Shown: positions 1-64,000 of the stretch, one piece after another
Layout: each line of letters starts with the position of its first letter
How positions within the stretch are numbered: position 1 is the stretch's first letter
From: Pontederia crassipes
Taxonomy: Eukaryota; Streptophyta; Magnoliopsida; Commelinales; Pontederiaceae
Direction: 5' to 3'
Assembly (NCBI GenBank): GCA_030549335.1
Contig: CM060195.1
Coordinates: 31,996,874-32,060,873 of the forward strand
Length of the DNA stretch: 64,000 nt
The notes under the pieces: model-generated
The model's input: the letters and a program-made list of their open reading frames with translations, nothing else
Told to the model about the DNA's origin: nothing
The model's database searches: none
Made by a program: the position numbers and the translations under genes

Positions 1-471
1 TTGACTTTTTTTTATAATTTTAAAAAATAAATATTACATCATATAATAATACTAAATCATATAATTGAACTTACCTTTTCTTATAATTTTCACTCGCAAT
101 AACAATTTAAATTAAAAAAAACTGACCAGCAAACCCAATGAAGACCTAAATAACTTAAATCAAATAATTATAAATTAATTTTTATTTTTAATGATTATAT
201 TTCATCCAGTTATTCGCTTTTAGTGATTTTTTTTTATATTTTGAATGCTTATATTTGAATTAAATTTCAGTGCAAGAAGAAATTAGGATAAAACCAATAA
301 AAAAAATTAAAAATGGATGACTTTTTATCCAAAAATTAGTTTAGGTTTCTTTTTCAATTTAATATTTTTTGCTTTTCGTTATTATATATATTTGATAAAT
401 AACTTAAATAATAATAATAATTCCTATAAATTACCATTATTTACTTAACGGCAAATCTCTGAGTCCCGCCC
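1..471. other. AT-rich upstream region of CDC20-like copy A
   Basis: No gene is visible. The stretch is very AT-rich with short AAT runs. It aligns at high identity to about 32930-33398 upstream of copy C, with a handful of substitutions and small indels, so it is the proximal promoter region of the same duplicated unit cut by the window edge. Confidence 0.7.
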
Positions 472-479
472 TATTTATT
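472..479 (+). promoter_or_regulatory. Putative TATA box of copy A
   Basis: TATTTATT lies about 170 bp before the ATG, directly after a short GC patch (GTCCCGCCC) and before a CT-rich stretch that would suit a transcription start. The same arrangement is conserved before copy C at 33399-33406. Assignment is by position and composition only. Confidence 0.45.
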
Positions 480-510
480 CTTTATTCCCTCCCCCTCCCC
501 ACTCCCACAC

Positions 511-644
511 AAGAAACACAGCGCGCTCCAACAACTCCTGCAGCAGCAAGAAACACAGCCCTGCAGCAGCAAGAAACACAGCGCGCTCCAAGAACTCCTG
601 CAGCAGCAAGAAACACAGCGCGCTCCAAGAACTCCTGCAGCAGC
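511..644 (+). repeat. 37-bp minisatellite in the 5' leader of copy A
   Basis: Four tandem units begin with AAGAAACACAG and end with CTGCAGCAGC, at 511-547, 548-570 (shortened to 23 bp), 571-607 and 608-644. The array stops four bases before the ATG, so it is probably transcribed as 5' UTR. Copy C carries three units, so copy number changed after the segmental duplication. Confidence 0.85.
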
Positions 645-648
645 GACA

Positions 649-2040
649 ATGTCTCCTTCTTCTTCTTCTGCGGCCGCCGGCGCTGTTGCTGGATTCAAGC
701 CCTACGTTCCTTCGCTGCGCACCTCGTCCTCCTCTTGGTCCAAGAACGACATCGGAGGCGACCGCTTCATCCCCGTCCGCCTTCCCGGCTCCGCCCACTA
801 CTTGCCTATCACCAAGAAACCGGCGGCGGACGACGATGACGTGACAGAAGCTGCCGCAGCATCCTCCTCGCCCTCAAAATTCTTCTACAGGAGGGCGCTC
901 GCCGACGCTTGTCTGCGCGATCGCGTCCTCACCTTCAGAGTTCGTCCCGTTGCCCATCCAGGGCCGCTGGAGGAGGAACCGAAGCCGGAAGCGAAGCAGA
1001 CGAGGAAGTGGCGCCTCCCTAAGGCGCCGTCCGAGATTCTTGACATGCCCGGTATCCAGGACAACTTCTACCTCAACCTACTCGACTGGGGCAGTTCCAA
1101 TGTGCTCGCCGTCGCTCACGGCGACACCGTCTTCCTTTGGGACGATTCCAAGAAGTCCACCATCGGCTCCATGTGTTACGTGGACTGTCCCGTCACCAGT
1201 CTCGGCTGGTCTCCAGACGGGCAGAACATTGCAATTGGCCTTATCCCCTCCGGCAATCTCGAGGTATTTGACTTGGTTTCTCGTCGAACGCGTAGAGTCT
1301 TGTCCGACTCCGATCTGCACTTCGGCACCCGAGTCACGTCGCTCGCTTGGAAGGACGACAACGTTCTTGCTACAGCCGGACCGGACTGTGAGATACTCCT
1401 CCATGATCTCCGGTTGGAGTCTCCTATCGTGCAAACCTTCCGCGGCGGCCACGACGGAGACATCTGCGCCCTGAAATGGTCCGACTCGGGTCGGTATCTC
1501 GCGAGCGGAGGCGATGTCGACCTACTTCATATATGGGACGTCTGCATGACCACTTCGACGGCCCATAGGAAACCGTGGCTGCACAGGATGACCGACCACA
1601 CATCCACGGTCAAAGCCCTTGCCTGGTGTCCTTTCCAAAGCAACCTTCTTGCATCCGGCGGGAACAGTGATGATTGCTGCATCAAATTCTGGAACACCTC
1701 CACCGGATGTTTACTGAACTCTGTGGACACGGGTGGTGCTGAGGTTTTCTCCTTACAGTGGAGTAGGCACGCGCGCCAACTGATCAGCTCTCATGGAGGT
1801 CCTCGCAACCAACTTAACGTCTGGAGGTACCCTTCCATGGCTAAGGCCGGTGAGCTCATAGGGCATCAAGACCGAGCTTTGTTCACATCCCAAAGTCCCC
1901 ATGGTTACACTGTGGCCTCAGCATCTCCTGATGAGTCTGTAATGCTCTGGAAATTTTGTGCAGATTCTTCTGAGGTGCCCAAGCCCAAGGTTCCAAATTG
2001 GGGTCCTTTTTCCAGCTCGAGCTTCAGTCATATCAGGTGA
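649..2040 (+). CDS. CDC20-like APC/C activator, copy A (463 aa, single exon)
   Basis: Encodes a CDC20/Fizzy-family WD40 protein. In this family the protein binds the anaphase-promoting complex and recruits cyclin B and securin for ubiquitination in mitosis. Seen here: a Ser/Ala-rich N-terminus, a C-box DRFIPVR at residues 38-44, a MAD2-binding-like segment DRVLTFRVRP at 91-100, the plant CDC20 signature FYLNLLDWGSSNVLA at 140-154, a WD40 propeller over about 140-437 (for example GHDGDICALKWS and DHTSTVKALAWCP), and a C-terminal Ile-Arg tail (FSHIR) used by the family to dock on APC/C. The length is normal for the family. The ATG follows the leader repeat directly and copy C supports it. There is no intron, whereas characterised plant CDC20 genes that I recall have several. 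A retrocopy origin is therefore possible but unproven. One oddity is SPHGY at 417-421 where the other three copies have SPDGY. CDC20 fits better than CDH1/FZR because of the LNLLDWGSSNVL segment. Confidence 0.88.
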   Translation: MSPSSSSAAAGAVAGFKPYVPSLRTSSSSWSKNDIGGDRFIPVRLPGSAHYLPITKKPAADDDDVTEAAAASSSPSKFFYRRALADACLRDRVLTFRVRPVAHPGPLEEEPKPEAKQTRKWRLPKAPSEILDMPGIQDNFYLNLLDWGSSNVLAVAHGDTVFLWDDSKKSTIGSMCYVDCPVTSLGWSPDGQNIAIGLIPSGNLEVFDLVSRRTRRVLSDSDLHFGTRVTSLAWKDDNVLATAGPDCEILLHDLRLESPIVQTFRGGHDGDICALKWSDSGRYLASGGDVDLLHIWDVCMTTSTAHRKPWLHRMTDHTSTVKALAWCPFQSNLLASGGNSDDCCIKFWNTSTGCLLNSVDTGGAEVFSLQWSRHARQLISSHGGPRNQLNVWRYPSMAKAGELIGHQDRALFTSQSPHGYTVASASPDESVMLWKFCADSSEVPKPKVPNWGPFSSSSFSHIR

Positions 2041-2614
2041 TAGCTCAACTAAGGTGCCCAAATTTAAAAAAGAAAAAGACATCCAAGTAAAACCAATTTA
2101 ATATGTTCTTAAAGCATCAAATTGTTTTATACCATCAACGTAATGAATAGATAGGAGGAACATGCAATTATAACAGTCTGGCATAAAAAGTTATTAACAC
2201 TACAAAACTGTATTAAAACTTCCTTAGTGTAACATAATTCCTTTTTCCTTTTCTCAATAGCTTTGCATATCAATTCATGCTAATATCTGTTCCATGTTAC
2301 TGATCATATGTCTGACCAATTCATGTAGGTTCATTATGAGTGCACATATTCATGATTTCTAGACAAAAAATGTTATTGGTATAGCCATGTAAGGATTCTT
2401 CTTTATATATGTACTGCTAGTATCCTAGTAGGCATGTGTATTCCATTTTGACTTTTCTGCATCATATATATTTCTGTTTCATATATACTTGGTTGTAGAG
2501 CTGTATTATTATTATTATTAGTTCCATGGCTCGTTGTTGGTTTTTTAGCATCTTTGAGACGTCCACAGAATTTACTTAATTGCTTTCCTGACATAACAAA
2601 GCTTGGAGTCTGCC
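2041..2614. other. 3' flank of copy A
   Basis: AT-rich sequence conserved downstream of all four CDC20-like copies (2041, 22196, 34944, 53594). No clear AATAAA close to the stop was found; AATGAA occurs near 2141. It includes a short (ATT)n run at 2504-2520 that is strongly expanded at the equivalent site in B (22600-22657) and D (54000-54045). Confidence 0.6.
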
Positions 2615-5580
2615 ATGGCAGATGTTGTTGACTTGATTGTTGAGGAGGTCCAGTCAGATTGGTAAATCGTCTTGCATTTATCTTTTTCCTTTATGCAAGA
2701 TTCATAAATTGTCTTCCATGAGATTCTTACAACTTAAGTAATCAATGAAGGAAGTAGATCAGTCCATCACATCATGGGTGCACGTTTTGATCATTTTCAG
2801 GTAAAAAATATTGTGCAATGTAGGGGATATTTCACTTCATGTAGGTGATAGGCGTGTGCGTGTATCATATATATTTGTTTTCCATTATCATTTTCAGGAA
2901 AGAAGTTTTGTGCTTTCTTTGTTTTCTTGAAGACAATTAAGGATTTCCCTTGGTACTATGTTGCACTTATACAAGTTCCAGAGACTTGGCATATTTATAA
3001 AAGAGATTAGCTACCTCTTCTATGTTTATTTCCTGCTATTGATTTGAGGATTCTTTCTTTTCTTCAACCACTCAATTTAACCATAATTGCACGGAATAGC
3101 AAAAAGAATGAATTGTATGTATGGAATTTAAAAATGGATACACTATACACCAAAGCATGAGTAGAAAGTAGTTGATGACCAAATAAAGGAAAACAATTAG
3201 TAACCTAATTTTTACCGAGTATTTTTTTCAACGAATAAAGTTTCCTTGCACATTTTATTTAATGAATTTTTAGGAACAAATGTAACATTATGGACCATAG
3301 TTGCTTACAAATTGATTACTAGGTTGCTTTAGATTTCCTTCCTGTCATAGACTGCTTTGCCTTAGAGAAACATTTGTTGATAGTGCCATTTTCCTAGTCC
3401 TCTATATTGTTTTTGTAGGTTGCTATTGTTGGTGGTCAAATTCTTGTAAAAAGGAAGGTCATAAGCAGATAATTGAGATGACATTATCTACCTAATTTGC
3501 AAATAAATACTCAATATTTTTTCTCTTTGCTTCTAGTTTTTCTTTTGGAAATTACTTAGTGCATAGATGGAAACGCATGATCTGGTCGGATCGTTAAATC
3601 GTCTTCCGATATGCGAGATTCTTACTACATAAGTAATCGAAGATAGAACTAGATTAGTCTTGCAAATAAAGTTGTCAGGAGTAAAATTCCATGATAGTTT
3701 CCTTACTGTGGCATAATTCGTTTTTCTCAATTGCTTCGCATATAAATTCAAGCTAATATTTGTTCCATGTTAATGATACTATGTTGATGATCTCTTATTA
3801 CTAATTCATGTGCATTCATCATGACTCATGAGTGCACGTACTGATATTTTCAGGAAAAAAATAATTCTCCAATGTTGGGGATATTTCTTCGTGTGGGTAG
3901 AAGGCTCATATATATTTGTCTTCTATTATTATTTTAAGGAAAGAAGTTTCATGCTTTCTTTTTTTTCTGGAAGAAAACTAACATGTTCCTTCTTTCAAAT
4001 TGTTAAGGACAATTTGACCATTCGACTGTGTTAGTTCGTTCGCCATCACATAATCATAACAAAATATGATTTCCTATAAATTTAGCGGAAGCATAAATTC
4101 ATTAAATAAGATAAAGTAATTTCTTTGAAAACATAGCGGAAGACTTCGATAAAACATCAAAAGTAATGTTATAAAAGTGAAGACATCACTAATGGCAATT
4201 AAAACATCTGGGAATCCATAGTAAAAGCATCTCCTTAAAACATAGTCAAAAGACTCTAAGACAGTAAAGATGTTATTTTTTTTATGGAAGAAAACTAAGA
4301 TGTCTTCTATTACCATGTCTTAGTACATATTCAAGAGTCCTAACATATTTATAAAGGAGATTAGCCATCTCATTCTATGATTATTTCCTTCTATTCATTT
4401 GACGATTCTTCCTTCTACCAAAACATTTTACCGGAATCACATACAATAGCAAAAAGTATCTAGAGAAGTGAAAAATGGATACATAATGCAAAATAGTTTC
4501 CAATGCATGCATAGGAAGTAGTTTCATGACCAAGTGAGGAAGACAATTAGTAACCTAGTTGTTTACCAAGTAGTTTTTTCAACTAATAAAACCATTGTTG
4601 CAAAGTTTACTTGCATATTTTATTTTATGAAATTTTTTAAAGAACAAATGTAGCATTATAGTTGCTTAAAAATTGATTATTATATTGCTTTAGATTACCT
4701 TCCAGCTTGATGGTGGGAGCTTTACCTTGGAAAACCTTTTGCTGATTACTAAGAAATTCATAAAGAAAAAATTGCAGATTACTGGTTTTAGCATTTAAGA
4801 GTTACAATTTTAACAACATCCTAAGTTGTTTCTTATGCAGGAAAGGGAGATGATATATAGCTTAAACGAGGTGAAAGTAAATTAATATAGAATGCAGCTA
4901 TATTTTCATTGAAACGTCCAAGAAAACATTGGAGAAATTTCATAAGAATGTGGTTCAAAACTTATTTGAGGTAATAAAAAATATCCTTTATAAGTGGTAA
5001 GTGCAATTTTATAATTCGGCGTTTTCCTGATAGCATGCTTTAGATTTTGTTACATGTAATGGATTGGCATATAAATCACAGGGTACTATTTTTTGTGTTA
5101 ACTCTAGTGTCAAGAATGTATATAGCCTCTGAATGATTTAGTTTCAGGATAAATGTGCAGCTCAACCTGTTACCAATTCAAGAAGTTGCCACTTGTTTGT
5201 TGGTTACCATAACTTTGATTGTAAATTTAAGTATGGAGCATCAAATGTGGTTGGCAAATTTACTTTGAGGACAATTTCTTTAGTCTCTTGAACTACGTTA
5301 TGTGATCCATGGATCAGTTATTGTGAGTCATAAAGCTAGATACATGTTGAATGACCTTATGACTTACTCATTGTCGGTGCACCAAAGTATTAACGAGATG
5401 GATTATTTAGTGTTGATAGTTTTGATTACTTGTGTTTTTGAGTTTATTATGTTGACTTTGATAGTGTGTGTTTTGTCTTGGTTTTGGCTCTAGTTCCTGC
5501 TAAGAATCACATTCTTCAATTCAACATAATATTTTTTCCTTATTTCTGTCCTCATGTTTAATGAATAAAATTCTGTGTGT
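2615..5580 (+). pseudogene. Relic of an unrecognised multi-exon membrane-protein gene, copy A1
   Basis: Exon-like blocks with splice-like borders survive in plus-strand order. An ATG block, 2615-2661, reads MADVVDLIVEEVQSD and ends at a GTAAAT donor. Repeated degenerate blocks with the residues CYCWWSNSCKKEGHKQ lie near 3420-3470. A 37-codon exon-like block around 4850-4975 is disrupted. A last block from about 5150 codes for CAAQPVTNSRSCH and later ARYMLNDLMTYS, ending at a stop near 5493 with AATAAA near 5565. The best-preserved version of the membrane exon is in B and D. No frame is continuous, so this is a broken gene. I do not recognise the family. Confidence 0.5.
3981..4268. mobile_element. 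A/C-specific 288-bp insertion of unknown type
   Basis: Present here and at 36885-37172 downstream of C. It is absent from the otherwise collinear B and D blocks, which read straight from the GGAAGAAAACTAA flank into AGATGTTATTTT. No clear terminal inverted repeat or target duplication was found. It could equally be a deletion in B and D. Confidence 0.4.
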
Positions 5581-6950
5581 AATTTAAGCTATATGTTGAA
5601 ACTTGGACATTGTTAAATAGTGTTTTGAGATTCTAGTGATTCTCAATATATTCGTCCACTTCATCCTGAAAATAAGTTTCGTTCTACTCTTAGCAGCTAC
5701 AGAAAGCTCCCCATAATTGTATATTATGTTGAAGATGTACACTCTAATTGCTGGATTCACATAGTTTGATTAACATGTTATTCGAAAATCTTTTCCTTCC
5801 TCGTATACTAGTATCATTTGTACTAGATACATCTCTCTTCCCTTGTCCTTGGACATGTAAATTATAAGCATAAGGATCTATAATTCCCTCTACTGGCCAT
5901 TTAATCTTATACTACAGTTTCTATTTCCTTTACTGGCTTCTTAAGCCTATGCCTTGTCAATTCTCTCATAGTGTCGTATCACATTTGGATATGTAGGAAT
6001 ACACTTTGCTATCACAAGGATTACATACTTATGACAAGAACGATCAGCTTCTGAACTAGCATTGCCTAGTTTGTCTTGTCTGCTTTGGGTCGCATTCTAT
6101 TCTTGAGCTTCTGCAAGCTTGTTGTCCTCGGATTGATGCATGGCCTTAATTTTCATTTTGTTTAAGATATGCTCTTCTTTCTCCGATCCCCATGGCTGTA
6201 TCAAAACGTCCATATATCCTGTTTAGGGATGGAATAGAACTGAATTGGGTGTGAGACTTGTCATATTGCATGGCACAGAAGTCTGACTGTATTCAGACTT
6301 GGCATCACATGTAGACTTAGTTCTACTTGACTTTATGATATTACTTACCATGACTGTTCGAATTCTGCCTTCTAAGATGGGGACTTGATGCAACAATCAT
6401 TGGCGGCCCTCCTTTATGAGTTCTACATATTACTTACCATGACTTTATGATATTTTACTTTGGCGGCTGTCCTTTTACCCCTAAAAAAATCTCCATTATC
6501 CAAATTTACACAGTGATCATGCCTGCAAATACAAATTCATTTTTCATAGTGTATCGTAATTCCCTTTTCTTTTTCTCAATAGCTTTGGACATTTATAAAA
6601 GAGATTAGCTATTTATTCTATGTTTATTTCCTACTATTGATTTGAGGATTCTTCCTTTTCTTCTACCACTCAATTTTACCAGAATTGCACAGAATAGCAA
6701 AAAGAATGAATTGTATCTATGGAATTTAATAATGGATACAAAGTACAAAATAGTTTCCAAAGCATGAATAGTAAATAGTTTATGACCAAATGAGGAGGAC
6801 AATTAGTAACCTAATTGTTTACCAAGTATTCTTTCAATGAATAAAATGATTGTTTGCAAAGTTTACTTGCACATTTTATTTCATGAATTTTTTTGGAACA
6901 AATGTAACATTATGGACCATGGTTGCTTAAAAATTAATTACTAGGTTGCT
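5581..6950. other. Intergenic block between two relic copies
   Basis: AT-rich and without a supported gene. It aligns with 27660-28418 (B, partial), 38160-39550 (C) and 56930-58319 (D). Several short open stretches occur on both strands but none shows family motifs or conserved frames. Confidence 0.5.
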
Positions 6951-8110
6951 TTAGATTACCTTCTTGTCATAGACTGCTTTGCCTTGGAGAAACCTTTGTT
7001 GATTGTGCCATTTTCCTAGTCCTCTATATTGTTTCTGTAGGTTGCTTTTGTTGGTGATATTCTAGTAAAAAAGAAGGCCATAAGCAGGTAATCGAGATGG
7101 CATTATCTACTTAATTTGCAAATAAATAATCAATATTTTCTTGTCTCTTTCCTTCTAGTTTTTCTTTCAGAAATTATTTAATGCATAGATGGACTATGAT
7201 GAAAATTATTTGAGTTTTTTCTTTTATGATGGAGTATTTAATGCATAGACGCATAAAAAAAATATCTAACTAAATAATTCATAAAGGAAAAACTTGCTGA
7301 TTACTCTCTTTGGCTTTAAGTGTTACAATTTTAACAACATCCTATGTTGTTCATTATGCAGGAAAGGGAGATCCTATATAGCTTAAATGAGGTAAAATGC
7401 AGCTATATTTTCATCAAGTTAAAAAAAACATTAGAGAGATTTCATAAGAATGTGGTTCAAAACTTATTTGAGGTAATAAAATTGATCCTTTGTAAGTGGT
7501 AAGTGCAATTTTATAAATTGGCGCTTTCCTGATAGAATGCTTTAGATTTTGTTATATATAATGGATTCACATGTAACCACAAGTTACCATTTATTTTTTC
7601 TAACTCTAGTGTCAAAGAAGTCTGTCCTCTTAATAATTTAGTTTGAGGATTAGTGTGCAGCTCATTCAACCATTTGTCACTTGTTTGTTGGTTACCATGA
7701 CTTTGGTGAAGTATGGACCATTAAATGTGATTGGCCAATTTATCTTGAGAGCAATGCTATCAACGATATTGGCATTTCTTTGGTCTCTTGAACTGGGATA
7801 TGTGATATGTAGAGATCAGTTATTGTGATTCATCAAGCTAGATACATGTTGAATGACCTTATGTACTCATTGGGGGTGCACCAAAGTACTAGCGAGATCA
7901 ATTTTTTAGTGCTGTTAGTTTTTGTTACACGATGTTTTTTGAGCTTGTTAATCTATGTTGAATTTAGATATTGTTGTTTTGTCTGGGTTTTGCATCCAGA
8001 TTCAGATGCTTCGAGCTAAAAATCACATTCTTCAATTTACATAATAATTTTACATTATCCTCTTGTTTAATGAATAAAGTTCTGGAAATTCGATATGTAG
8101 TTTGAGGTAT
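6951..8110 (+). pseudogene. Relic of the same unrecognised gene, copy A2
   Basis: A second, divergent copy of the membrane-protein gene relic. It keeps one fully open exon-like block, 7362-7472 (37 codons), preceded by a pyrimidine-rich tract and CAG and followed by a GTAATA donor; it starts EREILYSLNEVKCSYIF and ends NVVQNLFE. The preceding block at about 6953-7086 carries an in-frame stop. The last block (about 7650-8019) is hydrophobic, contains ARYMLNDLMYSLGVHQS, ends at a stop at 8019, and is followed by AATAAA near 8075. No known family was recognised. Confidence 0.5.
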
Positions 8111-8577
8111 ATGATGAATGTTTCTTGGGCATTGTTAAATACAATTTTGAGATTTTAGTGATTCTCAATATATTTCGTCCACTTAATCCTGAAAATAAGT
8201 TTTGTTTCTACTCTTAGCAGCTACAGCGTATGAAAGCTCCCCATAAAAGTTTATTATGTTGAAGGTATAGAACATAATTGCTGGATTCGCATAACTTGGT
8301 TAACCTGTTATTCGAAAATATTTTCCCTTGTCCTTGAACATGTAAATTATAAACCCAAGGATTTCTAACTTCTCTGTTGGCCATTTTATCTTATACTGCA
8401 GTTTCTATTTACTTTATGTGGATTCTTAAGCTTTGTGACAAGAACGAACTTTTTCTGGATGAACTTTTCCTAGTTTGTCATGTCATTCTATTCTTGAGCT
8501 GCTGCAATCTTATTGACCTCGGATTGATGCATGACGTTAATTTGCATTTTCTTTGCAATGAAGATATGCTTTTCTTC
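8111..8577. other. 3' flank of the relic gene, LINE target region
   Basis: Collinear with 25306-25775, 40725-41191 and 62165-62655. No gene was found beyond short uncharacterised ORFs. The LINE fragment inserts at its right edge, after GATATGCTTTTCTTC. Confidence 0.5.
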
Positions 8578-9449
8578 AACTCCGCCTATATTTTATAGCC
8601 GGTCCCAAGCTCGGATAAAGGAGGATGGTTGTGTTAGGCCCCGAAAGCTAGCTTAAAATCCTGTCGAATCTTATGAACATGGATCAACGAATATATTGTG
8701 TTAATGCTAGGTTGTTACCCGTAAGTAACGCGCTGTACAGCTCGGGTACAGTGATAAGAGAGCAAGAGCCGCTGCATCCTCGCCTGAATGCAGTGTTAAA
8801 TGAGTAAGGGCTATCGCACTCTAATGGACGGAGGCGGTTAAAGAAGCTAGTTCATGAGACTAATGTCAGATTAGGTTCTTGGAATATTGGGACGTTGAAT
8901 GGGAAGCGTCTCGAGGTGGCACAAGTAATGGACCAGCGTAAGATTAATATCTTATGCTTGCAAAAAACTAGATGGGTAGGAGAGGAAAGTAAAGAGATTA
9001 GGTTAAATGGTTTCAAATTTTGGTACACAGGTAAGGTAAATGGAAGGAATGGTGTTGGTATTATCGCGGATGCAGAATGGAGGAAGAATGTTGTGGAAGT
9101 TAAAAGGATTGAGAATCGAATCATATCCGTGAAAGTAATTGTTGAAAAGAAGACTATGAACATTATTAGTGCATATGCACCCCAAGTAGGAGCAGAATCA
9201 CATCTCAAGGAGAAGTTTTGGGCAGATATGGAGGGTTTGATTGAAAGTATACCAACAACCGAGAAAGTTTATATTGGGGGAGACCTTAATAGACATGTTG
9301 GTAAAGAGGCAGGACCACATGCAAGGGTTCATGGTGGTTTTGGTTTTGGGGAGTTGAATGAGGAAGGACAAACTATTATTGATTTTTCTTTAGCATACGA
9401 CCTTAAGATTATTAACACTTGTTTTAGGAAGAGAGAGGAACATTTAATC
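8578..9449 (+). mobile_element. RTE-clade LINE, 5' fragment with endonuclease domain
   Basis: The 5' UTR starts AACTCCGCCTATATTTT. An APE-type endonuclease frame runs from about 8865 to 9449. It shows GSWNIGTLNGK, NGVGIIADAEW, NIISAYAPQVG, GGDLNRHVG and the region around FRKREEH, which is the typical layout of plant RTE elements. The family's catalytic Glu in QETKW is replaced here by Lys (LQKTRWVGE). The reverse transcriptase and 3' end are absent. The element breaks off abruptly into sequence that in D lies about 340 bp downstream of the insertion point. LINEs usually lose their 5' end, so a lost 3' end points to a later deletion. Confidence 0.85.
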
Positions 9450-10418
9450 GAAGTAATCGAAGAAAGAACTAGATTATGTCTTGCACAGAAAGTTGTCGAG
9501 TAAAATTCCATGAAAGTTTCTTTACCGTAGCATAATTCCTTTTTCTCGATTGCTTTGCATATCAATTCAAGTTAATGTTTGTTCAACGTTATTGATACCA
9601 TGTTGATGATCTCTTATTACAAATTCATGTGCATTCATCATGAGTGCACGTGCTGATATTTCGGGAAAAAATAATTCTGCAATGTTGGGGATATTTCTTC
9701 ATGTAGGTAGAAGGCTTTGTGCATGTGTGTTTGCATCATCTGTATGTCTTCTATTATCATTTTAAGAAGTTTCATGCTTTCTTTTTTTTCTGGAAGAAAC
9801 CTAAGATGTTCATTTAGTACCATGTCTTAGTACATATTCAAGAGTCTTAGCATATCTATAAAGGAGATCAGCCATCTCATTGTATGTTTATTTCCTTCTA
9901 TTCATTTCAGATTCTTCCTTCTATCAATCAATTTTACCGGAATCACACGTAATAACAAAAAGTATCTATAGAATTGAAAAATGGATACATAATGCAAGAT
10001 AGTTTCCAAAGCAAGAATAGCAGGTAGTTCATGACCAACTGAGGAGGACAATTAGTAACCTAATTTCTTGCCAAGTATTTTTTTCAACGAATAAAATGAT
10101 TGTTTGCAGAATTTATTTCCGCAATTCATTTTATGATTTTTTATCGAATGATTGTAGCATTATGGACCATAACTACTTAAAAATTGATTGCTTAATTGCA
10201 TTAGTTCACCTTCCATTAGCTTTGCCCTTGTAAAAGCCTTTGTTAATTGTGGAGGTCATAAAAAGGTAATTGAGATGACATGATCTACTTTATTTGCAAT
10301 AAATTGATTGAGGTTTCTGTCTTTAATATTTTTCTTTTTACATCTGGTTTTTCTTTTGGAAATTATTTAGCACATAGATGGAATATGAAGAAATTTATTT
10401 GTGTTTTTTTTTTCTTGT
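9450..10418. other. Downstream repeat block R4
   Basis: AT-rich, collinear with 26120-27077 (B) and 62999-63953 (D), and distantly similar to blocks at about 2700-3540 and 3600-4700 in the same locus. It appears to be a degenerate intron or flank copy of the relic gene. No open exon was identified. It is missing from C, where a deletion joins the LINE to the MITE. Confidence 0.5.
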
Positions 10419-10900
10419 GTTATTTTTAACACCCCCTAAATTATAACTTTTCATCCTATTATAAACTATAAATTTATAAGCTGTAGTCTCTGAACTTATC
10501 CAAATTTGACATTTGGAACCTTTGATTAAATTTAATTCAGATTTTATTAAGGTTTTTTAGTAATTATGAAATATCATGTTTGCCCTTTACTTTTTAATAT
10601 GAAAAATTATAATAAAATGAAAATATTGGCATGAGCATAATTTTGCATAAAAATATTATTAAACAATATTTTTAGTCATATTAATTATTTTATTTTTAAT
10701 ATAAATATTTTGCAATAAGAAAGTAAGTTAAAATTGACATTTAAAATTATTGGAAACCAAATTTATTGAAATTTGAATTACATTTAACGGTAGGACATAA
10801 ATGTCAACTTTAAATAAGTCCAGGGACTAAAATTTGTAAATTTATAACTAGTGTTAGACGCAGTAAAACATTATAGTTTAGGGATGTTAGTGGAAATAAC
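10419..10900. mobile_element. MITE-like element with about 34-bp imperfect terminal inverted repeats
   Basis: The left end reads GTTATTTTTAACACCCC and continues CTAAATTATAACTTTT. The right end, read on the minus strand, is GTTATTTCCACTAACATCCC followed by TAAACTATAATGTTT. The 482-bp body is AT-rich without an ORF. Further copies lie at 27078-27540 (whole), 42480-42754 (right part) and from 63954 (cut by the window). The superfamily is not certain. Confidence 0.6.
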
Positions 10901-11924
10901 TTTTTTTTTAAGTAAAGATGCAAATAGATAATATCTAAATAAGTAATTGTTTAAGGAAAACCAGCACATTTATCATTTTAGCATTATAAGAGTATGCAGG
11001 AATGGAAGACGATATATATATTTACAACTCAAAGATCATTAAAGACAAGAATGTAAACATAACTTCTGAGGTGTCAACAACAAGATAGATAAGAAAATTG
11101 TAACATAAAGAAAAGTTCATAAGAAAGAAGTATCCATCAAACTCCGTTGTCGTAATTGGTTAATTAGCATTACATCATTTCAAAATAGAAATCAAGCAAG
11201 TTCAACTTTTGGTGTCCATTACAAACTCCATTACAACAAGGATCATAAAACAAAATATTAAATAGAACATAAAATTAGAGAGAGAGCAATGAAAAGCTAC
11301 CTCTTTCGTTTAGTTTTCCATTTTGGAGCACTTTAGCGAGAACGTGCAACTTTTTTTTTGTTTTTTCTTTCAATTTCTTATTATATTTTCAATTAGTAAA
11401 ATATTATTAATTACTACTTAATCTTGATATTATTTATTAAACTATTTCTATATTATCTTAAATAATAATAAAGTATAATATTTTATTTATTAATATAATA
11501 TTACCTTACAAAATATATTCTTTAACCTAATATAAATAATTTTTATAAATAATAATATTGATAACACAGGAAAAATAATAAATAATAAATTATAATATAT
11601 ACATAAATACTTTTCATAAATTATAAATTATAATATTAATATATATTTTTCATAAATATTTTTTTAACTAAATGAATAAATAATATTTTAATTTACTATA
11701 ATTTATACATCATAAAATAATAAACGATATCTTTAGTTCTTACTTTTTATCCAAATACCTACTAAAACTTATCTATCAAATCAACTTTTTAAATTTTCAA
11801 CATTATAATTTTCATCCAAACATTATATCTAAATTTTTTTATCAAATCAGTTAGTTTTTGGAAACTAAACGGAACTACAAATTTCCAATCCAAACATAGC
11901 CCAAAAGAATATGGAACTAGATTA
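10901..11924. other. AT-rich spacer, mostly absent from unit 2
   Basis: The first about 110 bp match 42755-42867. From about 11015 to 11924, roughly 910 bp have no counterpart in the second unit, where the flanks join at a shared GAT. No ORF, terminal repeat or known element was recognised. A deletion in unit 2 by microhomology is the simplest reading. Confidence 0.5.
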
Positions 11925-12290
11925 ATTAATTTATGAACTGATTTTTTATCTGAATTTGGAGGGACCATATCTCAGTTACGACATGTGATTTCGACTTTAG
12001 ATTTGAGAGAAATCATAATCTAGATTTTAAATATTATTTTATTTTTTCATTTTTATAAATTTTCAAAAAGTACAAAAGCTTTATTGAAGAAAAAAATTTG
12101 GAGGAAGATATTTAGTTATAATTAAATTTTAAGAACTTATAATAAAATTTAAAATAATTTATATTAAATAAAATGTATATTAATGATACTTCATAATAAT
12201 TATAGTATTATAAATGCTTTATTTAATTCATATTAAACTACTGTTACATAATTGTTACTCATTTTTAGAAGATTGGGCCTTTAAGACTAA
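11925..12290 (+). repeat. Left part of a roughly 650-bp tandem repeat unit, interrupted by the Helitron
   Basis: Begins ATTAATTAATTTATGAACTG and continues through TTTGGAGGGACC and a TACTTCATAATAATTATAG-like segment to a GGGCCTTTAAGACTAA edge. The same order of landmarks appears in the units at 16982-18330, so this is one more unit, cut where the Helitron entered. Confidence 0.65.
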
Positions 12291-15232
12291 TTAGCGTAAG
12301 ATCCCGTGCGATGCACGGGGGCATAAGAAAATAATCATATAAAAATTTTAAAAATTATTAGTTGTATAAAGAAACAGGTAACTATAAATAAATAAAACAT
12401 AATAAATGGAGAAAAAAGAAACGTATAAAATATTTATCACCAAATAATTTCTTCTTATCAACATTGGTTTCATTAAATAACTGGTATCTTCTAATACTGG
12501 TTATTTGGGTGAAAGTTGATTACACTTTATGTCTTGTATACTTCAAATACAAAATATTTGACTCACCACAAAATTTTTCATCATGTACACTCTTAGTACG
12601 AATAAATGATTTATTGATTTTCCAATTGCAGTATGAATGTGACCTCCCTACATAATGGAAAAAAGAGTAAATTTTTATAATATAATTATGTATTTTAATA
12701 TAATATATTTTTGTTGATACTTTTTCATCATGTAATATTATTTTGATGAAGTATGTATTATTAGGATTACTACGATTGGATACATCTGACAATCTAATCA
12801 TACAAAATTTGATATTTCATTACATCTTAGATAAATTTGTATTAGAGATGAAGTCAATATTCTCGGCCACAATTCATCAGAATAAACTTTAAAAAATATT
12901 GAAAGTAATATATGTTACTATGAATAAAAAAAATATCATGATATATAGTGAAATCAATGTAGTCACTTGCTAGATCTCTTTTTCTCATCTTAACATTAAA
13001 AATTTTGCATGTACAATTATATACAAAATTGCTCTATCAATTTACTAATACTATATGCTTTCAATATTATGCCATGAAAAAAGATTCTATAATAACTTTA
13101 AATATAAGACACTTTATATAATGCAATAGACATTATTTGTACCATAGATTTATTTATTTATTAATCATTGTTATTAATCAAAGAAAATATAAATAGAAAA
13201 AAATCTCTACTAAAAACACTCGATAAAAGATTCAAACGCTTAAAATTGTGATTAAAATTGTAAAAAAATGAAAATAATTATTACTTGTGATAACAATGTA
13301 AAAAATATGATTTTCATAGTGATATAAAAAAAACTATTAATAACTACCCTTCCATCAAAAAAGGATAAAAAATGTATAAATTAAGTGAAAAAAATACTAA
13401 TATATGATGACTATGTGTCTTTTTATCCTCTTTACATGTCTTCTTCTTGTTAGAGCTAATAACAATTATTATGTGTTTTATATGTGAGGTAGATAATGAC
13501 TGAAAAAATTATTTCACTTAGAGTAGTTGAATAATTTGTTATGGAAAAGACTTTTATTTATAATTGTTGAATAATTTGTTATTAGTCCATTAAATATCTT
13601 AATCTATTAAGAATCTGTTAATAATAATAATAACAACAATAGAACGAATAAGTTTGGTAAAAAAAACTAAGTTATTCTCTAATTATATATCTTATATTGG
13701 TTTATTACGAACATCCAACAATAATAACGTAATTATGAATCCTTATTGTTTCATATTCCAAAATGATTGATATACTTAAGTCTTCTATAATGATAATTTG
13801 ATAATAAAAATAATTGTATAAAAATAAAAAATGTTAGCCTAAAGAACATATGATTATAAATATTATTATCACAAAATTATATCATCTATTTCATATATGA
13901 GAGATTACATAAAAAAACTATAATTTATAATAGTTAAAAAATTTGTTTAACCTCTACTTATATGTAGATATATAGACATACAAATATACATATAATAATA
14001 ATTTAACAAATTGATAATAATAATAATAAATGATTAAGTTCGGTTGATTATTTTGTTATTAATTGATTACATATCCATTATCGATTATAATAAACCATGA
14101 CATATAGATAAACATATAATAATAAATTATGAAATTAATAATATTGATATTAATAAGAGAATGATTAAGTATGATTGATTATTTTATTAGTAGTTGTTTA
14201 AGTATCATACATCAATTTATAACAAACTATTCAATAATAAAAAATAATTATGAATTTTAATTGTTAAATTATTGATGTAGTTAAATCTTCTATCGTTGTG
14301 ATATAATAACAACTTGATAACAATAAAAAATAACTATATGCAACTAAAAAATGTATTAGTAGAAATAATATATTATTATACATATTACAACACTAAAATA
14401 TATCATTTATTTCATACATTATTGATTATCATTATTAGTTATAGAAAAAATCTTTCATTTTATATTAGTTGAAAATTTTGTTATTAGTTCATTAGAATAT
14501 CTTAACCAATTAACAATATGTAATAGAATAAATAAGTTTAGTTGAATCTTAGTTATTAACTGATTCCATATCTTATATTAGTTTATGTCCAATAATAATA
14601 ACTTATTTATGAATCTTAATCATTTCATATCCTAAAGTTATTGGCATAGTTAGGCCTTCTATAATAACAAAAAAAATACTTGTATACAACTAAAAAATGT
14701 TAACATAGATATTATATTATAATAAATATTATTATCACAAAATTATATCAACTATTTCATATATTATTAGTTACATAAACAACTTTAATTTATAGTAGTT
14801 GAATAATCAACTTTAACCTCCCTCTTTCTCTCTCTCTATAACAAAATGATTAACTAATTACATATCCTATATTAGTCATAATAAACTATGACATATAGAT
14901 AAACATATAATAATAAATTAACAAACTATTATTAATAATAAGAGAATGATTAAGTTTTGTTAATTATTTTGTTATTAGTTGATTACGTATGATGAACTAT
15001 CCAATAATAATAAAATGATTACGAATCATAGTTGTCAAATGATTGATATATGAAACTCTTCTATATCCTTAATAGAATAACGACTTAACAAACAATAACT
15101 ATATACAACTAAAAATTATTAGTAGAAATAACATAAGATTATAAATATTATTAACACTATCATTTAGTTCATATATTCTTGATTTTAAAAATCACTTAGT
15201 ATTTGAATAATTTGTTTAAAGTCTCTCTCTCT

Positions 15233-15282
<50 letters not shown>

Positions 15283-16981
15283 GATACATATTATCATAAT
15301 AATATATTTAAAACTTTGATGATACTTGAAATGCATGCCTTTGACTCGAACTTCAAATCATAAGATAATATTTGGTTTCAAAGAGGGCATCAGGTATGCA
15401 AATGGAAACTAAAAGTCCCTTATAACATTTAATATTTTTTATGAGGCAAAGAGAATTTGAATATAAGTATTTTTCTTCATAACATTTAATATTATTAATC
15501 ATACAAAACTATTATCTATAAGTATTTTTTTCTCATGCACAAACTTATATTTGTCAATCGCACGTATACTTTGTCTTTAAAGAAGGCATATTCACAAATG
15601 AAAATTGAAAACTCCTCTATTTATAGTTACAAGTATAGAATTTAAAATTCTAAATAAATTACAACATTTTAATAACTAACTTTTGAATATTCATGATTAC
15701 ATAATTAAAATATTATTGTTTTATAACAAATTATTCAATAATAACATGATCACAAATCTTAGTTGTTTGATATTCTAAAATAATTGATGTACGTAAATTT
15801 TCTATCTCCTTTATAGAACACCAAACTCATAACAATAAAAAATAACTATATACAACTAAAAATTATTAATAGAAATAATATATGATTATAAATATTATTA
15901 ACACAAAAATATATGAATTATTTCACATATTAATTATACTAATAAAATAATTAAGTTTAGTTGATTATTTTATTATTAACTAATTATGCTTCCTATATTG
16001 GTTTATAACAAACTATCCGATAGTAACAACATGATTACAAATTTTAGTTGTTTGATATTCTAAAATGATTGATATATGTAAATCTTCTATCGCCTTCATA
16101 GCATAACAACCTGATAACAATAAAAAATAATATATATAATTCATAATTATTAGTATAAATTATATATGAGAATAAATATTATTAAACAAAAAATATATGA
16201 TTTATTTCGTATATCATTGGCGGTAGAAAAAATCTTTCACACACACACATATATATACACACACATATATATACAGATAAAGAGATGTATAAGATGTAGA
16301 TACATATATGCTTATCTTTATTTGTATATATAAGATGTAGATATATATCTGCATACACAGCTACTTATCTGTATCCTATTAATCATAATTATAGTATGAA
16401 ATGCATATCTATAACTCGAACTTTATAAAATTTGTCTTTCCTTATATAAAAATTATAATATTTAATTTTTATTAGACAAAGAGAAATTATATAAGAGTAC
16501 TTTTTTTTATTGTGCACAGACTTATATTTGTGGGTCCTCACATACTCTTTGCCTTTAAGAAAGTGTCGAGTATACAAATATAAATTAAAAGCTCCATATA
16601 ACATTTAATATTTTTATTATAGGAGAGAAATTATATATTTTTTTTATCATGCACAGACCTATATTTGTAGGTCCGCACAAACTTTTTCCTCCAAGAGAAG
16701 GCATCAAGTATGCAAATGAAACTAAAAGTCCCTCTATTTATAGTTACAAATATATAATTTAAAAATATAAATAAATAAAATAAAATTATATATATTTTTA
16801 ATAATAAACTTTTGAGTTTTCATAATTATATAATTAAAATATTATTCTTTTATACATTCAACTTATGAGAGCTCGACACGTGGCACTTTCAATATACATA
16901 TAGATATAGATAGATATTTTTTAATAACTAACGTTTGAGTATCCATGATTATATAATTATAATATTATCACTTTATATATT
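12291..16981 (-). mobile_element. Non-autonomous Helitron, 5' end missing (unit 1)
   Basis: Lies on the minus strand. Its 3' terminus is CTAA (12294-12291), preceded by a 7+3+7 hairpin at 12303-12319, and it sits against a host A as Helitrons do. The interior is AT-rich with no Rep/helicase ORF. It contains about six irregular copies of a segment around AACAATAAAAAATAACTATA (near 13800, 14316, 14665, 15089, 15828, 16103). The 5' terminus seen in unit 2 is lost here. Helitron sequence fuses at 16981 to the neighbouring tandem repeat over a TATATT microhomology. An internal copy of the 5' end remains at about 16860-16918. Confidence 0.8.
12303..12319 (-). other. Helitron 3' subterminal hairpin (unit 1)
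   Basis: CCCGTGC-GAT-GCACGGG, a perfect 7-bp stem with a 3-nt loop. It lies 8 nt before the CTAA terminus on the element strand, the usual position of the Helitron 3' hairpin. The unit 2 counterpart is CTCGTGC-GAT-GCACGAG, with both strands of one pair changed. Confidence 0.85.
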
Positions 16982-18330
16982 AAATGAAATGAATGTTAAT
17001 GGTACTTCATAATAATCATATTATTATAAACATTTTGGCGAATTCATTTTAAACTATTGTTATATAAGTGTTTTAGTTTTTAGAAGTTGGGCCTATTAAG
17101 GCTTATGGTTCGAGGAAATTGCCAAGCCAAGCAGTTGAATATGAATCTAACTAGTCTAAATGGCTCAATCAGTCCAAGGATTTTAGACTGACTCACAAAT
17201 TGTCTAAACACTCACATCGCGATCAAATTAGTTCGACTAGCTAGTTCGGTTTTACAACATGTCCTACCTGTAGTACCTTGTTGAAAATCCAAAGCTATCT
17301 AGCTTTACTTTCTTCTCTTTGTTTTTTCCTCTTTTTCTGCCATTAGTTCTTTTTTAACTCTCATATAAATCTTTATCAAAACAACATGACAAACCAGATT
17401 AATTAAGTTATGAATTGATTTTTGGATTTGAATTTGGAGGTACAAAATCTAAATTAGGACATAAGATCTTAGATTTGACATAATTCTTATTTAGTTTTAA
17501 AACATTATTTCAATATATTTTTATTTTTCTAAATTTTCATGAAGTAAAAATATTTTTTAATATATAAAATTTGGAGGATGACAATTAGTTATAATTATTT
17601 TTTAAAAAAAATCATAAAAATAAATTTAAGCCAATTTATATTCAATCAAATGTATATTAATTGTACTACATAATAATCATAGAATTATAAATGTTTTGGT
17701 TAATTAATATAAAACTACTATTACGTAATTGTTTCTAATTTTAGAAGTCGGGTTTATTAATTTTAATGGTTTGAGAAAAACATCCGATGTGCCATTTGAA
17801 CTTGGGTTTGACGATCGTAGACTTACTCATAGATGATCTAAATACCTAGATCACAGTCAAATCGATTCGACTGGCCTGTCCCTCTAGTCCAAATTTTACA
17901 ACGAGTCTTCTCTTTTTGCATTACTGAAAATCCAAATCTAGCTAGCTTAATATGTTCTCTTCTTTTTCCCCCTTTTTATACCCCTAGTTCTTTTTTAACT
18001 CTCCTACTCTTCTGATTTGAAAACAACAAGGCAAGCAAATTAATATGTTGTGAACTAATTTTTAGGATTTGAATTTGGAGGGTCAAGCTCTCAATCAGTA
18101 CATGTCAGTACATGTGATCATAGATTTGAGATAATTGTGATCTGGATTTTGAATATTGGCTCAATCACTCTAACAACTCTAGACTAGCTCACTGATCGTC
18201 TAAACACTCAGATCACAATTAGATCAATTTGACTAGCCGGTCCGTTGCAGATTTTACAACGAGTCCTACTTGCCTTACTGCATTACCTTGTTGAAAATTC
18301 AAACCAAGCTAGCTTTAACTTGTTAATGGT
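16982..18330 (+). repeat. Tandem repeat array, about 650-bp units (unit 1)
   Basis: Units begin near TGGTTCGAGGAAATTGCC (17105) and TGGTTTGAGAAAAACATCC (17767), with a partial third unit from about 18150. Shared landmarks are GACT..CTCAC..GTCTAAACACTCA, TTGTTGAAAATCCAAA, CCATTAGTTCTTTTTTAACT and TTTGAATTTGGAGG. The units have diverged strongly, so the array is old. No coding sequence was seen. Confidence 0.65.
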
Positions 18331-20088
18331 AGGACTAATGACAAATCTTCATGTTTAAAGACTCAGCTATTTTTTTTCCACAAAAAAATATCTTCATGCT
18401 TCCTTGTCTAATTATCTCATGAGCCAAATGAACAGCCCACCAAATTAAACTTTAACTTTGGGAGGAATTAAACTTTAAACCCTATAAAAGAGATAAAAAA
18501 AATAACTTAAAAGAAATTTCTTTTCCTCCACCTAATCCACCTCTTTTCTAGTTGGCGTCGCTGTGTCGTGACCTTCTCTAGTTGCATATTCACAAGTAAG
18601 ATATCTATTAAGCCGGCCTTCTCTATTACGATCCATCCGTAATTATTAAGGGATTAGGTTGTCAATAAATTAACGTCGGTATTTCAGAAAGATTTTTCTT
18701 TCCATCATGAATTTCATAAAAAATTGCGAAGAATGTTTATTCGTTGAAACTATATGATAGAAATTCTCAATTTTCTTGTAGTGAGATAAACACTTGAGAA
18801 TATCTACTCGCGTGATCTAAATAGTTGGATTGATATAAAAAATGTTAGAAATAACTGAGTGAGCAAAATAACTCAAAAAGCTTATAGTTCATAACCTAAA
18901 TGTTATCAACTAATTAATTCAGAGAAACATTAAAAGGCATATATATTCATAGTATCAAGCAACAAATATTCACATAACTAAAAACTAATAAATACAACAT
19001 TTTGATAAGAAACTTTACACTCATATTGCAATCAATATTATTTAAAATAATATTAAACATATATATGCATATGCTGCACTTCATATGAATGCACGAATTC
19101 TCAATTGACCAATATGCATAATCTATAAGCGAATTCTAAAAGTGACTCATATAAATTTTAAAAGTGTCATCTTTACCGTGACTTCTTACGATGTAGTACT
19201 TAACTTTGGATGATACTTAGCTCCATTCTAAATCATCTCTAATTGAAGAATATATTAAAAAGTGATAAGTGACTTCTAAAAGTAGCCCTATGAATTCTAG
19301 ATTGTTATTAAGAGTACAACAAAATAAAAAAGAATTTTAGATGGAAAGATAATAAAATATAATTATGATTTAAGTGAAAAACAAATTTAGACCATTATGT
19401 TGGTAATAATGTATTCAATAAAATCAAATTACTATATAAGCTAACATCTGGTAACAAATAATAATTATTAAATTAGTTTATCATTTTTTTAATAATTTAT
19501 ATATTACATTAATCTCTAATAATTATAAATAGTATTATTATATAAAAAATTAATTAAATATAGTTGTACCGATTAAACTCGGTTGGTCTACTGATTTGAT
19601 CTTACATTAGTCTTAAAAACATTTAGTCTTTTTGTGCCGGTAGTCATCGCGCTCAGGAAGAGAGAGAAAACAAGTGAGGAGGATGTTCATGCTTCATGGG
19701 TTTGGGAGACGACCAACTCCTTGGGTCATATTTATATGTCTTGCTCCTTTAATCTAATTATAATTAAAGTCTTATTTAAAACTGATTTAATCTTATCCCG
19801 ATCTAATTTGAATTTTCACTTTATATATTATTTAAATTCATAATTTAAATTTAAATGGACCAAGTTTTCAGAATTAACTAAATTACTAATACCAACACCT
19901 ATTAATTTTTTAAACTTAAATATTAAATATTATTAAAAATACTTGCTAAAATATATTTAGGCTTAAAATTCTTAATTCTATTCTAATTACGAATCATTTA
20001 TCATATACTGTTCTAATCCCGTTAGCGGCCCTATCAATCTCTCTCGCTCTCTGTGCAAGCGCACTCAAAAATCCTGCAGCAAGATCAA
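18331..20088. other. Upstream region of pseudogene B
   Basis: Nearly identical to 49916-51663 before D. From about 18640 onward it is also homologous to 29440-33500 before C. So A/C and B/D promoters share an origin. The leader just before the ATG differs: a CT-rich stretch (about 20038-20052) and GCAAGCGCACTC in place of the 37-bp repeats. No convincing TATA box was found. A CACTA terminus lies inside it. Confidence 0.55.
18600..18783 (-). mobile_element. CACTA-type terminal relic upstream of B
   Basis: Read on the minus strand, the element starts at 18783 with CACTACAAGAAAATTGAG, the classic En/Spm terminus, followed by subterminal sequence with remnants of CCGACG-type motifs. The other terminus was not found. 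Equivalent ends occur at 29543 and 50364. Confidence 0.6.
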
Positions 20089-22195
20089 ATGGCGCCGCGG
20101 ATCGCTTCCCCTTCTTTCTCCTCCTCCTCTTCTTTCTCTTCTTCTCCTTCTCCTTCTCCTTCTTCTTCTGCGGCCGCCGGCGCTGTTGCTGGATTCAAGC
20201 CCTACGTTCCTTCGCTGCGCACCTCGTCCTCCTCTTGGTCCAAGAACGACATCGGAGGCGACCGCTTCATCCCCGTCCGCCTTCCCGGCTCCGCCCACTA
20301 CTTGCCTATCACCAAGAAGCTGCCGCAGCATCCTCCTCCCCCTCAAAATTCTTCTACAGGAGGGCGCTCGCCGACGCTTGTCTGCGCGATCGCGTCCTCA
20401 CCTTCAGAGTTCGTCCCGTTGCCCGTCTAGGGCCGCTGGAGGAGGAGTCGAAGCCGGAAGCGAAGCAGAGAACGACGAAGTGGTCAGAAGAATCTGCACA
20501 AAATTTCCAGAGCATTACAGATTCATCAGGAGATGCTGAGGCGGGATCGGGACTTTGGGATGTGAATAGAGCTCGGTCCTAATGCCCTATGAGTTCAGTA
20601 CCTCTGTAAGGAGAAAACCTCAGCATCCCCAGTGTCCGCAGATTTCAGGAAGCATCCGGTGAAGGTATTCCAGAATTTGATACAGCAATCATCACTGTTC
20701 CCGCCGGATGCAAGAAGGTTGCTCTAGAAACGACACCAGGCAAGGGCTTTGACCATGGATGTGTGGTCGGTCATCCTGTGCAGCCACGGTTTCCTATGGA
20801 CCTGTCGAAGTGGTCATGCAAATGTCCCATACATGAAATAGGTCGACATTGCCTTCGCTCGCGAGATGCCGCCCTGAGTCGGACCACCTCAGATGTCTCC
20901 GTCTCGCGAGATGCCGCCCCGAGTCGGACCACCTCAGATGTCTTGGTTTGCATGACTGGAGACTCCAACCGGAGATCGTGTAGGAGTATCTCACAGTCGG
21001 GTCCGCCTGTAGCAAGAATGTTGTCGTCCTTCCAAGCGATCGACGTTACTTCGGTGTCGAAGTTCAGGTCGGAGTTGGAAAAGACTATGTGCGTTCGACG
21101 GGAATCAAAGTCAAATATATCGAGATTGCCTGAGGGGATAAGACCAATTGCAATGTTCTGCCCGTCGGGAGACCAGCCGAGACTCTGGTTCGCTTAAGGC
21201 ACCGTCCGAGATTCTTAACATGCCCGGTATATAGGACAACTTCTACCTCAACCCGCTCGATTGGGGCAGTTCCAATGTGCTCGTCATCGCCCACGGCAAC
21301 ACCGTCTTCCTCTAGGACGATTCCAAGAAGTCCACCATCGGCCATGTGTTGCGTGGACTACCCCGTCACCAGTCTCGGCTGGTCTCCCGACGGGCAGAAC
21401 ATCGCGATTGGTCTTATCCCCTCAGGCAATCTCGAGATATTTGACTTGGATTCCCGTCGAACGCGCAGAGTCTTGTCCGACTCCGACCTGAACTTTGGCA
21501 CCCGAGTCACCTCGCTCGCTTTGAAGGACGAGAACATTCTTGCTACAGCGGACCCGACTGTGAGATACTCCTACGCGATCTTCGGTTGGAGTCTCCTGTC
21601 GTGCAAACCTTCCGCGGCGGTCACGACCGAGACATCTGCGCCCTGAAGTGGTCCGACTCGGGGCGGCATCTCGCGAGCGGAGGCGATGTCGACCTACTTC
21701 ATGTATGGGACATTTGCATGACCACTTCGACGGCCCATAGGAAACCGTGGCTGCACAGGATGACCGACCACACATCCACGGTCAAAGCCCTTGCCTGGTG
21801 TCCTTTCCAGAGCAACCTTCTTGCATCCGGCGGGAACAGTGATGATTGCTGCATCAAATTCTGGAACACCTCCACCGGATTCTTGCTGAACTCTGCGGAC
21901 ACGGGGGTGCTGAGGTTTTCTCCTTACAGTGGAGTAGGCACGCGCACCAGCTGATCAGCTCTCATGGAGGTCCTCGCAACCAACTTAACGTCTGGAGGTA
22001 CCCTTCCATGGCTAAGGCCGGTGAGCTCATAGGGCATCAGGACCGAGCTCTGTTCACATCCCAAAGTCCCGATGGTTACACGGTGGCCTCAGCATCTCCT
22101 GTGTAATGCTCTGGAAATTTTGTGCATATTCTTCTGAGGTGCCCAAGCCCAAGGTTCCAAATTGGGGTCCTTTTTCCAGCTCTAGCCCAGGTGAT
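20089..22195 (+). pseudogene. CDC20-like pseudogene B, with internal inverted repeat
   Basis: The start ATGGCGCCGCGG opens a Ser-rich N-terminus that joins the A-type sequence at SSSAAAGAVAGFKPYVPS and keeps the C-box. A 31-bp deletion (equivalent to A 829-859) shifts the frame soon after. The N-terminal part ends near 20600. There follows an inverted copy of WD40-coding sequence (20600-21188), then forward sequence from A position about 1018 onward. Further damage includes a 1-base loss after CTGCGGACACGGG, a 9-bp deletion near 22100 and loss of the IR-tail codons. The inverted insert, the 31-bp loss and the tail loss are shared with D and so predate the segmental duplication. No full-length activator can be made. 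Transcription is possible because the leader is conserved. Confidence 0.9.
20600..21188 (-). repeat. Inverted CDC20 segment in B (hairpin arm)
   Basis: The reverse complement of WD40 coding sequence equivalent to A 1194-1760. It faces the forward arm 21369-21930 across a 180-nt loop. A sampled 100-bp stretch is about 93% complementary and includes a 34-nt perfect run around GTCGAAGTGGTCATGCAAAT. A 44-bp tandem duplication lies at about 20859-20942. Its variants resemble the B/D lineage at several sites, so it was probably copied locally. Confidence 0.88.
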
Positions 22196-22597
22196 ACCTC
22201 AACTAAGGTGCCCAAATTTAAAAAAGAAAAAGACATCCAGTGCAACCAATTTAATATGTTCTTAAAGCATCAATTTTATTTATACCATCAACATAATGAA
22301 TAGATAGGAGGAACATGCAATTATAACAGTCTTGCATAAAAAGTTATTAACACTATAAAACTGTATTAAAGCTTCCTTAGTGTAACATAATTCCTTTTTC
22401 CTTTTCTCGATAGCTTTGCATATCAATTCATGCCAATATCTGTTCCATGTTACTGATCATATTGATGCTCTCTTCTGACCAATTCATGTAGGTTCATTAT
22501 GAGTGCACATATTCATGATTTCTAGAAAAAAATGTTATTGGTATAGCCATGTAAGGATTCTTTTTTGTATATGTATTGCTAGTAGCCTAGTAGAGCT

Positions 22598-22599
<2 letters not shown>

Positions 22600-22656
<57 letters not shown>

Positions 22657-22657
22657 T
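22600..22657. repeat. (ATT)n microsatellite, about 19 units
   Basis: A pure trinucleotide run. The A and C loci have only about five to six units at the equivalent position (2504, 35408), and D about fifteen (54000-54045). Confidence 0.95.
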
Positions 22658-23072
22658 CCATGGCTCATTGTTGGTTTTTTAGCATCTTTGGGACGTCCAC
22701 AGAATTTACTTAATTGCTTTCCTGACATAACAAAGCTTGGAGTCTGCCATGGCAGATGTTGTTGACTTAATGATTGTTGAGGAGGTCCAGTCAGATTGGT
22801 AAATCGTCTTGCATTTATCTTTTTCCTTTACGCAAGATTCATAAATTGTCTTCCATGAGATTCTTACAACTTAAGTAATCAATGAAGGAAGTAGATCAGT
22901 CCATCACATCATGGGTGCACATTTAGATCATTTTCAGGTAAAAAATATTGTGCAATGTAGGGGATATGTCTTCATGTAAGTGATAGGCGTGTGCGTGTAT
23001 CATATATATTTGTTTTCCTTTATCATTTTCAGGAAAGAAGTTTTGTGCTTTCTTTGTGCTTTCCTTTATCAT

Positions 23073-23255
23073 AACTCCGCCTATGTTTTATAGCCGGTCC
23101 CAAGCCCGGATAAAGGAGGAGGGTTGTGTTAGGCCCCGACAGCCAACGTAAAACCCTGTTGAATCTCATGAACATGGATCAACGAATGCGTCGTATGATC
23201 CATGTAGCCGACCCCACCTAGTGGGATAAGGCTTTGTTGTTATTGTTGTTGTTGT
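23073..23255 (+). mobile_element. RTE-derived short non-autonomous element, 5'+3' type (B only)
   Basis: The left module matches the 5' UTR of the LINE at 8578 (AACTCCGCCTATGTTTTATA onward to GGATCAACGAAT). It then jumps to a 3' module (ATGTAGCCGACCCC..GGGATAAGGC) ending in (TTG)n. A, C and D have the empty site at GTGCTTTCTTTG/TTTTCTTG. About 16 extra bases lie before the 5' end, and no clean target duplication can be defined. It was inserted after B and D separated, or was lost from D. Confidence 0.8.
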
Positions 23256-23570
23256 TTTTTTTGTTTTCTTGAAGACAATCAAGGATTTCCCTTGGTACTA
23301 TGTTGCACTTATACAAGTTCCAGAGACTTGGCATATTTATAAAAGAGATTAGCTACCTATTCTATGTTTATTTCCTGCTATTGATTTGAGGATTCTTTCA
23401 TTTCTTCAACCACTCAATTTAACCATAATTGCACAGAATAGCAAAAAGAATGAATTGTATGTACGGAATTTAAAAATGGATACACTATACCTAATTGAGA
23501 TGACATTATCTACCTAATTTGCAAATAAATACGCAATATTTTTTTTCTCTTTGCTTCTACTTTTTCTTTT

Positions 23571-23656
23571 TTACTAATAGAGCTGAATGGCGTCCTATGA
23601 CCCATGTAGCCGACCCCACCTAGTGGGATAAGGCTTTGTTGTTGTTGTTGTTGTTG
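23571..23656 (+). mobile_element. RTE-derived short element, 3' module only (B)
   Basis: The 86-bp element runs from TTACTAATAGAGC to (TTG)n. It is flanked by a perfect 20-bp target duplication TTGCTTCTACTTTTTCTTTT (23551-23570 and 23657-23676). D has a longer, differently built element at the same site, while A and C are empty. Confidence 0.85.
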
Positions 23657-25305
23657 TTGCTTCTACTTTTTCTTTTGGAAATTATTTAGTGCATAGATGG
23701 AAACTGATGATCTAGTCAGATCGTTAAATCATCTTTCGTTATGCGAGATTCTTACAACATAAGTAATCAAAGATAGAAGTAGATTAGTCTTCCAAATAAA
23801 GTTGTCAGGAGTAAAAGTCCATGATAGTTTCCTTACTGTGGCATAATTCCTGTTTTCAATTGATTTGCATATAAATTCAAGCTAATATTTGTTCCATGTT
23901 ACTGATACTATGTTGATGATCTCTTATTACTAATTCATGTGCATTCATCATGAGTGCACGTGCTGATATTTTCAGGAAAAAAATAATTCTCCAATGTTGG
24001 GGATATTTCTTCATGTAGGTAGAAGGCTCATATATGTTTGTCTTCTATTATCATTTTAAGGAAAGAAGTTTCATGCTTTCTTTTTTTTTTTCTGGAAGAA
24101 AACTAAGATGTTATTTTTTTTATGGAAGAAAACTAAGATGTCTTCTATTACCATGTCTTAGTACATATTCAAGAGTCCTTACATATTTATAAAGGAGATT
24201 AGCCATCTCATTCTATGATTATTTCCTTTTATTCATTTGACGATTCTTCCTTCTACCAAAAAATTTTACCGGAATCACATACAATAGCAAAAAGTATCTA
24301 GAGAAGTGAAAAATGGATACATAATGCAAAATAGTTTCCAAAGCATGCATAGGAAGTAGTTTCATGACCAAGTGAGGAAGACAATTAGTAACCTAATTGT
24401 TTACCAAGTATTTTTTTCAACTAATAAAATGATTATTGCAAAGTTTACTTGCATATTTTATTTTATGAAATTGTTTAAAGAACAAATGTAGCATAATAGT
24501 TGCTTAAAAATTGATTACTATATTGCTTTAGATTGTCTTCCAGCTTGACGGAGGGAGCTTTACCTTGGAAAACATTTTGCTGATTGTGTCTTTTTTCCTA
24601 GTCCTCTATATCATTTTTGTTGCTTGCCGTTGTTGGTGGTCAAAAGCTTATAAAGCGGAAGGCCATAAGAGGGTAATTGAGATGACATTATATGCTTAAT
24701 TTGCAAATAAATCTACTCAATTTATTCTCTTTAGTTGTACATTTTCTTTTGGAAATTATTTAATGCATAGATGGAATCTGATGAAATTTATTTGAGTTTT
24801 TTCGTTTAGGTAAAGGAATTCATAAAGAAAAAATTGCAGATTACTGGTTTTAGCATTTAAGCGTTACAATTTTAACAACATCCTAAGTTGTTTATTTTGC
24901 AGGAAAGGGAGATGATATATAGCTTAAACGAGGTGAAAGTAAATTAATATCGAATGCAGCTATATTTTCATTCAAACGTCAAAGAAAAACATTGGAGGAA
25001 TTTCATAGGAATGTGATTCAAAACTTATTTGAGGTAATAAAAAATATCCTTTATAAGTGGTATGAGCAATTTTATAATTTGGCGTTTTCCTGATAGCATG
25101 CTTTAGATTTTGTTACATGTAACGGATTGGCATATAAATCACAAGGTACTTTTTTTTGTGTTAACTCTAGTGTCAAGAATGTCTATAACCTTTGAATGAT
25201 TTAATTTCAGGATAGATGTGCAGCTCAAGCTGTTACCAATTCAAGAAGTTGCCACTTGTTTGTTGGTTACCATAACTTTGGTTGTAAATTGAAGTATGGA
25301 GCATT

Positions 25306-27077
25306 AAAAATTTGAGATTTTAGCGATTTTCAATATATTTCGTCCACTTAATCCTGAAAATAAGTTTTGTTTCTACTCTTAGCAGCTACAGGGTATGAAA
25401 GCTCCCCATAAGGGTTTATTATGTTGAAGGTATAGAACATAATTGCTGGATTCGCATAACTTGGTTAACCTGTTTTTCGAAAATATTTTCCTTCCTCTTA
25501 CACTAGTATCATTTGTACTGCATACATCTTTTCCCTTGTCCTTGAACATGTAAATTATAAACACAAGGATTTCTAACTTCTCTGTTGGCCATTTTATCCT
25601 ATACTGCAGTTTCTATTTACTTTATGTGGATTCTTAAGCTTTATGACAAGAACGAACTTTTTCTGAATGAGCTTCTCCTAGTTTGTCATGTCATTCTATT
25701 CTTGAGCTGCTGCAATCTTATTGACCTCGGATTGATGCATGACGTTAATTTGCATTTTCTTTGCAATGAAGATATGCCCCTCTTTACAGTCAAAACATCC
25801 ATATATCCTATTTAGGGATGGAGATTGGGGTGACACTTCTTGATGTATGTAGTGGTAGTAGGCATGAGTGTCAATGTGTTCAATCTACACTTTTCTGTGT
25901 CATATATATTTCTCTTGCATACTTGGTTGTAGAGCTGTATTTTCTTTATTTTCATAACACATTCTTGGTTTTCTGGCATCTGCGAGGCATTTACAGGATT
26001 TACTTAGTGTTTTGTTTACATAACAAAGCTTGGGGTCTGTCATGGCATATGTTGTTTTAATGATTGTTAAGGTGGTCCAGTCAGACTAGTAAATCATCTT
26101 CCAGCGAGATTCTTACAACCTAAGTAATCGAAGAAAGAACTAGATTATGTCTTGCACAGAAAGTTGTCGAGTAAAATTCCATGAAAGTTTCTTTACCGTA
26201 GCATAATTCCTTTTTCTCGATTGCTTTGCATATCAATTCAAGTTAATGTTTGTTCAACGTTATTGATACCATGTTGATGATCTCTTATTACAAATTCATG
26301 TGCATTCATCATGAGTGCACGTGCTGATATTTCGGGAAAAAATAATTCTGCAATGTTGGGGATATTTCTTCATGTAGGTAGAAGGCTTTGTGCATGTGTG
26401 TTTGCATCATCTGTATTTGTCTTCTATTATCATTTTAAGAAGTTTCATGCTTTCTTTTTTTCCTGGAAGAAAACTAAGATGTTCATTTAGTACCATGTCT
26501 TAGTACATATTCAAGAGTCCTAGCATATCTATAAAGGAGATCAGCCGTCTCATTGTATGTTTATTTCCTTCTATTCATTTCAGATTCTTCCTTCTACCGG
26601 AATCACACGTAATAACAAAAAGTATCTATAGAATTGAAAAATGGATACATAATGCAAGATAGTTTCCAAAGCAAGAATAGCAGGTAGTTCATGACCAACT
26701 GAGGAGGACAATTAGTAACCTAATTTCTTGCCAAGTATTTTTTTCAACGAATAAAATGATTGTTTGCAGAATTTATTTCCGCAATTCATTTTATGATTTT
26801 TTATCGAATGATTGTAGCATTATGGACCATAACTGCTTAAAAATTGATTGCTTAATTGCATTAGTTCACCTTCCATTAGCTTTGCCCTTGTAAAAGCCTT
26901 TGTTAATTGTGGAGGTCATAAAAAGGTAATTGAGATGACATGATCTACTTTATTTGCAATAAATTGATTGAGGTTTCTGTCTTTAATATTTTTCTTTTTA
27001 CATCTGGTTTTTCTTTTGGAAATTATTTAGCACATAGATGGAATATGAAGAAATTTATTTGTGTTTTTTTTTCTTGT
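25306..27077. other. Rearranged downstream blocks of B (3' flank type plus R4)
   Basis: 25306-26100 matches 62190-62990 of D, and in A only the part before the LINE. 26100-27077 is the R4 block. The left border jumps from sequence equivalent to A 5240 directly to sequence equivalent to A 8150, so about 2.9 kb present in A is missing here. No gene was found; short open stretches lack family features. Confidence 0.5.
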
Positions 27078-27540
27078 GTTATTTTTAACACCCCTTAAAT
27101 TATAACTTTTCATCCTATTATAAACTATAAATTTATAAGCTGTAGTCTCTGAACTTATCCAAATTTGACATTTGGAACCTTTGATTAAATTTAATTCAGA
27201 TTTTATTAAGGTTTTTTAGTAATTATGAAATATCATGTTTGCCCTTTACTTTTTAATATGAAAAATTATAATAAAATGAAAATATTGGCATGAGCATAAT
27301 TTTGCATAAAAATATTATTAAACAATATTTTTAGTCATATTAATTATTTTATTTTTAATATAAATATTTTGCAATAAGAAAGTAAGTTAAAATTGACATT
27401 AAAATTGCTAGAAACCAAATTTATTGAAATTTGAATTACATTTAACTGAAGGACATAAACCAGGGACTAAAATTTGTAAATTTATAACTAGTGTTAGACG
27501 CGGTAAAACATTATAGTTTAGGGATATTAGTGGAAATAAT
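27078..27540. mobile_element. MITE-like element, second whole copy
   Basis: Has the same terminal inverted repeats as 10419-10900, with small internal deletions. Its right end is exactly a rearrangement border: the next bases match sequence equivalent to A 5456 instead of the flank seen at 10901. Confidence 0.6.
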
Positions 27541-28418
27541 TCACTTTGATATTGTGTGTTTTGTCTGGGTTTTGGCTCTAGTTCCTGCTAAGAATCACAT
27601 TCTTCAATTCGACATAATAATTTTTCCTTATTTCTGTCATGTTTAATGAATAAAATTCTAGAAAGTCAATGTGTAATTTGAGCTATATGTTGAAACTTGG
27701 ACATTGTTAAATACAGTTTTGAGATTGTAGTGATTCTCAATATATTTCATCCACTTCATCCTCGAAATAAGTTTCGTTCTACTCTTAGCAGCTACAGAAA
27801 GCTCCCCATAATTGTATATTATGTTGAAGATGTGCACTCTAATTGCTGGATTCACATAGTTTGATTAACATGTTATTCGAAAATCTTTTCCTTCCTCTTA
27901 TACTACTATCATTTGTACTATATACATCTCTCTTCCCTTGTCCTTGGACATGTAAATTATAAGCATAAGGGTCTATAATTCTACTGGCTATTTTATATTA
28001 TACTGCAGTTTCTATTTCCTTTACTGGCTTCTTAAGCCTATGCCTTGTGAATTCTCTCATAGTGTCATATCACATTTGGATATGTAGGAATACACTTTGC
28101 TATCACAAGGATTACATACTTATGACAAGAACGATCAGCTTCTCAACTAGCATTGCCTAGTTTGTCTTGTCTGCTTTGGGTCACATTCTATTCTTGAGCT
28201 TCTGCAAGCTTGTTGTCCTAGGATTGATGCATGGCCTTAATTTTCATTTTGTTTAAGATATGCTCTTCTTTCTCCGATCCCCATGGCTGCATCAAAACAT
28301 CCATATATCCTGTTTAGGGATGGAATAGAACTGAATTGGGTGTGAGACTTGTCATATTGCATGGTACAGAAGTCTGACTGTATTCAGACTTGGCATCACA
28401 TGTAGACTTGGTTCTACT
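27541..28418. other. Displaced block equivalent to A 5456-6330
   Basis: Begins TCACTTTGATATTGTGTGTT, the end of the relic gene's last exon, followed by its AATAAA region and 3' flank. Here it lies after the R4 block and MITE, the reverse of the order in A, which shows internal rearrangement of the B downstream block. Confidence 0.55.
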
Positions 28419-28905
28419 TGACACTTATGGTCATCATGAATGGATGTTACAGATTATAGTGGGCATAAATCAAGGTGTGAACCTAGGGGAACAAATATAT
28501 GTTCTGAACATGTCGGAAAGCTTGATGAAGAATAGAACTAGGCCTATGTCTGGATGATCCCAAATTAGTTGATCACTTTTCATGGTTGCTTCAACAAGTG
28601 GCGTCAGTTTTATCTCGATTCTTTTTTAAACTTTGATTTAACTCAAAGTTCATGATTCATTACAGACAATTAAATAAAATTGCAAACATATGCTATAATG
28701 CTTTTTATATAACATAAGGGATAAACACATTATTAAACAACTACGTAATTTTTTATCATTAAGAGAAAAAAAGTTTTACATTTGATAAAATGACTTTGTC
28801 TTCTTGCAAGATACAAAATTACACACATATAATATTCATAACTAATTATTTTGGCATGCTAAGAAAGAACATTGGAGATACAAGTACCCTCAGCACTTTA
28901 GCATT
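28419..28905. other. Unique AT-rich stretch
   Basis: Follows the point where homology to A 6330 ends. No match to any other part of the window, no ORF of note and no element ends were seen. Confidence 0.4.
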
Positions 28906-29543
28906 AAACGTAGGCTTTATATTATATTATATATAGTTTTATTATTAATTTAATTACCGACAACTCAGACCGTCGAAACTAATGATGAATCTCAATCCAT
29001 CGGTAGTTCTGACGGTTTGGGCTGTCAGAAATATTAATAATAAAATATTAAACATAGACTTTATATTATATATAACTTTATTATTAATTTAATTACCAAC
29101 GGCCCAGACCGTCAATAGTTTCGACAGATCTCAATCCGTCGGTAGTTTCAATGATTCGGACTGTCGAAAATATTTATAATAAAATATTAAACATATTATG
29201 TTATATTATATATAACTTTATTATTAATTTAATTACCAACAGCCCGATCCGTTAGTAGTTCCGATGGTTCGGGCTGTCAAAATATTAATAATAAAACGTT
29301 AAATATAGGATTTGTATTATATTATATATAATTTTATTATAAGTTTAATTATCGATGGCTCAGTCTGTCAGAACTATTTACAGATTGAGATCCATCGATA
29401 ATTACTGAGGGCTTAGGCCGTGGATAAATTATCATCGGTATTTCGAAAGGATTTTTCTTTCTGTTGCAAATTCTGTCATAAATTACGAAGGATGTTTATC
29501 CGTCAGAAACTCTTCGTTGGAAATTCTAAATTTTCTTGTAGTG
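28906..29543 (-). mobile_element. CACTA-type element relic with four subterminal repeats
   Basis: The terminus, on the minus strand, starts at 29543 with CACTACAAGAAAATTTAG. Inside lie four tandem subunits starting near 28906, 29050, 29189 and 29300. Each has an AT-rich half (TTTATTATTAATTTAATTA) and a half with CCGTCGGTAGTT-like motifs, typical of CACTA subterminal regions. The opposite terminus and any transposase are absent. Confidence 0.6.
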
Positions 29544-30193
29544 AGATAAACATTTGAGAATATCTACTCGCGTGATCTAAATAGCTATATTGATATAAAA
29601 AAATCTTAGAAATAACTGAGTTAGCAAAATAACTCAGAAAGCGTATAATTTATAACCTAAATGTTACCAACTAATTAATTCAGAGAAACGTTAAAAGGCA
29701 TATAATGTTCATAGTATCAAGTAACAAATATTCACATAACTTAAAACTAATAAATAAACATTTTAATAAGAAACTTTTCACATATTGCAATCAATATCAT
29801 TTAAGATAATATCAAACATATATATGCATATGTTGCACTTCATATGAATGCACAGATTATCAATTGACCAATATGTCGATAAGCGAATTCCAGAAGTGAC
29901 CCATATGAATTTTAAAGGTGTTCTCTCTACCATGACTTCTTACGAGGTAGCACTTAACTTTGAATGATACTTAGCTCCATTCTATATCATCCATATCGGA
30001 GAACATAATAGAAAGCGATAAGTGACTTCTAAAAGTAGCCCACTGAATTCTAGATTGTTATTAAGAGTACAAAAAAAATAAAAGAGAATTTTAGATGAAA
30101 AGAGAATAAAATATAATTATGATCTAGATGAAAAATAAATTTAGACCATTATGTTGGTAATAATATATTCAATAAAATTGAATTACTATTTAA
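29544..30193. other. Upstream homology block of C, distal part
   Basis: Matches 18784-19440 and 50365-51010. No gene was seen. Homology is interrupted at 30199 by the solo LTR and resumes at 32272. Confidence 0.6.
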
Positions 30194-30198
30194 GCTAA

Positions 30199-32271
30199 TG
30201 ATGTGCATGTGTTTAAGCATGATAATAAAGTAAAATATGGAATAAATGCATGCCCCCCCCCCCCAACCCAGACATTTAGATGAATTTGAAGGCAAAACGA
30301 TGCATTTAAGTAGTCCAACTGTCCAAAGCAGCAAACAGAAAAAAATGTGTCTTTTCACATCAGCTCGGTAGATTCCATTGCACAAGAGAAAGGAAGCTTC
30401 CTCTACATCTCTGTGTACAGATGTGGACAACAAAAGGACTGCTGGGACAGTGGACAGTGAACATGTGGCAAGCTATTGAAAAAGGCAGCAAAGAAATACC
30501 ACCAACAAATTCCTTTTTATTGGGACAATGGACAATGGACAATGGACAACAAACATGTGACAAGGAAAAGTGAGGCAGCCATGAAAGTCCACAAGAGCAT
30601 CTTCTTTTGGCTAAGACAAATGGATGGGTTGCAAGGAGAAGGATCACAAGAGAAGATTTCTTTTGGCTAAAACGTTGGACAAGTAGCAAACCAAGAGGTA
30701 GGAGGGATCACAAGCATCTTCTTTGGCTGGAAAAGCTGAAGAGGAATACCAGAAAGCAGTTGATAGATGGTACAATTCCTTGGACTATAAAAACACAAGA
30801 AGGCTGTTGAAAAAAAGGGTTCCAATTTTGGTTGATTTTGGATCCATTGTTGCTGGAAGGAGGAACTGAGGGGGAGGCTACCGCCAGCAGCCTCTCTCTT
30901 TCTTTTCTTTTCTTTGTTTTTCTTTTCTTTTCTTCTTTTGTTTTCCTGATGCATAGCTGAACAACTAGCTAGTGGCTAGAGCTCTGTGATGGAACTTTAT
31001 GTTTTCTACTCTTATCTCTTTTGATATCATATTGTTTAAAAGATTGACGAACCATGCTATTGTTTTATTGAAGTTGTCCTATGTTTTTTCTTGTGCTGAA
31101 ACGTCATGATAGATTTATATTTGGATTGAGGTTTTGAATCACTCTCATCATACCCCCCTCACGAAAGAGATGTTTTATGAAATGCAGAGACATTGAGCAT
31201 CGGCGATGCGATTCCCGTTTAGTTCTCATGTTGTTCCGGCAATGGCCACTGTTTGTTATTCAATTTAGACGTCACACATTCCAAAACTCGAAGCCCGAGA
31301 GGGATATGCATAGTCTGAACTCCGGTAATATATGACCATGCTGAATCAGAACTCAGACAATCTTAGATGAGTTTGAAATGCGTCCAGGGTTCTTTTCATT
31401 TCCTGTTTTGCTTCATCATTGCCACCTCACTTTTAATTCTAAAGAGTTTCTGCCCGAAAGGGAAGATCTTATTTCTTCTTTATCGTTGGCAACTCGAGAG
31501 GGCATATGGTGACCGAGTTACATCTAAAGGCCTCTTAGTAATACTAAGCTTTGTTTTCAAACCATTTCTCTCCTAAATCGTTTAAACATCGCGAGTTCCT
31601 GCATTCTACCCGAGAGGATTATCTTATTACTATGAGATGGATGCCTGTCATGTTCTCAGATTATTTCTTTAAGAACGTCTAGGTACTAGGACGCCGTGAA
31701 GGCTTAACTCAATCAAAAGAGGAAAACTCGATTTATATGTTTGAGCATCGTGCACGAGAGTGACGGTTGCGTTGGAGATATGAATCCCTTCACATGTTTT
31801 AACTGAACTCACCGCGAGCACGACAGTATCACGAACAAATTGAGTGTTCTTTATCACGAAGTTACCCTAATACACATGTTAAGGGGCAATCTATCGTCTT
31901 TACCTTAAACTGAACTTCAGAAAATATAAATTCTGGGAAAAGACACCTCCTCAGTCCTAACATTTATCTACACTAATTTTTGTCTACTTCTGCATTAAAA
32001 ATTTATAAAAATTAATGTAATCTTATTTGTTATGATTTCTAGTTTATAGCATTTCACTTTCTCATTTTGAACAACACCTATAGACTTGGCTTTTCCTTCA
32101 AATAGTTTAATTAAACGTGAATATTTCGACTTTGTCTTTGTGCGTCGATTCTCAAATACCACAATGATATGTCGTATACTTACGGTTCTCGTAGTAATAG
32201 TTTAGAAGATTTATAAATTTCAAAATTTAATTCGACATTTTTATGTAATTAACGATATATACACATTATCA
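30199..32271 (+). mobile_element. Solo LTR, probably Ty3/gypsy (Tat/Athila-like)
   Basis: A 2073-bp insertion starting TGATGTGC and ending ATTATCA (TG..CA), flanked by a 5-bp repeat GCTAA (30194-30198) and GTTAA (32272-32276). The empty site is visible upstream of B and D. A TATAAAA-type box near 30787 and short ACAATGG repeats before it would fit a U3 promoter. The 3' part resembles long gypsy LTR ends (TCTCAAATACCACAATGATA). No internal domain is present, so it is a fossil left by LTR recombination. One mismatch between the flanking repeats suggests moderate age. Orientation is inferred from the TATA position. Confidence 0.65.
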
Positions 32272-32276
32272 GTTAA

Positions 32277-33398
32277 TATCTAATAACAAATAATAATTAT
32301 TAAATTACTTTATCATTTTTGTAATAATTATATATTATATTACCCTCAAATAATTATAAATAGTAATATTATATAAAAAAAAATGATTGAACTGGTTAAC
32401 ATTTGGTTGAACCGATTAAATCTTGACTCGATTGGTCTCCTGATTTGATCTTTCATTCATCTTTTAAAACATTAGTCGTGTATTGTCCAACAAATTGATG
32501 CATCTTTTGTGCCTGTAACCATCAAGAGATGAGAGAAAACAAGAGAGGAGAATGTTCATGGATTGGGGAGACGATCAACTCCTTGGGTAATATTTATAAG
32601 TCTTGCTCCTTTAATATAATTTTAATTCAAGTCTTATATAAAATTGATTTAATCTCATCCCGTCTAATTTGAATTCCCACTTTATCTATTATTTAAATTC
32701 ATAATTTAACTTTAAATGAACCAAAATTTCAGAATTAACTATATAACTAATATGAATACCTATTAATATTTTAAGTTAAATATTAAATATTATTAAATAC
32801 TTGCTAACATATATTTAGGCTTAAAATTCTTAATTCTATTCTAATTACGAATCATTTATTCATCAAACTTTTTTTGGATCTCGATTCAAATTCAAATCCT
32901 TAATTCCAATCAAATAAAAAATTTCACTCTACTTTTTTTTATAATTTTAAAATATAAATATTACATCATATAATAATACTAAATCATATAATTGAACTTA
33001 TCCTTTTCTTATAATTTTCACTCGCAATAAAAATTTAAATTAAAAAAAAAACTGACCAGCAAACCCATTGAAGACCTAAATAACTTAAATCAAATAATTA
33101 TAAATTAATTTTTATTTTTAATGATTATATTTCATCCAGTTATTAGCTTTTAGTGATTTTTTTTATATTTTGAATGCTTATATTTGAATTAAATTTCAGT
33201 GCAAGAAGAAATTAGGATAAAAACAATAAAAAAATAAAAATGGATGACTTTTTATCCAAAAATTAGTTTAGGTTTCTTTTTCAATTTAATATTTTTTGTT
33301 CTTCGTTATTATATATATTTGATAAATAACTTAAATAATAATAATAATAATAATAAATTACAATTATTTACTTAACGGCAAATCTCTGAGTCCCGCCC
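32277..33398. other. Proximal upstream region of C
   Basis: The first about 600 bp match 19440-20010 before B. From about 32930 it matches the start of the window before A. AT-rich with no ORF. The solo LTR lies just over 1.1 kb before the TATA box. Confidence 0.6.
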
Positions 33399-33406
33399 TA
33401 TTTATT
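33399..33406 (+). promoter_or_regulatory. Putative TATA box of copy C
   Basis: TATTTATT in the same context as before copy A (after GTCCCGCCC, before the CT-rich tract and the leader minisatellite). Confidence 0.45.
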
Positions 33407-33437
33407 CTTTATTCCCTCCCCCTCCCCACTCCCACAC

Positions 33438-33550
33438 AAGAAACACAGCGCGCTCCAAGAACTCCTGCAGCAGCAAGAAACACACAGCGCGCTCCAAGAA
33501 CTCCTGCAGCAGCAAGAAACACAGCGCGATCCAAGAACTCCTGCAGCAGC
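33438..33550 (+). repeat. 37-bp minisatellite in the 5' leader of copy C
   Basis: Three units at 33438-33474, 33475-33513 (with two extra bases) and 33514-33550, ending four bases before the ATG. Copy A has four. Confidence 0.85.
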
Positions 33551-33554
33551 GACA

Positions 33555-34943
33555 ATGTCTCCTTCTTCTTCTTCTGCGGCCGCCGGCGCTGTTGCTGGAT
33601 TCAATCCCTACGTTCCTTCGCTGCGCACCTCGTCCTCCTCTTGGTCCAAGAACGACATCGGAGGCGACCGCTTCATCCCCGTCCGCCTTCCCGGCTCCGC
33701 CCACTACTTGCCTATCACCAAGAAACCGGCGGCGGACGACGATGACGTGACAGAAGCTGCCGCAGCATCCTCCTCGCCCTCAAAATTCTTCTACAGGAGG
33801 GCGCTCGCCGACGCTTGTCTGCGCGATCGCGTCCTCACCTTCAGAGTTCGTCCCGTTGCCCATCCAGGGCCGCTGGAGGAGGAACCGAAGCCGGAAGCGA
33901 AGCAGACGAGGAAGTGGCGCCTCCCTAAGGCGCCGTCCGAGATTCTTGACATGCCCGGTATCCAGGACAACTTCTACCTCAACCTACTCGACTGGGGCAG
34001 TTCCAATGTGCTCGCCGTCGCTCACGGCGACACCGTCTTCCTTTGGGACGATTCCAAGAAGTCCACCATCGGCTCCATGTGTTACGTGGACTGTCCCGTC
34101 ACCAGTCTCGGCTGGTCTCCAGACGGGCAGAACATTGCAATTGGCCTTATCCCCTCTGGCAATCTCGAGGTATTTGACTTGGTTTCTCGTCGAACGCGCA
34201 GAGTCTTGTCCGACTCCGATCTGCACTTCGGCACCCGAGTCACGTCGCTCGCTTGGAAGGACGACAACGTTCTTGCTACAGCCGGACCGGACTGTGAGAT
34301 ACTCCTCCATGATCTCCGGTTGGAGTCTCCTATCGTGCAAACCTTCCGCGGCGGCCACGACGGAGATATCTGCGCCCTGAAATGGTCCGACTCGGGTCGG
34401 TATCTCGCGAGCGGAGGCGATGTCGACCTACTTCATATATGGGACGTCTGCATGACCACTTCGACGGCCCATAGGAAACCGTGGCTGCACAGGATGACCG
34501 ACCACACATCCACGGTCAAAGCCCTTGCCTGGTGTCCTTTCCAAAGCAACCTTCTTGCATCCGGCGGGAATTGCTGCATCAAATTCTGGAACACCTCCAC
34601 CGGATGTTTACTGAACTCTGTGGACACGGGTGGTGCTGAGGTTTTCTCCTTACAGTGGAGTAGGCATGCGCGCCAACTGATCAGCTCTCATGGAGGTCCT
34701 CGCAACCAACTTAACGTCTGGAGGTACCCTTCCATGGCTAAGGCCGGTGAGCTCATAGGGCATCAAGACCGAGCTTTGTTCACATCCCAAAGTCCCGATG
34801 GTTACACTGTGGCCTCAGCATCTCCTGATGAGTCTGTAATGCTCTGGAAATTTTGTGCAGATTCTTCTGAGGTGCCCAAGCCCAAGCCCAAGGTTCCAAA
34901 TTGGGGTCCTTTTTCCAGCTCGAGCTTCAGTCATATCAGGTGA
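33555..34943 (+). CDS. CDC20-like APC/C activator, copy C (462 aa, single exon)
   Basis: A near-identical duplicate of copy A with the same C-box (DRFIPVR), MAD2-binding-like segment, WD40 propeller and IR tail. Differences seen: K17 becomes N; a 9-bp deletion removes three residues from the loop [11 protein letters not shown], giving GGNCCIKF; a 6-bp gain turns KPKV into KPKPKV near the C-terminus; and SPDGY is kept where A has SPHGY. All indels are multiples of three, so the frame has been held, which argues for selection or for recent origin. Start and leader are as in A. The function is inferred from the family: cell-cycle substrate recruitment to APC/C. Confidence 0.88.
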   Translation: MSPSSSSAAAGAVAGFNPYVPSLRTSSSSWSKNDIGGDRFIPVRLPGSAHYLPITKKPAADDDDVTEAAAASSSPSKFFYRRALADACLRDRVLTFRVRPVAHPGPLEEEPKPEAKQTRKWRLPKAPSEILDMPGIQDNFYLNLLDWGSSNVLAVAHGDTVFLWDDSKKSTIGSMCYVDCPVTSLGWSPDGQNIAIGLIPSGNLEVFDLVSRRTRRVLSDSDLHFGTRVTSLAWKDDNVLATAGPDCEILLHDLRLESPIVQTFRGGHDGDICALKWSDSGRYLASGGDVDLLHIWDVCMTTSTAHRKPWLHRMTDHTSTVKALAWCPFQSNLLASGGNCCIKFWNTSTGCLLNSVDTGGAEVFSLQWSRHARQLISSHGGPRNQLNVWRYPSMAKAGELIGHQDRALFTSQSPDGYTVASASPDESVMLWKFCADSSEVPKPKPKVPNWGPFSSSSFSHIR

Positions 34944-37900
34944 TACCTCAACTAAGGTGCCCAAATTTAAAAAAGAAAAAGACATCCAAGTGAAACCAAT
35001 TTAATATGTTCTTAAAGCATCAAATTTTTTTATACCATCAACGTAATGAATAGATAGGAGGAACATGCAATTATAACAGTCTGGCATAAAAAGTTATTAA
35101 CACTACAAAACTGTATTAAAACTTCCTTAGTGTAACATAATTCCTTTTTCCTTTTCTCAATAGCTTTGCATATCAATTCATGCTGATATCTGTTCCATGT
35201 TACTGATCATATGTCTGACCAATTCATGTAGGTTCATTATGAGTGCACATATTCATGATTTCTAGACAAAAAAATGTTATTGGTATAGCCATGTAAGGAT
35301 TCTTCTTTATATATGTACTGCTAGTAGCCTAGTAGGCATGTGTATTCCATTTTGACTTTTCTGCATCATATATATTTCTGTTTCATATATACTTGGTTGT
35401 AGAGCTGTATTATTATTATTATTAGTTCCATGGCTCGTTGTTGGTTTTTTAGCATCTTTGAGACGTCCACAGAATTTACTTAATTGCTTTCCTGACATAA
35501 CAAAGCTTGGAGTCTGCCATGGCAGATGTTGTTGACTTGATTGTTGAGGAGGTCCAGTCAGATTGGTAAATCGTCTTGCATTTATCTTTTTCCTTTATGC
35601 AAGATTCATAAATTGTCTTCCATGAGATTCTTACAACTTAAGTAATCAATGAAGGAAGTAGATCAGTCCATCACATCATGGGTGCACGTTTTGATCATTT
35701 TCAGGTAAAAAATATTGTGCAATGTAGGGGATATTTCACTTCATGTAGGTGATAGGCGTGTGCGTGTATCATATATATTTGTTTTCCATTATCATTTTCA
35801 GGAAAGAAGTTTTGTGCTTTCTTTGTTTTCTTGAAGACAATTAAGGATTTCCCTTGGTACTATGTTGCACTTATACAAGTTCCAGAGACTTGGCATATTT
35901 ATAAAAGAGATTAGCTACCTCTTCTATGTTTATTTCCTGCTATTGATTTGAGGATTCTTTCTTTTCTTCAACCACTCAATTTAACCATAATTGCACGGAA
36001 TAGCAAAAAGAATGAATTGTATGTATGGAATTTAAAAATGGATACACTATACACCAAAGCATGAGTAGAAAGTAGTTGATGACCAAATAAAGGAAAACAA
36101 TTAGTAACCTAATTTTTACCGAGTATTTTTTTCAACGAATAAAGTTTCCTTGCACATTTTATTTAATGAATTTTTAGGAACAAATGTAACATTATGGACC
36201 ATAGTTGCTTACAAATTGATTACTAGGTTGCTTTAGATTTCCTTCCTGTCATAGACTGCTTTGCCTTAGAGAAACATTTGTTGATAGTGCCATTTTCCTA
36301 GTCCTCTATATTGTTTTTGTAGGTTGCTATTGTTGGTGGTCAAATTCTTGTAAAAAGGAAGGTCATAAGCAGATAATTGAGATGACATTATCTACCTAAT
36401 TTGCAAATAAATACTCAATATTTTTTCTCTTTGCTTCTAGTTTTTCTTTTGGAAATTACTTAGTGCATAGATGGAAACGCATGATCTGGTCGGATCGTTA
36501 AATCGTCTTCCGATATGCGAGATTCTTACTACATAAGTAATCGAAGATAGAACTAGATTAGTCTTGCAAATAAAGTTGTCAGGAGTAAAATTCCATGATA
36601 GTTTCCTTACTGTGGCATAATTCGTTTTTCTCAATTGCTTCGCATATAAATTCAAGCTAATATTTGTTCCATGTTAATGATACTATGTTGATGATCTCTT
36701 ATTACTAATTCATGTGCATTCATCATGACTCATGAGTGCACGTACTGATATTTTCAGGAAAAAAATAATTCTCCAATGTTGGGGATATTTCTTCGTGTGG
36801 GTAGAAGGCTCATATATATTTGTCTTCTATTATCATTTTAAGGAAAGAAGTTTCATGCTTTCTTTTTTTTCTGGAAGAAAACTAACATGTTCCTTCTTTC
36901 AAATTGTTAAGGACAATTTGACCATTCGACTGTGTTAGTTCGTTCGCCATCACATAATCATAACAAAATATGATTTCCTATAAATTTAGCGGAAGCATAA
37001 ATTCATTAAATAAGATAAAGTAATTTCTTTGAAAACATAGCGGAAGACTTCGATAAAACATCAAAAGTAATGTTATAAAAGTGAAGACATCACTAATGGC
37101 AATTAAAACATCTGGGAATCCATAGTAAAAGCATCTCCTTAAAACATAGTCAAAAGACTCTAAGACAGTAAAGATGTTATTTTTTTTATGGAAGAAAACT
37201 AAGATGTCTTCTATTACCATGTCTTAGTACATATTCAAGAGTCCTAACATATTTATAAAGGAGATTAGCCATCTCATTCTACGATTATTTCCTTCTATTC
37301 ATTTGACGATTCTTCCTTCTACCAAAACATTTTACCGGAATCACATACAATAGCAAAAAGTATCTAGAGAAGTGAAAAATGGATACATAATGCAAAATAG
37401 TTTCCAATGCATGCATAGGAAGTAGTTTCATGACCAAGTGAGGAAGACAATTAGTAACCTAGTTGTTTACCAAGTAGTTTTTTCAACTAATAAAACCATT
37501 GTTGCAAATTTTACTTGCATATTTTATTTTATGAAATTTTTTAAAGAACAAATGTAGCATTATAGTTGCTTAAAAATTGATTATTATATTGCTTTAGATT
37601 ACCTTCCAGCTTGATGGTGGGAGCTTTACCTTGGAAAACCTTTTGCTGATTACTAAGAAATTCATAAAGAAAAAATTGCAGATTACTGGTTTTAGCATTT
37701 AAGAGTTACAATTTTAACAACATCCTAAGTTGTTTCTTATGCAGGAAAGGGAGATGATATATAGCTTAAACGAGGTGAAAGTAAATTAATATAGAATGCA
37801 GCTATATTTTCATTGAAACGTCCAAGAAAACATTGGAGAAATTTCATAAGAATGTGGTTCAAAACTTATTTGAGGTAATAAAAAATATCCTTTATAAGTG

Positions 37901-40900
37901 GTAAGTGCAATTTTATAATTCGGCGTTTTCCTGATAGCATGCTTTAGATTTTGTTACATGTAATGGATTGGCATATAAATCACAGGGTACTATTTTTTGT
38001 GTTAACTCTAGTACCTGGTAATTGCGGAACCATATATGATTGTCTAAAAGTGAAAGGACAAGAACATGGTCATGAAAAGACTTAGATTTTCTGTGGTCCT
38101 TCGGAGTCCCAAAAATATGGATTATCATTTCAATTCAACATAATATTTTTTCCTTATTTCTGTCCTCATGTTTAATGAATAAAATTCCATGTGTAATTTG
38201 AGCTATATGTTGAAACTTGGACATTGTTAAATAGAGTTTTGAGATTGTAGTGATTCTCAATATATTCGTCCACTTCATCCTGAAAATAAGTTTCGTTCTA
38301 CTCTTAGCAGCTACGGAAAGCTCCCCATAATTGTATATTATGTTGAAGATGTACACTCTAATTGCTGGATTCACATAGTTTGATTAACATGTTATTCGAA
38401 AATCTTTTCCTTCCTCGTATACTAGTATCATTTGTACTAGATACATCTCTCTTCCCTTGTCCTTGGGCATGTAAATTATAAGCATAAGGATCTATAATTC
38501 CCTCTATTGGCCATTTTATCTTATACTACATTTTCTATTTCCTTTACTGGCTTCTTAAGCCTATACCTTGTCAATTCTCTCATAGTGTCGTATCACATTT
38601 GGATATGTAGGAATACACTTTGCTATCACAAGGATTACATACTTATGACAAGAACGATCAGCTTCTGAACTAGCATTGCCTAGTTTGTCTTGTCTGCTTT
38701 GGGTCACATTCTATTCTTGAGCTTCTGCAAGCTTGTTGTCCTCAGATTGATGCATGGCCTTAATTTTCATTTTGTTTAAGATATGCTCTTCTTTCTCCGA
38801 TCCCCATGGCTATATCAAAACATCCATATATCCTGTTTAGGGATGGAATAGAACTGAATTGGGTGTGAGACTTGTCATATTGCATGGCACTGAAGTCTGA
38901 CTGTATTCAGACTTGGCATCACATGTATACTTAGTTCTACTTGACTTTATGATATTACTTACCATGACTGTTCGAATTCTGCCTTCTAAGATGGGGACTT
39001 GATGCAACAATCATTGGCGGCCCTCCTTTATGAGTTCTACATATTACTTACCATGACTTTATGATATTTTACTTTGGCGGCTGTCCTTTTACCCCTAAAA
39101 AAATCTCCATTATCCAAATTTACACAGTGATCATGCCTGCAAATACAAATTCATTTTTCATAGTGTATCGTAATTCCCTTTTCTTTTTCTCAATAGCTTT
39201 GGACATTTATAAAAGAGATTAGCTATTTATTCTATGTTTATTTCCTACTATTGATTTGAGGATTCTTCCTTTTCTTCTACCACTCAATTTTACCAGAATT
39301 GCACAGAATAGCAAAAAGAATGAATTGTATCTGTGGAATTTAATAATGGATACAAAGTACAAAATAGTTTCCAAAGCATGAATAGTAAATAGTTTATGAC
39401 CAAATGAGGAGGACAATTAGTAACCTAATTGTTTACCAAGTATTCTTTCAATGAATAAAATGATTGTTTGCAAAGTTTACTTGCACATTTTATTTCATGA
39501 ATTTTTTAGGAACAAATGTAACATTATGGACCGTAGTTGCTTAAAAATTAATTACTAGGTTGCTTTAGATTACCTTCTTGTCATAGACTGCTTTGCCTTG
39601 GAGAAACCTTTGTTGATTGTGCCATTTTCCTAGTCCTCTATATTGTTTCTGTAGGTTGCTTTTGTTGGTGATATTCTAGTAAAAAAGAAGGCCATAAGCA
39701 GGTAATCGAGATGGCATTATCTACTTAATTTGCAAATAAATAATCAATATTTTCTTGTCTCTTTCCTTCTAGTTTTTCTTTCAGAAATTATTTAATGCAT
39801 AGATGGACTATGATGAAAATTATTTGAGTTTTTTCTTTTATGATGGAGTATTTAATGCATAGACGCATAAAAAAAATATCTAACTAAATAATTCATAAAG
39901 GAAAAACTTGCTGATTACTCTCTTTGGCTTTAAGTGTTACAATTTTAACAACATCCTATGTTGTTCATTATGCAGGAAAGGGAGATCCTATATAGCTTAA
40001 ATGAGGTAAAATGCAGCTATATTTTCATCAAGTTAAAAAAAACATTAGAGAGATTTCATAAGAATGTGGTTCAAAACTTATTTGAGGTAATAAAATTGAT
40101 CCTTTGTAAGTGGTAAGTGCAATTTTATAAATTGGCGCTTTCCTGATAGAATGCTTTAGATTTTGTTATATATAATGGATTCACATGTAACCACAAGTTA
40201 CCATTTATTTTTTCTAACTCTAGTGTCAAAGAAGTCTGTCCTCTTAATAATTTAGTTTGAGGATTAGTGTGCAGCTCATTCAACCATTTGTCACTTGTTT
40301 GTTGGTTACCATGACTTTGGTGAAGTATGGACCATTAAATGTGATTGGCCAATTTATCTTGAGAGCAATGCTATCAACGATATTGGCATTTCTTTGGTCT
40401 CTTGAACTGGGATATGTGATATGTAGAGATCAGTTATTGTGATTCATCAAGCTAGATACATGTTGAATGACCTTATGTACTCATTGGGGGTGCACCAAAG
40501 TACTAGCGAGATCAATTTTTTAGTGCTGTTAGTTTTTGTTACACGATGTTTTTTGAGCTTGTTAATCTATGTTGAATTTAGATATTGTTGTTTTGTCTGG
40601 GTTTTGCATCCAGATTCAGATGCTTCGAGCTAAAAATCACATTCTTCAATTTACATAATAATTTTACATTATCCTCTTGTTTAATGAATAAAGTTCTGGA
40701 AATTCGATATGTAGTTTGAGGTATATGATGAATGTTTCTTGGGCATTGTTAAATACAATTTTGAGATTTTAGTGATTCTCAATATATTTCGTCCACTTAA
40801 TCCTGAAAATAAGTTTTGTTTCTACTCTTAGCAGCTACAGCGTATGAAAGCTCCCCATAAAAGTTTATTATGTTGAAGGTATAGAACATAATTGCTGGAT

Positions 40901-41191
40901 TCGCATAACTTGGTTAACCTGTTATTCGAAAATATTTTCCCTTGTCCTTGAACATGTAAATTATAAACCCAAGGATTTCTAACTTCTCTGTTGGCCATTT
41001 TATCTTATACTGCAGTTTCTATTTACTTTATGTGGATTCTTAAGCTTTGTGACAAGAACGAACTTTTTCTGGATGAACTTTTCCTAGTTTGTCATGTCAT
41101 TCTATTCTTGAGCTGCTGCAATCTTATTGACCTGGGATTGATGCATGACGTTAATTTGCATTTTCTTTGCAATGAAGATATGCTTTTCTTC
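34944..41191 (+). pseudogene. Downstream block of C with two relic gene copies
   Basis: Collinear with 2041-8577 at very high identity; long stretches show no difference. It carries the same exon-like blocks, including the open 37-codon block at 39976-40086, the A/C-specific insertion at 36885-37172 and the hydrophobic last block ending at 40633. One difference is that the last exon of the first relic is replaced by unrelated filler at 38012-38128. Confidence 0.5.
38012..38128. other. 117-bp filler at a deletion junction in C
   Basis: Unrelated sequence beginning TACCTGGTAATTGCGG replaces about 408 bp present at A 5109-5516. The flanks are collinear on both sides. This is typical of break repair with inserted filler DNA. 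I could not find its source in the window. Confidence 0.6.
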
Positions 41192-42470
41192 AACTCCGCC
41201 TATATTTTATAGCCGGTCCCAAGCCCGGATAAAGGAGGATGATTGTGCTAGGCCCCGAAAGCTAGCTTAAAATCCTGTCGAATCTTATGAACATGGATCA
41301 ACGAATATATTGTGTTAATGCTAGGTTGTTACCCGTAAGTAACGCGCTGTACAGCTCGGGTACAGTGATAAGAGAGCAAGAGCCGCTGCATCCTCGCCTG
41401 AATGCAGTGTTAAATGAGTAAGGGCTATCGCACTCTAATGGACGGAGGCGGTTAAAGAAGCTAGTTCATGAGACTAATGTCAGATTAGGTTCTTGGAATA
41501 TTGGGACGTTGAATGGGAAGCGCCTCGAGGTGGCACAAGTAATGGACCAGCGTAAGATTAATATCTTATGCTTGCAAAAAACTAGATGGGTAGGAGAGGG
41601 AAGTAAAGAGATTAGGTTAAATGGTTTTAAATTTTGGTACACAGGTAAGATAAATGGAAGGAATGGTGTTGGTATTATCGCGGATGCAGAATGGAGGAAG
41701 AATGTTGTGGAAGTTAAAAGGATTGAGAATCGAATCATATGCGTGAAAGTAATTGTTGGAAAGAAGATTATGAACATTATTAGTGCATATGCACCCCAAG
41801 TAGGAGCAGAATCACATCTAAGTTTTGAGCAGATATGGAGGGTTTGATTGAAAGTATACCAACAACCGAGAAAGTTTATATTGGGGGAGACCTTAATGGA
41901 CATGTTGGTAAAAAGGCAGGACCACATGCAAGGGTTCATGGTGGTTTTGATTTTGGGGAGTTGAATGAGGAAGGACAAACTATTATTGATTTTTCTTTAG
42001 CATACGACCTCAAGATTATCAACACTTGTTTTAGGAAGAGAGAGGAACATTTAATCACATACAAAAGTGGAACTCATAGGTCTCAAATCGATTTTTTCTT
42101 GACAAGAAATACTGATAAAAAACGTTGTACTAATTGCAAAGTAATTCCTGGGCATGGGGTGATTACACAACATAGATTGTTAGTTCTTGATATGCAAATG
42201 AAATGTATAAAATCAAAATCTCGAACAGTTTTTGATCGAAAGATCAAGTGGTGGCAGTTAAAGGGGGAAAAGCGAGAGACTTTTAGAAGTAAATTATTAG
42301 AGGAAAGTGTGTGGGAGTTAGAAGGAGATGCTAGTATCATGTGGGAGAATGTGGCAAAAAAGGTTGAAATGGTTGCTAAAGCTATTTTAGGAGAATCAAA
42401 AGATTTTGGACCACGAAATAAGGAGACTTGGTGGTGAAATGAGGAGGTCCAAGAAAAAGTGCGTAATATA
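41192..42470 (+). mobile_element. RTE-clade LINE, longer 5' fragment (C)
   Basis: The same insertion as at 8578, extended about 430 bp further. The endonuclease region starts at about 41479 with GSWNIGTLNGK and again has LQKTRW in place of the catalytic QETKW. An 8-bp deletion near 41820 shifts the frame. The second part keeps GGDLNGHVG, SQIDFFLTR and the VITQHRLLVLD segment. A stop replaces a Trp codon after KETWW (42435). Reverse transcriptase and the 3' end are absent, and the right border runs into a truncated MITE. Confidence 0.85.
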
Positions 42471-42754
42471 AATATTAATTTTGCATATTAATTATTTTGC
42501 ATAAAAATATTATTAAACAATATTTGTAGTCATATTAATTATTTTATTTTTAATATAAATATTTTGCAATAAGAAAGTAAGTTAAAATTGACATTTAAAA
42601 TTATTGGAAACCAAATTTATTGAAATTTGAATTACATTTAATGGTAGGACATAAATGTCAACTTTAAATAAGTCTAGGGACTAAAATTTGTAAATTTATA
42701 ACTAGTGTTAGACGCAGTAAAACATTATAGTTTAGGGATGTTAGTGGAAATAAC
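42471..42754. mobile_element. MITE-like element, right part only
   Basis: Matches 10640-10900 including the right terminal repeat. Its left part was lost in the deletion that also removed the LINE 3' side and R4. Confidence 0.6.
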
Positions 42755-43234
42755 TTTTTTTTAAGTAAAGATGCAAATAGATAATATCTAAATAAGTAAT
42801 TGTTTAAGGAAAACGAGCACATTTATCATTTTAGCATTATAAGAGTATGCAGGAATGGGAGACGATTAATTAATTTATGAACTGATTTTTTATTTGAATT
42901 TGAAGGGACCATATCTCAGTTACTACATGTGATTTCGATGTTAGATTTGAGAGAAATCATAATTTAGATTTTAAATATTATTTTATTTTTTTCATTTTTA
43001 TAAATTTTCAAAAAGTACAAAAGCTTTATTGAAGAAAAAAATTTGGAGGAAGATATTTAGTTATAATTAAATTTTAAGAACTTATAATAAAATTTAAAAT
43101 AATTTATATTAAATCAAATGTATATTAATGATACTTCATAATAATTATAGTATTATAAATGCTTTATTTAATTCATATTAAACTACTGTTACATAATTCT
43201 TACTCATTTTTAGAAGTTGGGCTTTTAAGACTAA
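42755..43234. repeat. Short spacer plus left part of the tandem repeat unit (unit 2)
   Basis: 42755-42867 matches 10901-11014. 42868-43234 matches 11925-12290 and ends at the host A that borders the Helitron. Confidence 0.65.
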
Positions 43235-43246
43235 CTAGCGTAAGAT

Positions 43247-43263
43247 CTCGTGCGATGCACGAG
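43247..43263 (-). other. Helitron 3' subterminal hairpin (unit 2)
   Basis: CTCGTGC-GAT-GCACGAG, a perfect 7-bp stem. Relative to unit 1, one C/G pair has become T/A on both arms. Confidence 0.85.
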
Positions 43264-44048
43264 GGCATAAAAAATTAATCATATAAAAATTTTAAAAATT
43301 ATTAGTTGTATAAAGAAATAGGTAACTATAAATAAATAAAACATAATAAATGGAGAAAAAAGAAATGTATAAAATATTTATCACCAAATAATTTCTTCTT
43401 ATCAACATTGGTTTCATTAAATAACTGGTATCTTCTAATACTGGTTATTTGGGTGAAAGTTGATTACACTTTATGTCTTGTATACTTCAAATACAAAATA
43501 TTTGACTCACCACAAAATTTTTCATCATGTACACTCTCAGAACGAATAAATGATTTATTGATTTTCCAATTGTAGTATGAATGTGACCTCCCTATAGAAT
43601 GGAAAAAAGAGTAAATTTTTATAATATGATTATGTATTTTAATATAATATATTTTTGTTGATACTTTTTTATCGTGTAATATTATTTTGATGGAGTATGT
43701 ATTATTAGGATTACCACGATTGGATACATCTGACAATCTAATCATACAAAATTTGATATTTCATTACATCTTTGATAAATTTGTATTAGAGATGAAGTCA
43801 ATATTTTCGATCACAATTCATCAGAATAAACTTTAAAAAATATTGAAAGTAATATATGTTAGTATCAATAAAAAAAATATCATGATATATAGTGAAATCA
43901 ATATAGTCACTTGCTAGATCTCTTTTTCTCATCTTAACATTAAAATTTTTGCATGTACAATTATATACAAAATTGTTTTATCAATTTATTAATACTATAT
44001 GCTTTCAATATTATGCCATGAAAAAAGATTCTATAATAACTTTAAATA

Positions 44049-44155
44049 ATATACCGAAAGGTTTGGTTACTAATAGAGCGGAATGGCGTCGTATGATCCA
44101 TGTAGCCGACCCCACCTAGTGGGATAAGGCTTTGTTGTTGTTGTTGTTGTTGTTG
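44049..44155 (+). mobile_element. RTE-derived short element inside the Helitron (unit 2 only)
   Basis: A 107-bp element from ATATACCGAAAGGTTTGG through the 3' module (GCCGACCCCACC..GGGATAAGGC) to (TTG)n. It has a perfect 15-bp target duplication TAATAACTTTAAATA (44034-44048, 44156-44170). Unit 1 has the empty site near 13092, so it inserted after the segmental duplication. Confidence 0.9.
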
Positions 44156-44666
44156 TAATAACTTTAAATATAAGATACTTTATATAATGCAATAGACATT
44201 ATTTGTATCATAGATTTATTTATTTATTAATCATTGTTATTAATCAAAGAAAATATAAAATAGAAAATAAAAACATTCGATAAAAGATTCAAACGCTTAA
44301 AATTGCGACTAAAATTGTAAAAAATGAAAATAATTATTACTTGTGATAACAATGTAAAAAATATGATTTTTATAGTGATATAAAAAAAACTATTAATAAC
44401 TACCCTTCCATCAAAAAAGGATAAAAAAATGTATAAATTAAGTGAAAAAATACTAATATATGATGACTATGTGCCTTTTTATCCTCTTTACATGTTTTCT
44501 TCTTGTTAGAGCTAATAACAATTATTATGGGTTTTATATGTGAGGTAGATAATGACTGAAAAAATTATTTCACTTAGAGTAGTTGAATAATTTGTTACGG
44601 AAAAGACTTTTATTTATAATTGTTGAATAATTTGTTATTAGTCCATTTAATATCTTAATCTATTTC

Positions 44667-44699
<33 letters not shown>

Positions 44700-47600
44700 G
44701 AACGAATAAGTTTGGTAAAAAAAACTAAGTTATTCTCTAATTATGTATCTTATATTAGTTTATTACGAACATCCAACAATAATAACGTAATTATGAATCC
44801 TTATTGTTTCATATTCCAAAATGATTGATATACTTAAGTCTTCTATAATGATAATTTGATAATAAAAATAATTGTATAAAACTAAAAAATGTTAGCCTAA
44901 AGAACATATGATTATAAATATTATTATCACAAAATTATATCATCTATTTCATATATGAGAGATTACATAAAAAACTATAATTTATAATAGTTAAAAAATT
45001 TGTTTAACCTCTACTTATATGTATATATATAGACGTACAGATATACGTATAATAATAATTTAACAAATTGATAATAATAATAATAAATGATTAAGTTCGG
45101 TTGATTATTTTGTTATTAATTGATTACATATCCATTATCGATTATAATAAACCATGACATATAGATAAACATATAATAATAAATTATGAAATTAATAATA
45201 TTGATATTAATAAGAGAATGATTAAGTATGATTGATTATTTTATTAGTAGTTGTTTAAGTATCATACATCAATTTATAAAAAACTATTCAATAATAAATA
45301 ATAATTATGAATTTTAATTGTTAAATTATTGATGTAGTTAAATCTTCTATTGTTGTGATATAATAACAATAATAAAAAATAACTATATGCAACTAAAAAA
45401 TGTATTAGTAGAAATAATATATTATTATAAATATTATAACACTAAAATATATCATTTATTTCATACATTATTGATTATCATTATTAGTTATAGAAAAAAA
45501 TCTTTCATTTTATATTAGTTGAAAATTTTGTTATTAGTTCATTAGAATATCTTAACCAATTAACAATATGTAATAGAATAAATAAGTTTAGTTGAATCTT
45601 AGTTATTAACTGATTTCGTATCTTATATTGGTTTATGTCCAATAATAATAACTTATTTATGAATCTTAATCATTTCATATCCTAAAGTTATTGACATAGT
45701 TAGGCCTTCTATAATAACAAAAAAAATACTTGTATACAACTAAAAAATGTTAACATAGATATTATATTATAATAAGTATTATTATCACAAAATTATATCA
45801 ACTATTTCATATATTATTAGTTACATAAACAACTTTAATTTATAGTAGTTGAATAATCAACTTTAACCTCCCTCTTTCTCTCTCTCTACAACAAAATGAT
45901 TAACTAATTACATATCCTATATTAGTCATAATAAACTATGACATATAGATAAACATATAATAATAAATTAACAAACTATTATTAATAATAAGAGAATGAT
46001 TAAGTTTTGTTAATTATTTTGTTATTAGTTGATTATGTATGATGAACTATTCAATAATAATAAAATGATTACGAATCATAGTTGTCAAATGATTAATATA
46101 TGAAACTCTTCTATATCCTTAATAGAATAACGACTTAACAAACAATAACTATATACAACTAAAAATTATTAGTAGAAATAACATAAGATTATAAATATTA
46201 TTAACACTATCATTTAGTTCATATATTCTTGATTTTAAAAATCATTTAGTATTTGAATAATTTGTTTAAAGTCTCTCTCTCTATATATACATATAAATAT
46301 ATAAATAAATATATATATGTATATATAAGATGTAGATACATATTATCATAATAATATATTTAAAACTTTGATGATACTTGAAATGCATGCCTTTGACTCG
46401 AACTTCAAATTATAAGATAATATTTGGTTTTAAAGAGGGCATCAGGTATGCAAATGGAAACTAAAAGTCCCTTATAACATTTAATATTTTTTATGAGGCA
46501 AAGAGAATTTGAATATAAGTATTTTTCTTCATAACATTTAATATTATTAATCATACAAAACTATTATCTATAAGTATTTTTTTCTCATGCACAAATTTAT
46601 ATTTGTCAGTCGCACGTATACTTTGTCTTTAAAGAAGGCAAATTCACAAATGAAAATTGAAAACTCCTTTATTTATAGTTACATATATAGAATTTAAAAT
46701 TCTAAATAAATTACAACATTTTAATAACTAACTTTTGAATATTCATGATTAAATAATTAAAATATTATTGTTTTATAACAAATTATTCAATAATAATAAA
46801 ATGATTACAAATCTTAGTTGTTTGATATTCTAAAATAATTGATGTACGTAAATTTTCTATCTCCTTTATAGAACACCAAACTCATAACAATAAAAAATAA
46901 CTATATACGACTAAAAATTATTAATATAAATAATATATGATTATAAATATTATTAACACAAAAATATATGAATTATTTCACATATTAATTATACTAATAA
47001 AATGATTAGGTTTTGTTGATTATTTTATTATTAACTAATTATGCTTCCTATATTAGTTTATAACAAACTATCCGATAGTAACAAGATGATTACAAATCTT
47101 AGTTGTTTGATATTCTAAAATGATTGATATATGTAAATCTTTTATCGCCATCATAGCCTAACAACCTGATAACAATAAAAAAATAATATATATAATTCAT
47201 AAATATTAGTATAAATAATATATGAGAATAAATATTATTAATACAAATAATATATGATTTATTTCATATATCATTGGCCGTAGAAAAAATCTTTCACATA
47301 TATATATATATATATACACACATATATATACCGATAAAGAGATGTATAAGATATAGATACATATATGCTTATATTTATTTGTATATATAAGATGTAGATA
47401 TATATCTGCATACACAGCTACTTATATGTATCCTATATATTGAAAACTTTGATGATACTTATATTAATCATCATTATAGTATGAAATGCATATCTATAAT
47501 TCGAACTTTATAAAATTTGTCTTTCCTTATATAAAAATTATAATATTTAATTTTTATTAGACAAAGAAAAATTATATGAGTATTTTTTTTATTGTGCACA

Positions 47601-48142
47601 GACTTATATTTGTGGGTCCTCACATACTCTTTGCCTTTAAAGAAAGCGTCGAGTATACAAATGTAAATTAAAAGCTCCATATAACATTTAGTATTTTTAT
47701 TATAGGAGAGAAATTATATATAAATATTTTTTTTATCATGCACAGACTTATATTTGTAAGTTCGCACAAACTTTTTCCTTCAAGAAAAGTCATCAAGTAT
47801 GCAAATGAAACTAAAAGTCCCCCTATTTATAGTTACAAATATATAATTTAAAAATATAAATAAATAAAATAAAATAATATATATTTTTAATAACAAACTT
47901 TTGAGTTTTCATAATTATATAATTAAAATATTATTCTTTTATACATTCAACTTATGAGAGCTCGACACGTGGCACTTCCAATATACATATAGATATAGAT
48001 AGATATTTTCTAATAACTAATGTTTGAGTATCCATGATTATATAATTATAATATTATCACTTTATATATTCAATTTATGAGAGCTCGACACGTGTCACTT
48101 TCTACCTCTGCTTATATATATATATATATATATATATATAGA

Positions 48143-49915
48143 TGGTTCCAGAAAATTGCTTGATCAAGCGCTTGAACCCAAGTCTGATCAGTCTACGCTC
48201 AATCATTCTGATAGTTCTAGACTTACTCACACACCGTCAAAACACTAGGATCATGATCAAATCAGTTCAATTGGTCAGTCCGATCTAGGTTTTCCAATGA
48301 GTTCTACGAACCTTATTGCATTACCTTGTTGAAAATTAACTAGCTTTAACTTATTCTCTTCTTTTTTTCCCTTTTTTATGCCATTAGTTCTTTTTTAACT
48401 ATCCTACTTATCCTTATTTCAAAACAACATGGAAAATGCATTAATTAAGTTATAAACTGATTTGTTTTATTTGAATTTGGAGGGACCAAATTTGTACATG
48501 TGATTTTGATCTTAGATTTGAGATAATCAGGATATTTTAAAAAAACTCATAAAATTTAATTTAAACTAATTTATATTAAATGAAATGAATGTTAATGGTA
48601 CTTCATAATAATCATATTATTATAAACATTTTGGCAAATTCATTTTAAACTATTGTTATATAAGTGTTTTAGTTTTTAGAAGTTGGGCCTATTAAGGCTT
48701 ATGGTTCGAGGAAATTGCCAAGCCAAGCAGTTGAATATGAATCTAACTAGTCTAAATGGCTCAATCAGTCCAAGGATTCTAGACTGACTCACAAATTGTC
48801 TAAACACTCACATCACGATCAAATTAGTTCGACTAGCTAGTTCGGTTTTACAACATGTCCTACCTGTAGTACCTTGTTGAAAATCCAAAGCTATCTAGCT
48901 TTACTTTCTTCTCTTTGTTTTTTCCTCTTTTTATGCCATTAGTTCTTTTTTAACTCTCATATAAATCTTTATCAAAACAACATGACAACCAGATTAATTA
49001 AGTTATGAATTGATTTTTGGATTTGAATTTGGAGGTACAAAATCTAAATTAGGACATAAGATCTTAGATTTGACATAATTCTTATTTAGTTTTAAAACAT
49101 TATTTCAATATATTTTTATTTTTCTAAATTTTCATGAAGTAAAAATATTTTTTAATATATAAAATTTGGAGGATGACAATTAGTTATAATTATTTTTTTA
49201 AAAAAAGCATAAAAATAAATTTAAGCCAAATTATATTCAATCAAATGTATATTAATTGTACTACATAATAATCATAGAATTATAAATGTTTTGGTTAATT
49301 AATATAAAACTACTATTACGTAATTGTTTCTAATTTTTAGAAGTCGGGTTTATTAATTTTAATGGTTTGAGAAAAACATCCGATGTGCCATTTGAACCTG
49401 GGTTTGACGATCATAGACTTACTCATAGATGATCTAAATACTTAGATCACGGTCAAATCGGTTCGACTGGCCTATCCCTCTAGTCCAAATTTTACAATGA
49501 GTCTTCTCTTTTTACATTACTGAAAATCCAAATCTAGCTAGCTTAATATGTTCTCTTCTTTTTCCCCCTTTTTGTACCCCTAGTTCTTTTTTAACTCTCC
49601 TACTCTTCTGATTTGAAAACAACAAGGCAAGCAAATTAATATGTTGTGAACTGATTTTTAGGATTTGAATTTGGAGGGTCAAGCTCTCAATTAGTACATG
49701 TCAGTACATGTGATCATAGATTTGAGATAATCGTGATCTGGATTTTGAATATTGGCTCAATCACTCTAACAACTCTAGACTAGCTCACTGATAGTCTAAA
49801 CACTCAGATCACAATTAGATCAATTCGACTAGTTGGTCCGTTTCAAATTTTACAACGAGTCCTACTTTCCTTACTGCATTACCTTGTTGAAAATTCAAAC
49901 CAAGCTAGCTTTAAC
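48143..49915 (+). repeat. Tandem repeat array, about 560-660-bp units (unit 2)
   Basis: Units start near 48143, 48704 and 49361, with a partial unit from about 49750. The first unit, which directly follows the Helitron, was deleted from unit 1. No coding sequence was seen. Confidence 0.65.
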
Positions 49916-51663
49916 TTGTTAATGGTAGGACTAATGACAAATCTTCATGCTTAAAGACTCAGCTATTTTTTTTCCACAAAAAAATATCTTCATGCTTCCT
50001 TGTCTACAAATGAACAGCCCACCAAATTAAACTTTAACTTTGGGAGGAATTAAACTTTAAATCCTATAAAAGAGATAAAAAAATAACTTAAAACAAATAT
50101 CTTTTCCTCCACCTAATCCACCTCTTTTCTCGTTGGCGTCGTTGTGTCGTGACCTTCTCTAGTTGCATATTCACAAGTAAGATATCTATTAAGCCGGCCT
50201 TCTCTATTACGATCCATCCGTAATTATTAAGGGATTAGGTTGTCAATAAATTAACGTCGGTATTTCAGAAAGATTTTTCTTTCCATCATGAATTTCATAA
50301 AAAATTGCGAAGAATGTTTATTCGTTGAAACTATATGATAGAAATTCTCAATTTTCTTGTAGTGAGATAAACACTTGAGAATATCTACTCGCGTGATCTA
50401 AATAGTTGGATTGATATAAAAAATGTTAGAAATAACTGAGTGAGCAAAATAACTCAAAAAGCTTATAGTTCATAACCTAAATGTTATCAACTAATTAATT
50501 CAGAGAAACATTAAAAGGCATATATATTCATAGTATCAAGCAACAAATATTCACATAACTAAAAACTAATAAATACAACATTTTGATAAGAAACTTTACA
50601 CTCATATTGCAATCAATATTATTTAAAATAATATTAAACATATATATGCATATGCTGCGCTTCATATGAATGCACGAATTCTCAATTGACCAATATGCAT
50701 AATCTATAAGCGAATTCTAAAAGTGACCCATATAAATTCTAAAAGTGTCATCTTTACCGTGACTTCTTACGATGTAGTACTTAACTTTGGATGATACTTA
50801 GCTCCATTCTAAATCATTTCTATTGAAGAACATATTAAAAAGTGATAAGTGACTTCTAAAAGTAGCCCTATGAATTCTAGATTGTTATTAAGAGTACAAC
50901 AAAATAAAAAAGAATTTTAGATGGAAAGATAATAAAATATAATTATGATTTAAGTGAAAAACAAATTTAAACCATTATGTTGGTAATAATGTATTCAATA
51001 AAATCGAATTACTATATAAGCTAACATCTCGTAACAAATAATAATTATTAAATTAGTTTATCATTTTTTAATAATTTATATATTACATTAATCTCTAATA
51101 ATTATAAATAGTATTATTATATAAAAAATTAATTAAATATAATTGTACCGATTAAACTCGGTTGATCTACTGATTTGATCTTCCATTAGTCTTAAAAACA
51201 TTTAGTCTTTTGTGCCGGTAGTCATCGCGCTCAGGAAGAGAGAGAAAACAAGTGAGGAGGATGTTCATGCTTCATGGGTTTGGGAGACGACCAACTCCTT
51301 GGGTCATATTTATATGTCTTGCTCCTTTAATCTAATTATAATTAAAGTCTTATTTAAAACTGATTTAATCTTATCCCGATGTAATTTGAATTTTCACTTT
51401 ATATATTATTTAAATTCATAATTTAAATGTACCAAGTTTTCAGAATTAACTAAATTACTAATACCAACACCTATTAATTTTTTAAACTTAAATATTAAAT
51501 ATTATTAAAAATACTTGCTAAAATATATTTAGGCTTAAAATTCTTAATTCTATTCTAATTACGAATCATTTATCATATACTGTTCTAATCCCGTTAGCGG
51601 CCCTATTAAGCAATCTCTCTCGCTCTCTGTGCAAGCGCACTCAAAAATCCTGCAGCAAGATCA
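49916..51663. other. Upstream region of pseudogene D
   Basis: About 99% identical by eye to 18331-20088. It contains a CACTA-type terminus at 50364 (minus strand CACTACAAGAAAATTGAG) and the same CT-rich leader just before the ATG. No TATA box was convincing. Confidence 0.55.
50180..50364 (-). mobile_element. CACTA-type terminal relic upstream of D
   Basis: The counterpart of 18600-18783, with the same terminus and subterminal sequence; no second end was found. Confidence 0.6.
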
Positions 51664-53593
51664 ATGGCGCCGCGGATCGCTTCCCCTTCTTTCTCCTCCT
51701 CCTCTTCTTTCTCTTCTTCTCCTTCTCCTTCTCCTTCTTCTTCTGCGGCCGCCGGCGCTGTTGCTGGATTCAAGCCCTACGTTCCTTCGCTGCGCACCTC
51801 GTCCTCCTCTTGGTCCAAGAACGACATCGGAGGCGACCGCTTCATCCCCGTCCGCCTTCCCGGCTCCGCCCACTACTTGCCTATCACCAAGAAGCTGCCG
51901 CAGCATCCTCCTCCCCCTCAAAATTCTTCTACAGGAGGGCGCTCGCCGACGCTTGTCTGCGCGATCGCGTCCTCACCTTCAGAGTTCGTCCCGTTGCCCG
52001 TCTAGGGCCGCTGGAGGAGGAGCCGAAGCCGGAAGCGAAGCAGAGAACGACGAAGTGGTCAGAAGAATCTGCACAAAATTTCCAGAGCATTACAGATTCA
52101 CCAGGAGATGCTGAGGCGGGATCGGGACTTTGGGATGTGAATAGAGCTCGGTCCTAATGCCCTATGAGTTCAGTACCTCTGTAAGGAGAAAACCTCAGCA
52201 TCCCCAGTGTCCGCAGATTTCAGGAAGCATCCGGTGAAGGTGTTCCAGAATTTGATACAGCAATCATCACTGTTCCCGCCTGATGTAAGAAGGTTGCTCT
52301 AGAAACGACACCAGGCAAGGGCTTTGACCATGGATGTGTGGTCGGTCATCCTGTGCAGCCACGGTTTCCTATGGACCTGTCGAAGTGGTATCTCACAGTC
52401 GCAAGAATGATGTCGTCCTTCCAAGCGAGCGACGTGACTTCGGTGTCGAAGTTCAGGTCGGAGTTGGAAAAGATTATGTGCGTTCGACGGGAGTCCAAGT
52501 CAAATATATCGAGATTGCCTGAGGGGATAAGACCAATCGCGATGTTCTGCCAGTCGGGAGACCAGCCGAGACTCTGGTTCGCTTAAGGCACCGCCCGAGA
52601 TTCTTGACATGCCCGGTATATAGGACAACTTCTACCTCAACCCGCTCGACTGGGGCAGCTCCAATGTGCTCGTCATCGCTCACGGCGATACCGTCTTCCT
52701 CTAGGATGATTCCAAGAAGTCCACCATCGGCTCCATGTGTTGCGTGGACTATCCCGTCACCGGTCTCGGCTGGTCTCCCGACGGGTAGAACATCTCGATT
52801 GCTCTTATCCCCTCAGGCAATCTCGAGATATTTGACTTAGATTCCCGTCGAACGCGCAGAGTCTTGTCCGACTCCGACCTGAACTTTGGCACCCGAGTCA
52901 CGTCGCTCGCTTTGAAGGACGAGAACGTTCTTGCTACAGGCGGACCCGACTGTGAGATACTCCTACGCGATCTTCGGTTGGAGTCTCCTGTCGTGCAAAC
53001 CTTCCGCGGCGGTCACGACGGAGACATCTGCGCCCTGAAGTGGTCCGACTCGGGGCGGCATCTCGCGAGCGGAGGCGATGTCGACCTACTTCATGTATGG
53101 GACATTTGCATGACCACTTTGATGACCCATAGGAAACCGTGGCTGCACAGGATGACCGACCACACATCCACGGTCAAAGCCCTTGCCTGGTGTCCTTTCC
53201 AGAGCAACCTTCTTGCATCCGGCGGGAACAGTGATGATTGCTGCATCAAATTCTGGAACACCTCCACTGGATTCTTGCTGAACTCTGCGGACACGGGGGT
53301 GCTGAGGTTTTCTCCTTACAGTGGAGTAGGCACGCGCGCCAGCTGATCAGCTCTCATGGAGGTCCTCGCAACCAACTTAACGTCTGGAGGTACCCTTCCA
53401 TGGCTAAGGCCGGTGAGCTCATAGGGCATCAGGACCGAGCTCTGTTCACATCCCAAAGTCCCGATGGTTACACGGTGGTCTCAGCATCTCCTGATGAGTC
53501 TGTAATGCTCTGGAAATTTTGTGCATATTCTTCTGAGGTGCCCAAGCCCAAGGTTCCAAATTGGGGTCCTTTTTCCAGCTCTAGCCCAGGTGA
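51664..53593 (+). pseudogene. CDC20-like pseudogene D, with internal inverted repeat
   Basis: The segmental duplicate of B: same MAPRIASPSF start, same 31-bp frame-shifting loss, same inverted insert and loss of the IR tail. Differences from B: about 175 bp are missing inside the inverted arm, the GATGAGTCT triplets lost in B are kept, and several stops differ. A 160-codon open stretch (52864-53346) still encodes four WD-type segments, including GHDGDICALKWSDSGRHLASGG. A second stretch, 53238-53654, reads through the C-terminal blades to a replaced C-terminus. No complete activator can result. Confidence 0.9.
52175..52577 (-). repeat. Inverted CDC20 segment in D (hairpin arm)
   Basis: A shortened version of the B arm, facing the forward arm 52759-53320 across a loop of about 181 nt. 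Because about 175 bp are missing, the middle of the forward arm would bulge out. 52411-52439 is a perfect 29-nt antisense match to the coding sequence of A (1332-1360) and C (34238-34266). Confidence 0.87.
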
Positions 53594-53997
53594 TACCTCA
53601 ACTAAGGTGCCCAAATTTAAAAAAAGAAAAAGACATCCAGTGCAACCAATTTAAGATGTTCTTAAAGCATCAATTTTATTTATACCATCAACATAATGAA
53701 TAGATAGGAGGAACATGCAATTATAACAGTCTTGCATAAAAAGTTATTAACACTATAAAACTGTATTAAAGCTTCCTTAATGTAACATAATTCCTTTTTC
53801 CTTTTCTCGATAGCTTTGCATATCAATTCATGCCAATATCTGTTCCATGTTACTGATCATATTGATGCTCTCTTCTGACCAATTCATGTAGGTTCATTAT
53901 GAGTGCACATATTCATGATTTCTAGAAAAAAATGTTATTGGTATAGCCATGTAAGGATTCTTTTTTGTATATGTATTGCTAGTAGCCTAGTAGAGCT

Positions 53998-54045
<48 letters not shown>

Positions 54046-57000
54046 GTTCCATGGCTCATTGTTGGTTTTTTAGCATCTTTGGGACGTCCACAGAATTTAC
54101 TTAATTGCTTTCCTGACATAACAAAGCTTGGAGTCTGCCATGGCAGATGTTGTTGACTTAATGATTGTTGAGGAGGTCCAGTCAGATTGGTAAATCGTCT
54201 TGCATTTATCTTTTTCCTTTACGCAAGATTCATAAATTGTCTTCCATGAGATTCTTACAAGTTAAGTAATCAATGAAGGAAGTAGATCAGTCCATCACAT
54301 CATGGGTGCACATTTTGATCATTTTCTGGTAAAAAATATTGTGCAATGTAGGGGATATGTCTTCATGTAAGTGATAGGCGTGTGCGTGTATCATATATAT
54401 TTGTTTTCCATTATCATTTTCAGGAAAGAAGTTTTGTGCTTTCTTTATTTTCTTGAAGACAATCAAGGATTTCCCTTGGTACTATGTTGCACTTATACAA
54501 GTTCCAGAGACTTGGCATATTTATAAAAGAGATTAGCTACCTATTCTATGTTTATTTCCTGCTATTGATTTGAGGATTCTTTCTTTTCTTCAACCACTCA
54601 ATTTAACCATAATTGCACGGAATAGCAAAAAGAATGAATTGTATGTATGGAATTTAAAAATGGATACACTATACCTAATTGAGATGACATTATCTACCTA
54701 ATTTGCAAATAAATATGCAATATTGTTTTTTCTCTTTGCTTCTACTTTTTCTTTTGAACTCCGCCTATGTTTTATAGCCGGTCCCAAGCCCGGATGAAGG
54801 AGGAGAGTTGTGTTAGGCCCCGGCAGTCAGCGTAAAATCCTGTCGAATCTCATGAACATGGATCAACGAATGAGCGGAATGGCGTCGTATGATCCATGTA
54901 GCCGACCCCACCTAGTGGGATAAGGCTTTGTTGTTGTTTGTTTGTTTGCTTCTACTTTTTCTTTTGAAAATTATTTAGTGCATAGATGGAAACTGATGAT
55001 CTAGTCAGATCGTTAAATCATCTTTTGTTATGCGAGATTCTTACAACATAAGTAATCAAAGATAGAAGTAGATTAGTCTTCCAAATAAAGTTGTCAGGAG
55101 TAAAAGTCCATGATAGTTTCCTTACTGTGGCATAATTCCTGTTTTCAATTGATTTGCATATAAATTCATGCTAATATTTGTTCCATGTTACTGATACTAT
55201 GTTGATGATCTCTTATTACTAATTCATGTGCATTCATCATGAGTGCACGTGCTGATATTTTCAGGAAAAAAATAATTCTCCAATGTTGGGGATATTTCTT
55301 CATGTAGGTAGAAGGCTCATATATGTTTGTCTTCTATTATCATTTTAAGGAAAGAAGTTTCATGCTTTCTTTTTTTTCTGGAAGAAAACTAAGATGTTAT
55401 TTTTTTTATGGAAGAAAACTAAGATGTCTTCTATTACCATGTCTTAGTACATATTCAAGAGTCCTAACATATTTATAAAGGAGATTAGCCATCTCATTCT
55501 ATGATTATTTCCTTTTATTCATTTGACGATTCTTCCTTCTACCAAAAAATTTTACCGGAATCACATACAATAGCAAAAAGTATCTAGAGAAGTGAAAAAT
55601 GGATACATAATGCAAAATAGTTTCCAAAGCATGCATAGGAAGTAGTTTCATGACCAAGTGAGGAAGACAATTAGTAACCTAATTGTTTACCAAGTATTTT
55701 TTTCAACTAATAAAATGATTGTTGCAAAGTTTACTTGCATATTTTATTTTATGAAATTGTTTAAAGAACAAATGTAGCATTATAGTTTCTTAAAAATTGA
55801 TTACTATATTGCTTTAGATTGTCTTCCAGCTTGACGGAGGGATCTTTACCTTGGAAAACATTTTGCTGATTGTGTCTTTTTTCCTAGTCCTCTATATCAT
55901 TTTTGTTGCTTGCCGTTGTTGGTGGTCAAAAGCTTATAAAGCGGAAGGCCATAAGAGGGTAATTGAGATGACATTATATGCTTAATTTGCAAATAAATCT
56001 ACTCAATTTATTCTCTTTAGTTGTACATTTTCTTTTGGAAATTATTTAATGCATAGATGGAATCTGATGAAATTTATTTGAGCTTTTTCGTTTAGGTAAA
56101 GGAATTCATAAAGAAAAAATTGCAGATTACTGGTTTTAGCATTTAAGCGTTACAATTTTAACAACATCCTAAGTTGTTTATTTTGCAGGAAAGGGAGATG
56201 ATATATAGCTTAAACGAGGTGAAAGTAAATTAATATAGAATGCAGCTATATTTTCATTCAAACGTCAAGAAAAACATTGGAGGAATTTCATAGGAATGTG
56301 ATTCAAAACTTATTTGAGGTAATAAAAAATATCCTTTATAAGTGGTAAGAGCAATTTTATAATTTGGCGTTTTCCTGATAGCATGCTTTAGATTTTGTTA
56401 CATGTGACGGATTGGCATATAAATCACAAGGTACTTTTTTTTGTGTTAACTCTAGTGCCAAGAATGTCTATAACCTTTGAATGATTTAATTTCAGGATAG
56501 ATGTGCAGCTCAACCTGTTACCAATTCAAGAAGTTGCCACTTGTTTGTTGGTTACATAACTTTGGTTGTAAGTTGAAGTATGGAGCATCAAATGTGGTTG
56601 GCAAATTTACTTTGAGGACAATGCTGTCAAAGATATTGGTATTTCTTTAGTCTCTTGAACTAGGATATGTGATCCATGGATCAGTTATTGTGAGTCATAA
56701 ATCTAGATACATGTTGAATGACCCTATGACTTACTCATTGTGGGTGCACCAAAGTATTAACGAGATGGATTACTTAGTGTTGATAGTTTTGATTACATGT
56801 TTTTTTGAGTTTATTATGTTGACTTTGATAGTGTGTGTTTTTTCTGGGTTTTGGCTCTAGTTCCTGCTAAGAATCACATTCTTCAATTCAACATAATAAT
56901 TTTTCCTTATTTCTGTCCTCATGTTTAATGAATAAAATTCCATGTGTAATTTGAGCTATATGTTGAAACTTGGACATTGTTAAATAGAGTTTTGAGATTG

Positions 57001-58319
57001 TAGTGATTCTCAATATATTCGTCCACTTCATCCTGAAAATAAGTTTCGTTCTACTCTTAGCAGCTACGGAAAGCTCCCCATAATTGTATATTATGTTGAA
57101 GATGTACACTCTAATTGCTGGATTCACATAGTTTGATTAACATGTTATTCGATAATCTTTTCCTTTCTCTTATACTAGTATCATTTGTACTAGATACATC
57201 TCTATTCCCTTGTCCTTGAACATGTAAATTATAAGCATAAGGATCTATAATTCCCTCTAATTGCCATTTTATCTTATACTACAGTTTCTATTTCCTTTAC
57301 TAGCTTCTTAAGCCTATGCCTTGTCAATTCTCTCATAGTGTCGTATCACATTTGTACTATAATTGGACACGTAGGAATACACTTTGCTATCACAAGGATT
57401 ACATACTTATGACAAGAACGATCAGCTTCTGAACTAGCATTTCCTAGTTTGTGATATCTGCTTTGGGTCACATCCTATTCTTGAGCTTCTGCAAGCTTGT
57501 TGTCCTCGGATTGATGCATGGCCTTAATTTTCATTTTGTTTAAGATATGCTTTTCTTTCTCCGATCCCATTGGCTGTATCAAAACATCCATATATCATGT
57601 TTAGGGATGGAATAGAACTGAATTGGGTGTGAGACTTGGCATATTGCATGGTACAAAAGTCTGACCGTATCAGACTTGGCATCACATGTAGACTTAGTTC
57701 TACTTGACTTTATGATATTACTTACCATGACTGTTCAAATTCTGCCTTCTAAGTTGGGGACTTGATGCAACAATCATTGGCGGCCCCCCTTTATGAGTTC
57801 TACATATTACTTACCATGACTTTATGATATTACTTTGGCGGCCGTCCTTTTACCCCTAAAAAATCTCCGTCATCCAAATTTACACAGTGATCATGCCCGC
57901 AAATACAAATTCGTTTTTCTTAGTGTATCATAATTCCCTTTTCTTTTTCTCAATAGCTTTGCACATTTATAAAAGAGATTAGCTATATATTCTATGTTTA
58001 TTTCCTATTATTGATTTGAGGATTCTACCTTTTCTTATACCACTCAATTTTACCAGAATTGCACAGAATAGCAAAAAGAATGAATTGTATCTATGGAATT
58101 TAAAAATGGATACACAATACAAAATAGTTTCCAAAGCATGAATAGTAAGTAGTTTATGACCAAATGAGGAGGACAATTAGTAACCTAATTGTTTACCAAG
58201 TATTCTTTCAATGAATAAAATGATTGTTTGCAAAGTTTACCTTCACATTTTATTTCATGATTTTTTTAGGAACAAATGTAACATTATGGACCATAGTTGC
58301 TTAAAAATTAATTACTAGG
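53594..58319 (+). pseudogene. Downstream block of D with the relic gene
   Basis: Collinear with 2041-6940. Preserved blocks: ATG block 54140-54189 (MADVVDLMIVEEVQSD, GTAAAT donor); the 47-codon membrane exon 55818-55958 with a splice-like AG and GT on either side; an interrupted third block 56189-56318; and a last block at about 56497-56860 containing ARYMLNDPMTYSLWVHQS, then a stop and AATAAA near 56930. A 16-bp insertion breaks the third block and an in-frame TAG replaces a Trp codon of the last. I do not recognise the family. It is probably a small protein with one or more membrane spans. Confidence 0.5.
54758..54945 (+). mobile_element. RTE-derived short element, 5'+3' type (D)
   Basis: A 188-bp element from ACTCCGCCTATG to a (TTG/TTTG)n tail, with a 22-bp perfect target duplication (54736-54757, 54946-54967; TTGCTTCTACTTTTTCTTTT plus GA). 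It occupies the same site as the 86-bp element in B (23571), but the module junction differs: CAACGAAT joins GAGCGGAATGG here, while the B element contains the TTACTAATAGAGC segment missing from this one. Confidence 0.88.
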
Positions 58320-58707
58320 GGACCATCGCCCGAACCGAGTCATCAAGTCGACTGATGAAGTTGGGCTTTCTTTGGTATCTGTAATGTACATATGTTATTT
58401 CCTTGACGCCATTTTCTTTCATGTAATCTTATGTCAAAATTATGCAATCTAAGGCTGCTGCTATATGAAGCCGATATTCAACAATGGACATACATTTCAA
58501 AAAAGTAGTTACATGGATCAAAGTGGTTGTCTTGTTTTCCCCTATGCATTGCATTTGTATCATTCAACTTAATGCATTTGAAGGCACAATTGTTTCAACA
58601 ACACATGGCTTGTCTGTTAAGCGTTGACTGCTGATCAATCTCCTGCATTAGTTCATTCTAGGACATGGTAATAGTCTGATATTAACTATGGACTTACATT
58701 TTTCAAG

Positions 58708-58783
58708 GGCTTAAGAGGGCTTTATGCAGGATTCTATCCTGCAGTTTTTGGATCTACAATTTCTTGGGGGCTGTACTTCTTCT
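58708..58783 (+). pseudogene. Captured exon of a mitochondrial folate-carrier-like gene
   Basis: One exon reads GLRGLYAGFYPAVFGSTISW followed by GLYFF. It is a near match to the conserved segment of plant mitochondrial-carrier-family folate transporters (RGLYAGFYPAV.GSTISWGLYFF). It has an AG acceptor (TTTTTCAAG) and a GTAAGT donor in the right phase. No other carrier exon was found nearby, so it is an isolated exon with some intron sequence. A general mitochondrial carrier is the alternative, but the STISWGLYFF string is specific to this group as I know it. Confidence 0.72.
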
Positions 58784-59264
58784 TGTAAGTATTCTTTCCA
58801 TTAAAATTCATTTTCATCATTTAATGTTAAGATCGAGTTGCCAATTATAAAATTACAAAGTGTTAAATGATTTCATGATCTGTTTTAATCTTCTGGATAA
58901 GTCGGATTGAACTTTACATTTTTTTGTTCTTATCTTGATATTGTCCTTGTTTGGTTTTTTGTCTCCTAATAAGTGCTTTGGATTGTTTTCTTTTATATCA
59001 TAGGCTTTGGTTATTTAATATCAGGTTTTGTGTTTAAGATTATGATAAACAACATTATGAAACCAAAATTTCAGCTAAGACGTCACCGTTCTGCTGCAGC
59101 ATGCTCTGTTTTCCCATCGAGTGAGACTGTAACACGTTGCATGCCCTTCCAAAACTTGCACACAATCCTCAATCATATTTCATGGAAATGTGATATAAGG
59201 AACTAGGTTTGTAACACATATAAAAGCATAAATTTTTTTTTGTTGATTAGATTGGAACTAGGTT

Positions 59265-59650
59265 TGTAACACCTCCTCCCGCCTGCCGCCGTGCGTTGTG
59301 CCGCCTGCCGCCCGGTGTTGAAGTCGCCCGACGCCGTGTGTTGAAGCTGCCTGCTGTCACACGTTGCTGCTGTCGTCGATCGCCGTGAGTCGCCGTTACC
59401 CCCTTACTCCTCCCTCCCTTCCTCTCTCCCTCATTCTCTGCTCGCGTCCTCAGTGCGCTGGAAGCAACCCAGGGCTCCCTGCTCGCGAGCAGGAAGGCCT
59501 GTTCGCGAGCAGGGCTCGCAAGCCTCGTCGCGAGCAGGAAACCCTGTGCTGCTCCCTGCTCGTGAGCAGGGAGGCCTGAGTCGAGGTAGACCCTGCTTGC
59601 GCAGGGCTCGCAAGCCTGGTCAAGAGGGAGTAACCGGCGAGCAGGAATTT
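59265..59650. other. GC-rich island with clustered palindromes
   Basis: About 390 bp of high GC in AT-rich surroundings. The palindrome CCTGCTCGCGAGCAGG and variants recur (about 59477, 59503, 59533, 59556, 59596), interspersed with GGCTCGCAAGCC. Short ORFs on both strands have repetitive composition and no domain, so I do not call a gene. A captured fragment of a repetitive element is possible. Confidence 0.5.
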
Positions 59651-60785
59651 TTTTAGGATTAAGATTATACAAGTCTGTTTAAGACATTTTTCTCCTATAA
59701 GTAGTCTGTTTAACTAGTTTTAAGATTATATAGCCTTTTTTTAGTATTAAGATTATATAGCCTGTTGAAGACGTTTAAGTTTGGAATTACTGAATTAGGA
59801 TTATATAAGTAAAGTCGTTGTCCTTCACTCCTTTGCATGTTTAATTAGGTTTTGCTTATCTTGTATACTTGTATAGATTGTTACAAATGTGTTCCCTCTC
59901 ATTGTTACAAATGTGTTAAAGATTTTGGTCAAGGAAAAATGACATCTGGTTCGGGTCCATCAACAGATTTGTATTACATGTTGCTTTTAGAATATTTGAT
60001 AACTTGATGAAAATTTTGCTTTATTACAAAGATATTATCGCACTAATTAATATATAAATAAATAATCTAGTAGAATTGGCCGAATCATGTTACATGTTCC
60101 CCTTTATGGCTTTCCAGTGCTCCATGTTTGTCTTACTCGCCACCCTTTTGAACTGCTAGAACACTCAATTTTCTTATTGCCTTTATGTTTAATCTTTGTT
60201 GTGACTCTTTTCCTTATGAAACAAATTTTCCTTATGACCCTTCTCTGAAACAAATTAAAGAATATTCCAGCTTCTTGTAGTCAAGATGTGTTATAGCTAC
60301 TAGTTTTGAGTATTGTTTATTTTGTTAGGAACTATCTTTCTGTTTCCTTTTTATTTTTTGTTTGTTTTTATTTATTTCTTTATTTTTCTAGAGGGGTTGT
60401 TGTCTTTATTACTTGAAAGAATTTCATGCATAAAATTGCTACTTATCAGCTGGTCGAATGTTGGATCTGGGGAATATCCTACCTTATAATAGATTAAAAT
60501 TATTCTCTTTTTTCAGAGGTTTTTGTTTTTGTAAAATTTTATGTATAAAGGCCATTGTGGTAGAAAATAATGATTTACTTGATATATTGCCTGCATATTA
60601 AATAAGGTACTCTGGGTTACCTACACAAGGCAATGTGATAATGTTGATAATTTAATAACTAACAGTTTTTTTGATAGACCATCTGGGCTACTAGCAATCT
60701 TGAACGGCAATGTAGTGAACGCCTTCTGTATTATCTACTGAAGTTTTTTTTGAAAGATAATATGTTAAGTGTATTGAGAAAGCCA

Positions 60786-60983
60786 AACTCCGCCTATGTT
60801 TTATAGCCGGTCCCAAGCCCGGATAAAGGAGGAGGGTTGTGTTAGGCCCCGGCAGCCAGCGTAAAACCTTGTCGAATCTCATGAACATGGATCAACAAAT
60901 TTACTAATAGAGCGGAATGGCGCCGTATGATCCATGTAGCCGACCCCACCTAGTGGGATAAGGCTTTGTTGTTGTTGTTGTTG
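60786..60983 (+). mobile_element. RTE-derived short element, 5'+3' type, longest junction form
   Basis: The 5' module AACTCCGCCTATGTTTTATA..GGATCAACAAAT is joined to the 3' module from TTACTAATAGAGCGG to (TTG)n. It has no target duplication of its own. Its right end is the boundary of the 2.66-kb composite insertion. Confidence 0.82.
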
Positions 60984-62164
60984 TAGGTTGCTTTAGATTA
61001 CCTTGTCATAGATAGCTTTGTCTTGGAGAAACCTTTGTTGATTGTGCCATTTTCCTGGTCCTCTATTTTGTTTCTGTAGGCTGCTATTGTTGGTGAAATT
61101 CTAGTAAAAAAGAAGGCCATAAGCAGGTAATCGAGATGACATTATCTACTTAATTTGCAAATAAATAATCAATATTTTTTTCTCTTTCCTTCTAAGTTTT
61201 TCTTTCGGAAATTATTTAATGCATAGATGGACTATGATGAAATTTATTTGAGTTTTTTTCTTTTATGATGGAGTATTTAATGCATAGACGCATAAAGAAA
61301 ATATCTAACTAAATAATTCATAAAGGAAAAACCTGAAGATTACTCTATTTAGCATCTGAGTGTTACAATTTTAACAACATCCTATGTTGTTCATTATGCA
61401 GGAAAGGGAGATCATATATAGCTTAAATGAGGTTAAATGCAGCTATATTTTCATCAAGTTAAAAAATCATTAGAGAGATTTCATAAGAAAGTGGTTCAAA
61501 ACTTATTTGAGGTAATAAAATTGATCCTTTGTAAGTGGTAAGTGCAATTTTATAAATTGGCGCTTTCCTGATTGAATGCTTTAGATTTTGTTATATATAA
61601 TGGATTCACATGTAACCACAAGTTACCATTTATTTTTGCTAACTCTAGTGTCAAAGAAGTCTGGCCTCTTAATAATTTAGTTTGAGGATTAGTGTGCAGC
61701 TCATTCAACCATTTGCCACTTGTTTGTTGGTTACCATGACTTTGGTGAAGTATGGACCATTAAATGTGATTGGCCAATTTATCTTGAGAGCAATGCTATC
61801 AACAATATTGGCATTTCTTTGGTCTCTTGAACTAGGATATGTGATCCGTAGAGATCAGTTATTGTGATTCATCAAGCTAGATACATGTTGAATGACCTTA
61901 TGTACTCATTGGGGGTGCACCAAAGTACTAGCGAGATCAATTTCTTAGTGCTGTTAGTTTTTGTTACACGATGTTTTTTGAGTTTATTAATCTATGTTGA
62001 ATTTAGATATTGTTGGTTTGTCTGGGTTGTGCATCCAGATTCAGATGCTTCGAGCTAAGAATCACATTCTTCAATTTACATAATAATATTACATTATCCT
62101 CATGTTTAATTAATAAAGTTCTTGAAATTAGATATGTAGTTTGAGCTATATGATGAAGGTTTCT
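60984..62164 (+). pseudogene. Relic gene, second copy downstream of D
   Basis: Matches 6945-8110: a damaged membrane exon at about 61000-61126, a third block at 61402-61511 that has lost one base relative to A, and the hydrophobic last block with ARYMLNDLMYSLGVHQS ending at 62058, followed by an AATAAA-type signal near 62113. Confidence 0.5.
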
Positions 62165-63953
62165 TTGGCATTGTTAAATAAAAATTTGAGATTTTAGCGA
62201 TTTTCAATATATATCGTCCGCTTAATCCTGAAAATAAGTTTTGTTTCTACTCTTAGCAGCTACAGGGTATGAAAGCTCCCCATAAGGGTTTATTATGTTG
62301 AAGGTATAGAACATAATTGCTGGATTCGCATAACTTGGCTAACCTGTTATTCGAAAATATTTTCCTTCCTCTTACACTAGTATCATTTGTACTGCATACA
62401 TCTTTTCCCTTGTCCTTGAACATGTAAATTATAAACACAAGGATTTCTAACTTCTCTGTTGGCCATTTTATCCTATACTGCAGTTTCTATTTACTTTATG
62501 TGGATTCTTAAGCTTTATGACAAGAACGAACTTTTTCTGAATGAGCTTCTCCTAGTTTGTCATGTCATTCTATTCTTGAGCTGCTGCAATCTTATTGATC
62601 TCGGATTGATGCATGACGTTAATTTGCATTTTCTTTGCAATGAAGATATGCTTTTCTTTACAGTCAAAACATCCATATATCCTATTTAGGGATGGAGATT
62701 GGGGTGACATTTCTTGATGTATGTAGTGGTAGTAGGCATGAGTGTCAATGTGTTCAATTTACACTTTTCTGCGTCATATATATTTCTCTTGCATACTTGG
62801 TTGTAGAGCTGTATTTTCTTTATTTTCATAACTCATTCTTGGTTTTCTGGCATCTGCGAGGCATTTACAGGATTTACTTAGTGTTTTGTTTACATAACAA
62901 AGCTTGGGGTCTGTCATGGCATATGTTGTTTTAATGATTGTTAAGGTGGTCCAGTCAGACTAGTAAATCGTCTTCCAGCGAGATTCTTACAACCTAAGTA
63001 ATCGAAGAAAGAACTAGATTATGTCTTGCACAGAAAGTTGTCGAGTAAAATTCCATGAAAGTTTCTTTACCGTAGCATAATTCCTTTTTCTCGATTGCTT
63101 TGCATATCAATTCAAGTTAATGTTTGTTCAACGTTATTGATACCATGTTGATGATCTCTTATTACAAATTCATGTGCATTCATCATGAGTGCACGTGCTG
63201 ATATTTCGGGAAAAAATAATTCTGCAATGTTGGGGATATTTCTTCATGTAGGTAGAAGGCTTTGTGCATGTGTGTTTGCATCATCTGTATGTCTTCTATT
63301 ATCATTTTAAGAAGTTTCATGCTTTCTTTTTTTTCTGGAAGAAAACTAAGATGTTCATTTAGTACCATGTCTTAGTACATATTCAAGAGTCCTAGCATAT
63401 CTATAAAGGAGATCAGCCGTCTCATTGTATGTTTATTTCCTTCTATTCATTTCAGATTCTTCCTTTTATCAATCAATTTTACCGGAATCACACGTAATAA
63501 CAAAAAGTATCTATAGAATTGAAAAATGGATACATAATGCAAGATAGTTTCCAAAGCAAGAATAGCAGGTAGTTCATGACCAACTGAGGAGGACAATTAG
63601 TAACCTAATTTCTTGCCAAGTATTTTTTTCAACGAATAAAATGATTGTTTGCAGAATTTATTTCCGCAATTCATTTTATGATTTTTTATCGAATGATTGT
63701 AGCATTATGGAGCATAACTACTTAAAAATTGATTGCTTGTTCACCTTCCATTAGCTTTGCCCTTGTAAAAGCCTTTGTTAATTGTGGAGGTCATAAAAAG
63801 GTAATTGAGATGACATGATCTACTTTATTTGCAATAAATTGATTGAGGTTTCTGTCTTTAATATTTTTCTTTTTACATCTGGTTTTTCTTTTGGAAATTA
63901 TTTAGCACATAGATGGAATATGAAGAAATTTATTTGTGTTTTTTTTTTCTTGT
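62165..63953. other. Downstream flank of D, uninterrupted version
   Basis: Collinear with 25306-27077 of B. It contains the intact target region (about 62656-62998) that the LINE insertion and later deletion removed in A, followed by block R4. No gene was seen. Confidence 0.55.
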
Positions 63954-64000
63954 GTTATTTTTAACACCCCCTAAATTATAACTTTTCATCCTATTATAAA
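63954..64000. mobile_element. MITE-like element, left end, cut by the window
   Basis: Starts GTTATTTTTAACACCCC as at 10419; the rest lies outside the window. Confidence 0.55.

Follow-up and report, generated by a model that had tools for sequence, protein, structure and literature searches.

Can a dead gene copy that folds back on itself act on its intact relatives? CDC20 pseudogene B (20089–22195, + strand) raises this question within a 64,000-nt stretch of Pontederia crassipes DNA, hereafter the window. An earlier note had described B as a long inverted repeat and had proposed that hairpin RNA from it might silence intact CDC20 copies of the same cluster.

The coding region of B is broken near codon 121 by an inverted segment of about 0.71 kb (20484–21194). 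B runs colinear with the intact copy A as far as 20483 (A 1011), including the rest of the 5' CDC20 segment that leads to the insertion point (20431–20483, + strand; 88% identity between B 20149–20483 and A 652–1011), and it resumes at 21195 (A 1020). The inverted part of the insert spans 20484–21184 and is followed by about 10 nt of filler. It forms the left, antisense arm (20484–21184, − strand), an inverted CDC20 WD40 segment in two pieces (20484–20597 and 20601–21184) that matches A 1973–1851 and 1761–1198 and lacks the 89 nt separating A 1851 from A 1761. The right, sense arm (21371–22137, + strand) is the 3' half of the CDC20 WD40 region and also falls into two pieces (21371–21932 and 22022–22137), the intervening 89 nt (21933–22021) having no partner in the left arm. 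Between the arms lies a loop of 186 nt (21185–21370, + strand), made up of the filler and a CDC20 segment leading to the right arm, with two in-frame TAG stops. A tandem duplication with a 45-nt period within the left arm (20858–20898 and 20903–20943; span 20858–20943) forms a bulge in the hairpin.

A BLAST comparison of 20601–21184 with 21932–21371 gave 721 bits and 87.9% identity with gaps, far above chance. The arms are about 93% alike and their longest perfect runs measure 44 and 43 nt. This score confirms the long inverted repeat of the earlier note and extends it: arms had been placed at 20600–21188 and 21369–21930 around a loop of 180 nt, which is the right place, but the true arms are longer and the loop 6 nt larger. 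The 34-nt perfect run that had been reported was found as well (left end 20837, right start 21698). With its CDC20 homology, a frame that ends at 113 aa, stops in the loop and an inverted insert, B has the features of a CDC20 pseudogene.

RNA folding had been suggested as a check and was run on 20484–22137. The predicted fold of this stretch reached −1285.0 kcal/mol, compared with −576.3 ± 12.3 kcal/mol for 20 dinucleotide shuffles (z = −57.7) and −556.3 kcal/mol for a control of the same length from copy A (384–2037, 1654 nt). In the predicted fold of B, 620 pairs join bases more than 150 nt apart, which is the extended duplex expected of a plant hpRNA locus, and 12 helices run for 21 bp or more without interruption, with 9 in the fold of its duplicate, D. 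When the part affected by the tandem duplication was masked (A 1405–1475), the 601 paired columns of B comprised 557 Watson-Crick, 15 G-U and 29 mismatched columns, and the 512 of D comprised 462, 20 and 30, respectively. A transcript spanning 20484–22137 would, on this model, form a long duplex. We also considered a known structured RNA or a known MIRNA family as the identity of the hairpin, and rejected both on a search of the window that returned no Rfam matches at the gathering score, although a new MIRNA would be absent from Rfam.

The 5' end that might drive such a transcript is only partly preserved. The claim that B keeps its start and leader holds for the ATG (20089), for the truncated 113-aa frame that follows (20089–20430, + strand; N-terminal CDC20 with C-box, then a frameshift and a stop) and for the leader from 20046 (20046–20088, + strand), which resembles that of the intact copy L010 (79% identity between B 20046–20160 and L010 2343–2468). 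It does not hold further upstream: the sequence before 20001 resembles the far flanks of copies C and E, and the roughly 600 nt that precede the ATG in those copies are missing, so that this A-type flank stands about 600 nt closer to the ATG of B. A single AACGG/CCGTT core, a putative motif, lies at −70 of B and may be there by chance. Copy D has a truncated 113-aa frame (51664–52005, + strand) with the same protein sequence as that of B. Within this shared frame, a block of 153 nt is identical to copies A and E; for B, this identity of the N-terminus suggests either that gene conversion has occurred recently or that the N-terminal peptide is conserved.

The hairpin exists twice, a fact to which the earlier note made no reference. 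D (51664–53594) contains the same insertion and junctions as B, with a left arm in two pieces (52059–52573, − strand; 52059–52389 and 52398–52573), a loop (52574–52762, + strand) and a right arm (52763–53536, + strand). Its left arm is about 190 nt shorter than that of B, the missing part corresponding to B 20815–21008. The window holds a large tandem segmental duplication (4–9449 versus 32931–42056; 13090–25308 versus 44156–56592), whose long blocks are 95.7–98.9% identical and in which the gene pairs A/C and B/D correspond; within this duplicate of about 32 kb, the offset is about 31.6 kb from B to D and 32.9 kb from A to C. Two frames in the duplicated unit (8808–9503 and 41829–42437) look like, and are presumably, fragments of a LINE-type endonuclease/reverse transcriptase. 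An assembly or long-read fold-back artefact was considered as a source of the hairpin and rejected as unlikely, because the arms, only about 93% alike, differ at many sites and because the changes in B and D are independent of each other.

Searches of the 1.13-Gb assembly with both junction strings, allowing up to three mismatches, found two occurrences of each, at B and at D; hairpins with other junctions would be missed by such a search. L018, a pseudogene on C14 that belongs to the same clade as B, lacks the insert, but shows a separate gap of 9 nt at the same place. We fetched 20 other CDC20 family stretches and compared them for inverted pieces. The CDC20 pseudogene L017 (C13:32407900–32414900) carries a separate inverted piece of 162 nt (2467–2628 versus 3494–3647, 86% alike), with end points unlike those of B, and inverted matches in L016 (152 nt, 69%) and L020 (174 nt, 89%) lie outside the stretches that match B.

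Where the inverted segment came from was addressed with a tree built from 30 WD40-segment sequences (ultrafast bootstrap) and with counts of derived states. The arms of B and D form one clade with L018 and L024 (99% ultrafast bootstrap), which adjoins L009/L010. On the branch preceding the split of B and D, the left arm has a length of 0.058 and the right arm of 0.008. Counting changes fixed in both B and D, with a misaligned stretch masked and the majority of 16 close copies as reference, 31 were found in the left arm only, seven in the right arm only and 13 in both arms (31 versus 7, p = 1.2e-4); a less strict count gave 37 and nine for the left and right arms. The left-only changes fall evenly on the three codon positions (9/12/10); eight of them recur among the 16 close copies, each in one copy or in two, with at most two in any one copy. 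Had the segment been copied from B itself, it would be expected to age at the pace of the right arm of B. The excess of changes in the left arm is most simply read as the mark of an insert whose source was a different copy, dead for a longer time, and the sequence comparisons suggest that an older dead copy of the pseudogene clade is the most likely source. A free-standing donor of the left arm was not found among the 40 candidates scored out of 77, the best match being 88%.

The insert could instead be a fold-back, by template switch, of the 3' half of B itself, with the right arm later overwritten by gene conversion from other copies. The 13 derived states common to both arms (against the majority of the 16 close copies), of which 11 are also present in L018, would fit such an event, and the N-terminal block that B shares with A and E suggests that conversion does take place in the cluster. 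Conversion of the right arm is possible, since no donor was found and the left arm is placed within the clade with only 66–71% support. Set against the fold-back are the numerical preponderance of left-only changes and the position of the right arm, which falls with L018 and L024 in the tree and apart from the intact copies, so that wholesale overwriting by an intact copy can be dismissed. On balance we regard a fold-back followed by conversion as rather unlikely, and prefer an origin from an older dead copy.

If the pairing of the arms served a function, it might have been guarded after the duplication. At the columns present in all four arms, 23 changes could be placed at paired positions since the split of B and D, and none of these 23 was compensatory. 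Thirteen broke a Watson-Crick pair, nine turned a Watson-Crick pair into G-U and one turned G-U into Watson-Crick; pairing was thus kept in nine of the 22 changes that started from Watson-Crick pairs. Together with the loss of part of an arm in D, the lack of compensatory changes argues against strong selection for pairing, albeit with little power: 23 changes are too small a sample to speak against weak constraint, and the duplex survived in both B and D. Substitutions between B and D peak at the centre of the hairpin (21009–21430 versus 52398–52821), with 22 in 419 sites compared with 67 in 5416 elsewhere (p = 1.8e-7), and the arm deletion of D lies at the edge of this cluster. Either mutation driven by the hairpin or conversion may account for the peak.

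The intact copies on which such a hairpin could act are many. The earlier note had counted two intact mitotic activators, and copies A (L029; 649–2040, + strand, 463 aa) and C (L031; 33555–34943, + strand, 462 aa) are indeed intact, intronless candidate targets: each has the CDC20/Fizzy WD40 region, C-box and IR tail, and they score 296 and 287 bits, respectively, against PF24807 (cut-off 200). This count nevertheless understated the family. Another full-length copy, E (L030), lies just outside the window at C13:32065224, and a search of the genome with the protein of copy A found at least 96 CDC20 places (92 of 242 candidates scored), at least 43 of which are full-length and open, that is, reach from residue 7 or earlier to residue 450 or later in one frame with no stop. 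Five more are full-length with stops, and another five are stop-free and start at residue 26 or 31. The places are distributed over C5, C6, C7, C8, C10, C13, C14 and C17, with arrays on C7, C8, C13 and C14; the full-length ones are intronless, and some places may be haplotype or homeologue pairs. Among the 30 loci L029–L058, the C-box was present in all and the IR end in 27. Pairwise dN/dS of intact copies was 0.13–0.41 (14 pairs), which suggests that constraint acts on them. A survey of seven land-plant species reports three to six CDC20 copies in each (PMC3095333), and the full-length open copies found here, at least 43, are about seven to fourteen times that reported number. In an amplified and rearranging family of this kind, the appearance of an inverted insert can be explained with no function behind it.

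Matches of siRNA length were counted for 15 targets drawn from the 96 CDC20 places. Of the 681 21-mers of the left arm of B, 71 match A perfectly, 57 match C, 57 match E and 136 match L037. Across the nine close copies (A, C, E and L032–L037, of which L032 has one stop), 51–136 match perfectly and 322–488 with up to two mismatches, compared with 0–7 and 48–122 across six distant copies (L038, L039, L040, L042, L046 and L055). The shorter left arm of D (495 21-mers) gave 39–70 perfect matches to the nine close copies and 2–7 to the six distant ones. Complementarity of siRNA length to intact genes, as expected of a plant hpRNA locus, is therefore present among these 15 targets.

These matches, the long and stable predicted duplex and the partly kept 5' end and leader are what speak for a working hpRNA locus, in which B, and perhaps D, would be transcribed and diced into 21–22-nt siRNAs that dampen, in some tissue, the dosage of intact CDC20 copies nearby. 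The model for such a locus is soybean, where an inverted repeat of CHS genes acts on CHS7/8. According to the soybean report, CHS7/8 are silenced in trans by an inverted repeat of genes just 82% similar to them (PMC3804491), and divergence alone is then no bar to silencing. Inverted pseudogene pairs in rice are likewise described as yielding siRNAs, but for the pair described in detail the same report notes that the parental gene gave no small RNAs (PMC2708354). The proposal that the hairpin silences its relatives, made in the earlier note, thus draws on a predicted duplex and on perfect 21-mers to A, C, E and L037, and is weakened by arm changes that went uncompensated, by the 13 broken pairs and by the arm loss in D. 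We consider a working hpRNA locus quite unlikely, and measurable silencing of intact CDC20 copies, judged from the sequence, would be still more surprising. That siRNAs arise from the hairpin in some tissue is a good deal easier to imagine from the predicted duplex, if short of what we would expect.

Small RNAs could also stay at home. Hairpin-derived or RDR2-type 24-nt siRNAs might methylate B and D only, as heterochromatin in cis, and keep these dead copies quiet while leaving the intact genes untouched. Among the antisense siRNAs of rice pseudogenes, 53.4% are reported to be 24-nt long (PMC2708354), and 19 of the 31 left-arm changes are C>T or G>A. The observed/expected CpG ratio of the arms (0.80–0.90), however, is near the value for the corresponding part of A and C (0.87–0.90), so that the arms bear no strong mark of long methylation. 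We think this outcome unlikely. A more far-reaching proposal, that CDC20 was amplified to dozens of intronless copies for a transmission or dosage advantage and that the hairpin of B and D is a recent arrival which silences one amplified clade in trans, would find parallels in the hpRNAs reported to suppress amplified drivers in Drosophila simulans (PMC10317233) or in the hairpin Tpd1 of Teosinte Pollen Drive (PMC11390486); we hold it to be very improbable.

Several characterised systems share parts of this architecture. The soybean I locus (CHS1-3-4 inverted repeat) is also an inverted duplicate of a gene family whose dsRNA could be homologous to intact relatives, but it is reported to consist of two perfect clusters of 10.91 kb, with sequenced siRNAs and a seed-coat phenotype (PMC3804491), whereas B has imperfect 0.7-kb arms inside one pseudogene. 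The rice pairs are closely spaced inverted pseudogene fragments of paralogues with a predicted hairpin, as in B, and their reported duplexes of 154–185 nt, which have mapped siRNAs (PMC2708354), are shorter than the stem of B. Mu killer is a partial inverted gene duplication for which a hairpin RNA was proposed; its target is a transposon, unlike the candidate targets of B, and its silencing is attributed to short antisense transcripts, with the long hairpin as a possible minor part (PMC3440606). Tpd1 exemplifies a long plant hairpin able to target a protein-coding gene, for which Dcl2-dependent siRNAs of 22 nt, data on cleavage and a drive phenotype are reported (PMC11390486). Under the inverted-duplication origin of plant MIRNA genes, arms similar to candidate targets, as in B, are the expected first stage (PMC3237417), although B differs from a MIRNA gene in having no known short foldback with a defined small RNA.

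Taken as a whole, the structure carries no sign of maintenance for silencing, and B and D, a dead copy with an inverted fragment that was then duplicated, are for this reason probably a by-product of the rearrangements that a fast-duplicating cluster of genes undergoes. In the sequence of events that we propose, an inverted fragment of about 0.7 kb from an older dead member of the clade would have interrupted the coding region of the dead CDC20 copy B, and D would then have arisen when the segmental duplication of about 32 kb took in the entire hairpin locus. Should transcription from the retained 5' end still run through the loop, its product would fold into a stem of about 0.6 kb that Dicer-like enzymes would cut into siRNAs. 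Those siRNAs would chiefly affect B and D themselves, could weakly hit the closest copies in trans (A, C, E and L033–L037) and would hardly act on distant copies such as L038, L039, L040, L042, L046 and L055. On these predictions, B would be an inverted-duplication hairpin pseudogene of a known kind, capable of yielding siRNAs if transcribed. Hairpins derived from genes have been described before; CDC20 as a target would be unusual. We know of no hairpin aimed at a mitotic APC/C activator, and a literature search, which covered titles and the starts of abstracts with subscription journals mostly outside its coverage, found no CDC20-targeting hairpin locus in plants.

Plant hairpin RNAs and new MIRNA genes are held to draw their raw material from inverted gene duplicates. 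A young case such as this one, with two copies that differ in arm length and stand beside intact relatives, is well suited to watching the first step of that process. If B is silent, it would be an instructive null case, in which a strong hairpin with near-perfect targets shows no sign of use; were B expressed, it would connect the dosage of a cell-cycle activator with RNA silencing.
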